Assembly (NCBI RefSeq): GCF_019649055.1
Contig: NW_026570338.1
Span: 350,483 to 414,482 of the forward strand
Direction: 5' to 3'
DNA from: Paramacrobiotus metropolitanus
Taxonomy: Eukaryota; Tardigrada; Eutardigrada; Parachela; Macrobiotidae
Length of the DNA: 64,000 nucleotides
Under the pieces are notes generated by a model that made no database searches, was not told the DNA's origin, and was given only the letters and a program-made list of their open reading frames with translations. This document shows, piece after piece, positions 1 to 64,000 of the stretch. Positions within the stretch are counted from its first letter, which is position 1, and every line of letters starts with the position of its first letter. The position numbers and the translations under genes are program-made.

Positions 1-262
1 CGCGTGTGCGGCACGGTTAAAGGGCCACTAATTGGTCTGAAAACGATCTGATATGGCAGTGCAGCCGGCCGGGGTGGGTGTGTGGGCCGGGCTGCTCTCT
101 CTCCGCTCCGTGCCGTACAGATCTACAGTATAGGGCCGGCGGGTGCGGCCTAGTGTGTGGCCGATGGAGGGGAATTAGTTTTTAGTCGTTTTGACAGAAA
201 ATACCGGAAGTTTGCCGTTGATGAGAAGTGCAGCCAGTGGAGACCAGTGCATGCGCCCGTTG

Positions 263-315
263 CGAGAGGGAGCGCGCGAGAAGGAGAGACCGAGAGAGAG
301 GGAGAGAGAGAGAGT
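263..315. repeat. GA-rich microsatellite
   Basis: An interrupted (GA)n purine run. It makes the overlapping frames on both strands look open, but there is no other sign of coding. Confidence 0.8.
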
Positions 316-3300
316 CAAGACAAAAGTGTGGCGTTGAGAAGAAGCCATTTTTTATCGAGCTGTCGATATAGGCAAATCGTTGAGCAATCGTGCCAACACA
401 CACTGTGCGCTGTGCACACATGTACAGACGACGCGCCCAGCACATGCACACCCAGCCGGGTATAAGTGGATGAAAAAATTGTGGAATATTGCCATTGATA
501 GGCGGCTCTCTCCGGCCTCCTATAGTAGCTGTATACAGCCCGTATTCGCCGGGCCACAAAAGCCCGTCGTCTTGGCCGCTAATTCCCGGAGGAACATTAA
601 ACTGCCATCCACGCCGCTTCGCCTGTATGTATATATCGGGCTGATTTTCCCTTTAACATATATTGCCGGGTCCACGGCCGAATCGGCTGTAATACAGTCG
701 CCCTGGATGGCGGGGATGATGTGATCAGGAAGCCGCCTGGGACGCCCGGCCGCAACACCTTTACACCACCACGACAATGCGCCCATCATAACGGGATAAT
801 TGCCCCGCCAACCCCGGCACGGGCGGCGGCCTGGTGGTGTCTCGCTGTGCCCGCGAAACGTGCTGCACAATGGGCCGGGGTTGATAGAATAAACACGCCG
901 TTAATCGGGGAACAGTGGCGGATTTATTTAAACATGTATTTCCGATCGGTGCAGTTGTTGCCAGTCAACGTCAACAAAATTATTGATGTGGAGTGAAAAT
1001 CTTCCCACAACCCAACACCTCAGGGAAAAATTCATTTTACTAAAAATTCTGCTGGTATTTTTACCGGGAAAACAAATCCTGAAGAAAATTTATAAAATTC
1101 TGTACTGGAAAAAATTAATATATATTAAACAATTTTTGCTGAAAGTTTTGTCACACCCAATCAATAAACGCGTAAACCAACGTTCGCAACAATGCACGAA
1201 GCGTGGGAACACGCGCGGGATTTTCACCGTAACAGCGCATCGTTAAGCCGGGGCCGGGGATTGGACGTGTGATAGAGCTGTGCGGGCTTAGCGCGAAGGA
1301 TGAGCGAAAAGTGATTAGGCCGCGCGCCAGCACAGGGCCCCGCAGCTTAATGGCACGTGTAGCCGAGAATTGCCTGACAAGCCGGCACTGCTATCCCCAC
1401 TGCCAAACTATACCACAGCCAAAATACAACAATTGCCTGGGCTGCGGTTAACCGCGCTGTTCTACTGCACACAAAAAAACACACAGACCGCGTCTTGACG
1501 CTGCGCTTCGTTGGGGTCCAAATTTAATTAGTCACTAAATTTCCTCGCGAAAGGCGCGCGCGCACGACACGGCCGACAGTGGAAAAAATCAATGCCGGCA
1601 TTGGATTAGCTTTTTTACTCTCCATGTACACGAATAACACGCTGGTGCATTTCCGGGCTAGTGCCGGCCGGGGAAAAGGTTAATCAGGTGACGGCCGACA
1701 GCGGCCCCCGGATGACACACAGCCTACAGGCACTTACCACACAAGACGTCTCCTGAAGTTTCCGGTTGTAGGGACGGACAAATGGGCTGCAATCACAGAG
1801 AGAACAGCGGATTAGTAGCATAGGATTTACCGCTGCTGTAACCAATCACATGATCAACACACACACATACACATCCGCCGCGGCGAGATCGAATTACACC
1901 GGTGCGCCGCTAATTGGCCGTGCGGCTGGTAAGGGTACACCGGCCGCACGGAAATACGCACGGCGGGACGTCGCGTTCAACGATGCCGGCGCACGCTACC
2001 GTTCCATTATTCTACTGTGACGAAATTGTTATATTGTAATGATAATTGTTCTAGGTTGTGGATGATACAGGGGCTTCGACTGTCCGCGGATTAAGAGCCT
2101 CACTAGCAGGCGCATCGGGCTAATCGAGCCTGGCGTCGTAAAACGACTCGCATAATCTGTCCCCGCGCGATAAAAGACCGTTTAGAAAATACGGTGTCAT
2201 CGCGTCTGTGTGTGTATGTGTAAGGTCTTTCATGGCCGACCACGTGTTTGGCGCATCTCCAAGTCAAGTGTTTTTCCCCGGCACCGAATTACCGCTCTGT
2301 CATCGTGTGTGCCACCTTCGCGGAAAAAATGCCGGGGCGCACCGAAACCGGCACGTTTTCTTCAGTATACCAATTCTGTCCGCGGGTAATTTGATGCCTC
2401 CCGAGAGAGAACACTTAGAAATTGTCTCTCCTATAATACCCTCCCCGACATCCGTCTGCTGCTGATAACACAGAAGAAAAAACCATTCTCCACGTGTGTG
2501 CAATTTTGGCGTAGACTTATTTGTGCAGGAAGCACACGTATCGATTTTGTTCCTGACTGGTATAGCGCAAAATACGTTTTCTCATTTTTTACTCATCCGA
2601 ACCCAAAGGGTTTCCAACATTAGCGCGAAACTTCACAATGGAGAAAAAAACATGCCTGGTAATTTGTCGTACATGGACGGAACGCGGGTGTGAGGAGAAT
2701 ATCGAAGAGTGTGTGCTGCGACTGTGCAGCGGCAGCCGGGGCTAATCCACGTGATTTGCCGTTTTCCCACTTGTAGCCCTGGGTTATGACGCTGCCAGAC
2801 AGACTCGCTGTTGGCTTGTATGCGCTGAATGCGCGCCCTGACGACGCGTACTATCAAGGGATGCATATGCGATTAGCCAGCAATTACCGGTCAAGATCTT
2901 CATTGCCGGTCTGCTGCATTATGATAATGCCAGGCGGCCGCGTGGCGCCCGCACCAATCCGCTACCTTATCCCCCCGTACAAAAACCGCACAAAAAATGT
3001 TTTGTCCAATTTGTTGAGTTAATCGATTTTCTCTCCCTTTCAACGCGCGCCTGTGTTATTGTCGACCCGAGCTCGGTAAATTTACCCAGGATTATAATCG
3101 AGTCAAATGTGTCTGGCGCGCGCGCGCCGTCGCCGGCGTCGCACCGGTGGTAAACATAGCCGGACAGTCTGTGTATTACCTCAACTGACGCCACAGGTAG
3201 CTTTGAATAGGAATAGGCAGGGCCTCCAGATCATTGTCCTGTTTGTGGTGCGCGTCATTCTTCCGTTTGGGCATACTGTTGTCGGAGCGAGCGGGCACAA

Positions 3301-3347
3301 TACGGCAATGCTGTTGGCGGGATCAGACGTCTCTCAGCGTATCCCGC

Positions 3348-3380
3348 ACAACAACAACAACAACACAACACGACGACGAC
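3348..3380. repeat. AAC/ACG triplet microsatellite
   Basis: Short (AAC)n run passing into ACG triplets within non-coding sequence. Confidence 0.7.
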
Positions 3381-3726
3381 CGGGACGTGCAACAACGACT
3401 GCGGCTGTTGCTGGCAAGTAATCCGCGTCACGGGCAATTCCACCGACATAACCCCAACACGTTAACCACCAGCACATTATTAGGCACCCCCCTTAATTAA
3501 TTCCGCGGCCGGTGCCTTAACGGCGCTGCATGATAATCATATTTGCGGATAACTGATCAAGGCAGTAAAATCATCAGATATAAATCCCAATTAGATATCG
3601 CGATAACGCCGTAGCTTGATGTGTTCCTGTAAAGATAGAGAATATGTGTGGGCCGCAATTGAGTTTAGATTGTACAGTGTATGCGGCTAAAAACCAGGCA
3701 GCCAGAAACAAACGCACGAGCGACAT

Positions 3727-3882
3727 GCACACACACACATCCACACACATACACAACTCAAGAACGGAGAGGAGAGAGTGTGCAGTTAAAGTTTTCCCGA
3801 TGACAGCCGAACCCGGGCCGCCGCGTGCAGCACACTATCAGCCGCAATACACACTCTACAGTCACATACACACTCACACGCA
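3727..3882. repeat. CA microsatellite cluster
   Basis: Two interrupted (CA)n tracts, about 3727-3755 and 3848-3882. Shorter CA/TG runs also lie at about 1855-1875, 4197-4209 and 4219-4234. Confidence 0.75.
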
Positions 3883-4425
3883 TAGACAGAAAACGGGGCT
3901 CTGATGATAATCGTAACAAACACACACTAGACAATTCTCTCCCCAACTTACACGGCCTCACCCCATGCCAGGCCGTCTCACCGCGATGACCAGGAGAGGG
4001 AGAGAGAGACGCGAAAGCAGGCAAAAAAACCGCCCCGTGTCAGCAAGGGTACAGGCGTCTGATAGATATCGGTGGCTGGCGTAAAAAGGCGTCGAGGATG
4101 ATATTTCCGGTGAGTAAGCATTAAATTTCCCCAGCCAGGGCAGGATACGCGCTCCCAGAGGTAAAACGTGTGCACTGCACCCCGGCTTTGACAATGGGCC
4201 ACACACATACGACGCGGATGTGTATGTGTGTGTGGATTATAATCCGATACAAATGTAACGCGCGCTGCGCAGTTCCATATAATATACGTTGTATTAACGG
4301 TCTAAAATATGATATCCCTCATTTGAGCCATATCAGCGCTCAAACCGACACACATCCGGTTGTGTAGCGCGCGGGATCTGATTAACATTTTCTTCGGCAG
4401 CATGTGTGTATATATATATCAACAA

Positions 4426-4477
4426 GGGAGAGAAAAGGGAAGAGGAGAGAGAGAGATAGGGATAAGAGACAGACAGG
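4426..4477. repeat. GA-rich microsatellite
   Basis: Purine-only GA/GGGA run. A similar tract follows at 4760-4810 and a shorter one at 5707-5728; a short CTG repeat lies between about 4580 and 4640. Confidence 0.75.
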
Positions 4478-4759
4478 TAACGGATTGCAGCGAGCGCTCC
4501 TGCCGAATGGATTTAAGGGGATTGTGGAATAAAGAGCGGGGCTCAAGGAAGAAGAGGATCGGCGTGTGTATATGCTGGGGATGCGCTGCTGCTGCTGTAT
4601 AACGTGCATTTGTGTGCCTGCTTGTGTTGTGCTGCTGCTGCTCTCGCAGTGTGTGTATAAGGTTGATCAGTTGGAATGCAATGGAGAAGGAAGGGGAGAT
4701 GCGGCATAATATCCGGAGTTAGGCCGGGTTCTGTATGGGCCCGCTTGCCACGCAGGGCT

Positions 4760-4810
4760 GAAGAGAGAGCGAGAGAGAGGGAGGGAGAGAGAGACAGGAA
4801 GAGAGAGAAG
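4760..4810. repeat. GA-rich microsatellite
   Basis: Interrupted (GA)n purine run, the longest of the GA tracts in the first 6 kb. Confidence 0.8.
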
Positions 4811-7307
4811 CGTGCGTTGAACAGGGACGCACACAGGCAGTACCAACTTTTTGCCCATCCGGCTAGTTGTGCGTCGAGGGCCATGCGTTGGGTCCAAACA
4901 GAATTAGAATTTGTTGCCGTTTTGAGAGCGCTTCCGGGTTTGCACTATATGCAGCTCATATAGATACAGATGTGGTGAAAAGCTTATTTCCTGCATTACA
5001 GTATAAGCCGGTTGCCAAATAAGAAAATGTCACTTAATTTTTTCCAGCGCCCGTAATCCTGCGAGGTCACTGATTTGTGAGGTATTTGATTTGCTAGCTT
5101 TTAGCGAATACTATAAGGTGGATGGACATTTGTTATAGTGTTCTGTTAAAAAAATTCTTTTGGATAAAACAATTGGCTTAATTTTATAATAAACAGATAA
5201 GCATTGCCGAATTTGCTGGGTATAAGTCGTTCGTGGTAAAACGCTGTGACACGGGAACTGGAAGAGGGTCCAAAATCTTTTCATTTCCAAAACGAGTGAC
5301 TGCCGTGTACATAGAAATTAAGCAGTTTCCGAAGGTGCATCTTTTATTTTCCTTTTAGAACAACACTGGTCAGTGTAAGGCGGAGACGTAGCCTGTTTAT
5401 AAAATAACTTGCATTAATATGAATTATTCTACAACATGTTTTATAAATGTTGTTGTTATTGTGTTTAGGCTAACTGGAATGCAGCCTTACTGTCATTCCC
5501 CGATTTTAGCGACTTGCATGACACGCCTTTTAAAAGTCGAATAACAAATCGCGTAACATGTACATGTGAAAAATTCAGATCATTAGGACAGAAGACCCTT
5601 TTGACAGATGCCCACAACGCCACTGCCTAGACCAAGGCCGGGCTCAATGGGATATAGAGATGGATTGGCTGGCTACATGGTGCTGTTGTTTTACAAGGGA
5701 AGGCGCGAAAGAGAGAGCGAGAGAGAACGCCGGCACAGTTATAATAGCCCCACAGCCAGGCCGGCCCTGTACGCCAGTAAGTACTCAACATAAACACGCG
5801 ACGCGCCTCTCCAACAACAGCGCCCACTGCTGCTGACTGCTCCTGCCGAACATACCCATCTACATCTACACACACAGTGCGCAAGGGGGATGATGGAGCG
5901 GAAGGCAGTGAAGAACATGCCACACAGGGAATCTGTCAGCACGTATATAGCCCCTGCAACAGCACATGCGTCCGCACCATTCCCGCCCCGGCTAACTGAC
6001 GAGATGGCGCGCAATCGTGGTATTCGACGGATTGCGCGGTTGGTATTTTTGCACTTTCCCGGCAGATTTCGTGGCCAACGCCCAGCGATTTTAATACACA
6101 TGCTTGACCTTTTGCCTGTATATGTATATCCGCCCGGATATGGGTTGGTTCTGGTTTGTCTTTGCTGTGTTTGGCCGAGATTCTATTACTTAATTACGGG
6201 AAGGACTTATTAATGCGTGCAATGGATGGAAATCATGAAATTGATATTTATTGGGAAAAGTAATTACAAGGCGATAGGTCACCGTTGCATAATTAATGGC
6301 CTCCCTGCGTGTGTGCGTCGCACGTCGATGCTCCGTGTAACGTGAATTTAAGAATTCCAGAAAATTCGAACGGATCAATAACAGAATGAAGTTTCATCGC
6401 GCGAATCAGAAACAGTACTTTTGTTATCGTGCGTTGCTTGTCAGTGCTAAACTTATAAACAAAGTTGAAAAGCCTAAAGAAAAACATATAAAAATAATAA
6501 TAATGTACGTAGGTACGGTCTCTTCTCACGCCCACTGGGACAGATTCATGAATTTTATGGGCAATGCTCGTCTTTGTACATATTAAGAATCAATATAAAG
6601 ATTAAAAAATTAAAAATAATGGTTATACCGGTGCTTTATGAATCCATATAAAGCGTCTCGGTTTCTACTGTGTAAAATAAAATTTTTTGATATATAGATG
6701 TGCGCACAATTGTTGCACTGGTTTTTGTAAATATATAAAAAATCTTTAACAAACTATGGTAAAAGAAAATCTTGATTCGCCGGCTTTTTTTCTGGTGTTG
6801 TCTCGGTTTCTGCTGCGAAGACTCCGCCAGTCGGTGGGGAATTGATCGATCCGCGGAAAGAGCGTGATAAGTGGCCATATCCCGCGCGCACATCGTCTAC
6901 AGCGTGCATCAATTGCCGGGCGCTACTGTGCTGGTATATCGCTGCGCGCGCCTGTCTGCAACACATACACACGACACACGAGCAGCCCGTGCAGGCGTTG
7001 CTTTCTAGGAGGCATCATTGAGGGATATTATCTTTTCTTCTAGGACCGAACTCGATGCTGATCGCAGCGCAACACTCCGCGGCATCTCGTTATGAGCGCG
7101 TAGGAGCGTATTGAGCACTTCCGCCCGTTGGGCCAGTCGCGCGCCTATAAGTATATATCTTAACATCCAACGCACCGAAATTGTAATTCTTACTCTTTTG
7201 CGCTGAGCAAAATTGCAAATATGCGTATGTGTTACTATGTATGTGTACGGCTTGGATTTGTTCATAGCCCGATTGCTTTACATATAAAAACTTATGTTTA
7301 ATCACTT

Positions 7308-7327
7308 GTTATACAACGTTGTATAAC
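7308..7327. repeat. 20-bp perfect palindrome in a longer stem
   Basis: GTTATACAACGTTGTATAAC is its own reverse complement. The flanks continue the symmetry imperfectly (TTAATCA on the left, TGATTAA on the right), giving a stem covering about 7298-7337. Function unknown. Confidence 0.75.
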
Positions 7328-7833
7328 ATTGATTAAGTGTTTCTGTTATAAATTTTTAATTATTTCTAGTACTAAATTTGTACTTATTCCATGATACTTA
7401 TAATTATTTAGAGCGGTCACTCACGAAAACATTATTTCTGATCGAAATGAATTAAGTTGTCAACAATGATTGTTCTTATTAGTAAATACTTTGTTTATAA
7501 ATTTTAGCGCACAAAATATGCAGATCACCAAAACCTTCTCATATCAAAAGGGAAGGAGAAAGGAATCCTAAGAAATCTCAGAAAACTCCGGCCAGTCGGG
7601 TGACCAATCTACCAATTACACATGAAGTGATAAAGCTCTGCAAAAACTGAAATAATACGAAACAAGTAACAAACAAGTAATACGAAACCAATTTTACTGC
7701 AAATTATATTCCGAAATTGCAGCTGTTTCTCGCCATGCACTGGCCTCGTGGGCTGTTCTTTGGCAATCCCTCGACTCTCGAGCGCCTCCAGGTCTACAGG
7801 ATACCTTAAGGTAATTTCACTGCATGTTGACAG

Positions 7834-8371
7834 TTACCGTTGCATGATAAGCCAACAACCATGACCGCGACACGAAAGCGTGGGATGGGCAGCCGATAGG
7901 TCGCTGCACAGGGTCACCGGCATTTTACTGGCGGTTGTCCCATTTGAGTAACCGCTAAGCAAAAAGATGCTGCAGGGGTCACCTTCGTGTATGCTAGTGT
8001 ATGCCGATTCCTCCAAGGTGCGTCCAGTCAGCAATTTGTACATTTCGGTTTAGTCAAGCAAATGGTGTTAGTGGCATAATCCGGGGGTGCCGCGTTTGCC
8101 GCGCCTGTTACAATTATGAGTCCCTGACCAGATGTTCCACTTACAAATATCGTATTGTGAGCCACTGGAGCGCAGTACCGGTTGTTGCTTGTTCCATTGG
8201 CCAGCGTGGACAGTTCGCACTGGGATAACCTCGTGCAGCATCCGTGCGTGGTGCTCTGATTTGCGTGGTCACATGAACAACGTCGCACAGATCATGTAAT
8301 TCTATGAAAAAGAAATCAAGAGTATAAAACATACCGAACACAAAAATGAATAATTTTGAGCTTATGGACAA
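7834..8371 (-). pseudogene. possible remnant of a cysteine-rich secreted protein gene
   Basis: On the minus strand two overlapping frames give cysteine- and N-glycosylation-rich translations. The upstream part (8288-8028) has a CC pair, four further spaced cysteines and an NGTS sequon; the downstream part (8043-7834) has an NGT sequon and several more cysteines. A short hydrophobic start (MSISSKLFIFVFG) with a GTATGT donor lies at about 8371. The frames do not join cleanly and one route meets a stop, so this is either decayed or not a gene. I do not recognise a family. Confidence 0.2.
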
Positions 8372-8479
8372 AAGATTTCGGTATGGCTTGCATGTCGGTC
8401 TTGAAACATATGTACATGTAATTACAATAAATTCATGAAACTGACGGATGCTAATGATTACTTAATTTGTGTGTTCGCA

Positions 8480-8620
8480 GATTTTAGATTTTCGGTGAAC
8501 CACAGAACAGTCAGATGGCGAATTTGAACAGCTGTCTACTGATATCAACGGAAGTTGTGGTACTTCGTAGTGAACTGGCTTCAAGTGCGCCTTTTGTGAG
8601 CTGATAGTAAGCAAACTGCT
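8480..8620 (+). repeat. dispersed repeat, copy 1 (copy 2 near 24.93-25.06 kb)
   Basis: Shares an ordered set of words with 24930-25060: a GATGGCGAATTT block followed about 70 bases later by TTCGTAGTGAAMTGGCTTCA. The second block resembles a tRNA A box and recurs in shorter elements elsewhere in the window. Confidence 0.5.
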
Positions 8621-9289
8621 TAAAAGAAATTGATGCGCTCTGGAGTAAGCTGGATGCAAGTTTCACCTGTTATCTTTAATATTTTTTTAAGTCTTTGGTG
8701 AAATACAGACAAATACACCGGAAAAAGCCACTGTGATCGCTCATACCACAATACTGCCAAACGCAGCCGTAAGTGTTATTGTGCCGTTACCGGTTGATAG
8801 CTGAAATGATCATCCGAACGGTTACCGTATCTACTTGAAAGAAGACGCATTATACTGAAGGTCAGCTTGGTTTGTCCGGATTTCAACCACAATTGTTCGA
8901 ATTCTGTGGTTACAAATATTTACGAATATTTCCATTACTCTAAATTTGATTTCCGTGATAGCCAAAATGGTGTCGGATTTTGGATAATTTTTTATTTTTT
9001 TATTTTTAGTAATTTTTTATTTTTAGTAATTTTTTATCCTGTTGTACTTACAATACATGCACAGGTTAATACAAACGGTTGCAGCTAACTAGTTCATGGA
9101 GATGCAGATGTTTTCAACTGTATTACACGTGAGAACGGGAGGTGGACATTTTGACTTTAGTACGGCTGCCTTGATCTTACGATGAGGCCGAAGATGGTAG
9201 ACAATTATTCAGATAAAAGGCTGAACGGCAAACGCAAACCGTAAGATAATTTTTGAAATTCTTATAGTCTCCGCCGGACAGATTTTCAG

Positions 9290-10415
9290 CGTTGAGGCGT
9301 TACCGCTACCAAGTGTGGATCCGGCTGGAGGACGGCGCGCAGGCCATCATGCGCGTGAGCCACGCCCTCATCATCGACTACACCCTCCCCTCGCCGCTGA
9401 TCGGCCGCCCGTACGTCGACTGCCCCGACGCGCCCTGGCTGCCGCCGACCTCCATCAAGATCGAGGAAGTGGCCATCAGCCAGGAGGAACAGGTACGCTA
9501 ACGGAACACAGGAATTTACTGGCAAAACGAAATGTCCAAATGGACGTTCGAGGTCGCAGGAATGTTTTTTTAATAGCTCTATTCGATGATCATTCACCGG
9601 TTGACGTAGCGCGGCTTATTTAGAAGCCGTCATATTGAATACTACAAGATACAGCCATTACTATCAACAATAATAGTCTTCGTACTTCGTAGTTTTAATA
9701 GCCCAAGTGGAGACGGTTCTGTACATATTCCGTAATTATATTGCAAATTGTAAAATATTTATGTTCTTGTGGCGGAATAGTTCTTGAAATTCAGGTATTT
9801 TAGATTTAGCATATTAGAACTATTTTAATTCGTATTAATACGAAGACTGTATTCGTATTAACATTACAGTCTGTAATGGTTAAATATCGAGATGTTGTAG
9901 TGGAAAGGCACTCCTTTCGATCGACATGGATCTTTCTCGTGTACTCTAATGCCGTATAAAAAAGAACTTGATGTGTGATTAATTAAAAGCGTTGTTTTGT
10001 TGTTTTTTGTTATTGATCTGTCTGTTTTCTACGACTACGTACCGTTATCGTTTTGATGAAATAACTATTCGAGAAATACACAATGAACTTAAAAAAACTA
10101 GCAATGCGCAGGCGGAACTTTCGCATGATAGTTACGTATTCTTCAACCTACCTACTCACTAGTATGCACCGTACATCCATTTTTATCGTTCCCGAACGTC
10201 AGCATCATTCTAACGCCGACTTCGGTTTTGGCAGTCAAAGAACTCCAACACCCTGGTGGCCGCAACCCAGACGCGCCGCAAGCAGCTGCAGGAGTCGATG
10301 AACAAGGCCCTGCGCGCCCAGGAAGAGCGCAACCAGCACGAACGCGAACGGGTCAAGGTCAGCATGCTGCCGGTGCTCAAGATGGCCGCCATCGAGCCCG
10401 TACCACACCAAGTGG
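9290..10415 (+). pseudogene. displaced copy of two UNC80-like exons
   Basis: Two blocks nearly duplicate adjacent exons of the UNC80-like gene further right. Block A1 (9290-9492) matches exon 27987-28190, including the CAG|GTACGC donor; block B1 (10235-10415) matches exon 28769-28970, including the GTTTTGGCAG acceptor. Protein identity is very high (for example VWIRL-DGAQAIMRVSHAL). A1 is one base shorter at its first codon. B1 loses similarity just after the MAAIEPVPHQV motif and soon hits a stop. The copy lies upstream of exons that should precede it in the protein, so it cannot be spliced in order. I read it as a partial segmental duplication. Confidence 0.8.
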
Positions 10416-10497
10416 TTTTTATGGTAACAAATTCGTGACGGCTAATAATTCTCACGGTTTATTATTATGGGAACTTCTTTCCATGGCTATTTATAAT

Positions 10498-11176
10498 TAT
10501 ATGAATACTGATTACAGTATCTGTGCCAGGACTTCGGCTCTGTCCTTTGAGGCGAAGGATCTCGGCTTCTACTTCACCAATTTTGTTGCTTTAAAGTACA
10601 TTAAAATTCTCTAGGTGTAGCGGTGGATCCAAGAATGCTGACTTTTTGCCAAAATCATTTGTCTGGGTCCAGTTGTCAATCATAAGCTTGTTACCATGGA
10701 CGCGATAAGAAATACACACTGTTCTAACACAACTTGACCCAGAACAGTAGAAATATCTGAGCTGCTACTTAACAATAAGTACAAGTACAATACACAGTAA
10801 AAAATTAATGTAACTTAACACGTTAGTCATAATCACGTCAGACATCATTGCAAGTTATGTACTGTATGTACAAGTAAACAGTCAAATCAAAATGCAATAC
10901 ACAAATTAATAGAAAAGACACGAAAACTACAACATAAAAATTTCGTTTAGTTTCCCTTCCATCGAGCCTAGCACTGACGCCGCATTTCCCCGTTGAAAGT
11001 AAACAGTCCGTGTTTCCGGTTTTATGTAAAGTGTATCATAATATAGATATTACTAAACATACGTACGGGTTTATTAATATTATATGACAGTCTGCAAGCG
11101 ACCGCAAATCAACACACCCTTGGAGCTACTTATTTTTTAATAGTCATCGGCCAATATTCATCCGTGCTGGGCTTGT
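10498..11176 (+). repeat. long direct repeat, left copy
   Basis: About 680 bp repeated, with small indels, at 12922-13497. Both copies start near TATATGAATACTGATTA, share a block around CTTGTTACCATGGACGCGATAAG, and end at CCAATATTCATCCGTGCTGGGCTTGT. They flank about 1.7 kb. No protein is visible inside. It may be the ends of a decayed mobile element. Confidence 0.75.
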
Positions 11177-11937
11177 TATATGAATACTATACATCTCTTG
11201 CAGGTTTTCTGCCTCTCCTCTTTGTTCGCTATGATCTCAGCTCCCACTCATCCAATTTTCTCGCTTTAAAATGTTCTGGAAACCGCTCGGTCTGGCGGGT
11301 GATCTAAGACTAATCATTGTTTGCTATATGCAAAACCTCAAGCCCAGTGGTCACTCGAAAGCTTGTTACCATGGAGGCCATAGGGCTAACATGGGCTAGT
11401 CTGTTACCACGATCACATTACACTGTACTTACTCAATCAGCTAAAACATGAAACAGCTTTGGCTGCGCCTCTGCGTTTCCTATGTTCCGTGGGCTGTCTG
11501 AACGACACTTCGTTGGCTACACTTCGTTGGCTACAGTTGCTATTACAGTTTCGCGAGTTTAGCAGAATAAACAGAAAAACAGCAGCCGAGCCACAAAACG
11601 ACACAAACTCTATCAACAAAGGTCATCAATCTAAGAACTGAACATTAGTAGATACTGGACTGATAGACCCCGTTTGCTAAAGTAATAACCGACAATGACA
11701 GCAAGCGTCCACAGGTTGGCTAATCACTAAGCCAAACGATAAGAAAAGGAAAAATTTAGCTGATACAACCGCAGACCGCAAAGCATTCCCTGTCATTTGT
11801 TAAATCCGATAAACTGAACAAAATCTGTTTTCTTATACAAAAACCAACTGTTTTCAAACAAAAAAAATAATTGTTACTGCTTTCTCGAAAACGCTTCAAC
11901 GTATGAATTTTAAACTAATTTATTTGCCCAGTCGTAA

Positions 11938-12560
11938 GCCAATATTCATCCGTGCTCATCTTGTTAACTACATCCGTAACAACCGTGACAGAGTAAGGTT
12001 AAAAAACCTATGTTTGGGAGAACGGGTAGGCCGATTTCAACGCGGTCAAGTTCGCCAGAACCGCTGCAACGCCCCGGTGGATGTTACGCTATTACCGAGA
12101 CGATGCGCCTCGAGGGGAAAAAAGGGGACCGGAAAGGAAAGTTGTTACCATGGGCCTCCATAGACATACATGGACAAGTTGTTCCCATGTGCGTAAATGA
12201 CACAACACGCCTCGGCCAGCGGCCTCGATGCGAACAAAAACAAAATTAATTAATCACCAAAAGCCGACGCAGATAAATTTGGTTACGGATGTAGTCCTCC
12301 GTAAACTGGTTACCTACATCCGTAACATCTTATACACGAGTATGCTTTGTTCCGCATGATTGGCCGAACGGCTGGGCCGATTTTCACGCAGAAAAGTGCG
12401 TTAGAATCGTTGCAACGACGCCGGTAATGTTACTCTATTGCTTAATCGATGCGCCCCAACGGGTAAACAGAGGCCCCCAAAAAGAAATTGTTGCCATGGG
12501 CCCCGATAGACGGGCGTGGGCTATTAATAATTCTTACAGTTTGTAATAATTTGTACAGAC
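11938..12560 (+). repeat. two diverged tandem units with a TTGTTACCATGG motif
   Basis: Units at about 11938-12230 and 12290-12560 share, in order, CTACATCCGTAACA, GGCCGATTT, a GTTGCAACG-like block, CGATGCGCC and TTGTTRCCATGG followed by a gATAGACa/g block. The same motif occurs in the flanking direct repeats (about 10690 and 13110) and at 11363. No coding potential is seen. Confidence 0.55.
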
Positions 12561-12689
12561 AGAGGCAGCCCGCGGCCTTCGGCATCGCTTCGGCAAACAA
12601 AATAAAAAATCGTAAAATCAGGGCAAAATAATTAAAGTAATCAAGCTGGCATTAGCGCAATCTGTATTTTTGCTTTGTTTCAGCTTCCT

Positions 12690-12795
12690 TCGGTTTTCTA
12701 CGTTTCTTACGTTTCGTTGGTTTCTTAAATTTCTTAGATTTCTTAGGTTTCTTAGGTCCTTAGGTTTCTTAGGTTATTCTTTCTTACGTTTTTTA
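12690..12795 (+). repeat. degenerate TTTCTTAGG minisatellite
   Basis: About ten imperfect 9-10 bp units (TTTCTTACG, TTTCTTAAA, TTTCTTAGG and similar). Similar scattered CGGTTTTCTTAGG words appear near 57.6-58.0 kb. Confidence 0.7.
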
Positions 12796-12921
12796 GGCTT
12801 TTTACAATTCTTGCGCTTATAAAATTTTTTGAGTACAGAAGATTCTTATGTTTCTTTAAATAAAAATTTTCGAAACTTATGTACGCCACGACAAGTCGTA
12901 CAGATGTAGATCCCGTAAACT

Positions 12922-13497
12922 GGTTATATGAATACTGATTATCTGTGCCAGGACGTCGGCCCCTCTCCTTTGAGGCAAAGGATCTCGGCTTCTACTTCAC
13001 CAATTTTGTTGCTTTAAAGTACATCAAAATTCTCTAGGTGTAGCGGTGGATCCAAGATTGTTGACTTTTTGCCAAAATCATTTGTCTAGGTCCAGTGGTC
13101 AATCATAAGCTTGTTACCATGGACGCGATAAGAAATGCACACTGTCCTAACACAACTTGACCGAAAACAGCAGAAATATCTGAGCTGCTACTTAACAATA
13201 ACTAATAAGTATCTGTACGAGTACAATACAAAGTAAGAATTCATGTACTTAACTTAACACGTTAGTCATCATCACGTTAGTGATCATTGCAAGTTATGTA
13301 CTGTATGTACTATGTACAAGTAGACAGTCCGTGTTTCGATTAACTTATGTAAAGCGTATCATAATATCTATATTACTAAACATACGTACGGGTTTATTAA
13401 TATTGTGACAGTATGTAAGCGACCGCAAAGCAACACATCCTTGGAATTACTTAGTTTTTAATAGTCATCGGCCAATATTCATCCGTGCTGGGCTTGT
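12922..13497 (+). repeat. long direct repeat, right copy
   Basis: Partner of 10498-11176 with the same start and end words. It is about 100 bp shorter owing to internal deletions. Confidence 0.75.
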
Positions 13498-13666
13498 AGT
13501 AACATATCTGCGGCGGTTTTGGATTCCCACTTTTATTATTGTGACTTGTGAGAATCGCAGTTATGGTAAAACAGATGCGGCCTATAATTCCCACGGTTTG
13601 CTGTCATGGGAACAACAATGCAATCATCGAAAATAATTATGTTGTTGCTTCTTTAGCAAGGCGTTT

Positions 13667-14353
13667 TTAAGGGAAGTGGGCCGGTACATGGTACCAAATT
13701 CGTATACATGCACGAAAACTTTCACTTTCCTGCACTCCCAAACACATTTTTGTTTCGGTTTATGACATTCTACAGCCAGAAGGTTTGTATGCTCTGGCGT
13801 GAAAAGCGTTTGTGCGCGCAACATCCGGTTCGGGAGCTATGGCTGTTAGAAAATTCCAAAAAGTTTAAATGCATTCAGGTGTACCAAAAGTCTGATTATG
13901 GACCGATCTCCCTCAAATTTTGCATATAAATGCGCATGTCTATGAAGATCGTTTTTACACCGATCCAGACTTCCATGATTTTTTTCAAATTTTAAAATGA
14001 ATTTTAAAATTTTTGAAATTCATTTTAAAATTTGAAAAACATGCTAGAACAGTGGATCGGTGTAAAAACGATCTTTGTGGTTATGTGCATTTACGTGCAA
14101 AATTTGAGGGAGATCGGTCCATAATGAGACTTTTGGTACACCTGAACGCATTTAAACTTTTTGGAATTTTCTAACAGCCATAACTCCCGAACCGGATGTT
14201 GCGCGCACAAACGGTTTTCACGCCAGTGTATACAGATCTTCTGGCTATAGAATGTCACAAACCGAAACAAAAATGTGTTTGGGAGTGCGCGAAAGTGAAA
14301 GTTTTCGTGCCTGTACACGAATTTGGTACTATATACCGGCCCACTTCCCTTAA
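13667..14353. mobile_element. TTAA-bounded foldback (MITE-like) element
   Basis: The two halves are inverted copies: arms of about 310 bp (13667 to about 13985, and about 14020-14353) meet at an AT-rich centre that is itself palindromic (around ATTTTAAAAT). The ends read TTAAGGGAAGTGGG and CCCACTTCCCTTAA. Outer TTAA tetranucleotides are what piggyBac-type insertion leaves, so a non-autonomous piggyBac-like element is plausible. Because the arms mirror each other, two near-identical frames appear on opposite strands; I do not regard them as genes. No transposase is present. Confidence 0.75.
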
Positions 14354-14600
14354 GAGGAAGGAACTAAATAAAGGAATTATTTTTGGTCAGAAAGAAAAAG
14401 GAACAATTAAAGGAACGAATGTTTTTTTTTGTCAAAAAGAGGAAGGAAATTTCGATGTTGAAAAAAGTAAGGAAATTTTTGCGGTCAAAAAAGCAAGAGA
14501 TTCCGATGGTCCAAAACAAGAGGAAAATGCGCTAAGAAAACTTTTCAAAAGCTTAGGACCTAGACTTGATGGTCTGTACGTTTTAAAACACAAGTAAATG
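14354..14600 (+). repeat. AAGGAA-rich low-complexity tract
   Basis: Purine-rich DNA with words such as GGTCAAAAAGAGGAAGGAA. The reverse complement of the same words appears at 18919-19013, so the two tracts are inverted relative to each other. Confidence 0.55.
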
Positions 14601-15215
14601 AAGTACTTAATGCAGCAAGTGTTACAACTGAACATATTTTTCGCGAAAAAGTACTGTATTTACCTGTACACTTAATGTGCTATGATTATCGTGAGAAAAA
14701 ATAACAGGAAATACATTACTACTAGTAGACCCCGCGCAAATTGCGCGGAATAAATAAGAGAAGAATAATTTAGGGCAAAAAATAATAGTTATTTTTATAA
14801 ATCTAAGTAGTTTCATCAGGAAATTATAGAACTGCAACTTATTGTTATCATTGGCAAAGACGTCGGCTACAGACTATGCTTAGTCAACAACAACCGTTTT
14901 AAAAATTGATGATAGTATGCTGTCACTACTGGTTCTTTTTTCAACCCGCCGACTGCTGGGACAACCTTAGATATGACTAAATGAATTTTTTCAAGTTTTC
15001 TTCCCGAAAACGGGACCGGCTTTCATTTCAGTTCCAGAACGAATCCTTCACACCATAACTGTAAATCAGTCACTCAAATTTTTCGTCCAATTGTAAAAAT
15101 TAGCTGTTTAATTTAAGTAAAACTGCAGTATGTTCCCCGCTTATTGTTACCATCGCGCTGTAACAAATTTCAGTGTACCATTAGCCTTGCAGTCCGGAAA
15201 TACTGATTGTTATTG

Positions 15216-15233
15216 AATCAATCAATCAATCAA
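15216..15233. repeat. (ATCA)n microsatellite
   Basis: Short ATCA tetranucleotide repeat in AT-rich non-coding DNA. The surrounding 14.6-16.1 kb shows no gene; it holds small GC-rich hairpins at 15534-15573 (CGCGAGC/GCTCGCG and CCGCAG/CTGCGG). Confidence 0.6.
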
Positions 15234-16141
15234 AAACTCCCGTTTTACAATCACAGTATGCATCAAAACGCTTTTCGATTTTCAGTTGGTTCCTTGTTGC
15301 TTTTTGTTCTCAGCGCAGCTAATGGTAAATTATTTTGCATAAAAAATAAATAGTGACTTCAAAATATTGTTATAGTAAGGCAGGTTTGCCTCGTTTGCTG
15401 GTCCGCGACTATTGGTAAGTAAATTACTTTTTTCAAAAAACAAATAGCGATTTCAAACTACTGTAATACAGTAATTATTTTGTTCAGGCTCGTTATGCCG
15501 GAAATGTAAAGCAGCGTGCCTCGCTTGCTGCTCCGCGAGCTCCGCTCGCGCCGCAGCTCGGCGTCGACTGCGGCTCCGCCTTCTATGAAAAACTAACGAA
15601 TTTTTTTCAAGTTTTGCAAAATTTCTCGTTCTCAATACTCACGTTCTTGACAACCATTTTGGATGACGCTCCTAACGACCGTTAAGCAATCACTCAAAAA
15701 AAAAAACTTATTATCTATACCCTCGTAGGCCTGCTGCAGTTAACACACATTACCTAACTAAGCGCATGTGGGATATGCAGCTGCCAGCTTGCTTTCCCTA
15801 AACCCTAAAGTACTAAACATGCAATTTGACACCAACACTAAACATGCAATACCATCTTTCCTGGACATTATTTTCCACAGAAAGCAAATCAACTCGCAGC
15901 TTGCGAGTCGCAAATTTTTGTCTTCAACGGCAAATCAGTACCAATGGCAACCGCTCGTGGACGCGCTGCAACCTTAAATTGGTCAGACCCTGCGAACGAC
16001 AGCTTCTTGAGAAACAGTTTTGAACACTTCCCTGCTCGCAGAATTTGTTAGGTCTTCAGTCTTTCTTTCCTAAAACTTAATTTTGTTGAAGCCATTTGTT
16101 AATGAAAAATTTATAATATTCAAGAACCAAGACTATCGAAG

Positions 16142-16185
16142 AGTACGTGGTTACGACTCGAGATCTCGAGTCGTAACCACGTACT
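16142..16185. repeat. 44-bp perfect palindrome
   Basis: The left half AGTACGTGGTTACGACTCGAG is followed by ATCTCGAGT and the exact reverse complement of the rest, with no loop and no mismatch. It is centred between 16163 and 16164. Nothing coding lies within several hundred bases. Confidence 0.9.
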
Positions 16186-16720
16186 GGCCAAACGCGTTTT
16201 AGCTGTCGAGACAGTGGTGAGGTGGCCAGTTTTGCAATGGTGGATTCTCACCTTTTCCCATTGCCCTTCTGTGTTAAATTTTTTGAAGTTTTCCTTTAAA
16301 CGTTTGTTTTTCTCTGAGGGCGGAGTTGCGATGGCAAATCTACCCACTAAGGGCTATCGAATGATACGTAGACATAGAAGTTTGATTCGGTGGATCGAGC
16401 TGACGAACTCGACAGTGGGGATTTCGTTAAGGCTTACGCGATTATTATAATAATATTATTATTATAGTGATTTTATCAACATACGAGTAAATACGGAATA
16501 CAGTGCGATCTAGGTAATGCGCTTTGATGTACTGAATCATGCAAAGCCTGCATCAGCCTTTTGGTCAAAGACTAAGCATCAGTGGCGGTTGCCTCTGATG
16601 TCTCACCGGGCAGCCCCACATGCAAAAAATGATATCCTCTTTGAAGTATACTGCCATTCCACATTTACAATATCTCGGCTCATTGTTGAAACATGTAAAG
16701 ATGTGGCGCCTGGCGCCAAC

Positions 16721-16854
16721 TGTGATGTACTGTAACCTTGCGGTTGGCAACGGTATGGTTGCCAACCTAGATGTACGTACACAGGTCACTATTTGACCAT
16801 CAGTTGACTGCCGGCGATGATGAAGTAAAGTTGTATTTTTATGAATACATGACA
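16721..16854 (+). repeat. 5' LTR
   Basis: 134 bp, starting TGTGATG and ending ATGACA, matching 17931-18064. It contains a CGGTTGGCAACGGTATGGTTGCC inner inverted repeat (GGTTGGCAAC/GTTGCC). Confidence 0.9.
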
Positions 16855-16960
16855 TTGGCGTGAAGGCCTAAGATCATTTAAAAGGCAACTATGTCTACGC
16901 CTACGGGTAATACTAGCAGTGCCGCACGGCCTCCATCACTATGCCGCACGGCCTCCATCA

Positions 16961-17027
16961 CAACGGTATGGTTGCCAACCTAGATGTACGTACACAGGTC
17001 ACTATTTGACCATCAGTTGACTGCCGG
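16961..17027 (+). repeat. internal duplicate of an LTR segment
   Basis: 67 bp identical to the middle of the LTR, from CAACGGTATGG to GACTGCCGG. It supplies the start codon and the first 15 or so codons of the gag frame. Just before it, GCCGCACGGCCTCCATCAC occurs twice in tandem (about 16920-16960). Confidence 0.85.
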
Positions 17028-17796
17028 AGCGGAAGCGGGAAAGGGACAACAATTATTAAGGATTGTGCCGTTTGACCCCGCCACGATGGAATGGCCGTAC
17101 TGGAAGCTGAGATTGAAGAATCATCTCTTCCTGATCAAAGTACCGACGGATTACCATGTGGCCTTTCTTCTGGATGCCCTGAGTCCGGAGCCATTCGAAC
17201 TTTTGGCAAAGATGTGCAAGCCGCAAGAACCGATGGATTTACCGATCGCCGACCTATACGCACGCCTGGATTCTGCTTACACGGTACCGACAATGTGGAT
17301 CGCCCAGTGGGTGAAATTCTTTAGTACAAAGCAGAAGCCAGAAGCGACCTTGATCCAGTTCTCGTGTGACCTTCGGGCGAAGGCGGAGACATGTAACTTT
17401 CCGGACGACGTAAGGGAGAAGAATATGATTGCAGCATTCGTCATGGGGCTGAAAGATGAAGTGGCGACGAAGAAGCTCTGTACAAAGTCGTTGGCAACAC
17501 TTCAGGACGCCTTGAATGCTGCCATTGAAATAGAAATGACCAGAAAAGAGTTGCAAATGGACGATATGAAAACTGAAGTCAACAAGATTTCCCAGAAAGG
17601 AAGGAAGAACAGTCAGGGTGCCGGGAAAGAGTGTTACCGGTGTGGCCGCCGCAACCATTCCCCGGGCAGCTGTTACTTCCGCGACAAGCGGTGCAACACT
17701 TGTGACGAAAAAGGGCATTCGTCCCGGAAGTGTCCCGAGCGAACGAGTAACAAGTACATTTCCGCCGAGGAGCGAAGGCCATACGACATCCTGTAA
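16984..17796 (+). CDS. Gag-like nucleocapsid protein of the LTR element
   Basis: An intact 270-residue frame. Residues about 25-190 resemble the Ty3/Gypsy-type retrotransposon gag (capsid) domain: an FDP...W..W/Y start (FDPATMEWPYWKLRLKNHL), mixed helices, then the FVMGLKDE and LQDAL segments typical of its C-terminal half. Two CCHC zinc knuckles end the protein at about residues 218-231 (CYRCGRRNHSPGSC) and 238-251 (CNTCDEKGHSSRKC); both keep Cx2Cx4Hx4C spacing and should bind RNA. The first 15 residues come from a copied piece of LTR. The translated frame ends 134 bases before the 3' LTR. The role is packaging of the element's RNA; all enzymes must come in trans. Confidence 0.88.
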   Translation: MYVHRSLFDHQLTAGAEAGKGQQLLRIVPFDPATMEWPYWKLRLKNHLFLIKVPTDYHVAFLLDALSPEPFELLAKMCKPQEPMDLPIADLYARLDSAYTVPTMWIAQWVKFFSTKQKPEATLIQFSCDLRAKAETCNFPDDVREKNMIAAFVMGLKDEVATKKLCTKSLATLQDALNAAIEIEMTRKELQMDDMKTEVNKISQKGRKNSQGAGKECYRCGRRNHSPGSCYFRDKRCNTCDEKGHSSRKCPERTSNKYISAEERRPYDIL

Positions 17797-17930
17797 CTTT
17801 GAGCTCCAGTCGGGATGAACGCATGGAAAGCGCCGGCGAGTAAAGTTTACCATGTTGATGTATTAATTTTGTACGTTTGTACGAGTAAGGTCATAACCTT
17901 TTTTTTTCTTTTTTTTATAAGAAAGAAAGG

Positions 17931-18064
17931 TGTGATGTACTGTAACCTTGCGGTTGGCAACGGTATGGTTGCCAACCTAGATGTACGTACACAGGTCACT
18001 ATTTGACCATCAGTTGACTGCCGGCGATGATGAAGTAAAGTTGTATTTTTATGAATACATGACA
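17931..18064 (+). repeat. 3' LTR
   Basis: 134 bp identical to the 5' LTR, preceded by the purine tract at 17919-17930 and followed by the CCAAC target duplication. Confidence 0.9.
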
Positions 18065-18069
18065 CCAAC

Positions 18070-18900
18070 TATATCTGTGAAGTATGCAGAAAAAAATTGA
18101 ACTTTGAACGTCGTGAAATAGCAAATAATTGCACGCTATTGATGCATCACATATTTGCTTAAACCCATTAATGGCTTTGCTTTCCAAATATTTGGAAAGC
18201 GCAAAAGATTACTGCTCTTCACCATTAATGAAATCGTTGATACTTATTAATTATTCAATTAGCTAACTAGTAACTTTTTTACACCTATCAGTGACGCATG
18301 CAGTACTTTGTAGAAACTAAAAGTTCACTTGGTCAGAACTTATGCACACGCGCAACTGTATGCTACGAAACGCTGCGACCACCTTGTAAATGTACAATCA
18401 TAATTATGACAGTTATCTTAACATTTAATCAACAACATAATAATTATGATAATTAGCTACAAATTTGTAATAATACAGAAGAATATACTAGAATACTACT
18501 AATAACATGTACTCAGTATATGATGCTAGAATTACTAATTACATAATACAGGAGTACAATCTATAATTATTACTTTACAAATTAGTGACATTGTTAACAT
18601 TATTGTTAATTATTATTGTAATGTACGGAGCCTGGACATACGACGCTGCTGAATACCGCTTCTTACACTGCAAAACGCGGCGCTCAAATGCGCTTATACG
18701 AGAATACAGAGTACATGCTTTCAAAAACTGTAATCCCAGTACCGGTAGCTTTTAGAAATTAGAAACAGATTTTACAGAGTAATTCTGAAAGATGCAGCCT
18801 GCAGTGAGTGCAATCCTGCATTCAGTGTTCTTAGCTATCCCAAAGGAAGATTTTCATAAACCGTTATGCCATTCTGCTTCCTGTGGCTGTGACCCACGTT
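18070..18900. other. AT-rich stretch without a visible gene
   Basis: Long runs of A/T words (TAATTAT, ATAATTAC) and no frame with family resemblance on either strand. Confidence 0.5.
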
Positions 18901-18918
18901 TGAGTTGTTCGCCACACA

Positions 18919-19013
18919 AGAATTTCCTTCCTTTTTCGACAATTAAAATTTCCTTCCTCTTTTTGACCAAAAAACATTCCTTCCTTTATTTATTCCTTCC
19001 TCCTTTTTGACCT
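18919..19013 (-). repeat. inverted copy of the AAGGAA-rich tract
   Basis: CCTTCC-rich DNA whose reverse complement shares words such as GGTCAAAAAGAGGAAGGAA with 14354-14600. Confidence 0.55.
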
Positions 19014-19021
19014 TGGCCCGC

Positions 19022-19070
19022 AAATAACTCGCGTCAAGTTATAGCGTTAAGTTTTAACTGCCCAGGTCTG
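19022..19070 (+). repeat. short direct repeat flanking the GH19/GPCR segment, left
   Basis: About 48 bp (AAATAACTCGCGTCAAG ... AACTGCCCAGGTC) recur with few changes at 21973-22020, about 3 kb away. Confidence 0.6.
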
Positions 19071-19446
19071 ATGGGGAGCAGCCGCCCACACAGCCACCAC
19101 AACCGCCGAGTGGAGGTATAATACAGCTATGGTTGATACCAACCTGAGTATTTATAATAATGAACGACTAAATAGTAAAAGCATATTGCTTTTACGAATA
19201 TCGTGCAAACAGGTGTCTCTATGCTGAGGTGTTCCTGTTGGTTGCACGCTGTTTATATATTCCGATTATTACTTGAAATTGCAAACGCAGGCCGACTGAC
19301 CGATATCCGACTGACCGATATCCATTTTCCCGAAACTGTATGTATGATATTACTGTGACCTAATACTGGGTGTATTACGTAATGCCGAGTACCGATGCAT
19401 TGCCGACAGCAGTTATAGCAAAGTGTAAAAAATATGCTCTTTTCAG

Positions 19447-19990
19447 GATATTTAATCAACCTATAGGAATTCCGCACAGCGGTGACGTCCAACGGATACC
19501 CCAGTCATCGGAGGAGCAGTACAACAACATCAACAGCCGAGCCGCCGGCTCCGGTTCCATCACGACCAAGCGCGAACTGACCATGTTCCTGGCCAATATA
19601 TTGCATGAATCCGATGGTCTACGCGCAAAAGGAGAGCACAGTCCCATTAGCGCCCCTTACGCTCCGTATCCCGGCAGAAACTACCACGGACGCGGTTACA
19701 TTATGCTGAGTCACTACTACAACTACCGCGACGCTTCTCAGGCGCTGTCTGGGGATCATCGCCTAATGGAACCCGGATCTGATGAAGAATGACGACCGCA
19801 TTGCCTGAGACACCGCTTTCTGGTTCGGGAAGGACCGTGTGCACTCGCAGGCCGGCATTTCTGAAGGTCACTTTGGGGTGTCGATCCAGTTTATATTAAC
19901 GACGGAATTGAGTGCGTGCCCAGCGGGACGCCACGAGCCCGAAGACGTTTTGAAAAGTACAAAAAGATTTTTCAAGCTTTTAGCTTGCCA
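19447..19990 (+). pseudogene. decayed GH19 chitinase-like sequence
   Basis: The translation after a TTTTCAG acceptor at 19446 contains GH19 (class I/II chitinase, lysozyme-like fold) landmarks in order: FLANILHESDGLRAKGE, where the Glu after His is the family's general acid; YHGRGYIMLSHYYNY, the YYGRGP..L..NYNYG region; then in other frames DTAFWF and NDGIEC near the C terminus. The coding line needs at least two frame changes (about 19770 and 19895) and meets an in-frame TGA at about 19806 where the family usually has a coding residue. No signal-peptide exon was found. The enzyme would cut chitin; this copy is unlikely to work as it stands. Confidence 0.75.
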
Positions 19991-20271
19991 GAATCTCCTA
20001 TTGAACGTGGCTGTTATAATTAGTTTTTTAAAATTAACTTGCCTCATACAAAAGCGGCGCGTGTTTACAAATATGTGCAAAATTATTCGTAATCACGCTG
20101 CGTCGAATGTTAAATCCTGCATGTATGATAAACAGACTCACTGACAGCTGTTTGTAATTTGACGTAAAAACTGATGTTGAAACGGTGATGAAAAAATAAG
20201 TAAGAGCACAGTAAATAAATATTAGCACAGTATTCAGAGAATAAGTAATTCAGATTGCTTTGGTGAATAAA

Positions 20272-21240
20272 TTACTGTCTTTTAAAACAGCTGACAACAG
20301 CGCGTCGCAGATTGGCCATGGATAGCATCAGCAAAACCGGATCAAATGCAGCATGAATTAGCTTTAGCAACACGGTCACCGTGTAGAACGTGGCATCCTG
20401 CGAGTTGATCCAGTAAAAAACATTTCCAGGCGTCCAGCATATTACGACACTGATCGTCAACAGCGTCAGAACAGCGACCGAATGTGAATCCGTCGTTCTC
20501 CGTTGCCGGGTGGGTTTCGGTGGCCGGCTTTTGGTGGATGTTTCATGGGAGCCACCGTTTCGCGATGGGCGAACAGCCCGACCGCCTTTACATCTCCGGA
20601 CTAAGAGTAGTGGATACGTCAGAACTATGACAACTTCCTGGATATTAAAGAACAGTATGCTGGCGGAGCGTATCCAGGAAGGTGCGCCAGGAAAACCAAA
20701 CTGAAATGCGCAGACTTTATCGGCAGCCGGTATCCGGTAGAGCGCTGCATCGAAGGCTATCGGCGGAGCGTAATAGCTTAGGCAGACAAATATAAAGGTC
20801 AAGTTGATAGCCCATGCGACTTTCTTCGTGTGAAAGCGCTTATAGAAGAACGGTGCCGTTATGGCGCACATACGGTTGACGCAGATTAACATGTGGCAAC
20901 CTGGTAAAACGGAGCTGATGGCTTGGCGAATCAGTAAATGTACGGCGCAAAAAGAAGAAATAAGATTAACAGGGAGGAAATCCTTGATCAAGAGCGATAC
21001 CGGGCTCTGCAAGCACGCATTGCATATGTTGCTAACGGACAGGATGAGCATGTACACGGTAAACGATGTCCATGGAGTAGTCATGCGTACAGTCAAAATG
21101 TACAGGAGAAAAGCGTTCAGTGGAATGACAACGGCACAGCAGATGGCTGTCCACGACTGCAGCTGATTCCAGTTTGATGAAATGTAGTTAATGTAATACG
21201 AAGGTTCGCTGGAAACGTTGGATGAAGTCAGATTTCCCAT
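20272..21240 (-). CDS. divergent rhodopsin-family G-protein-coupled receptor
   Basis: Single-exon frame of 322 residues from the ATG at 21240; the frame is open further back but the next codons have no ATG. The extracellular N terminus carries NLT and NVS glycosylation sites. Seven hydrophobic segments follow: TM1 about 31-51, TM2 60-83, TM3 about 98-122, TM4 to TM5, a basic third loop with many Arg/Lys/Ser, TM6 with CWTP, and TM7. The TM3 cysteine and a cysteine in the second outer loop could pair. Class A signature motifs are altered: NRM instead of DRY at the end of TM3, and DPVLL instead of NPxxY in TM7. Ligand unknown. A LTTACCAG-like acceptor just upstream suggests a possible 5' exon. 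It lies on the strand opposite the UNC80-like exons. Confidence 0.75.
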   Translation of the reverse strand: MGNLTSSNVSSEPSYYINYISSNWNQLQSWTAICCAVVIPLNAFLLYILTVRMTTPWTSFTVYMLILSVSNICNACLQSPVSLLIKDFLPVNLISSFCAVHLLIRQAISSVLPGCHMLICVNRMCAITAPFFYKRFHTKKVAWAINLTFIFVCLSYYAPPIAFDAALYRIPAADKVCAFQFGFPGAPSWIRSASILFFNIQEVVIVLTYPLLLVRRCKGGRAVRPSRNGGSHETSTKSRPPKPTRQRRTTDSHSVAVLTLLTISVVICWTPGNVFYWINSQDATFYTVTVLLKLIHAAFDPVLLMLSMANLRRAVVSCFKRQ

Positions 21241-21972
21241 TCCAAGCTTATGCACGCAAGCGCCTACAAGCTCACAATTCAACGCAGCTGGTAAGATATT
21301 ATATTTATCCGTATGTTATGGTAAATTTAAATTAAACTCAATCCTGGTAATGTCTACAGAACTGCAGAAAGTGTATGGGCCATTTTCAGCATGTTCCTAA
21401 TGCACTAGAACAGTTATGAAACAAGTTTTGGCAAAAAATCTTTTCGTACTGTTTTCTGGCATGAATTAACGGGATATTCAGATTAACACCGGTTTATGAT
21501 TAAACTACGGTAAGACGTAATGCGGGAAGACATCCGAGCTTTTTCGCTAAGAGGGTTAATCTGGCAAATAACTGGTTCATTGCTCGTAAAGGTCAAACCC
21601 AGCTGTTCTCGCAGGTGTATATAAAACTGTACGCCCACCTTTGACGGCAAAGGCACAACATGCAGCTCACGCATATGCCGCAATTCGCGGACCAAGTTCC
21701 CAAATATCTTGGTTGTTTAAATTTCACTGCAATGACGCGAATACAGGTTGCTATTACCATGGCCACGAGTACAGAATTTTAGAAGCAGATGACGTTCTTG
21801 TGCTGTTCATGTGATGTAAATTATCTCCAGGTGGACTTAAAAAATATTTTCAAATTTTAGAAATTTGTTTGTTATTTATCGTATGGCATCTCCATTGGCG
21901 CAACCTACCACCTCGGTGCGGGTAACAATATTTTGAACTAGTTGAGTTATTTGTTAAAACTCGGTAACTCGG

Positions 21973-22020
21973 AAATAACTCACGTTAAGTTATAGAGTTA
22001 AGTTGTAACTGCCCAGGTCA
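21973..22020 (+). repeat. short direct repeat flanking the GH19/GPCR segment, right
   Basis: Partner of 19022-19070: ATAACTCACGTTAAG ... GTAACTGCCCAGGTC. Confidence 0.6.
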
Positions 22021-22591
22021 GGTTACTACCATCATCTCTCTCGCCTGATTAAAAAGAACCTAGCTTAATGTCCCCTTTGTGCACTGCCGCCAAAAATTCA
22101 CCAAAAAAGCGGTGCAGACGCTACAATGACCTCCTACAGGTGGCGGAGAGCGTAGTAGACTGGCACAGCAACGTTAACTGCAGGCCGAGCAGGGCCATCA
22201 CGCCGTGTCGCACTGCACGAGACTGCCGAGTTGAACCAACAGATTTGGAACATTTTTTATAAAAAGCAATTCAAGCAATCACCAGCAGAAGTGTTTTGTT
22301 TTTCCTTTGTTTACGTGTTTGTATTTTGTGTTTGCTCTTAAATTATAATTCTTATCTGCTGCACTGATAATTCTGCATTACCAATATAACTGTTTTTCCA
22401 TTACGAGACGAGGCAGTCTGCAACTCTGCATACTTATCGTGAATTATCATTTATCGTCCGATTCCATACTTATAATTTACTAGACATTTGAGTTCCTCGG
22501 CAAAACCCTGACGCTGCCTGATCCTCATGCTTATGAGGGCTCGATGCGCAAATGGTTTGCGAGTGTTTACCGGTGTCATGCCATCTTCTAG

Positions 22592-25500
22592 GCAAATCCT
22601 TCCCGCGCATCACCATCACGACGGAGAACAGCCCGTCGCGGGCCTCCGTGATGGAGGAGGACCTGTCCCACGACCGTCTGCGGATGGAGGTGGAACTGGA
22701 ATCCGGATTGATCGGCCTAACCGGCGACCTGTCGACCCCCGCCGCCACCGCCACCCCGGGCGGTCTGCCCCGCTCCAAGACGGACTCCAACATCGCCTAC
22801 CCCCTGCCCGAGTACCAGGAGGCCCGCGGCACCTGCAACCTCATCCAGGACGACGGGGAGCTCAACTACCAGGCCCTCATCCGGGCGGTGCTGGTGGCCT
22901 TGAACGAGCGACCAAGCCAGCGCATCTGTGATGTGGCCCTCACCCTCATCGACGTCCTCTTGGACCTCCTCCTGGACGTCAAGGGGGAGGGCGAGGGGGA
23001 ACGGGCGGGAGGGGGCGGGGTGGGGGAGGCGGAGTTGGGGGTGCTGCGGGCGCGCAGTGTCTCCCAGCCGGGGCTGCCGCCGCCCGTAGCGGGCGCACCG
23101 CCGCCGGTACTCCTCCATGATGTGGCCACGCATCGTTTGCTCATGTCCTGCATTACCAAGTAAGTCCAGAAATCCCAGAAATGTTTTCTTGATTACTTCT
23201 TGTGGGAAAGAAAGTCCAGAAATGTGTTCTTTATTGAAATGTTTTCTTGTTCGTACTTGCTTGAAAGTAAGTCCAGAAATGTTTTCTTGATTACTTCTTG
23301 TGGGAATTTTCTTGTTACTAAGTATTATTATTAATTATTTTTTATTTTGTGGAAATTACAAATAAGTCAGATAATCTAGTGAGAGAAACTTCAGTCTTCA
23401 CTGTAAGTATTATTAGTAAGTAAATATTGTAGTGCACTGGCTCAGGCATATATTGAGCGCACAATAGTAACAATTCACCAGGAAATGTGCAAAGTTTTCA
23501 AATTTCAAGTGCTGTGGTTTCATTGCGAAGATTCTTTTTTAAACCTGCCCATTTAATTAAATGAAAACGCACTTTTTGATAAAATTTTATTGGGTATATT
23601 GAAGGGCGAAAAAAAAACGATAGACGATTATTCGAACCTGTTTCCCGTCGTTTCCCAAAATAATCAACAAACGAATTCATTGCATATTCCTGTGACAGAT
23701 TATTTAATTTTGTTAATTTGTGGTCTGCATCATGCAGTTTACCCAGAATTAATTGTTGGACTTTTTACTTTTTTAGAGGTTTTTAAATTATTATGTTTAT
23801 TAAACTGTTGAAGAAGTATCCAACAATAATGTACAACTGACAATAAAACTTATTGGTTTTTGCGAAATTTGGTTGATGTTATATGTGCCAGCATTGATGG
23901 ATTTTGTGTGATTTGATTGTAGAATTTTTGTGATAATCGGTTGCGTGCACGGGTGCGGCACGGAGTCGGGGGTGCCGGCGGCCGGCCTGAGCAGCCGCGG
24001 CAACCCCAGCGAGTACATGCGGCGGCAGGCCTACGCCAGCTTCCACCGGCTGCAGGCCGTCAACGAGCCGGAAGCCAAGCGCTTCTTCCGCGCCATCCTC
24101 ACCAAGCAGGAACTGCGCCACATTGTCGCGTTCTGCCACGCCTTCTTCGGCTAGCCGGCGCTGGGGCTCCGTGGCCAGCACCTCGGGGATGACCTCTCAC
24201 CAGAGTATCCAATCCTTTGCCGACCACGGCCAGGTTTGTTTTTGCTTGCGTGTTTAATCAGTTTAACGTCGACAATAATCAGGAGTTAGGTCGCGATCAG
24301 ATGCAGTATTACATCTAGATTTTAGAGAGGCGCATTAGATTGAGTTTTGGGAAATCAAGACACAAGTCTGGCGAGTTTAAAACTATGCTCTTAGAGCATC
24401 TCAACTTAAACTGCCAAAGTCGCCGGGATCCGGTTGAGCAGACGACTGTTCAGGTTGGAAAGGATGCAAGGTCACCAATCACCTATGAATTATAATAACG
24501 ATAACCAGAATCGAAAAACATCAGGCCGACTAGTTTGCCGGCGAAATGCATTAGAACATCCCGTACGAACGAAAGAGGAATCCAAACTGAATTTGAATTT
24601 AATTTCTTCTGCAACGGTGACAAGTCCCCTTACGCATGCGACAAGATGACAGCAGTACAAAACCTCACAAAAAATCGAAATACATAGGTACATTCACCAT
24701 TCCATTGTAATAATCAGACATCGTTAACAGTATCAAAAGATAGATAAAAAAAACAAATCGGAACAATTAGTAATAAAGTGAAATTGAAATTGAACTGAAA
24801 TTGGGTTTAGAAACAGCTTTGCCAACTTTCGATAAATGTGGGGCTATTGTGGACAGTCTGGTCAGGAGTGTAGTCTCAACGTGGCGAACCGCTTAGACAC
24901 ATTCATCCGCTTGCTAAGAATTTTGCCAGTCACGTTACGTGACGTTCGATGGCGAATTTTATTGGTACAGGTTGCTTACTGTACGTTAGAATGGTACCAG
25001 TTAAAATGTGATATTTCGTAGTGAAATGGCTTCACAGTGGCGAACTGTCGGATTACGATACGCCATTATACGTATTCACGTAGATATTTTGAGAACTCTA
25101 AACAACATGGACATTTTTTCCGGCCGTTAATAACGCTGGGGAGGAAACTAGCGTAGAACTGCAATAAATTCGCTGTTAAGTGCAGTGGTTATTACTTTTC
25201 AAAAGAAGATCTACTACCGTAGGGTACGGAAACTGATGACCACTTAATAAGGGTCGGCTCATTGATTCCATTCTCAGCGAAAGCCGGTTTTTATAATAAA
25301 CAAACTTTTTAGATCATATTACAAAATTACAAGAAACAGCCTCGGCTTCGCCTCCGCGTTTCTTGTGGTCCATGGCCATTTTATTTGAATTTGAATGAAT
25401 ATTTATTAGATTAACATCAGTCTATTCGTCGAAACATGATCGGTACATGCAATAGGGCAAACACGAATTTTCTATGAAAATCAGTTCATGATACCCTCAA

Positions 25501-28500
25501 CCTTGAAAGCATTCCCTTTCGCTGTACATACAGATAATTTTACGATATCCCATACCCGAAAAGAAAGCCGAAATATCAGTCTATAAGGTGTGAAATTCGA
25601 AACAGTGATAGTGCACTGGATCACTAGTTCGGTAACTCATCACTTCACTGGCTCTTTTCACTGAAGTTGGTGTGTGCCCAGTGGTGTATGTCCGGTCAGT
25701 AGTGGTGGCTCGATTACTTGCTTAGCTAACCGGTTCCGTTCGCCGGACAGTAGTGATAGCTCGGTCACTCATGTACACTGTACAATAACGACAGCTCGGC
25801 CACCGGCTCACCTAACGGGCTTTGTACACTGGCAGCAGTGTTAGCTCGATCACACGCTCAACTAACGGACTTTGTACACTGGCAGTAGTGTCAGGCTTCA
25901 GCTCGGTCACTCGTATCACCTCCCGGGCTCTGTGCACGGACAGTAGTGGTTGCTCGGTCACTCGTTCCCTAACGGGCTCCGTGCACCGGACAGTAGTGGC
26001 AGCCGCCACTGAAAGCTCGGTCACCCGCTCACCTCCCGGGCTTTCTGCGCCGGACAGCAGTGGTAGCTCGGTCAGCCGCTCACCTAACGGGCTTTGTACA
26101 CTGGACAGTAGTGACAGTTCGGTCACCTGCTCACCGTCCGGGATCTGTGCACGGACAGTAGTGGCAGCTCAGCACTCCTTCACCGAACGGGCTTTTTGCG
26201 CCGGACAGCATTGATAGCCCGGTAACCCGCGGTAGTTCTGTCTATCGCTGCTTGTCCGGCACTTGTTTAGAAATTGTCCTCGATGACAACGTTGGATATG
26301 TAGTCGTTCTTGTCGCAATAACGCCAACGGTCTGCTAATTAAATTGATCCTGATATTTTAATTAGTGGAACATAACTTTCATTTTTTATCTATATTTTTT
26401 TGGTTTACGTGGCAACATTGCCTGGTTAAAAATACCACGATGATAATTGTTATTATAGTAATTTAGTTACATTTTGTGAAGGTAGTCAAAACTCTTCCGC
26501 TGTGGCGCTCGAAGCGGGAGAGGTTTTAAAAGAAATGAATACTATCTGGCCGGGTTTTCGACTACGGGCTTTCAGAATATAATATTGGTTTTGGTCAGTC
26601 TTTTCTGGTTTGCCGGCTCTGGTGTATCCCATTCGTGGCAATATAGATCTGAATCTTGATAAACTCACGCCTGTACGCATTAGGAACGCGTTATTACGCA
26701 GAAGCCTACGACATGATTACCAGAAGCGAATTTTAATTTTTTAAATTCACTTTTAACTTTGTTCGTTATACGGTAAATTCATAACTTTTTTATAAGTTTG
26801 TGCCATGAATCATGCGCAAAGGCCGGCGCAGTTGCAGATTATGGAGCTGCAGGCGCAAAGCGGCAGCCAGACGCCAACAACCCCGTCGATGTCGCAGCGG
26901 AAGCTGCACATCTTCCGCAAAGGGTCGCACTACGCCGGTCTGAGTCGGATGAGCAAATCGACCATTCTGGAGAAGAATGCCTCGCTGGAGTCCATCAACA
27001 AGCTGCGCCACGAGAGCACCACGGAGAGCAAGGAGAAGGAGCGCGCTGAGGCCTCCGCGGGGGGCGGGGCCAAGGCGGAGGAGCTGCACTACTACCCGCG
27101 CGAGCTCAGCGCCATGTCGCGCTACCTGAAGCAGCACGTGCTCAGCCTCTTCGCGGCCCCCTTCGGGGCGCTGGCCAAGGGGCTGATGGTGATGGACGAG
27201 AAGCAGCTGGAGCGCATGTTCCCCCTCTGCTGGGAACTGCTCTTGGTCGACGACGAGGAAGTGGCTTCAACCACCGCTGTCTTATGCGTCGTGTGCTCAG
27301 TCAAGATCAGCAAGTTCGTCACCGATTGTCTGCGGAAAGGGATGAACCACGAAGAGGCCGAGGAGCGGGTGGATTCCATACTCAAGTACGCTGTCTCAAT
27401 GATAATTTCTGTACATATCACATATATGCGGGCAGCTCGTAATAGTAAGCATTAACCATCGTAGTGAAGTGGTTATTGCCAAGGGCACCTCGTCTGTCGG
27501 GAACCAATTATATTCAGACTTATCAAACTATAACAATTCGAAATTTAAATCAGTTTTTAGATTTTTCTATAAGTTTTTATGTGCTTCGATGTTTTTGGCA
27601 TTCCGGACGTTTCATAACGTCTTTAACATGGATTCGCTTACCGGCACCAAACCCGCGTTAATATTCTTACTTCTCAGTGTTGTGCCACATCAGAAGCTTG
27701 ACTATCGCTTGTATAAGCTTGTAAAAAACTAGTAAAGCTACTCGTACTACACGTAAGCACTAAGCACTTGTGAAAATCTTTTGGAACAACGCCAAGAATA
27801 CTGTGGCGTGTACCACATTGCAGAAAAGTTCGCCGTACAAAAATCGTCGAAGCAGGGTCAACTCAGCTGACATAATTTTGTTATAAACTACAATTTTTTT
27901 ATCCGGCTATGACAATTACTCTAAGAACCGACTGAAATGCAAATATGGGAAATAATTATTTGTCTGTGTTGCCGGTTAGGTTTCAGGCGTTGTGGCGTTA
28001 CCGTTGCCAAGTGTGGATCCGGCTGGATGACGGCGCGCAGGCCATCATGCGCGTCAGCCACGCCCTCAACATCGACTACACCCTCCCCTCGCCGCTGATC
28101 GGCCGGCCCTACGTCGACTGCCCCGACGCGCCCTGGCTGCCGCCCACCTCCATCAAGATCGAGGAAGTGGCCATCAGCCAGGAGGAACAGGTACGCTACA
28201 AAGTTTGCTTAGTATTCACATATTTCAGGTTATAACACGTTGAAATAATGCATTAAAGATTCTGGCTGCTTTTTAGCGTTGAAATTTTAATCACTTTAAA
28301 ATAGTGTTACGCGAAATGCACTTTGTTGTATCGTTTACGTAGGTGGCAGTTGCGGGCTAAACACAAAGTAACAAGTAACAACACGGCAATAGTACTGTTA
28401 TTCTTGCTATCTTCTGACGGCACCGTAGGTGCTAACGTCTACTCAGTAGATACTGGAATGTGGTAGTGTAGAGGCACCAAGCTAAGCGCGAGATGTCATG

Positions 28501-31500
28501 CAAGTGCGCTGTAATCAAATTCGATACTTCTATGCATAGTTGTGGTGTTTTTTGCCAGCCAGTTGCTGGTTTTCTACTTACTTCTCAGCGTTTCCCATGA
28601 GTTAATTATTTAACCGATACGCCTTAAACGGAGACTAACAGTTAGCTCTTGGAATCTTTTGCACGTGTGACGTGTACGAAGTACTGCTGAAATTTCTTGG
28701 GCTTTATGTATTTATTTATGATTCACGTTGACAGCTTGAGCATTCTAACGCGGTTTCGGTTTTGGCAGTCCAAAAACTCCAACACGCTGGTGGCCGCCAC
28801 CCAGACGCGCCGCAAACAGCTGCAGGAGTCGATGAACAAGGCCCTGCGCGCCCAGGAAGAGCGCAACCAGCGCGAACGCGAACGGGTCAAGGTCAGCATG
28901 CTGCCGGTGCTCAAGATGGCCGCCATCGAGCCCGTACCGCACCAAGTGGCCGACGAGCGTGAGGTTGAAGGTGCGCTGATGTTATTTTGTTTATCGTGAC
29001 ACTAATATTTTACTACGATAATTCTAATAACTATTACATTTATTTGCCGATTTATTTGAAATGCGTATACGGGTGTGAACGATTGTAGTGGACGAGAACG
29101 GGAAGATCGCTGACACCGGCACGGTGGCCACGCACACCCTCACCTCGCTACCGGTGTTCCCCACGGCGCTGGGCACGGCCATTCTGCAGCTGGTCGATCT
29201 GCTGGACGACGTCGGTGTCGACAATTGCGGCATTTTTGGTTAGTCGCTATTTGTATATTATGCTTCGCACAGGGTTTCTGTTAATCCTCGTTTCAGTTGA
29301 AGGACGAAGTTTGCGTTCATTCGTACTACAGTTACTGACCGAAGAAAATCTTGCTAACAGTTCTGTGGTAATTAAATTTCTTGAGATTTGTGACTGTTTT
29401 TGGCTAGTGTAAAACTGTATTATCGTTTAGCCGGTGCAACCCGAACATTTTTATACGATCGTTTTTTAGCCGTGTGTTATAGTTAATGTAAGATTAAAAC
29501 CTCACTGGTTCTGAATAGCTGCAGGCTAAGCTGCATGTCGCTACGTCAGCGGAACCCTAACATTTCGTTATCAGAAACCAACTACCAACTGGCTGTGCGG
29601 TTACCAGCGTGTGATGTCGGTGATGTGGGCAGATCGTCCCTCGGTCGACGGGATCTCTTTCAAGGAGATCAAGACCATCCTGCGCCGCGAACAGTGCGAC
29701 GCCCACCTCCTCCTCACCGCCAACGTCCCCGGCGCCAAGAAGGTCATCGTCCACGGCCCCGATCTCACCCAGATCCCTCGCAGATCCCGTCAGCGAGGAC
29801 ACCCAGTTCAGGAACTCTTAACCGAAGCGCTGGATTTCTTCTCCATTTCCACGAACGACGGGAGAATTATATTCTATGTGACCAGCGCACGGGAGGGCGC
29901 ACCATCCCAGTGGGTACGTGCGAGATGTGTACTTCTTCCGAAGGAGCTACTATCCGCAACTGAACCTGATGCGGTCGCCGGGGACGGAGGGCTTCTCAAG
30001 CTGCAGCTGCAGGCCTACCATAATTTGTTTCTGGAGGCACAGAAGGTCTTCCTGGTGCATAGTCTGTTTCTGAGTGCGCAGGAATGCGATGCATGTCAAG
30101 TTCCAGGAGTAACCGTTCGGGTCAGAGTATCTGGGGATTGATGTCATGCATAAATACGCCTGGGTTCAGGTAAGATAAGACATCAGTGGTGTTTTTAATA
30201 AGGTTTATGATAGAGCGTTAAGAAGTTGTGCTACGAACAACTTCTTAACCGTTAAAGTTGTTCGTAGTATAGTGGCACTGTAAAGTGGCTCTTCGCTATT
30301 AGTTGTCACGTTTATCTAGACCAGCTAAAATTAAAATTAATGCTGTAGAAAAGAACTTTTGTATGTATATGTAAATTTTTTTTCTAATAGAACTGAAATT
30401 TATTTTTGGTTTATGTTAGAACAAAACTTTAAAACGGTTGCAGCAAGCAATTCAAGAATTTGACTGCGTGCATCATAAAATGCGCCACAGCCGACATTGT
30501 GCCGATTTTATAAGTTACATTCCGACAGGTCTGATGTCCCATGCTAGAGTGTCACCTTTGCCGGACATGGGCTGGCTGCTCTGACTCAAAATGAATTAAA
30601 TTCAGGCGTTTAATTTTTCAATGTTTAAAATATACGAGACATACGTATAGACGAATTACCAATTACGGATATTAACAATTTTTCATATCTCGTTCTTTAT
30701 TGATGTTCATGTCGCGACATAACAGTCGTAATTTATATCACTACGGCCAAGATTGTGCAATTAAGAATTAAAAAAACAACCGCAATCAGTATTATAATTG
30801 ACAATTGTGAATGGCTTACTTTGTTAGCCTGGATTTCGTCTTATCATACGGCTGAGAAGTGATTTCGTAGTCTAGTGGCATCGTATCCGAAACGCCTACT
30901 CTGGCACGTTGTCACGGCTTGTCTAGTGCCATTTACAGTAAAAATGATGCTTTAACAACCTTTTTTTTAAGAAACACAGAATTTAAAATTGTTGTTGTAA
31001 TACTGCATTTTGTCTCAATTCTCATTGCAGAAATTATTGAATAAAATCTAAAGATAATTAAAAAGAGCGTTTAACTCAGTACTAAAAAAATTGTCCACGT
31101 TACAAGTACAACAGTTTTTCAAAAATACCAAACATGGTTTTGCAGTTGGCCTCCCATCTGCTCTGCAACCTGTCCCGCCCCACCTCGGAGGTACAGCTCT
31201 CCTACGCCGACATCCAAATGCTCTTGTCCGTGCTGAACGGCGTCCTAGTGCTCCACTGCCAGGACTCGGCGACCCTGCGCCTGTGTCTGGCGACGTGCAT
31301 CACCCTGGCACAGAACTTGAAGTACCTGTTCGCCTCTACCGGCTTCCTGCTGATCATGCCCACCGTCCTGCGCATGTACGCCGCCCACCAGACCAACCAC
31401 CTCCTCATCCACACCCTCGAGTTCGCCTGCAGCCAGTTCTTCCTCCTCCACCGCAACCCCTTCCTCCTCCAGATGTTCGGCTCGGCCGCCGGGTTATTGG

Positions 31501-34500
31501 AGCTGAGTCAGGCCGATACCGGGATTAAACCGCTGAAACGACAGCATATGAAGAAGATCCTCTTCTCGCTGGGACGCTTTGCCCTGCGGCCGTCCAAGGT
31601 CGTCCAGACAGCGTTGATTCATTATCCCCTGGGCAGTCTGGATATTCTGGAAAAGGTACGGGTGTCACGTGACGGTGTTTGTGATGCTTTGCATAGTTTT
31701 GGGCAACGCTAAGGCTGCTTTCGGTTTTCTTAAGTCTGAAAATATGGTGTTATCGTAGTGTAATGGCCAGACGCTGGTGTTATCGTTTATTGGTTGGAGC
31801 TGAATTTAGTGATGGACACAGTTCGCTTCCACTTTGTGTGATGGCAAAAATAATTTTTCGCAAAACAAGATAGCATTAAGTAGTTAGTTAGTTAGAGGTA
31901 AATGGAAAACATCGTTGATTTTAGTTGAATAATTGCATAAGTACTTACTAACATTAAGACTGACCATGGCTGTTTCGCTGATATATGTATATTTTCAAAT
32001 TTCCAAGAAAGGCCTGCAAATTTACGTACAAAATATATGAATTGTGCGCATACGGCCAAAATTCATTTACGTATATTGTGATCCTCATTGCCACCATTTT
32101 CCTGTTTCAAGATTGCAGGAAGCAGTGTGAATAGTCAGTATTTGTATTTCAGTAATACTGTCGAAAAACTGGAGTGTACGAAACAAACTATCGTAGTGTT
32201 GTCGTAGTGTAATGGCGTTAGGCTCAGACTATAATGGCTTTCGAGTGCTTGAATTGAATAATTATTTCTACGGAACCTACAAATTCGATAGAAAAATAGT
32301 TTTTCCCACAATACTTTGGTGTTGATTTAATGTAAATAGGTAACTATCGTTAAATAAGTACCAATTAATAGTGACACACTTATTAACGGTAAGACAGACC
32401 ATGAATATCAAGTTTATGGATACTAATTTTTCAAGCCAGCCAGCAAATTTATACGGGATTGTGCGAATTCGGTCGAAACTCGTTTACGCGTACGTACGTA
32501 TATTGCTGAGATCCAAACTGGTACCTTTTTTGTTTCAAGAATGCAGACAACTATGGTAAACCGTAATACTCGTTTTTCGCCATTACGGTCACGAAACTAC
32601 GCATGATCGAAACCAATTTATAACGTATTGCCCGTAGGTGGACGGGAAGAAGCCGCCAGCCGTTGGACTTTGCTACCAGACCGATATGGGCAACCTCACC
32701 GCGCAGAACATCCTGACCTCGGCGGTATCGAGCTGCATCGCCGTGATCGCCTTCGACAGCGCGGCGAGTTCGCGGGGACGTAGATGCGGCGGACGCTGCT
32801 CAACGAGGAGGTGTGGTACGATGAGAAGCCGGCGGATAGGGGCATAGTGCCCGTACTGCCAAGGACGAACTGCAGAAGATCATCTCACTGGCTGGCAGCT
32901 TGAAGTCGTTAATATTCTCCTGCGAATCCCTGACCCGCCCCTTGCCGTGCCGGTCCGCTCCCCTGCCGCCCCGGAGGGACGCTCCGTGGTCATGGCGTCG
33001 CCGTCGCATGTCGGTCGCGATCACGACGTGGAGGCCAACCGGTACGATTAACCATAAGGACAAAATTTTAAGCCTTTCGGCGTTGAATGAGTACTACCTA
33101 TAATAATTATGTATACCGCTTCTCTAAAGACTTTATTTGTTACTTACTTTTTAGCATAGTTGGTTGTCGGCCGAATTAGCTAGATTTGTGTTCTGGTGTT
33201 GTCCTCGATTTTATGTTTGGTAATGAAAGGTTAATTTGCGCGAAGTTGTCGTAGTACACTGGCTACTAATGTTGATAATGCGGATGCTGTAGGTGTTGCA
33301 AATACTTCTGGAATCTCTAAAGAACATCGGTTAACGTAGCACATGATACTTTTTTATCTTTTAACTACAGCTTTCGATATCGATTTGGTATGACAAGTTT
33401 GTTGTTCTGCTTTAGACCGAAGATCATCACGATCCACGAGCCGCCGGAACCGACCAACCAGCAAGCCGAGTTCAGTTACCCGCGCAACCACCTGCTGGCC
33501 ATCGTTGCCCACTTTTGACCACAGCCAGCATCCGCCACCTGAGCAAATTCCTCGGCGATCTGGCCACCCGTCCGCCCGAACTCTTAGACGCCAAGAGCCA
33601 CGACTGGCGTACAATGACTAAATGGTCGGCAGCCCCATACCCAGCATTCTGTACGCAAGCGGTGCAGTGCACTTGTACGAAACGGATATTTGAACTCAGT
33701 CGCAGTGCACTGCGCTGCATTCGTACTGAATGTGGAGATGTTGGCATGCGACCATTTTGTCCTGTATGTGGCGCACACCCCCGCTGAAAGTGGCGCCGTA
33801 TGATAAGGAGGTGATGGCTTGTGAAGGTCTGAGCACTACATGCTGGACATCCTGCCCACCGTCGATTTCTCCATCGAAGCCATGATTTCGCTCTGAGGAC
33901 GTAGCGATGCCTGCAAGGGGTGTAAGGGCGGGCGCTCCGCCCTCCTGAGTAGCTATTCGCTGTTTCTGGGGATTTCCACCCGCACATTGCTGTGTTGTTT
34001 GACGGATCTGCAGCACAGTTGCACTGGCTGCAGAATCCTTCCTTGTTAGTCTGGTGTTGCTGCGCCACGGTGCGCATTAGATTCGGCAATAAAGCCTCAT
34101 CCGGGTTCACCGCTGTTCGCTGTCGAGGATACGCGTGGCGCCCATACGGCCCCGCGTTATAGCAAATTACATAAAAATTTCGTAAACTGTTAAATAAATT
34201 GTTGTTAGATTAAATGGGACTTCGCTCTCCAAGTCTTTCTAATTGTGTAACACGGATGCCGCGATCAAATGCCTAACTTTCGTAATTATTAGAGTAAATT
34301 CTCAATAAAATTCATTTAAATTCCTCTGAAATCATTTCTAATTGTGTGAACAGGAACGCGGCGGCCAAGATCATCCAGGGCCTGTCGCGCACCTTATGCA
34401 CCAACAACCTGATGGCGCTGATGCCACAGTTGCGCGCCATCACGGGCACCTGCATCCACCTGACCCTGGGAGGCCGCCTCGGGCGACACCGTCCTGGCCT

Positions 34501-35213
34501 CGCCCATCCCCGCCGGCACCATCTCCACCCTCCCGCCCCTCGTCACCGTCCCTTCCGTCTTCCGCGACGCCACCATCGACCTCACCGCCATCTACCTCCA
34601 AGCCGGCCGCGAATACTGCAACCTCGAGCAACTCTGCGCGCAGTTCAGCGACCGCTTCCTGCGCCTGGTCGTCTGCTTCCTCTTCCCCTTCGTCCTGCGC
34701 GTAGGGAGCGAGAGCACCGATCTCCCACCCATGCGCATCGAGGACCTGCGCTACATCGTCCGCACCCTCGTGTCACTACTGCACCCGCCCGTGTCCAAGC
34801 AGTTAACTTCGAAACAGCTGGCGGTCAACCAGCACATCGTCCGCACCAACAGCAACATGTCCAACCCGCCCAGCATCGTTCCTTCATCACAACAGGTGAG
34901 TCGGTTACCAGAGCGGAAGCGGAGTACTTTGACGCGGCAGAAAGCGCAGCATGGAGAACATACTGGGCCGCATCACCATCATGCGTCCATGCGGAAGGTC
35001 AACAGCTCGGAAGTCCCCGAAGCAATGGAGATGGTGCAGCTGACGCGGCCGCCGCGCGAGGATAACGTCGTTCCCAATAACGTCAACAGTAAGGTCATTA
35101 CGGTGTCGGTGGTGCACACGGCGCGTCCGCCGTCCATTAAAGCCAACGTCCCGATGCGGACGCACAGTGTGGAATCACTAAACGACGACGAAGAAATTTC
35201 CCCGCTGAAATGA
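22592..35213 (+). CDS. unc80: UNC80-like NALCN channel-complex protein, C-terminal part
   Basis: A multi-exon gene resembling the C-terminal third of UNC80, the large HEAT-repeat protein that holds the NALCN sodium leak channel with UNC79. Exons I can place: 22592-23159, 23923-24233, about 26832-27385, 27987-28190, 28769-28970, 29089-29238, about 29602-30169, 31146-31655, 32638-33041, 33416 to about 33900, 34354-35213. Telling segments are LPVLKMAAIEPVPHQ-like text, the SEDTQF block, the MHKYAWVQ end of one exon, the leucine-rich block LLIMPTVLRMYAAHQTNHLL, and FLLHRNPFLLQMFGS. Most junctions are in phase. Frame breaks occur near 24154, 29775-29808, 29908, 32785, 33513, 33830 and 34473; several are one base short in a homopolymer. 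The N-terminal two thirds are not in this window. UNC79 is the main alternative name. Confidence 0.65.
23159..23310 (+). repeat. tandem duplication of a 5' splice-site region
   Basis: The donor and first 45 bases of the intron after exon 22592-23159 (GTAAGTCCAGAAAT ... CTTGTGGGAA) recur about 107 bases downstream from 23267, giving a second intact GTAAGT. Confidence 0.75.
24420..25060 (+). repeat. dispersed repeat (related to 35.97-36.27 kb and 8.48-8.62 kb)
   Basis: The segment from CGACTGTTCAGG (about 24439) to ACATTCATCCGCTT (about 24900) matches 35975-36270 in order: GATGCRAGGTCAC, GAACRTCCCGTACGAA, GGTTTAGAAACAG, CGATAAAT, AACCGCTYAGACA. The right part (24930-25060) matches 8480-8620. 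It lies inside an intron of the UNC80-like gene. Confidence 0.6.
25690..26225 (+). repeat. minisatellite, about 11 units of roughly 50 bp
   Basis: Units share GGACAGTAGTGGTAGCTCGG, then TCACYCGCTCACCTAACGGG and CTYTGTRCACC. Spacing between AGTAGTG cores is mostly 48-57 bp, with one 63-bp unit. Because many units are near 51 bp, long frames stay open on both strands; I treat them as repeat translations. It sits in an intron of the UNC80-like gene. Confidence 0.85.
27462..27472 (+). promoter_or_regulatory. tRNA A-box-like motif
   Basis: TAGTGAAGTGG within ATCGTAGTGAAGTGG. It belongs to a set of TCGTAGTNTARTGGC words in this window; other members are at 8568, 9898, 25017, 28463, 30265, 30868 and 33252. 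Confidence 0.4.
30217..30249. repeat. hairpin: 13-bp perfect inverted repeat
   Basis: GTTAAGAAGTTGT (30217-30229) and ACAACTTCTTAAC (30237-30249) with a 7-base loop, just before the A-box-like TAGTATAGTGG at 30265. Confidence 0.75.
31751..31802 (+). repeat. tRNA-derived short element (SINE-like head)
   Basis: TATCGTAGTGTAATGGC fits the Pol III A box (TRGYNNARNNGG) at 31756-31766; GGTTGGAGCT at about 31792 is a weak B box at tRNA-like spacing. No cloverleaf could be drawn, so this is not a functional tRNA. Confidence 0.45.
32201..32250 (+). repeat. tRNA-derived short element (SINE-like head)
   Basis: GTCGTAGTGTAATGGCGTTAG holds an A-box match at 32205-32215, and TTTCGAGTGC at 32239-32248 a B-box-like match. 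Confidence 0.45.
33617..33772. repeat. imperfect hairpin insertion in or beside a UNC80-like exon
   Basis: The first about 52 bases (AATGGTCGGCAGCC ... GGTGCAGTGCAC) are an imperfect inverted copy, by eye about three quarters identical, of the last 52 (GTGCACTGCGCTGC ... GCATGCGACCATT). UNC80-like translation is readable before (DAKSHDW) and after (LKVAPYDKEVM) but not within. It is either a MITE-like insertion or a short intron made of a palindrome. Confidence 0.5.
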
Positions 35214-35269
35214 TAGCCGGAATTTTGAGCTCCATGATTCCCTTTAAAAATTAATCGGAATCTTATTGG

Positions 35270-35275
35270 AATAAA
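35270..35275 (+). terminator. polyadenylation signal AATAAA
   Basis: AATAAA lies 57 bases after the stop codon at 35211-35213 of the UNC80-like gene. Confidence 0.6.
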
Positions 35276-35279
35276 ATTT

Positions 35280-35800
35280 CACGAAAATCTACCATAGTAG
35301 AAATTTGACTGGTGATTTATTGGAAAATTATTTTGGAATTTTGACGCGGTCCATTTCCGGTGCGCCGTTGTTGATACAATGGACCACCGGTGACCTTTCG
35401 TTCCACAACTGGTGATTTGAAACCCGATGCATTCTGTTGGCATGTGTTGCCAAGAAATGATTTTCGGAACTTTGAAGCTCCGTTGGGCTTTTCTTCTCTG
35501 CGCTGTCTCTTCTTCTCTCAATTGAACTCTGCTCCAGATTTTGTCGCTTACTGACACTCACACCTTCATCTTTGATTCGTGCTCGTTTTTGTCTTTTCAT
35601 GGTTTTCTGTGTTTACTTCTGAACGCCGGTGTCGGCGATGTACCGGTTGCCGCTGTTTTCCCCGTACAATAGATTGGTCTTTATGGACTGGCTGATAAGT
35701 GTCTGCTCAGTCGGGCTACTTCTCCACTGGAGAAAAAATGGGTTAACCAATTAAGCAATTTAACACCTCGGCCGGCGGTTCGTGTACTTAACCTTGTACC
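35280..35800 (+). repeat. dispersed repeat, copy at the UNC80-like 3' flank
   Basis: Shares ordered blocks with 40490-40800: TTGACGCGSTCYATTYCCGGTG, GACCTTCGTTCC, AACTRGTGATTT, CGCCGGT, CGGTTGCC and TGGTCTTTAT, then a CCTCGGC..GCGG block. Confidence 0.55.
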
Positions 35801-35974
35801 GTCCTTCCAGTTTCCACCGTGTTTTGCTATGTTGACGCTCGCCACTTACTTACACTGAGTACAGAGTACAACATTCTTATGACAACTGGACTGTCCCAAA
35901 ACAAAATTACTGCTAACACTGTGTAAAAAAACCGATGCTCTTGAAGTATGTGAACTGAAACTGCTTATTCAGCG

Positions 35975-36270
35975 CTTCCGGGAGGCGAACGACTGTTCAG
36001 GTGGAAAAAGATGCGAGGTCACGAGGCCGCTGTGATATTGATTACCAGAAGTGAGAAACACCAGTTCACTGTGCGGCCACATCTGAGGCCTTAATTGCAG
36101 AACGTCCCGTACGAAAGGAGAAAAACCCCAAACTAAAAATCACGTTTAGAAACAGAATGGGCAACTGCCGATAAATTTGCACAATAGTCATGCTGCGCTC
36201 TTGGTATGCTGGTCAGAAGAGAAAGCCACAACATGACTAACCGCTCAGACAACATTCATCCGCTTTAATA
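35975..36270 (+). repeat. dispersed repeat, partner of 24.42-24.94 kb
   Basis: See 24420-25060. It starts CGAACGACTGTTCAGG and ends ACATTCATCCGCTT. Confidence 0.55.
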
Positions 36271-36309
36271 CACTGTGTCGCCGGGTAGATTCCAACCTGG
36301 TCGGCGTTT

Positions 36310-36391
36310 AATACCATTACCAAATACCAAGCATGGAAGACGGCGCGCAGGCCATTATGCAGGTGGGTTACCTCGCCAGGAGGAGCAACTG
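36310..36391 (+). pseudogene. third, degraded relic of the duplicated UNC80-like exon
   Basis: GAAGACGGCGCGCAGGCCAT at 36336 matches the start of exon 27987-28190, and GCCAGGAGGAGCAAC at 36375 matches its last codons. The middle, about 120 bases, is missing. Not functional. Confidence 0.7.
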
Positions 36392-36399
36392 AACTGATA

Positions 36400-37425
36400 A
36401 ACTAATCTGCAAAACGCAGCATCACGATTGCGATGCGCAGTGTCCAAATGTTTGGTTTCATTAGCCAAGCCCGAGTATACTAGTCTACTGTAACGTGCTC
36501 GTAGATTGCTGCAGAGCCCGCAATGGTGAGGCAGTTGTTAACACGTATGGTCAGCAGAGGCCAACATTTGCCCTGCGGCGCTTCATAGATGTACGGATAC
36601 TGTCGTCTTCCGCTTGACTACAGATACACATAACATGCAAGTTTAAATCGATCATCTACCAGTAGAGTCTTCAGTCTATTGCACTCCGCAGCTATGTTCT
36701 GTATGTACACTGTTCAGCAACTACCATACATTATTATATAATTACAGTATGAAGTTCCCTACGCTGATTTAGCAGCGCAGTGAACCTGACAGACTTAATA
36801 ATCATTATAATTCTTTTTGCAATTCGGTGATAGTAATAATGATTGTTTTTAAAAAAAATCGTTCGTTATTAAATCTCATGTTTGAAATTCACAAGGCGAT
36901 TAGAAGTTGGATGATTGCTGCTTTTTATGCTGGCGCGCCAGTAATTCTCATTACGTAAGTCTGTCAGGGTTCTTACAATATATCTTTCACTTTCACTAAG
37001 TGTTAAGAAAGAAATATTAATTATTTACAGTTATGCCCCACATATATAACGGCTGTGGCCTGTAGTAGGCCACTGCGTATTGTGGACCGTGGTTACGGCT
37101 TTTGCGCCCTTTCTCCAGATTTTTAGAAATAATTCACACCGAAGAGGCAATGATATTCTATACATTTTTAAGCTTCAGTGCGTATCACTCTTAGTCGGTT
37201 CCTTAGAATTTAAACGCATTTAAGTCGTATTAAAGCTGTCCGATTTTTTATAACATTTTCCTCCAAACACCAGAAAACTCAGGCCCCAGCTGCATGCCAT
37301 TTGGACGCGGTGTGCATGCCTTTTGGACGTCGGAGTTTTTATTAAAATCGTTAACTGGACGTATCTACAGATAAATGACCCGTTTTAAACTAATACTGTT
37401 CTGTATTTTCTCAGAGGCTTCAGAA
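36400..37425. other. stretch without a visible gene
   Basis: No family-like frame and no strong repeat; AT-rich with short inverted words only. Confidence 0.4.
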
Positions 37426-37429
37426 TAAA

Positions 37430-39732
37430 ATGGTTCAGACGTCAACGCCTCCGTATGAGCGGCTCCTGTTTGATGCGCAGCAAATGAGCTATCAGAATAC
37501 TGTCGTCGTTCAAAATGCTGGCGACGATGCGTACTGGCTGGGAAATATTCAGAATATTATCTCCGGGAGACTACGCCCTCATCCATTTCGGATCCATCCA
37601 GGTCAAACCAAGCTGGATCCATGCGAGCCGCGAGTGGCCCTTGCCCTTCATCAAGGACCCTGACGAACACGCTTTTCTTCTCGACATGCCGGTATTTGCA
37701 GCCCTCCGCGACGAAAACGACGGACCATTTCGCTTCCGTCCGGCCGTTATAACAAATCTGGTTACGGCATGCCAATCCTGCCAGATTATTTACGTTAAAA
37801 CGGAGATTGGCAAAACGGACAGCGTTTCACTCAAGGCTCGCGAGGAACTGGTGGACAAATGCCAAATCGTAGTCCAGCTTCCGGTCAGCGAGCAACCACT
37901 GCTGTGCCGCGTCGACGGGCTGATGTACCGGAAACTCTTCATTCCCTTTGACAAAGCGCAATATATTTTTAGCGACGCCTCCGATCGATCGAGGGTCATC
38001 AAGCATTTTCGCGATACGATGAAACGCGATGCGCGACTGTTCGCTTTATCGGATTGCTGTCGATTCCATCTTCGAATTCAACGCGATGGATGCATGTTCG
38101 TGGTCATCAGTTTATCGGCAGATTTCGAGACGGCGCAGTGGATGGCTACATCACTGTCGCAAATGCTGCTGACCCATCTAGACACCCAAGCTGACCTGCC
38201 GCCGTTTTTCAAAACCGATCTTAGCGACAATAAAGAGCTCTTCTATGAATCCGGTAATTTAGTTTCGGAACACAACATCATGTTGCCAATTTAGTATTCG
38301 TTGACAGAACAGCACAGTATAAAACAGTATTTACGTGCCGGTTTGCTTTCAACGAAATTCCGGGAGTGGTACCTGGCCTGAACTGGTTTCTGTAAAAAAG
38401 AAACAACGAACTATATCTGGTAGTTTATATAGCATTCTAGGAGTATTTATAAAGACTTTCATAAAATACTGGTATATACTGTATAATTATGGATCCCATT
38501 GTTACCTACCTACTGTAATATACATAATAACTTATGCTGCATTACGCACTGACTTCTACTGGTCTCAATAATAATGTCATTCTCTTCTTGCAGACCTAAA
38601 AACGGACCGGCTGAACGAAGGCGCCTCTTTTAATAATCTTCCGCCCATCCTTTTGAGTGAAATCTTTTCTTTTTTAGATCTGCATTTATGTGCAAAGATT
38701 AAAAGGTAAAGAGCTTCGCAACCGCCTTCACTGCGTAGTGCGCATCTAGCTTGGCACATCCAACCAGATTTAAAAGGACAGCAACCGTACTTTATAGTGT
38801 ATGTAGTGTTAGATTTTTAAGTCAAGGCTTATACGGTGACACGAATGTAGGACTCTTCTTTCATATAATAATGCATACGTTCGTAGCGGCGAAGATCGAG
38901 CACTGGTTACTAACGCAGCGTTTGTTTTATTGACATTAATTTGTGACTTCATGTTATCACAGAGTGTGTGCTTTGTGGCAGCAACTCCTAAGCACTCGTC
39001 GCGCAACCGAGGACATCGAAGTCTGTTTGGAAACATGTACCAAAGAAACGAAATCCGATAACTTCAACTGCTTCAAAGGAGCGTCTCTTCTGAACCGTAC
39101 CGTCTGCTCAACGACAAAGAGCCTGACTATACTGAAACCTTTCGCAAACAAATACTTTTGTGTGATTTGTTGGAAGCCATGCAGATCCAGTTGCCTACAT
39201 TAATTTTTAAAGATTATTCTATTACCCACCCCGGTAACCCATATGGATATCCTTGGTTGTCAAACCCTGAGGACAAAACGTTTTACGCGAACCATGGTGC
39301 AACAATATGGTTATTTTTTTACCAGAACAGCAGGCAACGCATCATGTTGCACAACTGGAAACTGAAGAACATTTTTGGACCGGCCCTGTATCAGATATTT
39401 TTTAATCCTTATGTAACGAAGCTCAAACTTCTGCCGGCGGATGAAGTTAAGTGGTTGAAAGCTGTCACCCCCGAGTCGAGGTTCGACGTGCTGGAGATTG
39501 ATAAAATCCAAATCACCATTCCGAAGCTGGTTTTTGACTGCAGCCAAAATTTTGAGAGTGTGGCCAGCAAATACATGGGCGTTGGACAATAATTTCCCAC
39601 CGGTTGCGGACGAAGTTTACGCAACGGTCAAGGCTGTCCATGCACGATGGGTGCAGACACTCGCTTACCCGCACGAATGGGAAAGTATTCGGGCATGTCT
39701 AACAGTGTACGTTTATTTTCAGATTGCAGGGT
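37430..39732 (+). CDS. F-box protein with an N-terminal Tudor-like module
   Basis: The first exon (37430 to about 38291) codes an N-terminal part with a Tudor/Agenet-like pattern (YWLGNIQNI..GDYALIHF, then WI...REWPLPF), followed by about 170 residues I do not recognise. Exon 38594-38705 holds an F-box (LPPILLSEIFSFLDLHLCAK), the Skp1-binding motif of SCF ubiquitin ligases. Its donor AG|GTAAAG joins in phase to exon 38963 onward (VCALWQQLL), the usual F-box end. The rest (to 39732) shows no LRR, WD40 or Kelch repeats. Frame breaks near 37571 (one extra A after GGG), about 39085 and about 39590 interrupt the text but similar-quality protein continues in the next frame each time. Likely a substrate adaptor; the target is unknown. 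Confidence 0.6.
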
Positions 39733-40061
39733 GATTAATTTCGGTGTGCTTAATCCAGCTTTGAAACAGCACAACAAAAATATCTGCGTCAGTATTAACA
39801 GTGCAGGAAATGGTATTGTTTCTTCACAGGTTTAGCGGATTTCACGAAGACGGACAACGAGATCATGGAAAGAGTTGATCTTAGACTTCTGACGTGGACA
39901 AGCTGAGCAGAATGGCTCTGCTTGGATTCAACGAGATGTTTCACGTGTGATAGCTGTGCTGTAGTATAAATAGCATTGCGTAGTGTTTTCACAAAAAGAG
40001 TCAAACGACCACGCTCTAAAGCCGTCAGCCGTTTTCGTAGTGAAAAGTAGTGACAACGGCC

Positions 40062-40120
40062 TTGTGTAGGGTAATGTAGCGGCATTAGCATTCGCCTAAA
40101 TCAGCTGTTCGAAACCAAAC
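40062..40120 (+). repeat. tRNA-derived short element with good A and B boxes
   Basis: A-box-like TAGGGTAATGTAGCGG at 40067-40082 and a clean B box GTTCGAAACC at 40107-40116, at normal tRNA spacing. The anticodon arm is not clear and there is no CCA-proximal stem, so I call it a SINE-like or decayed tRNA sequence. Confidence 0.5.
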
Positions 40121-40489
40121 TTTTGTTACTGGATGCTGACAGTGAAGGGAACAATTTTAATTAAATCTTAATTACAGTACAGTTGAGTTAACGATGTGAT
40201 TGAATTTCCTTAGAGTGTATCATTTCGTATTAAGAATTATCACGATATAGTGTAGTGATCATTAAGAGATAATTCTTACGATGTAAAGGAATTCTGATGA
40301 TGTAACAGCGAGGTCATCCGGTGTCAGGCGAAGTACCTGCCTACTTTGAAGCCAACGTTCTGCTATAGATACACAATCTGATGTTTCTAAAGCGCAGATG
40401 GAGAGATGTCTCTGCTGAAGCACGAGTAAATATCAATTTGTATAGACTCGTAACACTTTCTTTAATTAATTTGGCGTTACTGGAATTTA

Positions 40490-40800
40490 ACTGGACAGCC
40501 GATTATAATTATTGACGCGCTCTATTCCCGGTGTACCGTTTGTATAACGGGAGTATCCCGGACCTTCGTTCCGCATTCCGCAACTAGTGATTTTTATTCA
40601 TTTAGATTCATGCATTCCTTTTTTTCTCGACGCCGGTTAATCGGTGGTGTGTCGGTTGCCATTTTTTTCGATATACGTGCAGCGTATACTGGTCTTTATT
40701 GATCGGCCGAGATGTGTGTTTGCTCCAGCGAATACTTCTCGACAGGAAAAGGGAGAGTAAGACAATTAAATAATTAATCATCGCCTCGGCTTGCGGCTCA
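40490..40800 (+). repeat. dispersed repeat, second copy of 35.28-35.80 kb
   Basis: Diverged copy of the sequence that follows the UNC80-like gene; see 35280-35800. Confidence 0.55.
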
Positions 40801-41263
40801 TTCAACCAGGAAATATGGTAACCACAGGCTCGCAGATCAGAGAGAGAGAGAAAATCCCTGATTTGTGGGCGGTTTAGTTCCGCGTTATTTGCGCTCATGA
40901 GGATGACGGACAGGAGTGGTGTAATTAAATATTGACGCACTGTAAAGCGGCAGATTCAACGCCGCTTCCGTATCTACAATTTAAGCCGTTCTTTTACAAA
41001 TCCTCGACGCACTTCCTGTGTTTCTTATCCATAATTCGCCGCCGAGTTTTTCTCCAGTTAATGTAATAAAAAATATTATCATACCGGCACCTTTGCTTGA
41101 TAACTTTCCCGGAAGCTGTGGTATTTGATTATCTCCCGAAATACAGTAATTCCATGAAGATGGCGAATTACGATTTGATTTGTATTTGCGGGTAATTTGT
41201 TTCCTAAGCTGTTGTCAACCTATCCTGAGTAATCCGCGCGCCCGGCTTTCCCCTATTCTCCAG

Positions 41264-41455
41264 CAACTGCAGACGCACACCGGCTACGCCGCCGCCCCGG
41301 CGGATGCGGGCTACAGTGACCTTTTAGTGGAGAACGACGGAGAAGTGCCCTTTCTGGCGCCACATCTGGATGCCGAACCGGCGCGTTATCTGCAGGAGAT
41401 GCAGCGGAAACGCGCCGAGGCCAGGCGGCTCGATTTCCGCACACAGGGATGGTAA
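41264..41455 (+). CDS. possible terminal exon of an unrecognised gene
   Basis: A strong acceptor (CTTTCCCCTATTCTCCAG) precedes an open frame of 63 codons ending in TGG TAA. The translation is hydrophilic, with an acidic centre and the end RLDFRTQGW, and shows codon use like the neighbouring real exons. No upstream exon could be linked, although the F-box gene lies about 1.5 kb to the left. Family unknown. Confidence 0.3.
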   Translation, partial: QLQTHTGYAAAPADAGYSDLLVENDGEVPFLAPHLDAEPARYLQEMQRKRAEARRLDFRTQGW

Positions 41456-42600
41456 TACACCGCGGACCATCTTTGTATCATCGTCCCGCTGTACAAAATA
41501 ATCATGGGATTTTTTAAAAATTTATACCGGACCAGTGCTTTTCGATAACACACTTCAATGCTCGAAAATAATCAATTTGTTTAATAATACAAAATGTGCT
41601 TATATGCACTGGGTTGGCATTATACGAGCAGCGAAGGATAGTTTACGTTTTTTTATAATTATTATCATATTACATAAAGCAAAGCGTACCTTGCGCCTCA
41701 TTGTAGCATCTCTGGATTTGACTGGCGTTTTGTGAAAGGATTTTTCAAACCGATTTGACAATCCTTTATATACGGTACATATTGGTTTTTCTGCAGAAGA
41801 TATACGAGTATATGTGACCTTTGTTATAATACCTATCCAAATACATGCCGCAATTTTGCCGTCTCTTCTGATCAAATAAACGATGTTATACTAGATTGAT
41901 TAAAGTGATGTTATTCATGTGTTTTATGGCGACGCAATATCGATGGTCGCTCTTGTTAATTTCTTTTTTAATGTGTCTTCGCGCGGTAGCGTGCTTGCTT
42001 TTTGGCATCGTTGCTAGCTTTTTCGATGGGATAAAGTTTGTATTAAAAATTCTCCCTCGATTAAACGGCGTCTGTTTTAGAGTACACCAAACTGCCAAAT
42101 GGACGGGCAAAATAACTGAACGATTTCGATACGATATATCTGTACATACAGAAATACATCGCGTTGCATGTATAATTATATACGCACAATCAGCTTACGT
42201 AAACTGTCAATAGACACCAGATTAATGAGAATCCGAATGATTCTACAAAATGCAACTAGATAACGTCTAGAGCAGCTTATATGTTGAGTTATTAAGAATC
42301 ATTTGCATTGTAAATCACAAAAGTATCGCACGTTATAATATTGTAAATATCCGGTTATAATACACAAATGATTATGTATGGAGCAAAACAGGTCCGCGTT
42401 GAATATGTTTATGGAAATGTGCTCTAGTTTCACTACCGTGTTTATTACGAGAGAAGAACAATTACATAGAACCAGGTGACTAAAGGGTACGTGTTCCGTG
42501 AAACTGCAGTGTTTCTCCTCGGCGCAGCATGCATTCCAAATGCCTGGGCGAACATTGCACAGCGCCAACTAGAAACCGGCTCGGAAAGGTCCCACTGCGA
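41456..42600. other. AT-rich intergenic stretch
   Basis: No convincing gene. One 105-codon plus-strand frame (41896-42213) has a hydrophobic start but no family resemblance or splice support. Confidence 0.4.
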
Positions 42601-42618
42601 ATGGCGGGATTACAAAAG

Positions 42619-42626
42619 TATAAAAG
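42619..42626 (+). promoter_or_regulatory. TATA box of secreted poly-Thr protein gene 1
   Basis: TATAAAAG lies 130 bases before the ATG. Similar boxes precede both paralogues. Confidence 0.65.
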
Positions 42627-42755
42627 CGGGCATGGAGCGTGATCACGGCACACGTTGCTGACGGCTGCTCTCCTTGGTGTCTTGTTGCTACAGTATTAAC
42701 TGTATAATCAGTTTATTGTTGTTGTAATTATTAGTAAATCTATAATAAAGTTACC

Positions 42756-43512
42756 ATGAAACTGTATCTTGTCCTGCTAGCGTTGGCCATGGTTTTATTG
42801 CGCGGTATGTACGAGTACTTATCACCCTATTTGCAATGCCCTGAATAAGTTTACATTAACTCTATTAGTAATTTATTTTAATTCTAATTTTGATTGGATG
42901 ACAAATTAGTAATTACTCTAAATTGCAGTTATAATTATTCAAGAATTTATGCACCATTGCTTGATCAATATTACATAACTCCATTGTATTATACTGTTGA
43001 TTGCTATATAGTCATCATGTAACGTTTCACAAATTCAGTTTGTTTCAGCACCACAATGTATACAATATACACGTATGTTTTCAATAAACTGTAATTCCGA
43101 TTAAATTAATGTCATTATAGAGACACCACGATGCTCGGCAGCCGTTGCCGCATCCGGTAAAGCGGCCACATCATCCAGCGATGAGGAAGTGGAGGACGAC
43201 GACACCGAACAGTCAGCAGCGCCGGCGCCCGCCCCAGCCCCGGCCCCCTCCGCCGGCAAGAAGCCCAGCGCGGACGGCGGCGACGACGATGACAGCGGCG
43301 GCTATGGACCGGTAAAGAAGACCCCGGCGCCCACCACGACCACCACTACAACGACAACCACCACGACGACGACCACCACCAAGAAGCCCTCCACGCCCAA
43401 GAAGCAGCGCCCGCCCGGCTACGATCTCATCAACACCGAGGTCACCGAAAGCACCTTTAAGCTGACGCGGCCGCCGGCTAAACGCGGCCGGACCGTCTTT
43501 GACAGGAGATAA
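42756..43512 (+). CDS. small secreted acidic poly-threonine protein, paralogue 1
   Basis: Two exons (42756-42804 and 43121-43512) joined by a phase-1 GTATGT/TATAG intron; 146 residues. Exon 1 is almost exactly a signal peptide (MKLYLVLLALAMVLLR). The mature part is low-complexity and should be disordered: an acidic/Ser block (SSSDEEVEDDD), an Ala-Pro run, a second acidic block ending DDDSGGYG, 16 threonines in a row, a basic Lys/Pro stretch, then the conserved tail PPGYDLINTEVTE ... GRTVFDRR. The Thr run is a likely O-glycosylation site. No known family comes to mind. First of three head-to-tail copies; AATAAA at 43630. An extracellular matrix, mucus or cuticle role is inference. Confidence 0.8.
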
Positions 43513-43629
43513 AGGCCACACTGGTGCATTAGTATTACTGTATCGTACCGTGCTATCATTTGCCGTTAGACAGTTTTACATGGCATAAGAACTTTGACCG
43601 TCGTAAAGAATTGAATTCGCCTTCAGTGT

Positions 43630-43635
43630 AATAAA
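43630..43635 (+). terminator. polyadenylation signal AATAAA
   Basis: 118 bases after the stop of paralogue 1. Confidence 0.6.
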
Positions 43636-43639
43636 GAAC

Positions 43640-44660
43640 CGGAAGGAAAGGAAAAATGAATTGAATAACTTAAAAAACTTGAGATTCGTCGTTTTATTTA
43701 ATCCACATTTCTAATCACTTTCGTAAAACTCACGGTGTTCGTTATTTACCCATACTTTTTGCACATTTAGTGCTTCTGGATATTTTCGTAAAATTGTAAG
43801 TGTCCATTTCACTGGCTTAGTGTTAGTCGAATTATACAAAAAGAAATAAAACTATTTTTTGCCGCATTAAACTAATTCAGTTGATGCTCTGGTGTGAAAC
43901 CGGTGATAGTATCCCTCGTACAGTACATTACTAAATTATACAGAATAATGCGGATGTCGTATTATTTGCATGCTTAATTGGTAAATTTGTCAATAATAAA
44001 ATTCGCTATGAATTTACTATGAAATGGCAGTCTTGATCTTATATAATCACCACCGTCTGCTTGATCGTTCTACGTATAAGTGGCATGAAGGGCCTTCCGG
44101 CGCTCAGACATTACTCGTTAAATTAACACGTCTGAATGGCACTGCATTAATGTTTAAGAGAAAATAATTATCTGAACCGCAGCCAGAAAAAAAGCGCTCT
44201 ATATTCATACAGCGGTTGATTCATATTTTGACACGGCCGTTCAACGCCAGCCAACCGGCATTCGTTCGACCTGGATACACGTAACATTTCCAGGTCAAGT
44301 TCCCGCTTTGATGCAGCGTATACTGTGCAGTTTTATACACGGTTATTTAACGCTTTATACAGCGTACATATATATTAGTACGCATACAGTAATTGCGGCA
44401 ATTATCATCACAATACGGAAACTGCTCAGACTAGAAGCCGCACTACTGTCTACCGTAGTACATACAACACTGCACTTCCGCAGTCTATTGTACAATTATT
44501 CACAAAAACACAAATCAGGAAATAGAATTTAGAAAACGGGGAAACGGAGAAATTTGCGGGAAAGGCAGACAAGCAAACAATTCATGTAAGAAGTTGGCCA
44601 ACGGAGAATCCAAACGGCCAACCCGGCAAATGCCGGCAGACAAAAATCAGTGAAACCTGT
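43640..44660. other. intergenic stretch between paralogues 1 and 2
   Basis: No gene seen. It probably carries the control DNA of paralogue 2. Confidence 0.4.
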
Positions 44661-44666
44661 CATGGG

Positions 44667-44674
44667 TATATAAA
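44667..44674 (+). promoter_or_regulatory. TATA box of secreted poly-Thr protein gene 2
   Basis: TATATAAA about 100 bases before the ATG at 44771. Confidence 0.65.
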
Positions 44675-44770
44675 AAATGGTTACTGAAAATCCGCAGAAA
44701 TCGACAAATTATTTCCCTTTCATTCTATTTGCTTTCTCCATTCTCCGTAGTCCGATACCAAAGCACAACC

Positions 44771-45635
44771 ATGAAGATCTATTTGGCACTTTTTGCTCTG
44801 TTCCTCTTCTTTTTATACGGTAAGCAGCGAGAATAAATTTGGCCAGTGCTTCGAACAGAAGGTACAGACGCATAAGTAAAGTGTAATTAAAACATTTTAA
44901 GCAAGTGCTAATTTTATAACAATTATTAAACGAAAAATTAAATAAGGTAATTAAATTGCTACTATTTATACCAACTTTTTGCAAGAGCAGTCCTGAGTAC
45001 TATGTAATTTAACAATTTTCCGAGTCTTAGCAAAATGCAACGGTTATTTTTCCAACCATAATCTTAGCACACGCTGTTTCCTATACGACGAGCATGGATG
45101 ATATATATAATTGTTACAGTTTTGCAAAAAGGTGGATTCTATTAATTTCGTATGGAAATGTGTAATTGATCTCAAGAACAAGAACGGTTGTTTAGTAAAG
45201 AACAATATTTATGTGTTATTTGCAGAAGTTCCTAGTGCCTCCTCGGCCAAATTAAACCCCCGCACCGCCAACCGTCACCCGCACCCAGCTCGCCCGGTCC
45301 GTCAAGCCAAGCCTGCCGCGGCGGACGATGAGGACGCCGGTGATGATGAGGAGGAAGCGGACCAGCCGGCCGCTAAACCGGTGTCGTCCAAGTCATCGGC
45401 CAAGGCCTCCGGAGCCTCGGTGAAAGTCAGTGGCAAGGCCAGCGCGTCGTCCAGCAGCAGCGATGACGACGGTGCGTCCGGTTACGCAAAACCCACGAAA
45501 CCAACTACCACCACGACCACCACCACCACGACGAAGAAACGACGCCCGGGCTACGAACTGGAGAACACCGGGGTCACCGAGGCTATCTTCCGGCCTAAGG
45601 TGCCCAAGGGACGTACCGCCTTCGACCGGAAGTAA
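44771..45635 (+). CDS. small secreted acidic poly-threonine protein, paralogue 2
   Basis: Exons 44771-44819 and 45226-45635 with the same phase-1 split after the signal peptide (MKIYLALFALFLFFLY); 152 residues. The order of blocks is as in paralogue 1: VRQAKPAAADDEDAGDDEEE acidic stretch, a Ser/Ala/Lys stretch, SSSDDDGASGY, ten threonines, then a basic RRPGYELENTGVTEAIFRPK tail ending GRTAFDRK. The tail is by far the best conserved part across the three copies, so it is the likely functional or binding element. No transmembrane segment follows the signal peptide. Confidence 0.82.
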
Positions 45636-46202
45636 AGAATGAATGAAATATTGTGTTATAACGTTCCTAAATAACCGAACGGAAAATTGTTGATGAATGT
45701 GTGTTAAATTGTTAACGTTCCTATACGACAGTTGTTACGTTGATCTTGTTAACGGCCACTTGTCCGTTCAGCAGAAAAAGCGCTATGTACCGATCGTTAA
45801 GTGTTTAACGAAGAGAAGCAAAAGAATTTTATGCACATGTACTGGATACGTTAATATTCATGCACGCTTACACAATTCTTTGCCGGTAATCACGCATTAC
45901 ACAATCTCTTGTGTATACACTGCATTAACCGTAGTTGTCGTTGTACGCATAGCAAGGAAGTAAGGGCTGTCGTTACACGGTGCTTATGCTCTTTTGAAAG
46001 CGTTTTACACGCTGGACACCCACACTTCCGCGGACCTCTCACAGTGCGCATGCATACAGAGAAAAAGAAGGAAATATAATTATAATAACTGTGCACTTAA
46101 CTAAGCTTTATTAAAATAAGCGGTAATAACGATTTGGCCAGTGGTTTATCCAGAAACTATATTACTTTTTGCCAGCATATAATGAGGTGCGAGAATCTAA
46201 GG

Positions 46203-46212
46203 TATATATAAG
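46203..46212 (+). promoter_or_regulatory. TATA box of secreted poly-Thr protein gene 3
   Basis: TATATATAAG about 100 bases before the ATG at 46306. Confidence 0.65.
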
Positions 46213-46305
46213 GTTAAGCCGCGACGTTTAGATATCAGATTAAGCATTTCTGCTCTCTTGTGATTTCTTCTAAAGTTCCTTCCGCTCAACCCTCAACCGC
46301 CAACC

Positions 46306-47204
46306 ATGAAGGTGTACCTGGCTCTCTTGGCTCTTGCCCTTTGCGTTTTATACGGTAGGTTCTACATAATAACCGAGCGAAGCAATCTCCTGCCATATAC
46401 CGGCATAGAAAAATTCACAACACATTTGTGTAATTTTATCGACACATTTTTATTATTTTTTCTAATATTTTTATAGATGTGACTGACTTTTATTTACAGC
46501 AGCCTACCGAGTAAATTGATTTTCTATTCTCACCTGGTATTTTTTGTTAATATGATTATTATTACTATCTGTTAATATTTCATGGAAGTTTTATTACTGT
46601 TATCGTATTTTATTGGGTGGCACAAATGAACATTGGTTAAACGCTAAATCAAGCAGTCCCAGTGCATTATTTCAACACATAATATACTTCATCCAGCCTC
46701 CTCCCGATGCAGAAGGTTTCCTGAACGCATGCAGCATTACTGTCATTATTCATTCTTATATTTTATTGTAACTATTTGTAATCTGTTGCTTGTTTTACAG
46801 ATGCCCGATTACATCCGCTGCTAAACTGAGCTGCGCGCTACGCTCGTCAAGCCAAACCCGCCGACGACGAGGACGCCGGTGAGGACGAGCCGGACGACGC
46901 GGCCGCCTCCAAGCCGGCCTCCGCCAAGGGCTCCGCGTCCGCCTCGGGATCGGCCTCCTCTTCCGGGTCATCCAGCAGTTCTTCGTCGTCGTCCTCCGGT
47001 GGCGATGATGACAGCGCCTCCGGCTACGGACCCAAACCCACCAAACCGACCACCACAACAACGACCACAACGACGACCACCACCACGACGCAGAAGCCGT
47101 CCACGAAACGACCCCGCCCCGGCTACGAGCTGATCAACACCGGTGTCACGGAGGCCATCTTCCGGCCCAAGCCGCGCGGCCGCACCGCCTTCGACCGGAA
47201 GTGA
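46306..47204 (+). CDS. small secreted acidic poly-threonine protein, paralogue 3
   Basis: Exon 1 is 46306-46354 (MKVYLALLALALCVLY plus one base). The acceptor that best fits by sequence, TTGTTTTACAG at 46800, leads into an in-frame TGA at 46827-46829. An AG exactly 30 bases further on (46829-46830) keeps the same frame and skips the stop, giving exon 46831-47204 and a 140-residue protein that aligns well: YARQAKPADDEDAGEDE, a long Ser run, DDDSASGYG, 14 threonines, then RPGYELINTGVTEAIFRPK and GRTAFDRK. Either the downstream acceptor is used, or this copy is newly broken. It shares everything else with paralogues 1 and 2. Confidence 0.75.
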
Positions 47205-48147
47205 ACGTAGTCGCGATCCATCGTTGTTGGCGTTTGTTAAAGATGTGCTTATTTCTTTATGGGATATAGAAAATTGGTTGGATTATGTAACAAATGGTAT
47301 TATCAATCGCTGCGCTCAAATTAATTAAAACGGAATTAAATTCTCCGATGTGCCGAAACGGGCAGCGTAATTTATTTGAAACGTAATCGATGCCAAAATA
47401 TCTTATTAGTACTATTAGTATTTATTTTGGGATTGCTAGAAAATAATCTAAATTTTTGATACGAGATGTGTAATTACAAAATGTAATATTTCGCCTAATC
47501 ATTCTGTATATGTTAATCAGTTAATTTTATTTCTCAATATGTACAAACCGAGCTTAATTCGCTCAACAATAATAATCAAATGAAGAATTTGTCCCAGTTT
47601 ACATGAGAAGGGACTGTGCCCAATACATCCATAGCATTACCGCGCATAATCTCCAAACTTAAACGTTGAAACAAAAAACAAGTCGAGCGACTCTCGCCCG
47701 TTTTCAAAAACAGTTTCTTACCAATCTCCTTTAATGTATGTCAATTATGTGTACAAGTATAGCGGTTTATTCACTTGCTACGGCACTGCTTAAGCCACTG
47801 TTCTACCAAATGTGTGCGTTTTCTAATCGGCGTTGCATCGTTTCTTGCTCGAATTTTCCGTTAAATACGTGTAATTATAATCATTTTGCTTTAATTATAC
47901 TTTGTTTATCGGACGGAACGTTTCCCTGGTTAAGAAAATGCATAGATACACCGAAGGTAAATTTACTTTACATCATTTTCATTACAATAAATTACCAATA
48001 ATTTGCTGATAATTGTATTAAATACAGCAGCACAATAAGGAATATTTCAAATATCACCAAATGCGCATTGAGTGGCAAAAATCGACCAGTACAAAAAAAA
48101 AGACATCCGGCTGCACTTTTCCCATGCATCCTGCCAGTGATTGATTT
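47205..48147. other. intergenic stretch between convergent genes
   Basis: AT-rich; separates the last secreted-protein gene (plus) from the 3' end of the receptor cyclase (minus). Nothing else recognised. Confidence 0.5.
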
Positions 48148-51100
48148 TCAGTGGAGTTTCCCCACTAACCAGTGCGTAAAAAGCACACCTTTCCCCTGCA
48201 AGAAAACCACAGGCGATTACATAACGCTGCGCAAAACATCCAGCTGTGCGTATAATAAACATCACACAGAACTTCGATTAGCAATAAAATATTCGTATAA
48301 AAAAGGATTTTCGATACTGCGTCAAAACAACGTTCCAAATCGTCGTTTACCTTGATGGGAATCTCGCCGCGCTCTGTACAGGTGAAGCCGCCGATCAGGT
48401 CGAGAAGGCGTCGCGTCTCCGGACCGATTTGTATCCGCATCGCTGCCAATTTAACGATTAATCAGATTTTTATTTTTTTTTCTTGTGTAATACGTATCGA
48501 AATTCAATTGTGCCGGCTTACGCTCGCTACTGGATTCCATACGCGATGCGGTGTTGACCGTATCCCCAAATCTATACGTTGAGTAATAATCTTTTTTATT
48601 ATAAGGTCATAATATTTCATTATCGGACATCCGTCTCGCTTACAGGCAATAACGCGGCATCTTTTTCCCGACAATACCGGCAACGCAGGGACCTAGTTAA
48701 CATTCGACACATTTTCGAAAAGCTGCATTTATACTTGTTAATATTGCTGTTATTGAAAAGCAGGTTAATTAAATTACAAATATCTTGGCAATTTAAAAAA
48801 TTAAATAAGTCGCTAACCCGAATTGATGCCCACGCGAATCTGTACATTCTCCGACGGCAAGTGCGGCACCACAAACTTGGCAATACCGGCCACCACCTCC
48901 AACGCCATCCCGCAGATCTGGCTGACGTGCTTGTTACCGTTACGAATTGGCAAGCCTGATGCCACCTAGGTATGAGGGAATAAAAAGAGTTGGCGGGTTA
49001 CGAAGAAGATAAATTGTGATAATAAGATGCTAGTGTTAATAGGAAGTTTGCTGCTGATAACACAGGGTTGACAATTATTAACCGGAAGGGCAAGAACAGA
49101 AACACGTATTTTTTACAACAGTTATTTTTGGTACAATAAGGTAAACGTACCATGTAGGCATCGCCGATAGTCTCCACCTTGTAGACATCGTGCCGCATCA
49201 GCACCTCATCGAAGAAGGTGTAGAGTTTATTGAGCAGTTCGATGACGTCGAGCGGGGTGCCCTTGGAGGAGATGGTGGTGAAGCCGACAATGTCGCTGAA
49301 GAACACCGTCACGCTGTCGAAGGCTTCCGGCTCCACGGTCAGGCCCTTCGTCAGAGCCGCCGCTACCGGTCTACAAAGTACAATATTTAATACACTGCGC
49401 AAGTCATCGTTCTTAGTAGGAAGAATATTTTTGTTTCGATTGTTAACTGAACCAGGATAATATTTCTAAAGGTACATACGTCACATTACTACAAAATACA
49501 GATGTATATTCTTCTGTCACGGAAACACCACTAGATATTGGCTATATATACTGCTTTACGCATAACGTAAGTATCCAGAATATGAGATTATAAAGGCAGC
49601 ATATTATTGTGCCGTATTTATGGAAAGTCTGACTACCGGTGATAATTCTGCGAGTCAAATGCTGATTACTTACATATTTGAAAAATAATACTATTAATTA
49701 TTCTGAAGTGGCGAAAAAAACATACTTTGGAAGCAGTTCGCCCAGCAGCTGCTCGGACCGCATCTTCTCATCCATAAACTGCTGCGTCTGCTCGGCCACC
49801 TTCTGCTCCAAATCACTGGCGTACTGCTCCATCCGCTTAAACAGCGAATCAATGACGTTATCCCCGATGTTGCCCATGATCTTCAGCAGACGCTCTTTGA
49901 CTTTTTGGAAGGTCGGCCGCTCTAACGGCACCTCCTCCCAACAGCGCTCCATCAGGTCGTACAACTCGTTGGAGCAGGACGACCGGGGAACGCGCGGACG
50001 GACCGGGGGAATATTAGCGGCGATGACCTTTTTAGTTAAAAATCACCTAATAAACATTCAGTTCTTAAATGTTCAAATAAAAAGCGAATCTACTTCTAAG
50101 ACGATTTCCCGAGGGGAAAGGTCCAGTGGGTCATCGGGAAGCTCAAAGGGGGCGCTGCGGAGGATGATCTGCTGGAGGATGATGGCAAAACTGTATACGT
50201 CGCCTTTCTATAAAGGTTGGATAGTGTAATTTCGAATGATCACATTGTGGCGTGATTTTCGCTGCTCACTTGTGTGCCTTTGACCGGCATCACTTGGCGC
50301 AGTAATTCGGGGCGCGCCACATCAGCGCCTCCCAGTCCCGCTCGTAATCGTTGGCTTTGGGCGGGATGAGATCCTCCTTCTTGCGGAAGAACGCCAGACC
50401 GTAATCGGCGATTTTCAGCGTGAAACGATTATCCAGCTGGCACGTATTGGAGCTGAGATTGCCGTGTGAGGCGATGGGTGGAGTGCAGGTAGGTCATTCC
50501 CTAGAGAGATGGGTGAGGGTATTTATGAAGTTTTGACTTCATAACCGATTCATCAATAATCAATAAAATATTAGTACCGAAGCGGGTAGTGATCATCGTT
50601 TTACAGCTTGAAGCTAGAATTATTTATGCGCGGTAACGTCTGCCTCCACATTATGCTTATACACTCCCAATGAGAATGGAATAAATTATTATACATTATG
50701 GAAATTTTATTTCATGCGTTTTATATTTTAACTTAATAATTTACTGTGATAAATGATGCTGCGCCTTACCGACACTAAATCCCGGATAATGAGATTTTAA
50801 AGAACCAGTCCAGTTTAATTACGGGACTTTCCAGGACATTCGTCAACGTCCCTTTGAGCAAATTTCCCCGACGACGTACTGGCACACATTATCGGGGCTG
50901 AGCGCCACGCCGATAAAGTGCTGAAGATTGGCGTTGTCCGTCTTTTGATCTGTAGATCTTCCAGTTATTAACCCCGTTCAAAAGTAACGCGCCATACAGG
51001 TTTACCAGTTTCAACTCGTCGGTCAACTCGCGGTTGGGCGTCAACTTGCGATCCGTTACGTCGATCAGTCCGACCATGGTGCCGTTGTACAGGGCGAAAA

Positions 51101-54100
51101 GGTCGCACATGTAGGCTGAATAGTGAGTTGACTGTTTGCTGGCGCCGGTGTTCTGGCTTCTCTACAACCGTACAAAAAACGGTCGACTACAAAAAGCGCT
51201 ATGTATGTGCAACTAACTAAAAAATCTTTCCTAAAATTATTTTATTTTTTACAAAATTTGAAAATTGATGCTACGGTGATTGATTTACCAGGGTTTTCTT
51301 GGAGCTACTGGCCGCTCGCGGACTCTTAATATCCAGCTCCTCCACCATGATCTTCCACCAGTTGGGATTAAAATCCAACCGTGATTGCCTGTATATAATC
51401 ATTCCATATAGAATAATAAACGTTCAGCTTTGATGCCGATAATATTACTGTGTAGTATTTTGTATACCAGAACTGGAGAAAGACGTAGGCGCCCACGGAT
51501 ACCAGAACGGCAAGGAAGATGAGCGGCAATCCGACCACCAGGCCGATGGTCGTTGGGGATAGTCCCGTCTGCAGGCACTTGTCGTTGCGGAAGCCACACA
51601 CCGGCTCATCCGGTGGCAGTTCATCGCGGTTGGCGCGATTGGGCCAGGAGTAGTTGTACAGGCGCCGGTATGTCACGTTGCTGTGCGGTCGAAATTGCAG
51701 GACCACCTGCAACATTCAAACGTTGGCTATAGGATACCGCGCTCGCTATACGAGAGCGCCAATCACTACAACTTTTCTTTCTTCAGTATTTTCCGTGCAC
51801 ATTTGTACTGCATATCCTACTGATATCAAAATCCCAACATGACAGGACAATAATTAATTGTCACCGTGTTATCTTCTTTTCCTACTTCATACTTCAAAGT
51901 TTGAATTTAACAGGTTTAGTTACCGCCATCTACATATAAACAGTATTTAAGAGTATTTAAACAAATATACGTAGTACTCTTCCAGAGGTATTTTCAGGTA
52001 TTTTGTATTACTTTATTTGAGGTATTTTGTAAGACAGACTACTGCCGAAAATTTCACGGTGCATTTGTGCTTGACCTGTTTTTATGAACTCGTTTAAGCA
52101 ATGTAGTTATTTAACGTATTTTGACAGGCACAGGTGAGCGCCTGTAACAGTAAAAAAAACAACAGAAAATTGCATACTCGCTCTCATTTCTTAGTAATAA
52201 TTTTAAATACGGAAAAAGAATATAAAGCACCCTCAATTTATGCTATGGCAGAGCATCTTCCACGTTGGTTTCTTACTTCAACTTTCTTTGCTTTGCGGCC
52301 ATTGTACTACCAAATCATATGCCATATCATTCTGACAAATACGGCAGATACACGGTCTTATCAAAATATGCGTCGTTCTTTCTGATTTCAAATATTTCAG
52401 TGCTGTTTTAATATATTTTGGATTTCGTATCAAATTTTTGTAATTTATATAACTACATAACTGATAATATGTGCCTTCATAATATTCCGCTGACAAATAA
52501 GTACCTTATACGTACTCTTCTTGCCCGGTTTTTATTAAATCCATGCAGCATTACTGTTTTGTAGATCAAGTTGCTGAAAAACTTTTGAAGCGGGTATGAT
52601 ATCCGTAAACGATTCGCAATAAATTAACTTGTTCTGATGGTGGCATAATATGAGATCGTATATGAACGATCACATTTAGCACTCGTACTAAAAAGAAATT
52701 CAATAGTACAAGAGAAATGCAGCGCCGGTAAAGTACTGGCGCATATGCATATGCGGTAGACATTTGGTAGAACAGTGGTTTGCGCTGGCGCATACGCAGT
52801 GTCTCAAACCGCTTTGCCCCAACACTACGAGTAGTACTCAAAATATGATAATACCATTTATGGAAACATTCACAAACACCAATTTTTTATTTTGATCGTG
52901 GAGAATGAGTAGCGCCTGCTCTCGTTGATACTGTAATTATCCGGCTACAAAAAAGCTCAAATCCCAGCGGCATATGTTTGATGGATTTTTTTCAACGCCG
53001 TATTAAATGCATGCAGAACATTCGCGATACTGCAGTACTGACACTGATGAATCAGCATAAACTCATCTGCTTGCCTGGTATTTATCGCTTTCCACGTTAT
53101 AATGCTTGAGCACATAGCCCTTCTCGCGCTGGCGATTGGCCCCAAAGTACATCTTCCCGCCGAGCGGATTGTTGAAGGACGTGTTGGACATGCGCGCCAC
53201 GATGATGTCGCCGTCGGTGTAGTTGAGCTCCTCGTCCAGCAGATCCTTCAGCACATATGCATACACCATGATGGACTCGTAGTGGTTGCGCAGCACCACG
53301 TCGATGGTGTCCAGCGGGCCGAAGGTGTAATTGTAATGTTCACGCGCCACCCGCGTGGCGGCCAATTGGAAGGTCTCGTCCTCCGTGCCGCGCGTGCTAT
53401 CATCCAGCAGCTGCGCCACCAGCAGGCTCTCGTAGGCGGCCGCGGCACTCTGCAGGCAGAGACAATAAAATGTCACACGCGGGATTACGCAATACATGTG
53501 AAAGCGCGGTTCTTCAACACTCCTTGCCCTCATTTGGTTTAGTGCGAAAATATTCTTAAATGGCTTTGTTAGCACCAGCTGATCGCAATAAGTACTTGGG
53601 CATGCGCAAGTGCCCCTCAACGCTTCTAACCACGTTGCGAAAAGTTATATAATATTTAAGTGTGTACACTCGTATAGTCTATATAACATGTATTTTACAA
53701 TAGTGCAGCAATACATAGAGACATCCAAATATTAGGATTTTATGCGAAAGCACTTTCGAGTTTAGATAAATCATTGCTCAGTTAAGGAAAGGTTAAGGAA
53801 AGTTCCCGATTTCGGATCTCTATCGAAATTAAGACAAAATTATTTTCACATATTTATATAAGTGCATATATCTGCAATATTACGGCTACTGCAACGTTTA
53901 ATGGTAGTCATACACGAAGTAGTACATATCTACTGGTACTAGTAATTTACAAAACGCAATAACTCATATACCACCATATTTCCTATATATACTGCTCTAA
54001 CCCTAACGGGAAATGAGTTCCAAATAACTGAATTATAAAGTATATACGCAGCACAATGTGGCTCTGGTATTTCTTTGTTCTCTGTAGTTATCTGCAAAGT

Positions 54101-56539
54101 GTAGACCTATTTACCGCATCGTTATTATCGCCGATCGTGGGATCCACTCGACCCCAGTACTCCGGCAGATCGAACAGTTCCGCTGCTATAAACACCTGCC
54201 GACAAAAGCACTTCTTCAAGGAACGTTTGATCGATGTTCTGCCGTATATTTTTCCCGCATATAATCGAAGTAATCGTTACGTTACGGAAACCAAGGAAAT
54301 CTTACATGTTCGCCTTTCGTGTATCCCAGACTATGAGCAACCAACTGAAAATATCAACACAGCTGTATCAAATGTAAAAATACTTTTCTGTAGTAAAGCA
54401 TCGTACCATTACGTTCCGGACGCAATCCGCATGTCCCAGGATCAGAATCACTGTAAACAGTCGCACTCATTATACCGAAAGGTCAAGGTAAACTTAACCT
54501 TCATAACATAATCTTATTGATCTATGCGTTCAGAGATTGTCACTGCGCCCGGAAATTCCCCTATCGATCATACTTCGAGATCGTTCATTGGCGCTCTCAG
54601 AATCTGTTTGTACGTGTCGCGCGTGGCCCGCTGACTGCGCACGGACACGATATTCGTGTTACGGAACATGATGAAATTGGCGTCGCGCATCGTACGCGAA
54701 AAACTGTCCACCAGGTTGGCGAAGAAAGTGAAGGATTCATCGCGAATTATAGTAAGATGGGAGAACTTGCGGAAGACCAGCAGATCAATGAGGAAGCGTG
54801 AGAAATCCGTGAAGCTGAAGGTGGGCTGAATGAGCAGCGGGAAGGTGGAGGGGTTGCTCTCCGCTTGCAGGTAGGTCACGCCGGCACCCGGGATGCACAT
54901 CATGGCGATGTCCAGGGCTTCGGCGAAGCCACAGCGCCACGGTGGTGTACGGACAACCTGTACAAACGTACATGCCGAATTTAGAATAATCGTTTGCCCC
55001 GCGATAGAATACTATGATTTCCTATGATTTACACCTTAATTTCCTGCTAATAAATAATTGGACAGTTCAATCAAAACTACTGTAATACATTATACAAACA
55101 ACTGCAATGTACAATTACACTGTACAATTACATTGTACGTTGCACGTCTGCATAATGTACAAGAATAGCGCACTATCCTATATGTAAATAATAACTGTGG
55201 ACGTTTTGGAAGATGAGCATCCTTAATTCATACAAATGATTAAATACAGGTATTGTACAAAATTAATTGTATTTTAATTTCACACATGAAATTATTCTAT
55301 TTGACGAAATTATGATATGAAATTCGCAGCTCTGCAGCTGTCGCTTAAATTTGCACTGTTGCAACAATTTTAACCGATTTCTTGAAGATCAGTTTTCGTG
55401 CTTATGGCTGACATAGCGCAATCTTTCGAATAGCTGTGATACACTAATAACTGCGATCTTTCGAATAGCTGTGATACATTATTATATTATTCAATATTAT
55501 TACAATAATTTTGAGCACCAACGTGAGGGAACAAAACCAGTTTTAGATTTTACTCCACACTACATCTTTCAAAACAAAAATTATGATTGAAAGGTTTCAC
55601 TGCTGAATGCTGACGACGCCGTCGCATCAGTGTGTTTGTCTAACTTTTATCCTGCCACTCCTAGTTTCCGCAATTTTTCTTGCAACAAAAAGGCCTATCG
55701 TATACCGGTAATAAATTATTAAAAACTTCCTTTCGAGCATTATTAAGATGAGTATACTGTATATCCGGAAAACGTCCGGAAATGTATGAGGTGCATCCTA
55801 ATGGATATACCACACCTACTTTTGTTGTACATATCTGTACATGGAAGATTATAAATTTATAACACACCATGCAAACTCAGAATGTGCGGATAAAAAAAGC
55901 TTAAAAGGCGGCGACATGTGCGTGGTGTTAAAAACCTTTAGCTTACGTCACCCGCTCCCCCTTGCGCATTCGTTTTAAATAACTCAACTGCTTCGTTGCG
56001 AAAACAGTATTACAGTTTTTTTCTGTTCAAATATTTATTTTCCACAAATATGTGTAGTTTGAAAATCCTCTACTGCAGATAATTCCGTTTCCGAACCGGA
56101 AACATGTGCCAAGTTAATAATAGATCAATAATAATTATTGGTTCTGTTTCCGCAAACGCACGCACAATAACGCAGCATAAGCAATTAATTATCCATTCCA
56201 AAGTCAAATAATATCGACACTTACTGGCGCCGATAATGAGGTGGCACGTTTCCCCGGCCTGCAGCAGTCCGTACATGGCCGTCACGGCGGCGCTCTGGCT
56301 CTTAATACAGGCCGGTCCCGCATTCCGGTACACTTTCTGCAGCGTAATCTGATCATTGAGGACGTAGTTGTTGGCGTGATAGATCCCAAATCCACAAAGG
56401 CCGCCACCCGTTCATATTTCGAATAGTACGAATCACTTTCCCATAAATAACACACCGTGAGATTCCGCGGTAATCCCGGTAGCATGCCCTCCACAATGAC
56501 CATCACCTGCACCACCACCAGAAAAAGAACCGCGCGCAT
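48148..56539 (-). CDS. receptor-type guanylate cyclase (copy D), 19 exons
   Basis: Exons, 5' to 3': 56539-56225, 54957-54574, 54450-54407, 54344-54306, 54195-54115, 53449-53075, 51706-51468, 51388-51289, 51161-51006, 50949-50770, 50500-50270, 50207-50094, 50027-49726, 49370-49151, 48965-48818, 48692-48644, 48571-48522, 48442-48351, 48195-48148. The protein is about 1,058 residues once the indels are allowed for, normal for the family: signal peptide ([18 protein letters not shown]), ANF-receptor-type ligand domain (exons 1-7), one membrane helix (exon 7), kinase-homology domain lacking HRD/DFG residues (8-13), coiled-coil linker, cyclase domain (14-19). The cyclase keeps FSDIVGFT and GDAYMV metal sites, the guanine-selecting Glu (VETIGDAY) and Cys (MPRYC), and NTASRM, so it should make cGMP. 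About seven small deletions break exons 1, 2, 10 and 11. Start alternative: ATG at 56584. Confidence 0.88.
55417..55486 (+). repeat. short tandem duplication in intron 1 of copy D
   Basis: ATCTTTCGAATAGCTGTGAT occurs twice, 36 bases apart. Confidence 0.7.
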
Positions 56540-56599
56540 CTTGCCGTACACATCGCCCAGCGATTGTCGGTCATTTCTGGGCATGGATGGCTGGCAAAA

Positions 56600-57171
56600 A
56601 CGAGCGCGGAAATTTTACGGAAAACGCGCTGCACAGCACACCGCTTCGTGACGGCAACAAAAGAGCAGCATCTCGTTAACACACGGGATAAGTGGCAAGA
56701 ATAAAGAGTGGCAGCGTATTAACCCGATGCGAAAATATCCCGGTATTGTCTTTCCCGGGCGAGTCAAGACGCCGCTGTAACCTTTTGAGCGACTCCACAC
56801 CTGCGATCCATACACGGCGTATTTCTCCCGCAGACCGTTGTAAAAGAATCGATAGCTGTTCGATCGATCGAGAGAAGCCGGTTGTTTAAACAGGTGCACC
56901 AACCGGGGCTCTCAATTACCACATGCACCGTGGGCTTGTTGATTAAAAGTTTGGTACAAGTGTCGGTTTGGCGCTTTGTGCTTGTGTAATAGAGTGCAAT
57001 AAACGCCATTTATACGCGTATTCTCTGTATAATATTCCCATACTGCAATTATTGATCGAACTAGCTTATGTTGCGTTATACGTACAGTGCATTGATTGTA
57101 AATATAATGTGACCTTTTCCCGCCAACACAATATGTCCTACACGTGACGCTGCGATATACAAAACACCCAC
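56600..57171. other. gap between the two minus-strand cyclase copies
   Basis: Searched for further exons of copy C (the VILILGH-type exon 3 and later) and found none. It probably holds the promoter of copy D. Confidence 0.45.
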
Positions 57172-58410
57172 CGCGTGATTGCTCGTTGGCGGCTTGCAGC
57201 ACCATCCGGTAGATGTCCATTGTGCTCAGCCGGCTGCGCACCGACTGCACCTCCGTCTTCATGAAAATACTGTAGTTGATGTCGCGCAGCGCCTTGATAA
57301 AGCTCAGGGAGAAATCCATGAAGAAGCTGTAGGAGTCGTCGCGGATGACGGTGAGGTGCTGGAAGCCGTTCTGCACGAGGAATTCCACAATGAATTCGGT
57401 GAGGTCGGAGAGACTAAAGGCCGGTTGCACCAGGAGCGGGAAATCGTGGGCGGAGGTGTTGGATTGGACGGCGGTGACGCCGGCGCCCGGGATGGCCATC
57501 AGCGGCGCGTTGATGTAGCGCGCAAAACCGTATAAAACACTGACGGTTCGCGCGCACCCTGTTATGGAAAAAAAGCCGGTTTTCTTTAATTTCTTACGAA
57601 TCCTGACGAGAGAAAAAGTTAGTTTGTTATCTTAGGTATTTAATGTCGGTTTGCTTAAATTATGGGCTTACGTTTCCTAATTGGATACGAAGCTAGTTGG
57701 TTTATTTATCTTGGGTATTTGAAGTCAAATAATACCGGTTCTGATCAGGTTGTTAAAATTTTTTTCGAATCAAAAGCACAATTTTCGCAAACTTCTTCAG
57801 TTTTTTTTAATTTGAAAAAGACGGTTTTATTTTATTCTTTTGAAAAAAAGACAGGTTTTCTGATTGGAAAAAATCGGTTATCGTTGGAACGTTGCGTTTT
57901 TATGGGAAAGCCGATCTTCTTAGGTTTTAAAATAAAACAGTCGGTTTTCTTAGGCTATGCAATTCCTTACTTCCTCGACAATGTTGACGCGAACTGAGCA
58001 AAGTTCTAACTGAACCGGCTAATTTTAGCAAGAAGAACACACAACACCCAGCAAAGACATTATTCCACCGGAAATTAGATGATAGAATCCGACACCGTGC
58101 CTACGCAAACAGTCTTCTACCCGTTCCGATAATTAGATTGCAAGATTCCCCATTCCAGCAGATCGTACACTCGATGCACGGCGGTACTCTGGCCCCGCAC
58201 GATGGTCCGAGGATGCGCCACACTCTCCGCAAATTAACATTATACCTCGCAAGCGATTATTGGCATGCTGGATACCCAAGTCAGAAACGGCGCCGTGCGA
58301 TTAAACGGCGCATAATACGAATCGGATTCCCACAAGTAACACACGGATAATGTTACGCCGTGGATCGGCCGCGGAATAAGCAGGATGGTACCGAGCAGCA
58401 ATCGCAGCAT
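57172..58410 (-). pseudogene. truncated receptor guanylate cyclase (copy C), first two exons
   Basis: Exon 1 (58410-58121) gives a signal peptide (MLRLLLGTILLIPRPIHG) and the [17 protein letters not shown] start of the ligand domain, then needs frame changes near 58295, 58235 and 58200. Exon 2 (57558-57172, 387 bases) is intact and equals the length of the matching exon in copy E; it carries LYGFARYINAPLMAIPGAG. The joining phase and the G|GTGGGT donor match the paralogues. Nothing downstream continues it before copy D begins at 56539, so it lacks the rest of the receptor, the membrane helix, kinase-like and cyclase domains. It could only make a secreted fragment. Most likely a partial tandem duplicate. 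Confidence 0.72.
57559..58120 (+). repeat. degenerate CGGTTTTCTTAGG words inside intron 1 of copy C
   Basis: Several scattered copies of CGGTTTTCTT/GGTTTTCTGATT words, resembling the 12.7-kb minisatellite. They keep a 111-codon plus-strand frame open that I do not believe is a gene. Confidence 0.35.
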
Positions 58411-60082
58411 AATGGATGTAATTAGCGATTGGTAATGTACCGCTAAAAAGAGACGCGGATCGACTGCATTCAGGATTAATCATGGGAATGACGAGTTGGT
58501 CGGATAAGGCTAATATCGATCGATAATATGTTGTGTCGCTGGGTGTTAGATGGGATGCGGGGCTTTTTTTGGATTGCAGACGGTAATAGGTGTACACATA
58601 TGAGCAGAAGTGTCCTGTCTCAGATGACAATGTTGGATTAGATGAAATGGATGTACACTGTCGCGTCCAGCGTTGTACAGAATAATTCTTGGGAAAAGCG
58701 GAAAAATCTACCGGGATTATTGGTGCTATGGAGGAAAAAGTATTCTGCTTAAATGTGTTCCGGGTTGCGTTATTTCCGACAAATTCTTGTACAACTCCTC
58801 AACACATGTTCGCTTTACACAAGCCCATTAATTACTGATGAGAGGCTTCACCATAACTGTTTTCTTTGCTTAAATATTGTTGGTTTTATAGAACAATCCG
58901 GTATCTGTATCCAGAAGACTTTTTTAATTATAATAAAGTAGAGATCGCACATGGCAAAATTCAGTTGCTGGTAATTACCTGCACCTACAGGTGATCATTA
59001 TGAAGGTAATTTGCGACCTTGACGAAACGTATCCCTTTTTTTGCCCTTGAAATGTCATTTTTACAATCACAGTTATAGATAATTTATTTTTATATGAACC
59101 TCGTAAAAGCCTGTTATGTATCTGGCTACGGCCGTTTGGCCGACTTTTTACCATTCAAGGTCTATTACACCCTTCCTGCCACGAATTTGCGCAAAGGGCT
59201 TTTACGTGGACACTTGCAAAAAGTAATAAAAACGATTAAGTTGAAATTAATAATTAAGTAAATTGCCGAATGGGCACGAACACCCCGCATTACCATTACG
59301 TTTATAGCGGAAAGGTTTCCACTTCAAGTGCGAACAGACGCTGCTGATTGTTTCCGGTGTGCTAACGATACGGACTAAGCCGACACCTGGTTTCGCTGAA
59401 AACTTTTTGGCATCATTCCAGCAAAAACGTTTAAATGCAACCGTTAAATTTTCTGTGAAATATAATATCCGTTTAATTTTTTATGTATCAATGGTAAAAA
59501 ATCAATAGCCAATCCTTGTTCGTTTGTGGCCAGTACTTCAAAGGTCAGGTGGTATCGTAAAATTGTGACCGGGCAAAATTCATGGCTCTTATCGCTTTTA
59601 TTTGAATCTAGAAAAGTGGGACAAAATTACATACGGAATATGTTACGATTATTTAGCTTTTTCAGTGAGAATCCCTCGAGGCACTGAGTGTAGACCGTGG
59701 TGTGTTTTCTGCACGCTAAGCGCCTGGAACGCAAGCATTGCGACAAGCGTACACAATCCAGTAAAAACACGTCTCGCTACTACTTAACGGGATTAATCAA
59801 ATATCCCTCAAAGCAGTACTCACGATACCGGCACTTTATTTGTGTAAAGTGCTCTTCACCGGCGGTGTCGAGTAACGGCGCCGACGGGTAGCCAGTTATT
59901 TGACTTTATCCGTCGTTATTGACGGATTTTGAATAATTCAACCGATGGAAATCTACACAAGAATATGGTCTACACGCTAATGTTTTTCCCGCGTCTGACG
60001 GACTAATTGCCGAAATAGATAAATCAATTTATGGATACACATCGGGACTGTCAACCTCACGCAATCAACGGATTATGAAGTG
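58411..60082. promoter_or_regulatory. head-to-head intergenic region between cyclase copies C and E
   Basis: About 1.67 kb separating divergent starts at 58410 (minus) and 60083 (plus). No exon is seen. It may act as a shared promoter region; that is inference from layout only, and no TATA box stands out. Confidence 0.35.
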
Positions 60083-63000
60083 ATGGCAAAAATGCCCTTC
60101 GTTGTGATTAATGATTCAGGTGCGAGGGTGCACACCGCGTGTTTCTTTCGGCCAAAATGTGGTATTTTATTGGTGTATCTGTCCTTTGCGTTGGCCAGCG
60201 AGGATCTGAAGATAACGTATCTGAATCGGACCGAGGTATTTTTATCCGACCACAGCGTTTTAAACGCGACGTATGGCGTGGTGGTTAACAGTACGACAGC
60301 GGCACCGGAGAAGGCTAAAGAGACGGTTAATTATAACCGTACCAGGACGTTTCTCAACATCTGTTTTCTGTGGGAAACGGACTCCTACTATTCATCGTAT
60401 AATCGGGTGGCGCCGTTCGTTGAGCTGGGGATTGAAGAGGGAAATAAGATTCTGAAGAAGTACAACATCGAGATGCGACAGTTTTATCAGAGCACGGGTC
60501 CATCGTGCACCAGTGGACAGCAGATTGCCATACGGAATTTCTATAATCTCCTTAATTCCGGTCAAATGCCAGATTATGATCGGCATTAGTAAGAATAATC
60601 TGTCTGGTCTGTTATGCTGTTAAACATACACACTTTTTTGATTTATTTCCAGGATTTCTTTCCACAAGAACAACCTTTTTTAATAAAGTAAAAATTTTCT
60701 ATTAAAATTGTGACATTATTTAAGACAAAAAATAAGTACAAGAAAAAAAAAGAAAAACTAAAACAGATAAAAGATAAACTATGTGAAATTCAGAAACAAG
60801 ATTTGTTTTAAATTTCGCTGATGCGCACAGGTTGTCCGCACTCGGTGACGGCTCTGTACGGATTCGCCCACTACTTGAACATCCCGCTCTTGGCGATTCC
60901 CGGTGCCGGCGCCACATCCGTCCAACCGGATGGTTCCTCCAGTTTCTTCCCACTCTTCGTCCAACCGACGTGGAGCTCGACGGATCTCTGCACCTTCATG
61001 ATACGCTTCCTAACGGTCTACAACCTCACACAGATCACCGTCATCCAGGATGATTCCTACAATTTTTACGTCAATCTGGCCATCAGTTTCTCTAAGACGG
61101 TGAAGAACCTCAACTACCCGATTTATGCCAGCATGATCATCGAGCCGGTGAAGGCGCTGGACACGGATCAGGCCACGTACAAGAAAATCCTCACAGCCCA
61201 TACCGAACGATCACGAGGTCCATCAAACTTTCGAATTATTTTGCTGTTTTGTGCCCTTTCTAATGCATCGTCATCCATAAGCAACACGTCATATATGTAG
61301 ATAAATTTTTTGTTATTGATTTTTGAAGTAAATTTTGTGGGGTTTCACGTAAGATGAAATTCGCTAGAAGAACCTTGCTTGACAAAACGCTGTCTATTTC
61401 TGTAGTTATGCTGATTCTCGGACACGCGTTATGTGTCAGGAACATCATGGTAAATACGTGCACGCCCAGTTTGTAGATATCATGTCATCAGTACAAATTC
61501 CCAACACATCTGTTTGAAACTGCAAGGTTCCTGACAAAACTGTTTGCTTCCAGCAGATCGCTGCGGAACTGGGCTATACCCAAGGAGAACACGTAAGACT
61601 TCATTCCCGCAATCAATGTGTAACACAACAAACGTGAAAATGTTTTGTACAGATTTATATCGCTGTCGAGCTGTTCGAGCTGAAAGCGTATTGGGGCACT
61701 AACGATCCGGAAGCGGTGGATGCACCGGCTGGCGACCATTCCGACCTGGTAGGCATATTGCAGATTTCCATCAACTGCATTGCTGGGTAGTACAGCTAAC
61801 AGGGCAATCAATAGATGCAAAATCGTTGATTTAATTTATATCAATAAACCCAATAAGAAACTGATCAATGACAGGTCTTCATGCATTGGTCGTTGCAGAT
61901 TGCCATACCGGCGTATGAGAGCCTCGTCTTCCAGTTAATGGACGACACCGTGGTCGGTCCGCTGGAAGAGCAGTTTGAACTGCAGGCCACACTATGCCCG
62001 GGTCAAGTATAATTACTCGTTTGGAGCGCTGGAAAAGTATGTACACTGTCCAACAACGGAATTTTTATTTACTAACTACATATAACAATCCACTGTTATA
62101 CAGTGTACATACAGTACATAAGCATTATCCTAGGCGAATAAATCCTTTTTTTTAAAAAAGAAGTTAGATTCATAAGTCTCTGGAATGTGTCGCAAAATCA
62201 CATGAGTTCGGCTGCAGATCGACATAATATTGCGGAACCACTACGAGTCTCTGGTCATCTACGCGATGATCATCGATAACCTGATTCAGCACGGCAAGAA
62301 TCACCTCGATGGGAAACTGGTGACATCGCGCATGTTCATGCATGAGTACGAGGATCCATTGGGCGGGATGTTCTACTTTGGCGATGCCCGGCAGAAGGAG
62401 AAAGGCTACATCGCTAAGCATTTCAATGCGCTGGAAGATAAATACGAGGTGGAATTCTGTTTTACGCTGTAACGTGTTTGGATAACATTACTGTATGTGA
62501 AAATGGTTTTGGGGTTGGATTGTAGTAACGTGTCCGCCGCACAGCAACTTCACGTTCTACCGCAAACAGAAGTTCAACTGGCCCGGCCGACATACCGATA
62601 CACTGCCGCCCAATGAGCCGAAATGCGGGTACCGTGGCGAGAAATGCCTAGTGAATCTGTCCACGTCCATGCTGGGCTTTCATCGTAGCCATCTGTCTGG
62701 TGTTTGGGGCTATCATGGCGGTCGCCGGTGGCGTTATTGCCGTTCGTTTGTGGTACTCACTACACACCGACTAATATATTTTTCTCGCTGATATATTTTT
62801 TCTTTATTCTAATTTTACGTAGGAAAACCAAGAAGGAGTCCAATCCGTACTGGTGGCGAATCCCGCTGGACCAGATCGACGTAAAGGCGCATAAAAGCCT
62901 CGCACTGTCCAGACGCTCCATGGCAAGACATTGTATTTTAGAAGCTCTGTAAATGCAAGTGCAATACTGAATATTTTTTGCAGAGAAGTTCGATGACACT

Positions 63001-63962
63001 GGCCACCATGACAACCAGCGCCCAGTTGTCCGCCCAGATGGTTGGACTTTTCGGGCTGTACAATGAGAACATGGTCGGACTGATTGATGTGGCCGATCAC
63101 CGGCTCCAGCCCAACAAAGACTTGGTGGATCAATTGCTGACAGTAAATTAATCATTTTCCGACTGCAAAACTCCTGTCGATTGATGCGGTACAATTCTGC
63201 GATACAAACAGATCAAGAAAACGGAACACAGCAATCTACAGCGCTTTATCGGCATCGCCCTGGATGACAGCAATACCTGCATATACATCGTGGGCGAGAT
63301 GTGCGTAAAAGGCAGTCTGACGAATGTCATTGAGAATCCGGTACTGAAATTGGATTGGTTCTTCAAGAACCTCATGATACGCGATCTGGTTAGGGTGCAG
63401 CTGACCGATACATGGCAAAAACTGAAAAACCGGCTAATACCTGTATAACATGCTGAGTTAATAACCGATACTAAAATTCCTTTTTTGTGCGGCGCAGGGA
63501 ATGGAGTACCTGCATTCGACGCCCATCACGTCGCACGGTGGCCTGACATCCAACACGTGCTTATTCGATAATCGTTTCACGCTGAAAATCTCCGGTTATG
63601 GTCTGTCGTATTTCCGCCGGAAGAAAGATCTACTGCCACCTGATCCAACGGATTATGAGCGGGACTGGGATCACCTGTTGTGGCGGGCGCCGGAACTGTT
63701 ACGACAGCCTATGCCGCCGAAGGGCACACCGGTACATTGCTGCGTATTACGGAGATAATGCGTCGCTTATGATGTGCACTCGGATAAATTAATCTTCCAG
63801 ATAATTTTTAATACAGTGGTTTGTTTATGTGTACCGCCCTAGAGAGGCGATGTGTACAGCTTTGCCATCATCCTCCAGCAAATTATTCTGCGTTCCGGCC
63901 CTTACGAAATGCCGGACGACTTTAACTCGGAAATGGAATCGCCGCGGGAAATTGTTATGGAG
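60083..63962 (+). CDS. receptor-type guanylate cyclase (copy E), cut by the right edge
   Basis: Exons: 60083-60588, 60831-61217, 61406-61449, 61554-61592, 61653-61748, 61899-62040, 62218-62448, 62526-62752, 62823-62922, 62984-63142, 63212-63394, 63498-63731, 63843-63962. The order matches copy D: ligand domain (SCPHSVTALYGF, VELFELKAYWG, RNHYESLVIY), membrane helix (exon 8), kinase-homology domain (GMEYLHSTP, YGLSYF where kinases have DFG, YERDWDHLLWRAPELLRQ). The linker and cyclase domain must lie beyond the window. Exon 1 has a longer N-terminal part with several N-glycosylation sites; the start may also be 60092. Frame breaks lie near 60568, 61992, 62525 and 62680. One intron uses a GC donor (after 62922). 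Copy E has one intron (62041-62217) that D lacks. Confidence 0.85.
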
Positions 63963-64000
63963 GTACTTATCGAAGATGCTTGCGTGAAGTGTAGTTGTGA

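Follow-up and report, generated by a model that had tools for sequence, protein, structure and literature searches.

The salivary glue (Sgs) genes of Drosophila have a phase-1 intron in the signal peptide, a Thr-rich middle of low complexity and a conserved C-terminus, and their clusters gain and lose copies (PMC6352337). In the pharyngeal cuticle of C. elegans, the IDPA, IDPB, IDPC and APPG families are small sets of secreted, low-complexity disordered proteins (PMC9629831), and in insects the three-finger protein Retroactive is required for cuticle integrity (PMC3561106). Here we describe three tandem genes, A, B and C, of what is most probably the tardigrade Paramacrobiotus metropolitanus or a near relative, and three paralogs, D, E and F, whose products have the same C-terminal tail. 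A preliminary description of genes A to C had stated that no family with this layout was known, but the Drosophila glue genes are organized alike: as in Sgs1/3/7/8 and Eig71Ee, the phase-1 intron of A to E interrupts the coding region of the predicted signal peptide, the middle of the protein is Thr-rich, of low complexity and probably prone to O-glycosylation, the C-terminus is conserved, and A to C are clustered. Unlike in the salivary glue, the tail of A to F does not contain cysteines, the Thr runs are short and not long tandem repeats, and some members carry a Ly6 domain. No Pfam model links the C-termini of the two groups, a comparison made with Pfam only, and the glue genes are an analogy, not shown relatives. 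Like the C. elegans proteins, A to F would form a small ecdysozoan family of secreted disordered proteins, again by analogy, with no sequence relation known. The Ly6 domain of E and F is of the three-finger class to which Retroactive belongs, but Retroactive differs from E and F in its C-terminal hydrophobic region. To our knowledge, Retroactive has neither a poly-Thr run nor such a tail. Literature on tardigrade mucins, tardigrade Ly6 proteins and stylet mineral contained nothing usable for this family.

Structure and assembly of the gene array

The window, i.e., the whole stretch of DNA analysed, is the final 64 kb of contig C118. As had been described, genes A, B and C are arranged head to tail on its + strand, with ATGs at positions 42756, 44771 and 46306, and each contains one phase-1 intron with GT-AG borders (Table 1). 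In all of A to E, this intron follows 46 to 49 coding nucleotides. The hydrophobic N-terminus encoded by the 49-nt first exon of A, B and C has a peak Kyte-Doolittle value of 2.9 to 3.0 and is a predicted signal peptide; signal peptides were judged from hydropathy alone, the N-termini being strongly hydrophobic with a basic residue. TATA-box promoters were also confirmed, with octamers at -137 (A), -104 (B) and -103 (C) from the ATG. The chance of finding such octamers in 3 of 3 genes is about 1e-5, given the octamer density of the window and a 50-nt zone that was picked post hoc. Paralog D has a TATA octamer 117 nt 5' of its ATG, so TATA promoters are present in A to D. Apart from the TATA box, no shared upstream elements above chance expectation were found. 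The run of 10 to 16 threonines was found in all three window proteins (16 in A, 10 in B and 14 in C). It is encoded by mixed ACC, ACG, ACA and ACT codons, which speaks against recent slippage of a codon and for selection acting on the peptide. The reading frames are open, spliceable and under selection, and the genes share their structure.

Table 1. Positions of the tail-bearing genes and their elements (window coordinates for A to C; contig for D to F)
Feature	Location	Strand	Description
Gene A	42756-43512	+	Exon 1, 42756-42804; intron, 42805-43120; exon 2, 43121-43512
TATA box of gene A	42619..42626	+	TATAAAAG; 137 nt 5' of ATG
Gene A exon 1	42756..42804	+	49-nt exon for predicted signal peptide MKLYLVLLALAMVLLR; phase-1 intron starts with GTATGT at 42805
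Gene A exon 2	43121..43512	+	Acidic and Ala/Pro blocks, DDDDSGGYGP, T16, tail PPGYDLINTEVTESTFKLTRPPAKRGRTVFDRR, stop
Gene B	44771-45635	+	Exon 1, 44771-44819; intron, 44820-45225; exon 2, 45226-45635
TATA box of gene B	44667..44676	+	TATATAAAAA; 104 nt 5' of ATG
Gene B exon 1	44771..44819	+	49-nt exon for predicted signal peptide MKIYLALFALFLFFLY; phase-1 intron starts with GTAAGC at 44820
Gene B exon 2	45226..45635	+	RPVRQAKPAAADDEDAG, Ser/Ala block, DDDGASGYAK, T10, tail RPGYELENTGVTEAIFRPKVPKGRTAFDRK, stop
Gene C	46306-47204	+	Exon 1, 46306-46354; intron, 46355-46800; exon 2, 46801-47204
TATA box of gene C	46203..46212	+	TATATATAAG; ~103 nt 5' of ATG
Gene C exon 1	46306..46354	+	49-nt exon for predicted signal peptide MKVYLALLALALCVLY; phase-1 intron starts with GTAGGT at 46355
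Gene C exon 2	46801..47204	+	ARYARQAKPADDEDAG, Ser-rich block, DDDSASGYGP, T14, tail RPGYELINTGVTEAIFRPKPRGRTAFDRK, stop
Gene D	Contig C119		Found by tail search
Gene E	Contig C119		Found by tail search
Gene F	Contig C4		Reached through Ly6 domain of E; more divergent

The same array is repeated on contig C163, with 99.0% identity to C118 across 7.9 kb (window 40900-48800). At 41.9 to 48.5 kb the differences are nearly all indels of one or two bases, and the single-nucleotide differences at 40.9 to 41.6 kb are probably allelic. In light of this identity and the almost exclusively small indels, we rejected the C163 copies as extra genes. Compared to C163, the window lacks 1 nt at 46803 and 2 nt at 46832 in exon 2 of gene C, and these deletions lead to an in-frame stop; the frame near the exon 2 start is thus broken in C118 but open in C163. 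The reverse is true of exon 1 of gene B, whose frame is open in C118 but has lost one T in C163. Because C118 breaks gene C while C163 breaks gene B, these indels are probably independent consensus errors of long-read data in two contigs that were not merged. For the published genome of Paramacrobiotus sp. TYO, Nanopore reads were assembled under settings that retain heterozygous variants (PMC8277472). An annotation from C118 or C163 alone will be wrong for gene C or gene B, respectively.

The rest of the window contains several other open frames. A Gag-like frame with CCHC zinc knuckles at 16984-17796 is probably a retroelement remnant, and the frame at 19364-19789 matches Pfam Glyco_hydro_19 (class I chitinase) at the cut-off, with 25.5 bits; GH19 enzymes are uncommon in animals. 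On the - strand, 20275-21315 is a single-exon frame for a rhodopsin-family G protein-coupled receptor (7tm_1, E = 6.5e-11), and on the + strand, a large multi-exon gene at 22500-35200 encodes UNC80, a subunit of the NALCN channel complex. A guanylate cyclase catalytic exon and several ANF receptor-like ligand-binding exons at 48998-61300, on both strands, suggest a tandem group of receptor guanylyl cyclases. Genes for trehalose-phosphate synthase, also reported for Paramacrobiotus sp. TYO, are present in the same genome.

The C-terminal tail and its occurrence in a wider family

The tail is 30 to 38 residues long, basic and ends with F-D-R-[RK]. In the preliminary description it was quoted as RPGYELINTGVTEAIFRPK followed by GRTAFDRK. 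The first part is exact in C, but B has ELEN and A has PPGYDLINTEVTESTFKLTRPP; the ending is correct for B and C, but A has GRTVFDRR. The similarity is far above chance, since a six-frame genome search with the C tail as the query found B with an E value of 6e-12 and A with 1.3e-9. An alignment of A to E has 12 invariant positions (P, Y, L, T, V-T-E, R-P and F-D-R). The dN/dS ratios of the tail were 0.32 (A-B), 0.37 (A-C) and 0.17 (B-C), and about 0.11 to 0.40 for all ten pairs of A to E, values that are rough with ~25 synonymous sites per pair. Ratios in this range indicate that the tail is under purifying selection and is thus a selected protein feature, as judged from paralogs inside one genome.

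Searches of Pfam, NCBIfam and the PDB with the tail or with the whole proteins A to C gave nothing above the cut-off, and no known named family was matched in these databases. By undescribed we mean absent from Pfam, the PDB and open-access text; a name in transcriptome annotations is possible. A scan of 84,980 prokaryote genomes with a tail profile found no relative and thus gave no hint of a bacterial origin by transfer. Further tail-search matches on contigs C9 and C151 (E = 0.42 and 0.63) and on C23 (E = 3.6) were rejected as weak poly-Thr or low-complexity matches.

Only three genes had been counted in the preliminary description, which proved too few: at least six, A to F, have the tail, and this number is a lower bound, as the search of the genome (169.8 Mb in 533 contigs) scores the best candidates only. 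Genome searches with the tail found it only in A to C (and their overlapping copies on C163), D and E. Gene D has a predicted signal-peptide exon and a phase-1 intron and encodes a 507-residue protein in which many Ala/Lys/Glu repeats, DDEGAGEDE, AYGP and T15 precede the tail. Gene E has a predicted signal-peptide exon, two Ly6 exons, a Thr/Pro/Glu-rich linker, T11 and the tail. Gene F ends with ...DDETYGDNP...TTTTTTTTT...PIITRPRRRNFTIFDRK, and its tail is closest to that of D (PI--ITRPxRRxxTxFDR). The joint alignment score of the F tail was reached in 0 of 3000 shuffles against A to E and in 0 of 5000 shuffles against D.

In E and F, a quiver-type Ly6 (three-finger) domain is placed before the same linker and tail. 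Gene E is over the Pfam cut-off for QVR (PF17064; 29.3 versus 27.3 bits), and F matches QVR with an E value of 6.3e-5, under the cut-off. Unlike QVR proteins, A to D are without Ly6, no match to QVR being found in the window genes A to C, and E and F end with F-D-R-[RK] and not with a hydrophobic GPI-type signal. Another gene, G, which lies between D and E on the opposite strand, is over the QVR cut-off but encodes only Ly6 and ends without the tail. When 26 other QVR-like matches were scanned together with flanks of ~1.5 kb, neither a tail nor poly-Thr was found. Ly6 is present in E as well as in F, which diverges most from the other members. The ancestor therefore probably had Ly6, and A to D would have retained only linker and tail; alternatively, Ly6 may have been gained in E and F by exchange. 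A partial copy of the Ly6 exons of E, in pieces that are 64 to 90% identical, was found on contig C104 at ~117467-117713 (locus L032, 115500-120500); it has a stop, is without linker and tail and is likely a pseudogene fragment.

Linker composition, charge and predicted disorder

From residue 19 to the Thr run, the linker has 69, 91, 82, 436 and 248 residues in A, B, C, D and E, respectively. It is of low complexity, and its length and composition vary freely among the members. The window proteins had been called acidic. This holds for local stretches, which reach -8 to -9 per 15 residues, but not for the whole proteins, with net charges of +2 (A), +6 (B) and +3 (C); D and E have net charges of -10 and -2. 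Likewise, the proposed D-D-D-S-x-x-G-Y box fits C in its literal form but neither A nor B, and what is shared is an acidic cluster separated from a Tyr by a few residues, most of them small. The composition is rich in Thr and Ser, with T10 to T16 and Ser blocks in A to C.

An AlphaFold2 model of B with the other members contained no helix of 4 and no strand of 3 residues; the pTM was 0.14, the mean pLDDT was 55.8 and the tail was unstructured. The input consisted of five sequences only, and a fold that forms upon binding is possible. A mineral-associated role, which had been suggested, found no specific support: the proteins are almost neutral overall, and S-x-E, which occurs once in A but in neither B nor C, is not a conserved site. 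Thus, the strong net acidity and conserved S-x-E sites of acidic phosphorylated biomineralisation proteins were not found in A to C.

Possible functions of the tail-bearing proteins

Tail selection, the lack of a predicted fold and the lack of a family match agree with the earlier proposal of a secreted, disordered, mucin-like protein set whose fixed tail probably binds something. With moderate confidence, we regard A to C as secreted, probably O-glycosylated disordered proteins whose tail would serve as a linear motif for docking within a secretion or an extracellular matrix. The products of A to F are probably secreted. The poly-Thr stretch would then be a stiff spacer with mucin-type O-glycosylation, and the linker, in which acidic and basic blocks alternate, would be a hydrated filler. 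The basic tail would act as a short linear motif through which the protein docks to a partner in the matrix, which may be cuticle, pharyngeal lining or a glandular secretion. Overall, this would be a mucin-like matrix protein set tethered by its tail. A role in the cuticle is possible by analogy and is made plausible by Retroactive, a three-finger protein that serves cuticle formation (PMC3561106).

If the proteins were instead an adhesive or lubricant secreted by a gland like the Drosophila glue, they would be stored in concentrated form, with O-glycosylated threonines and a C-terminus for assembly. The gene layout shared with Sgs1/3/7/8 (PMC6352337) is consistent with this, and A has a weak match to Pfam New_glue, below the cut-off, on its Thr run (residues 88 to 111). 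However, cysteines probably mediate the assembly of Sgs proteins (PMC6352337), and the tail does not have any. Moreover, the Thr runs are short stretches that do not form tandem repeats, and apart from poly-Thr no sequence homology is seen with Pfam. A phase-1 intron close to the signal peptide is, in addition, a common feature of secreted proteins. We therefore consider a glue doubtful.

The preliminary description had also offered the tail as a processing site, and one could imagine a peptide-hormone-like precursor that is cleaved at basic clusters flanking the tail, with the tail peptide as the active product. Basic clusters do precede the tail (KKRR, KRPR, KKQR and KRRR), basic residues are found before TAFDRR, and B and C share an RxxR-QAKPA sequence near the N-terminus, absent from A and D, that might be a propeptide cut site. 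But Pro comes after every one of the basic clusters ahead of the tail; this disfavours convertase cleavage and weakens the tail as a processing site. Moreover, there is no conserved amidation site (E has RRR, the others G-R or G-K), each protein has a single copy of the tail, the linkers are long and some members contain a Ly6 domain. Such a precursor is thus quite unlikely.

The fusion of Ly6 to the tail in E and F, and the neighbourhood of D and E with the Ly6-only gene G between them on the opposite strand, would fit modulators of a Ly6 pathway, in which the partner of the tail also binds E and F and the Ly6-less A to D compete or scaffold. Yet the tail is missing from the 26 other QVR-like matches, and we regard this as improbable to a similar degree. 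Equally slim is the chance of extracellular, hydrophilic desiccation protectants: predicted secretion, disorder and a host that is probably an anhydrobiotic tardigrade agree with it, but there is no similarity to a described protectant family in Pfam or the PDB, and a bulk protectant would not be expected to have Ly6 fusions or a conserved tail for docking.

A matrix component, at about an even chance, is therefore favoured over a gland adhesive or lubricant, which is clearly less probable, and over the precursor, the modulator of a Ly6 pathway and the desiccation protectant, which rank lower still. A to F seem to be mucin-like extracellular proteins of a family that is undescribed but ordinary in its mechanism; the family is probably new, although its kind is known. 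More speculatively, the tail could be a transferable C-terminal address or assembly tag of a metazoan extracellular matrix that delivers unlike proteins to one structure; the front ends joined to it would, on this rather doubtful reading, be the Ly6 domain, the long Ala/Lys/Glu repeats and the short Ser blocks. Such a tag, if the tail is one, would account for the presence of unrelated sequences together in a single extracellular structure. Secreted disordered proteins of cuticles and secretions evolve fast, and their relatives are hence hard to recognise. With a short tail that stays fixed amid changing sequence, such proteins can be sought in other tardigrades, and the tail is also a defined peptide for a search for the partner.
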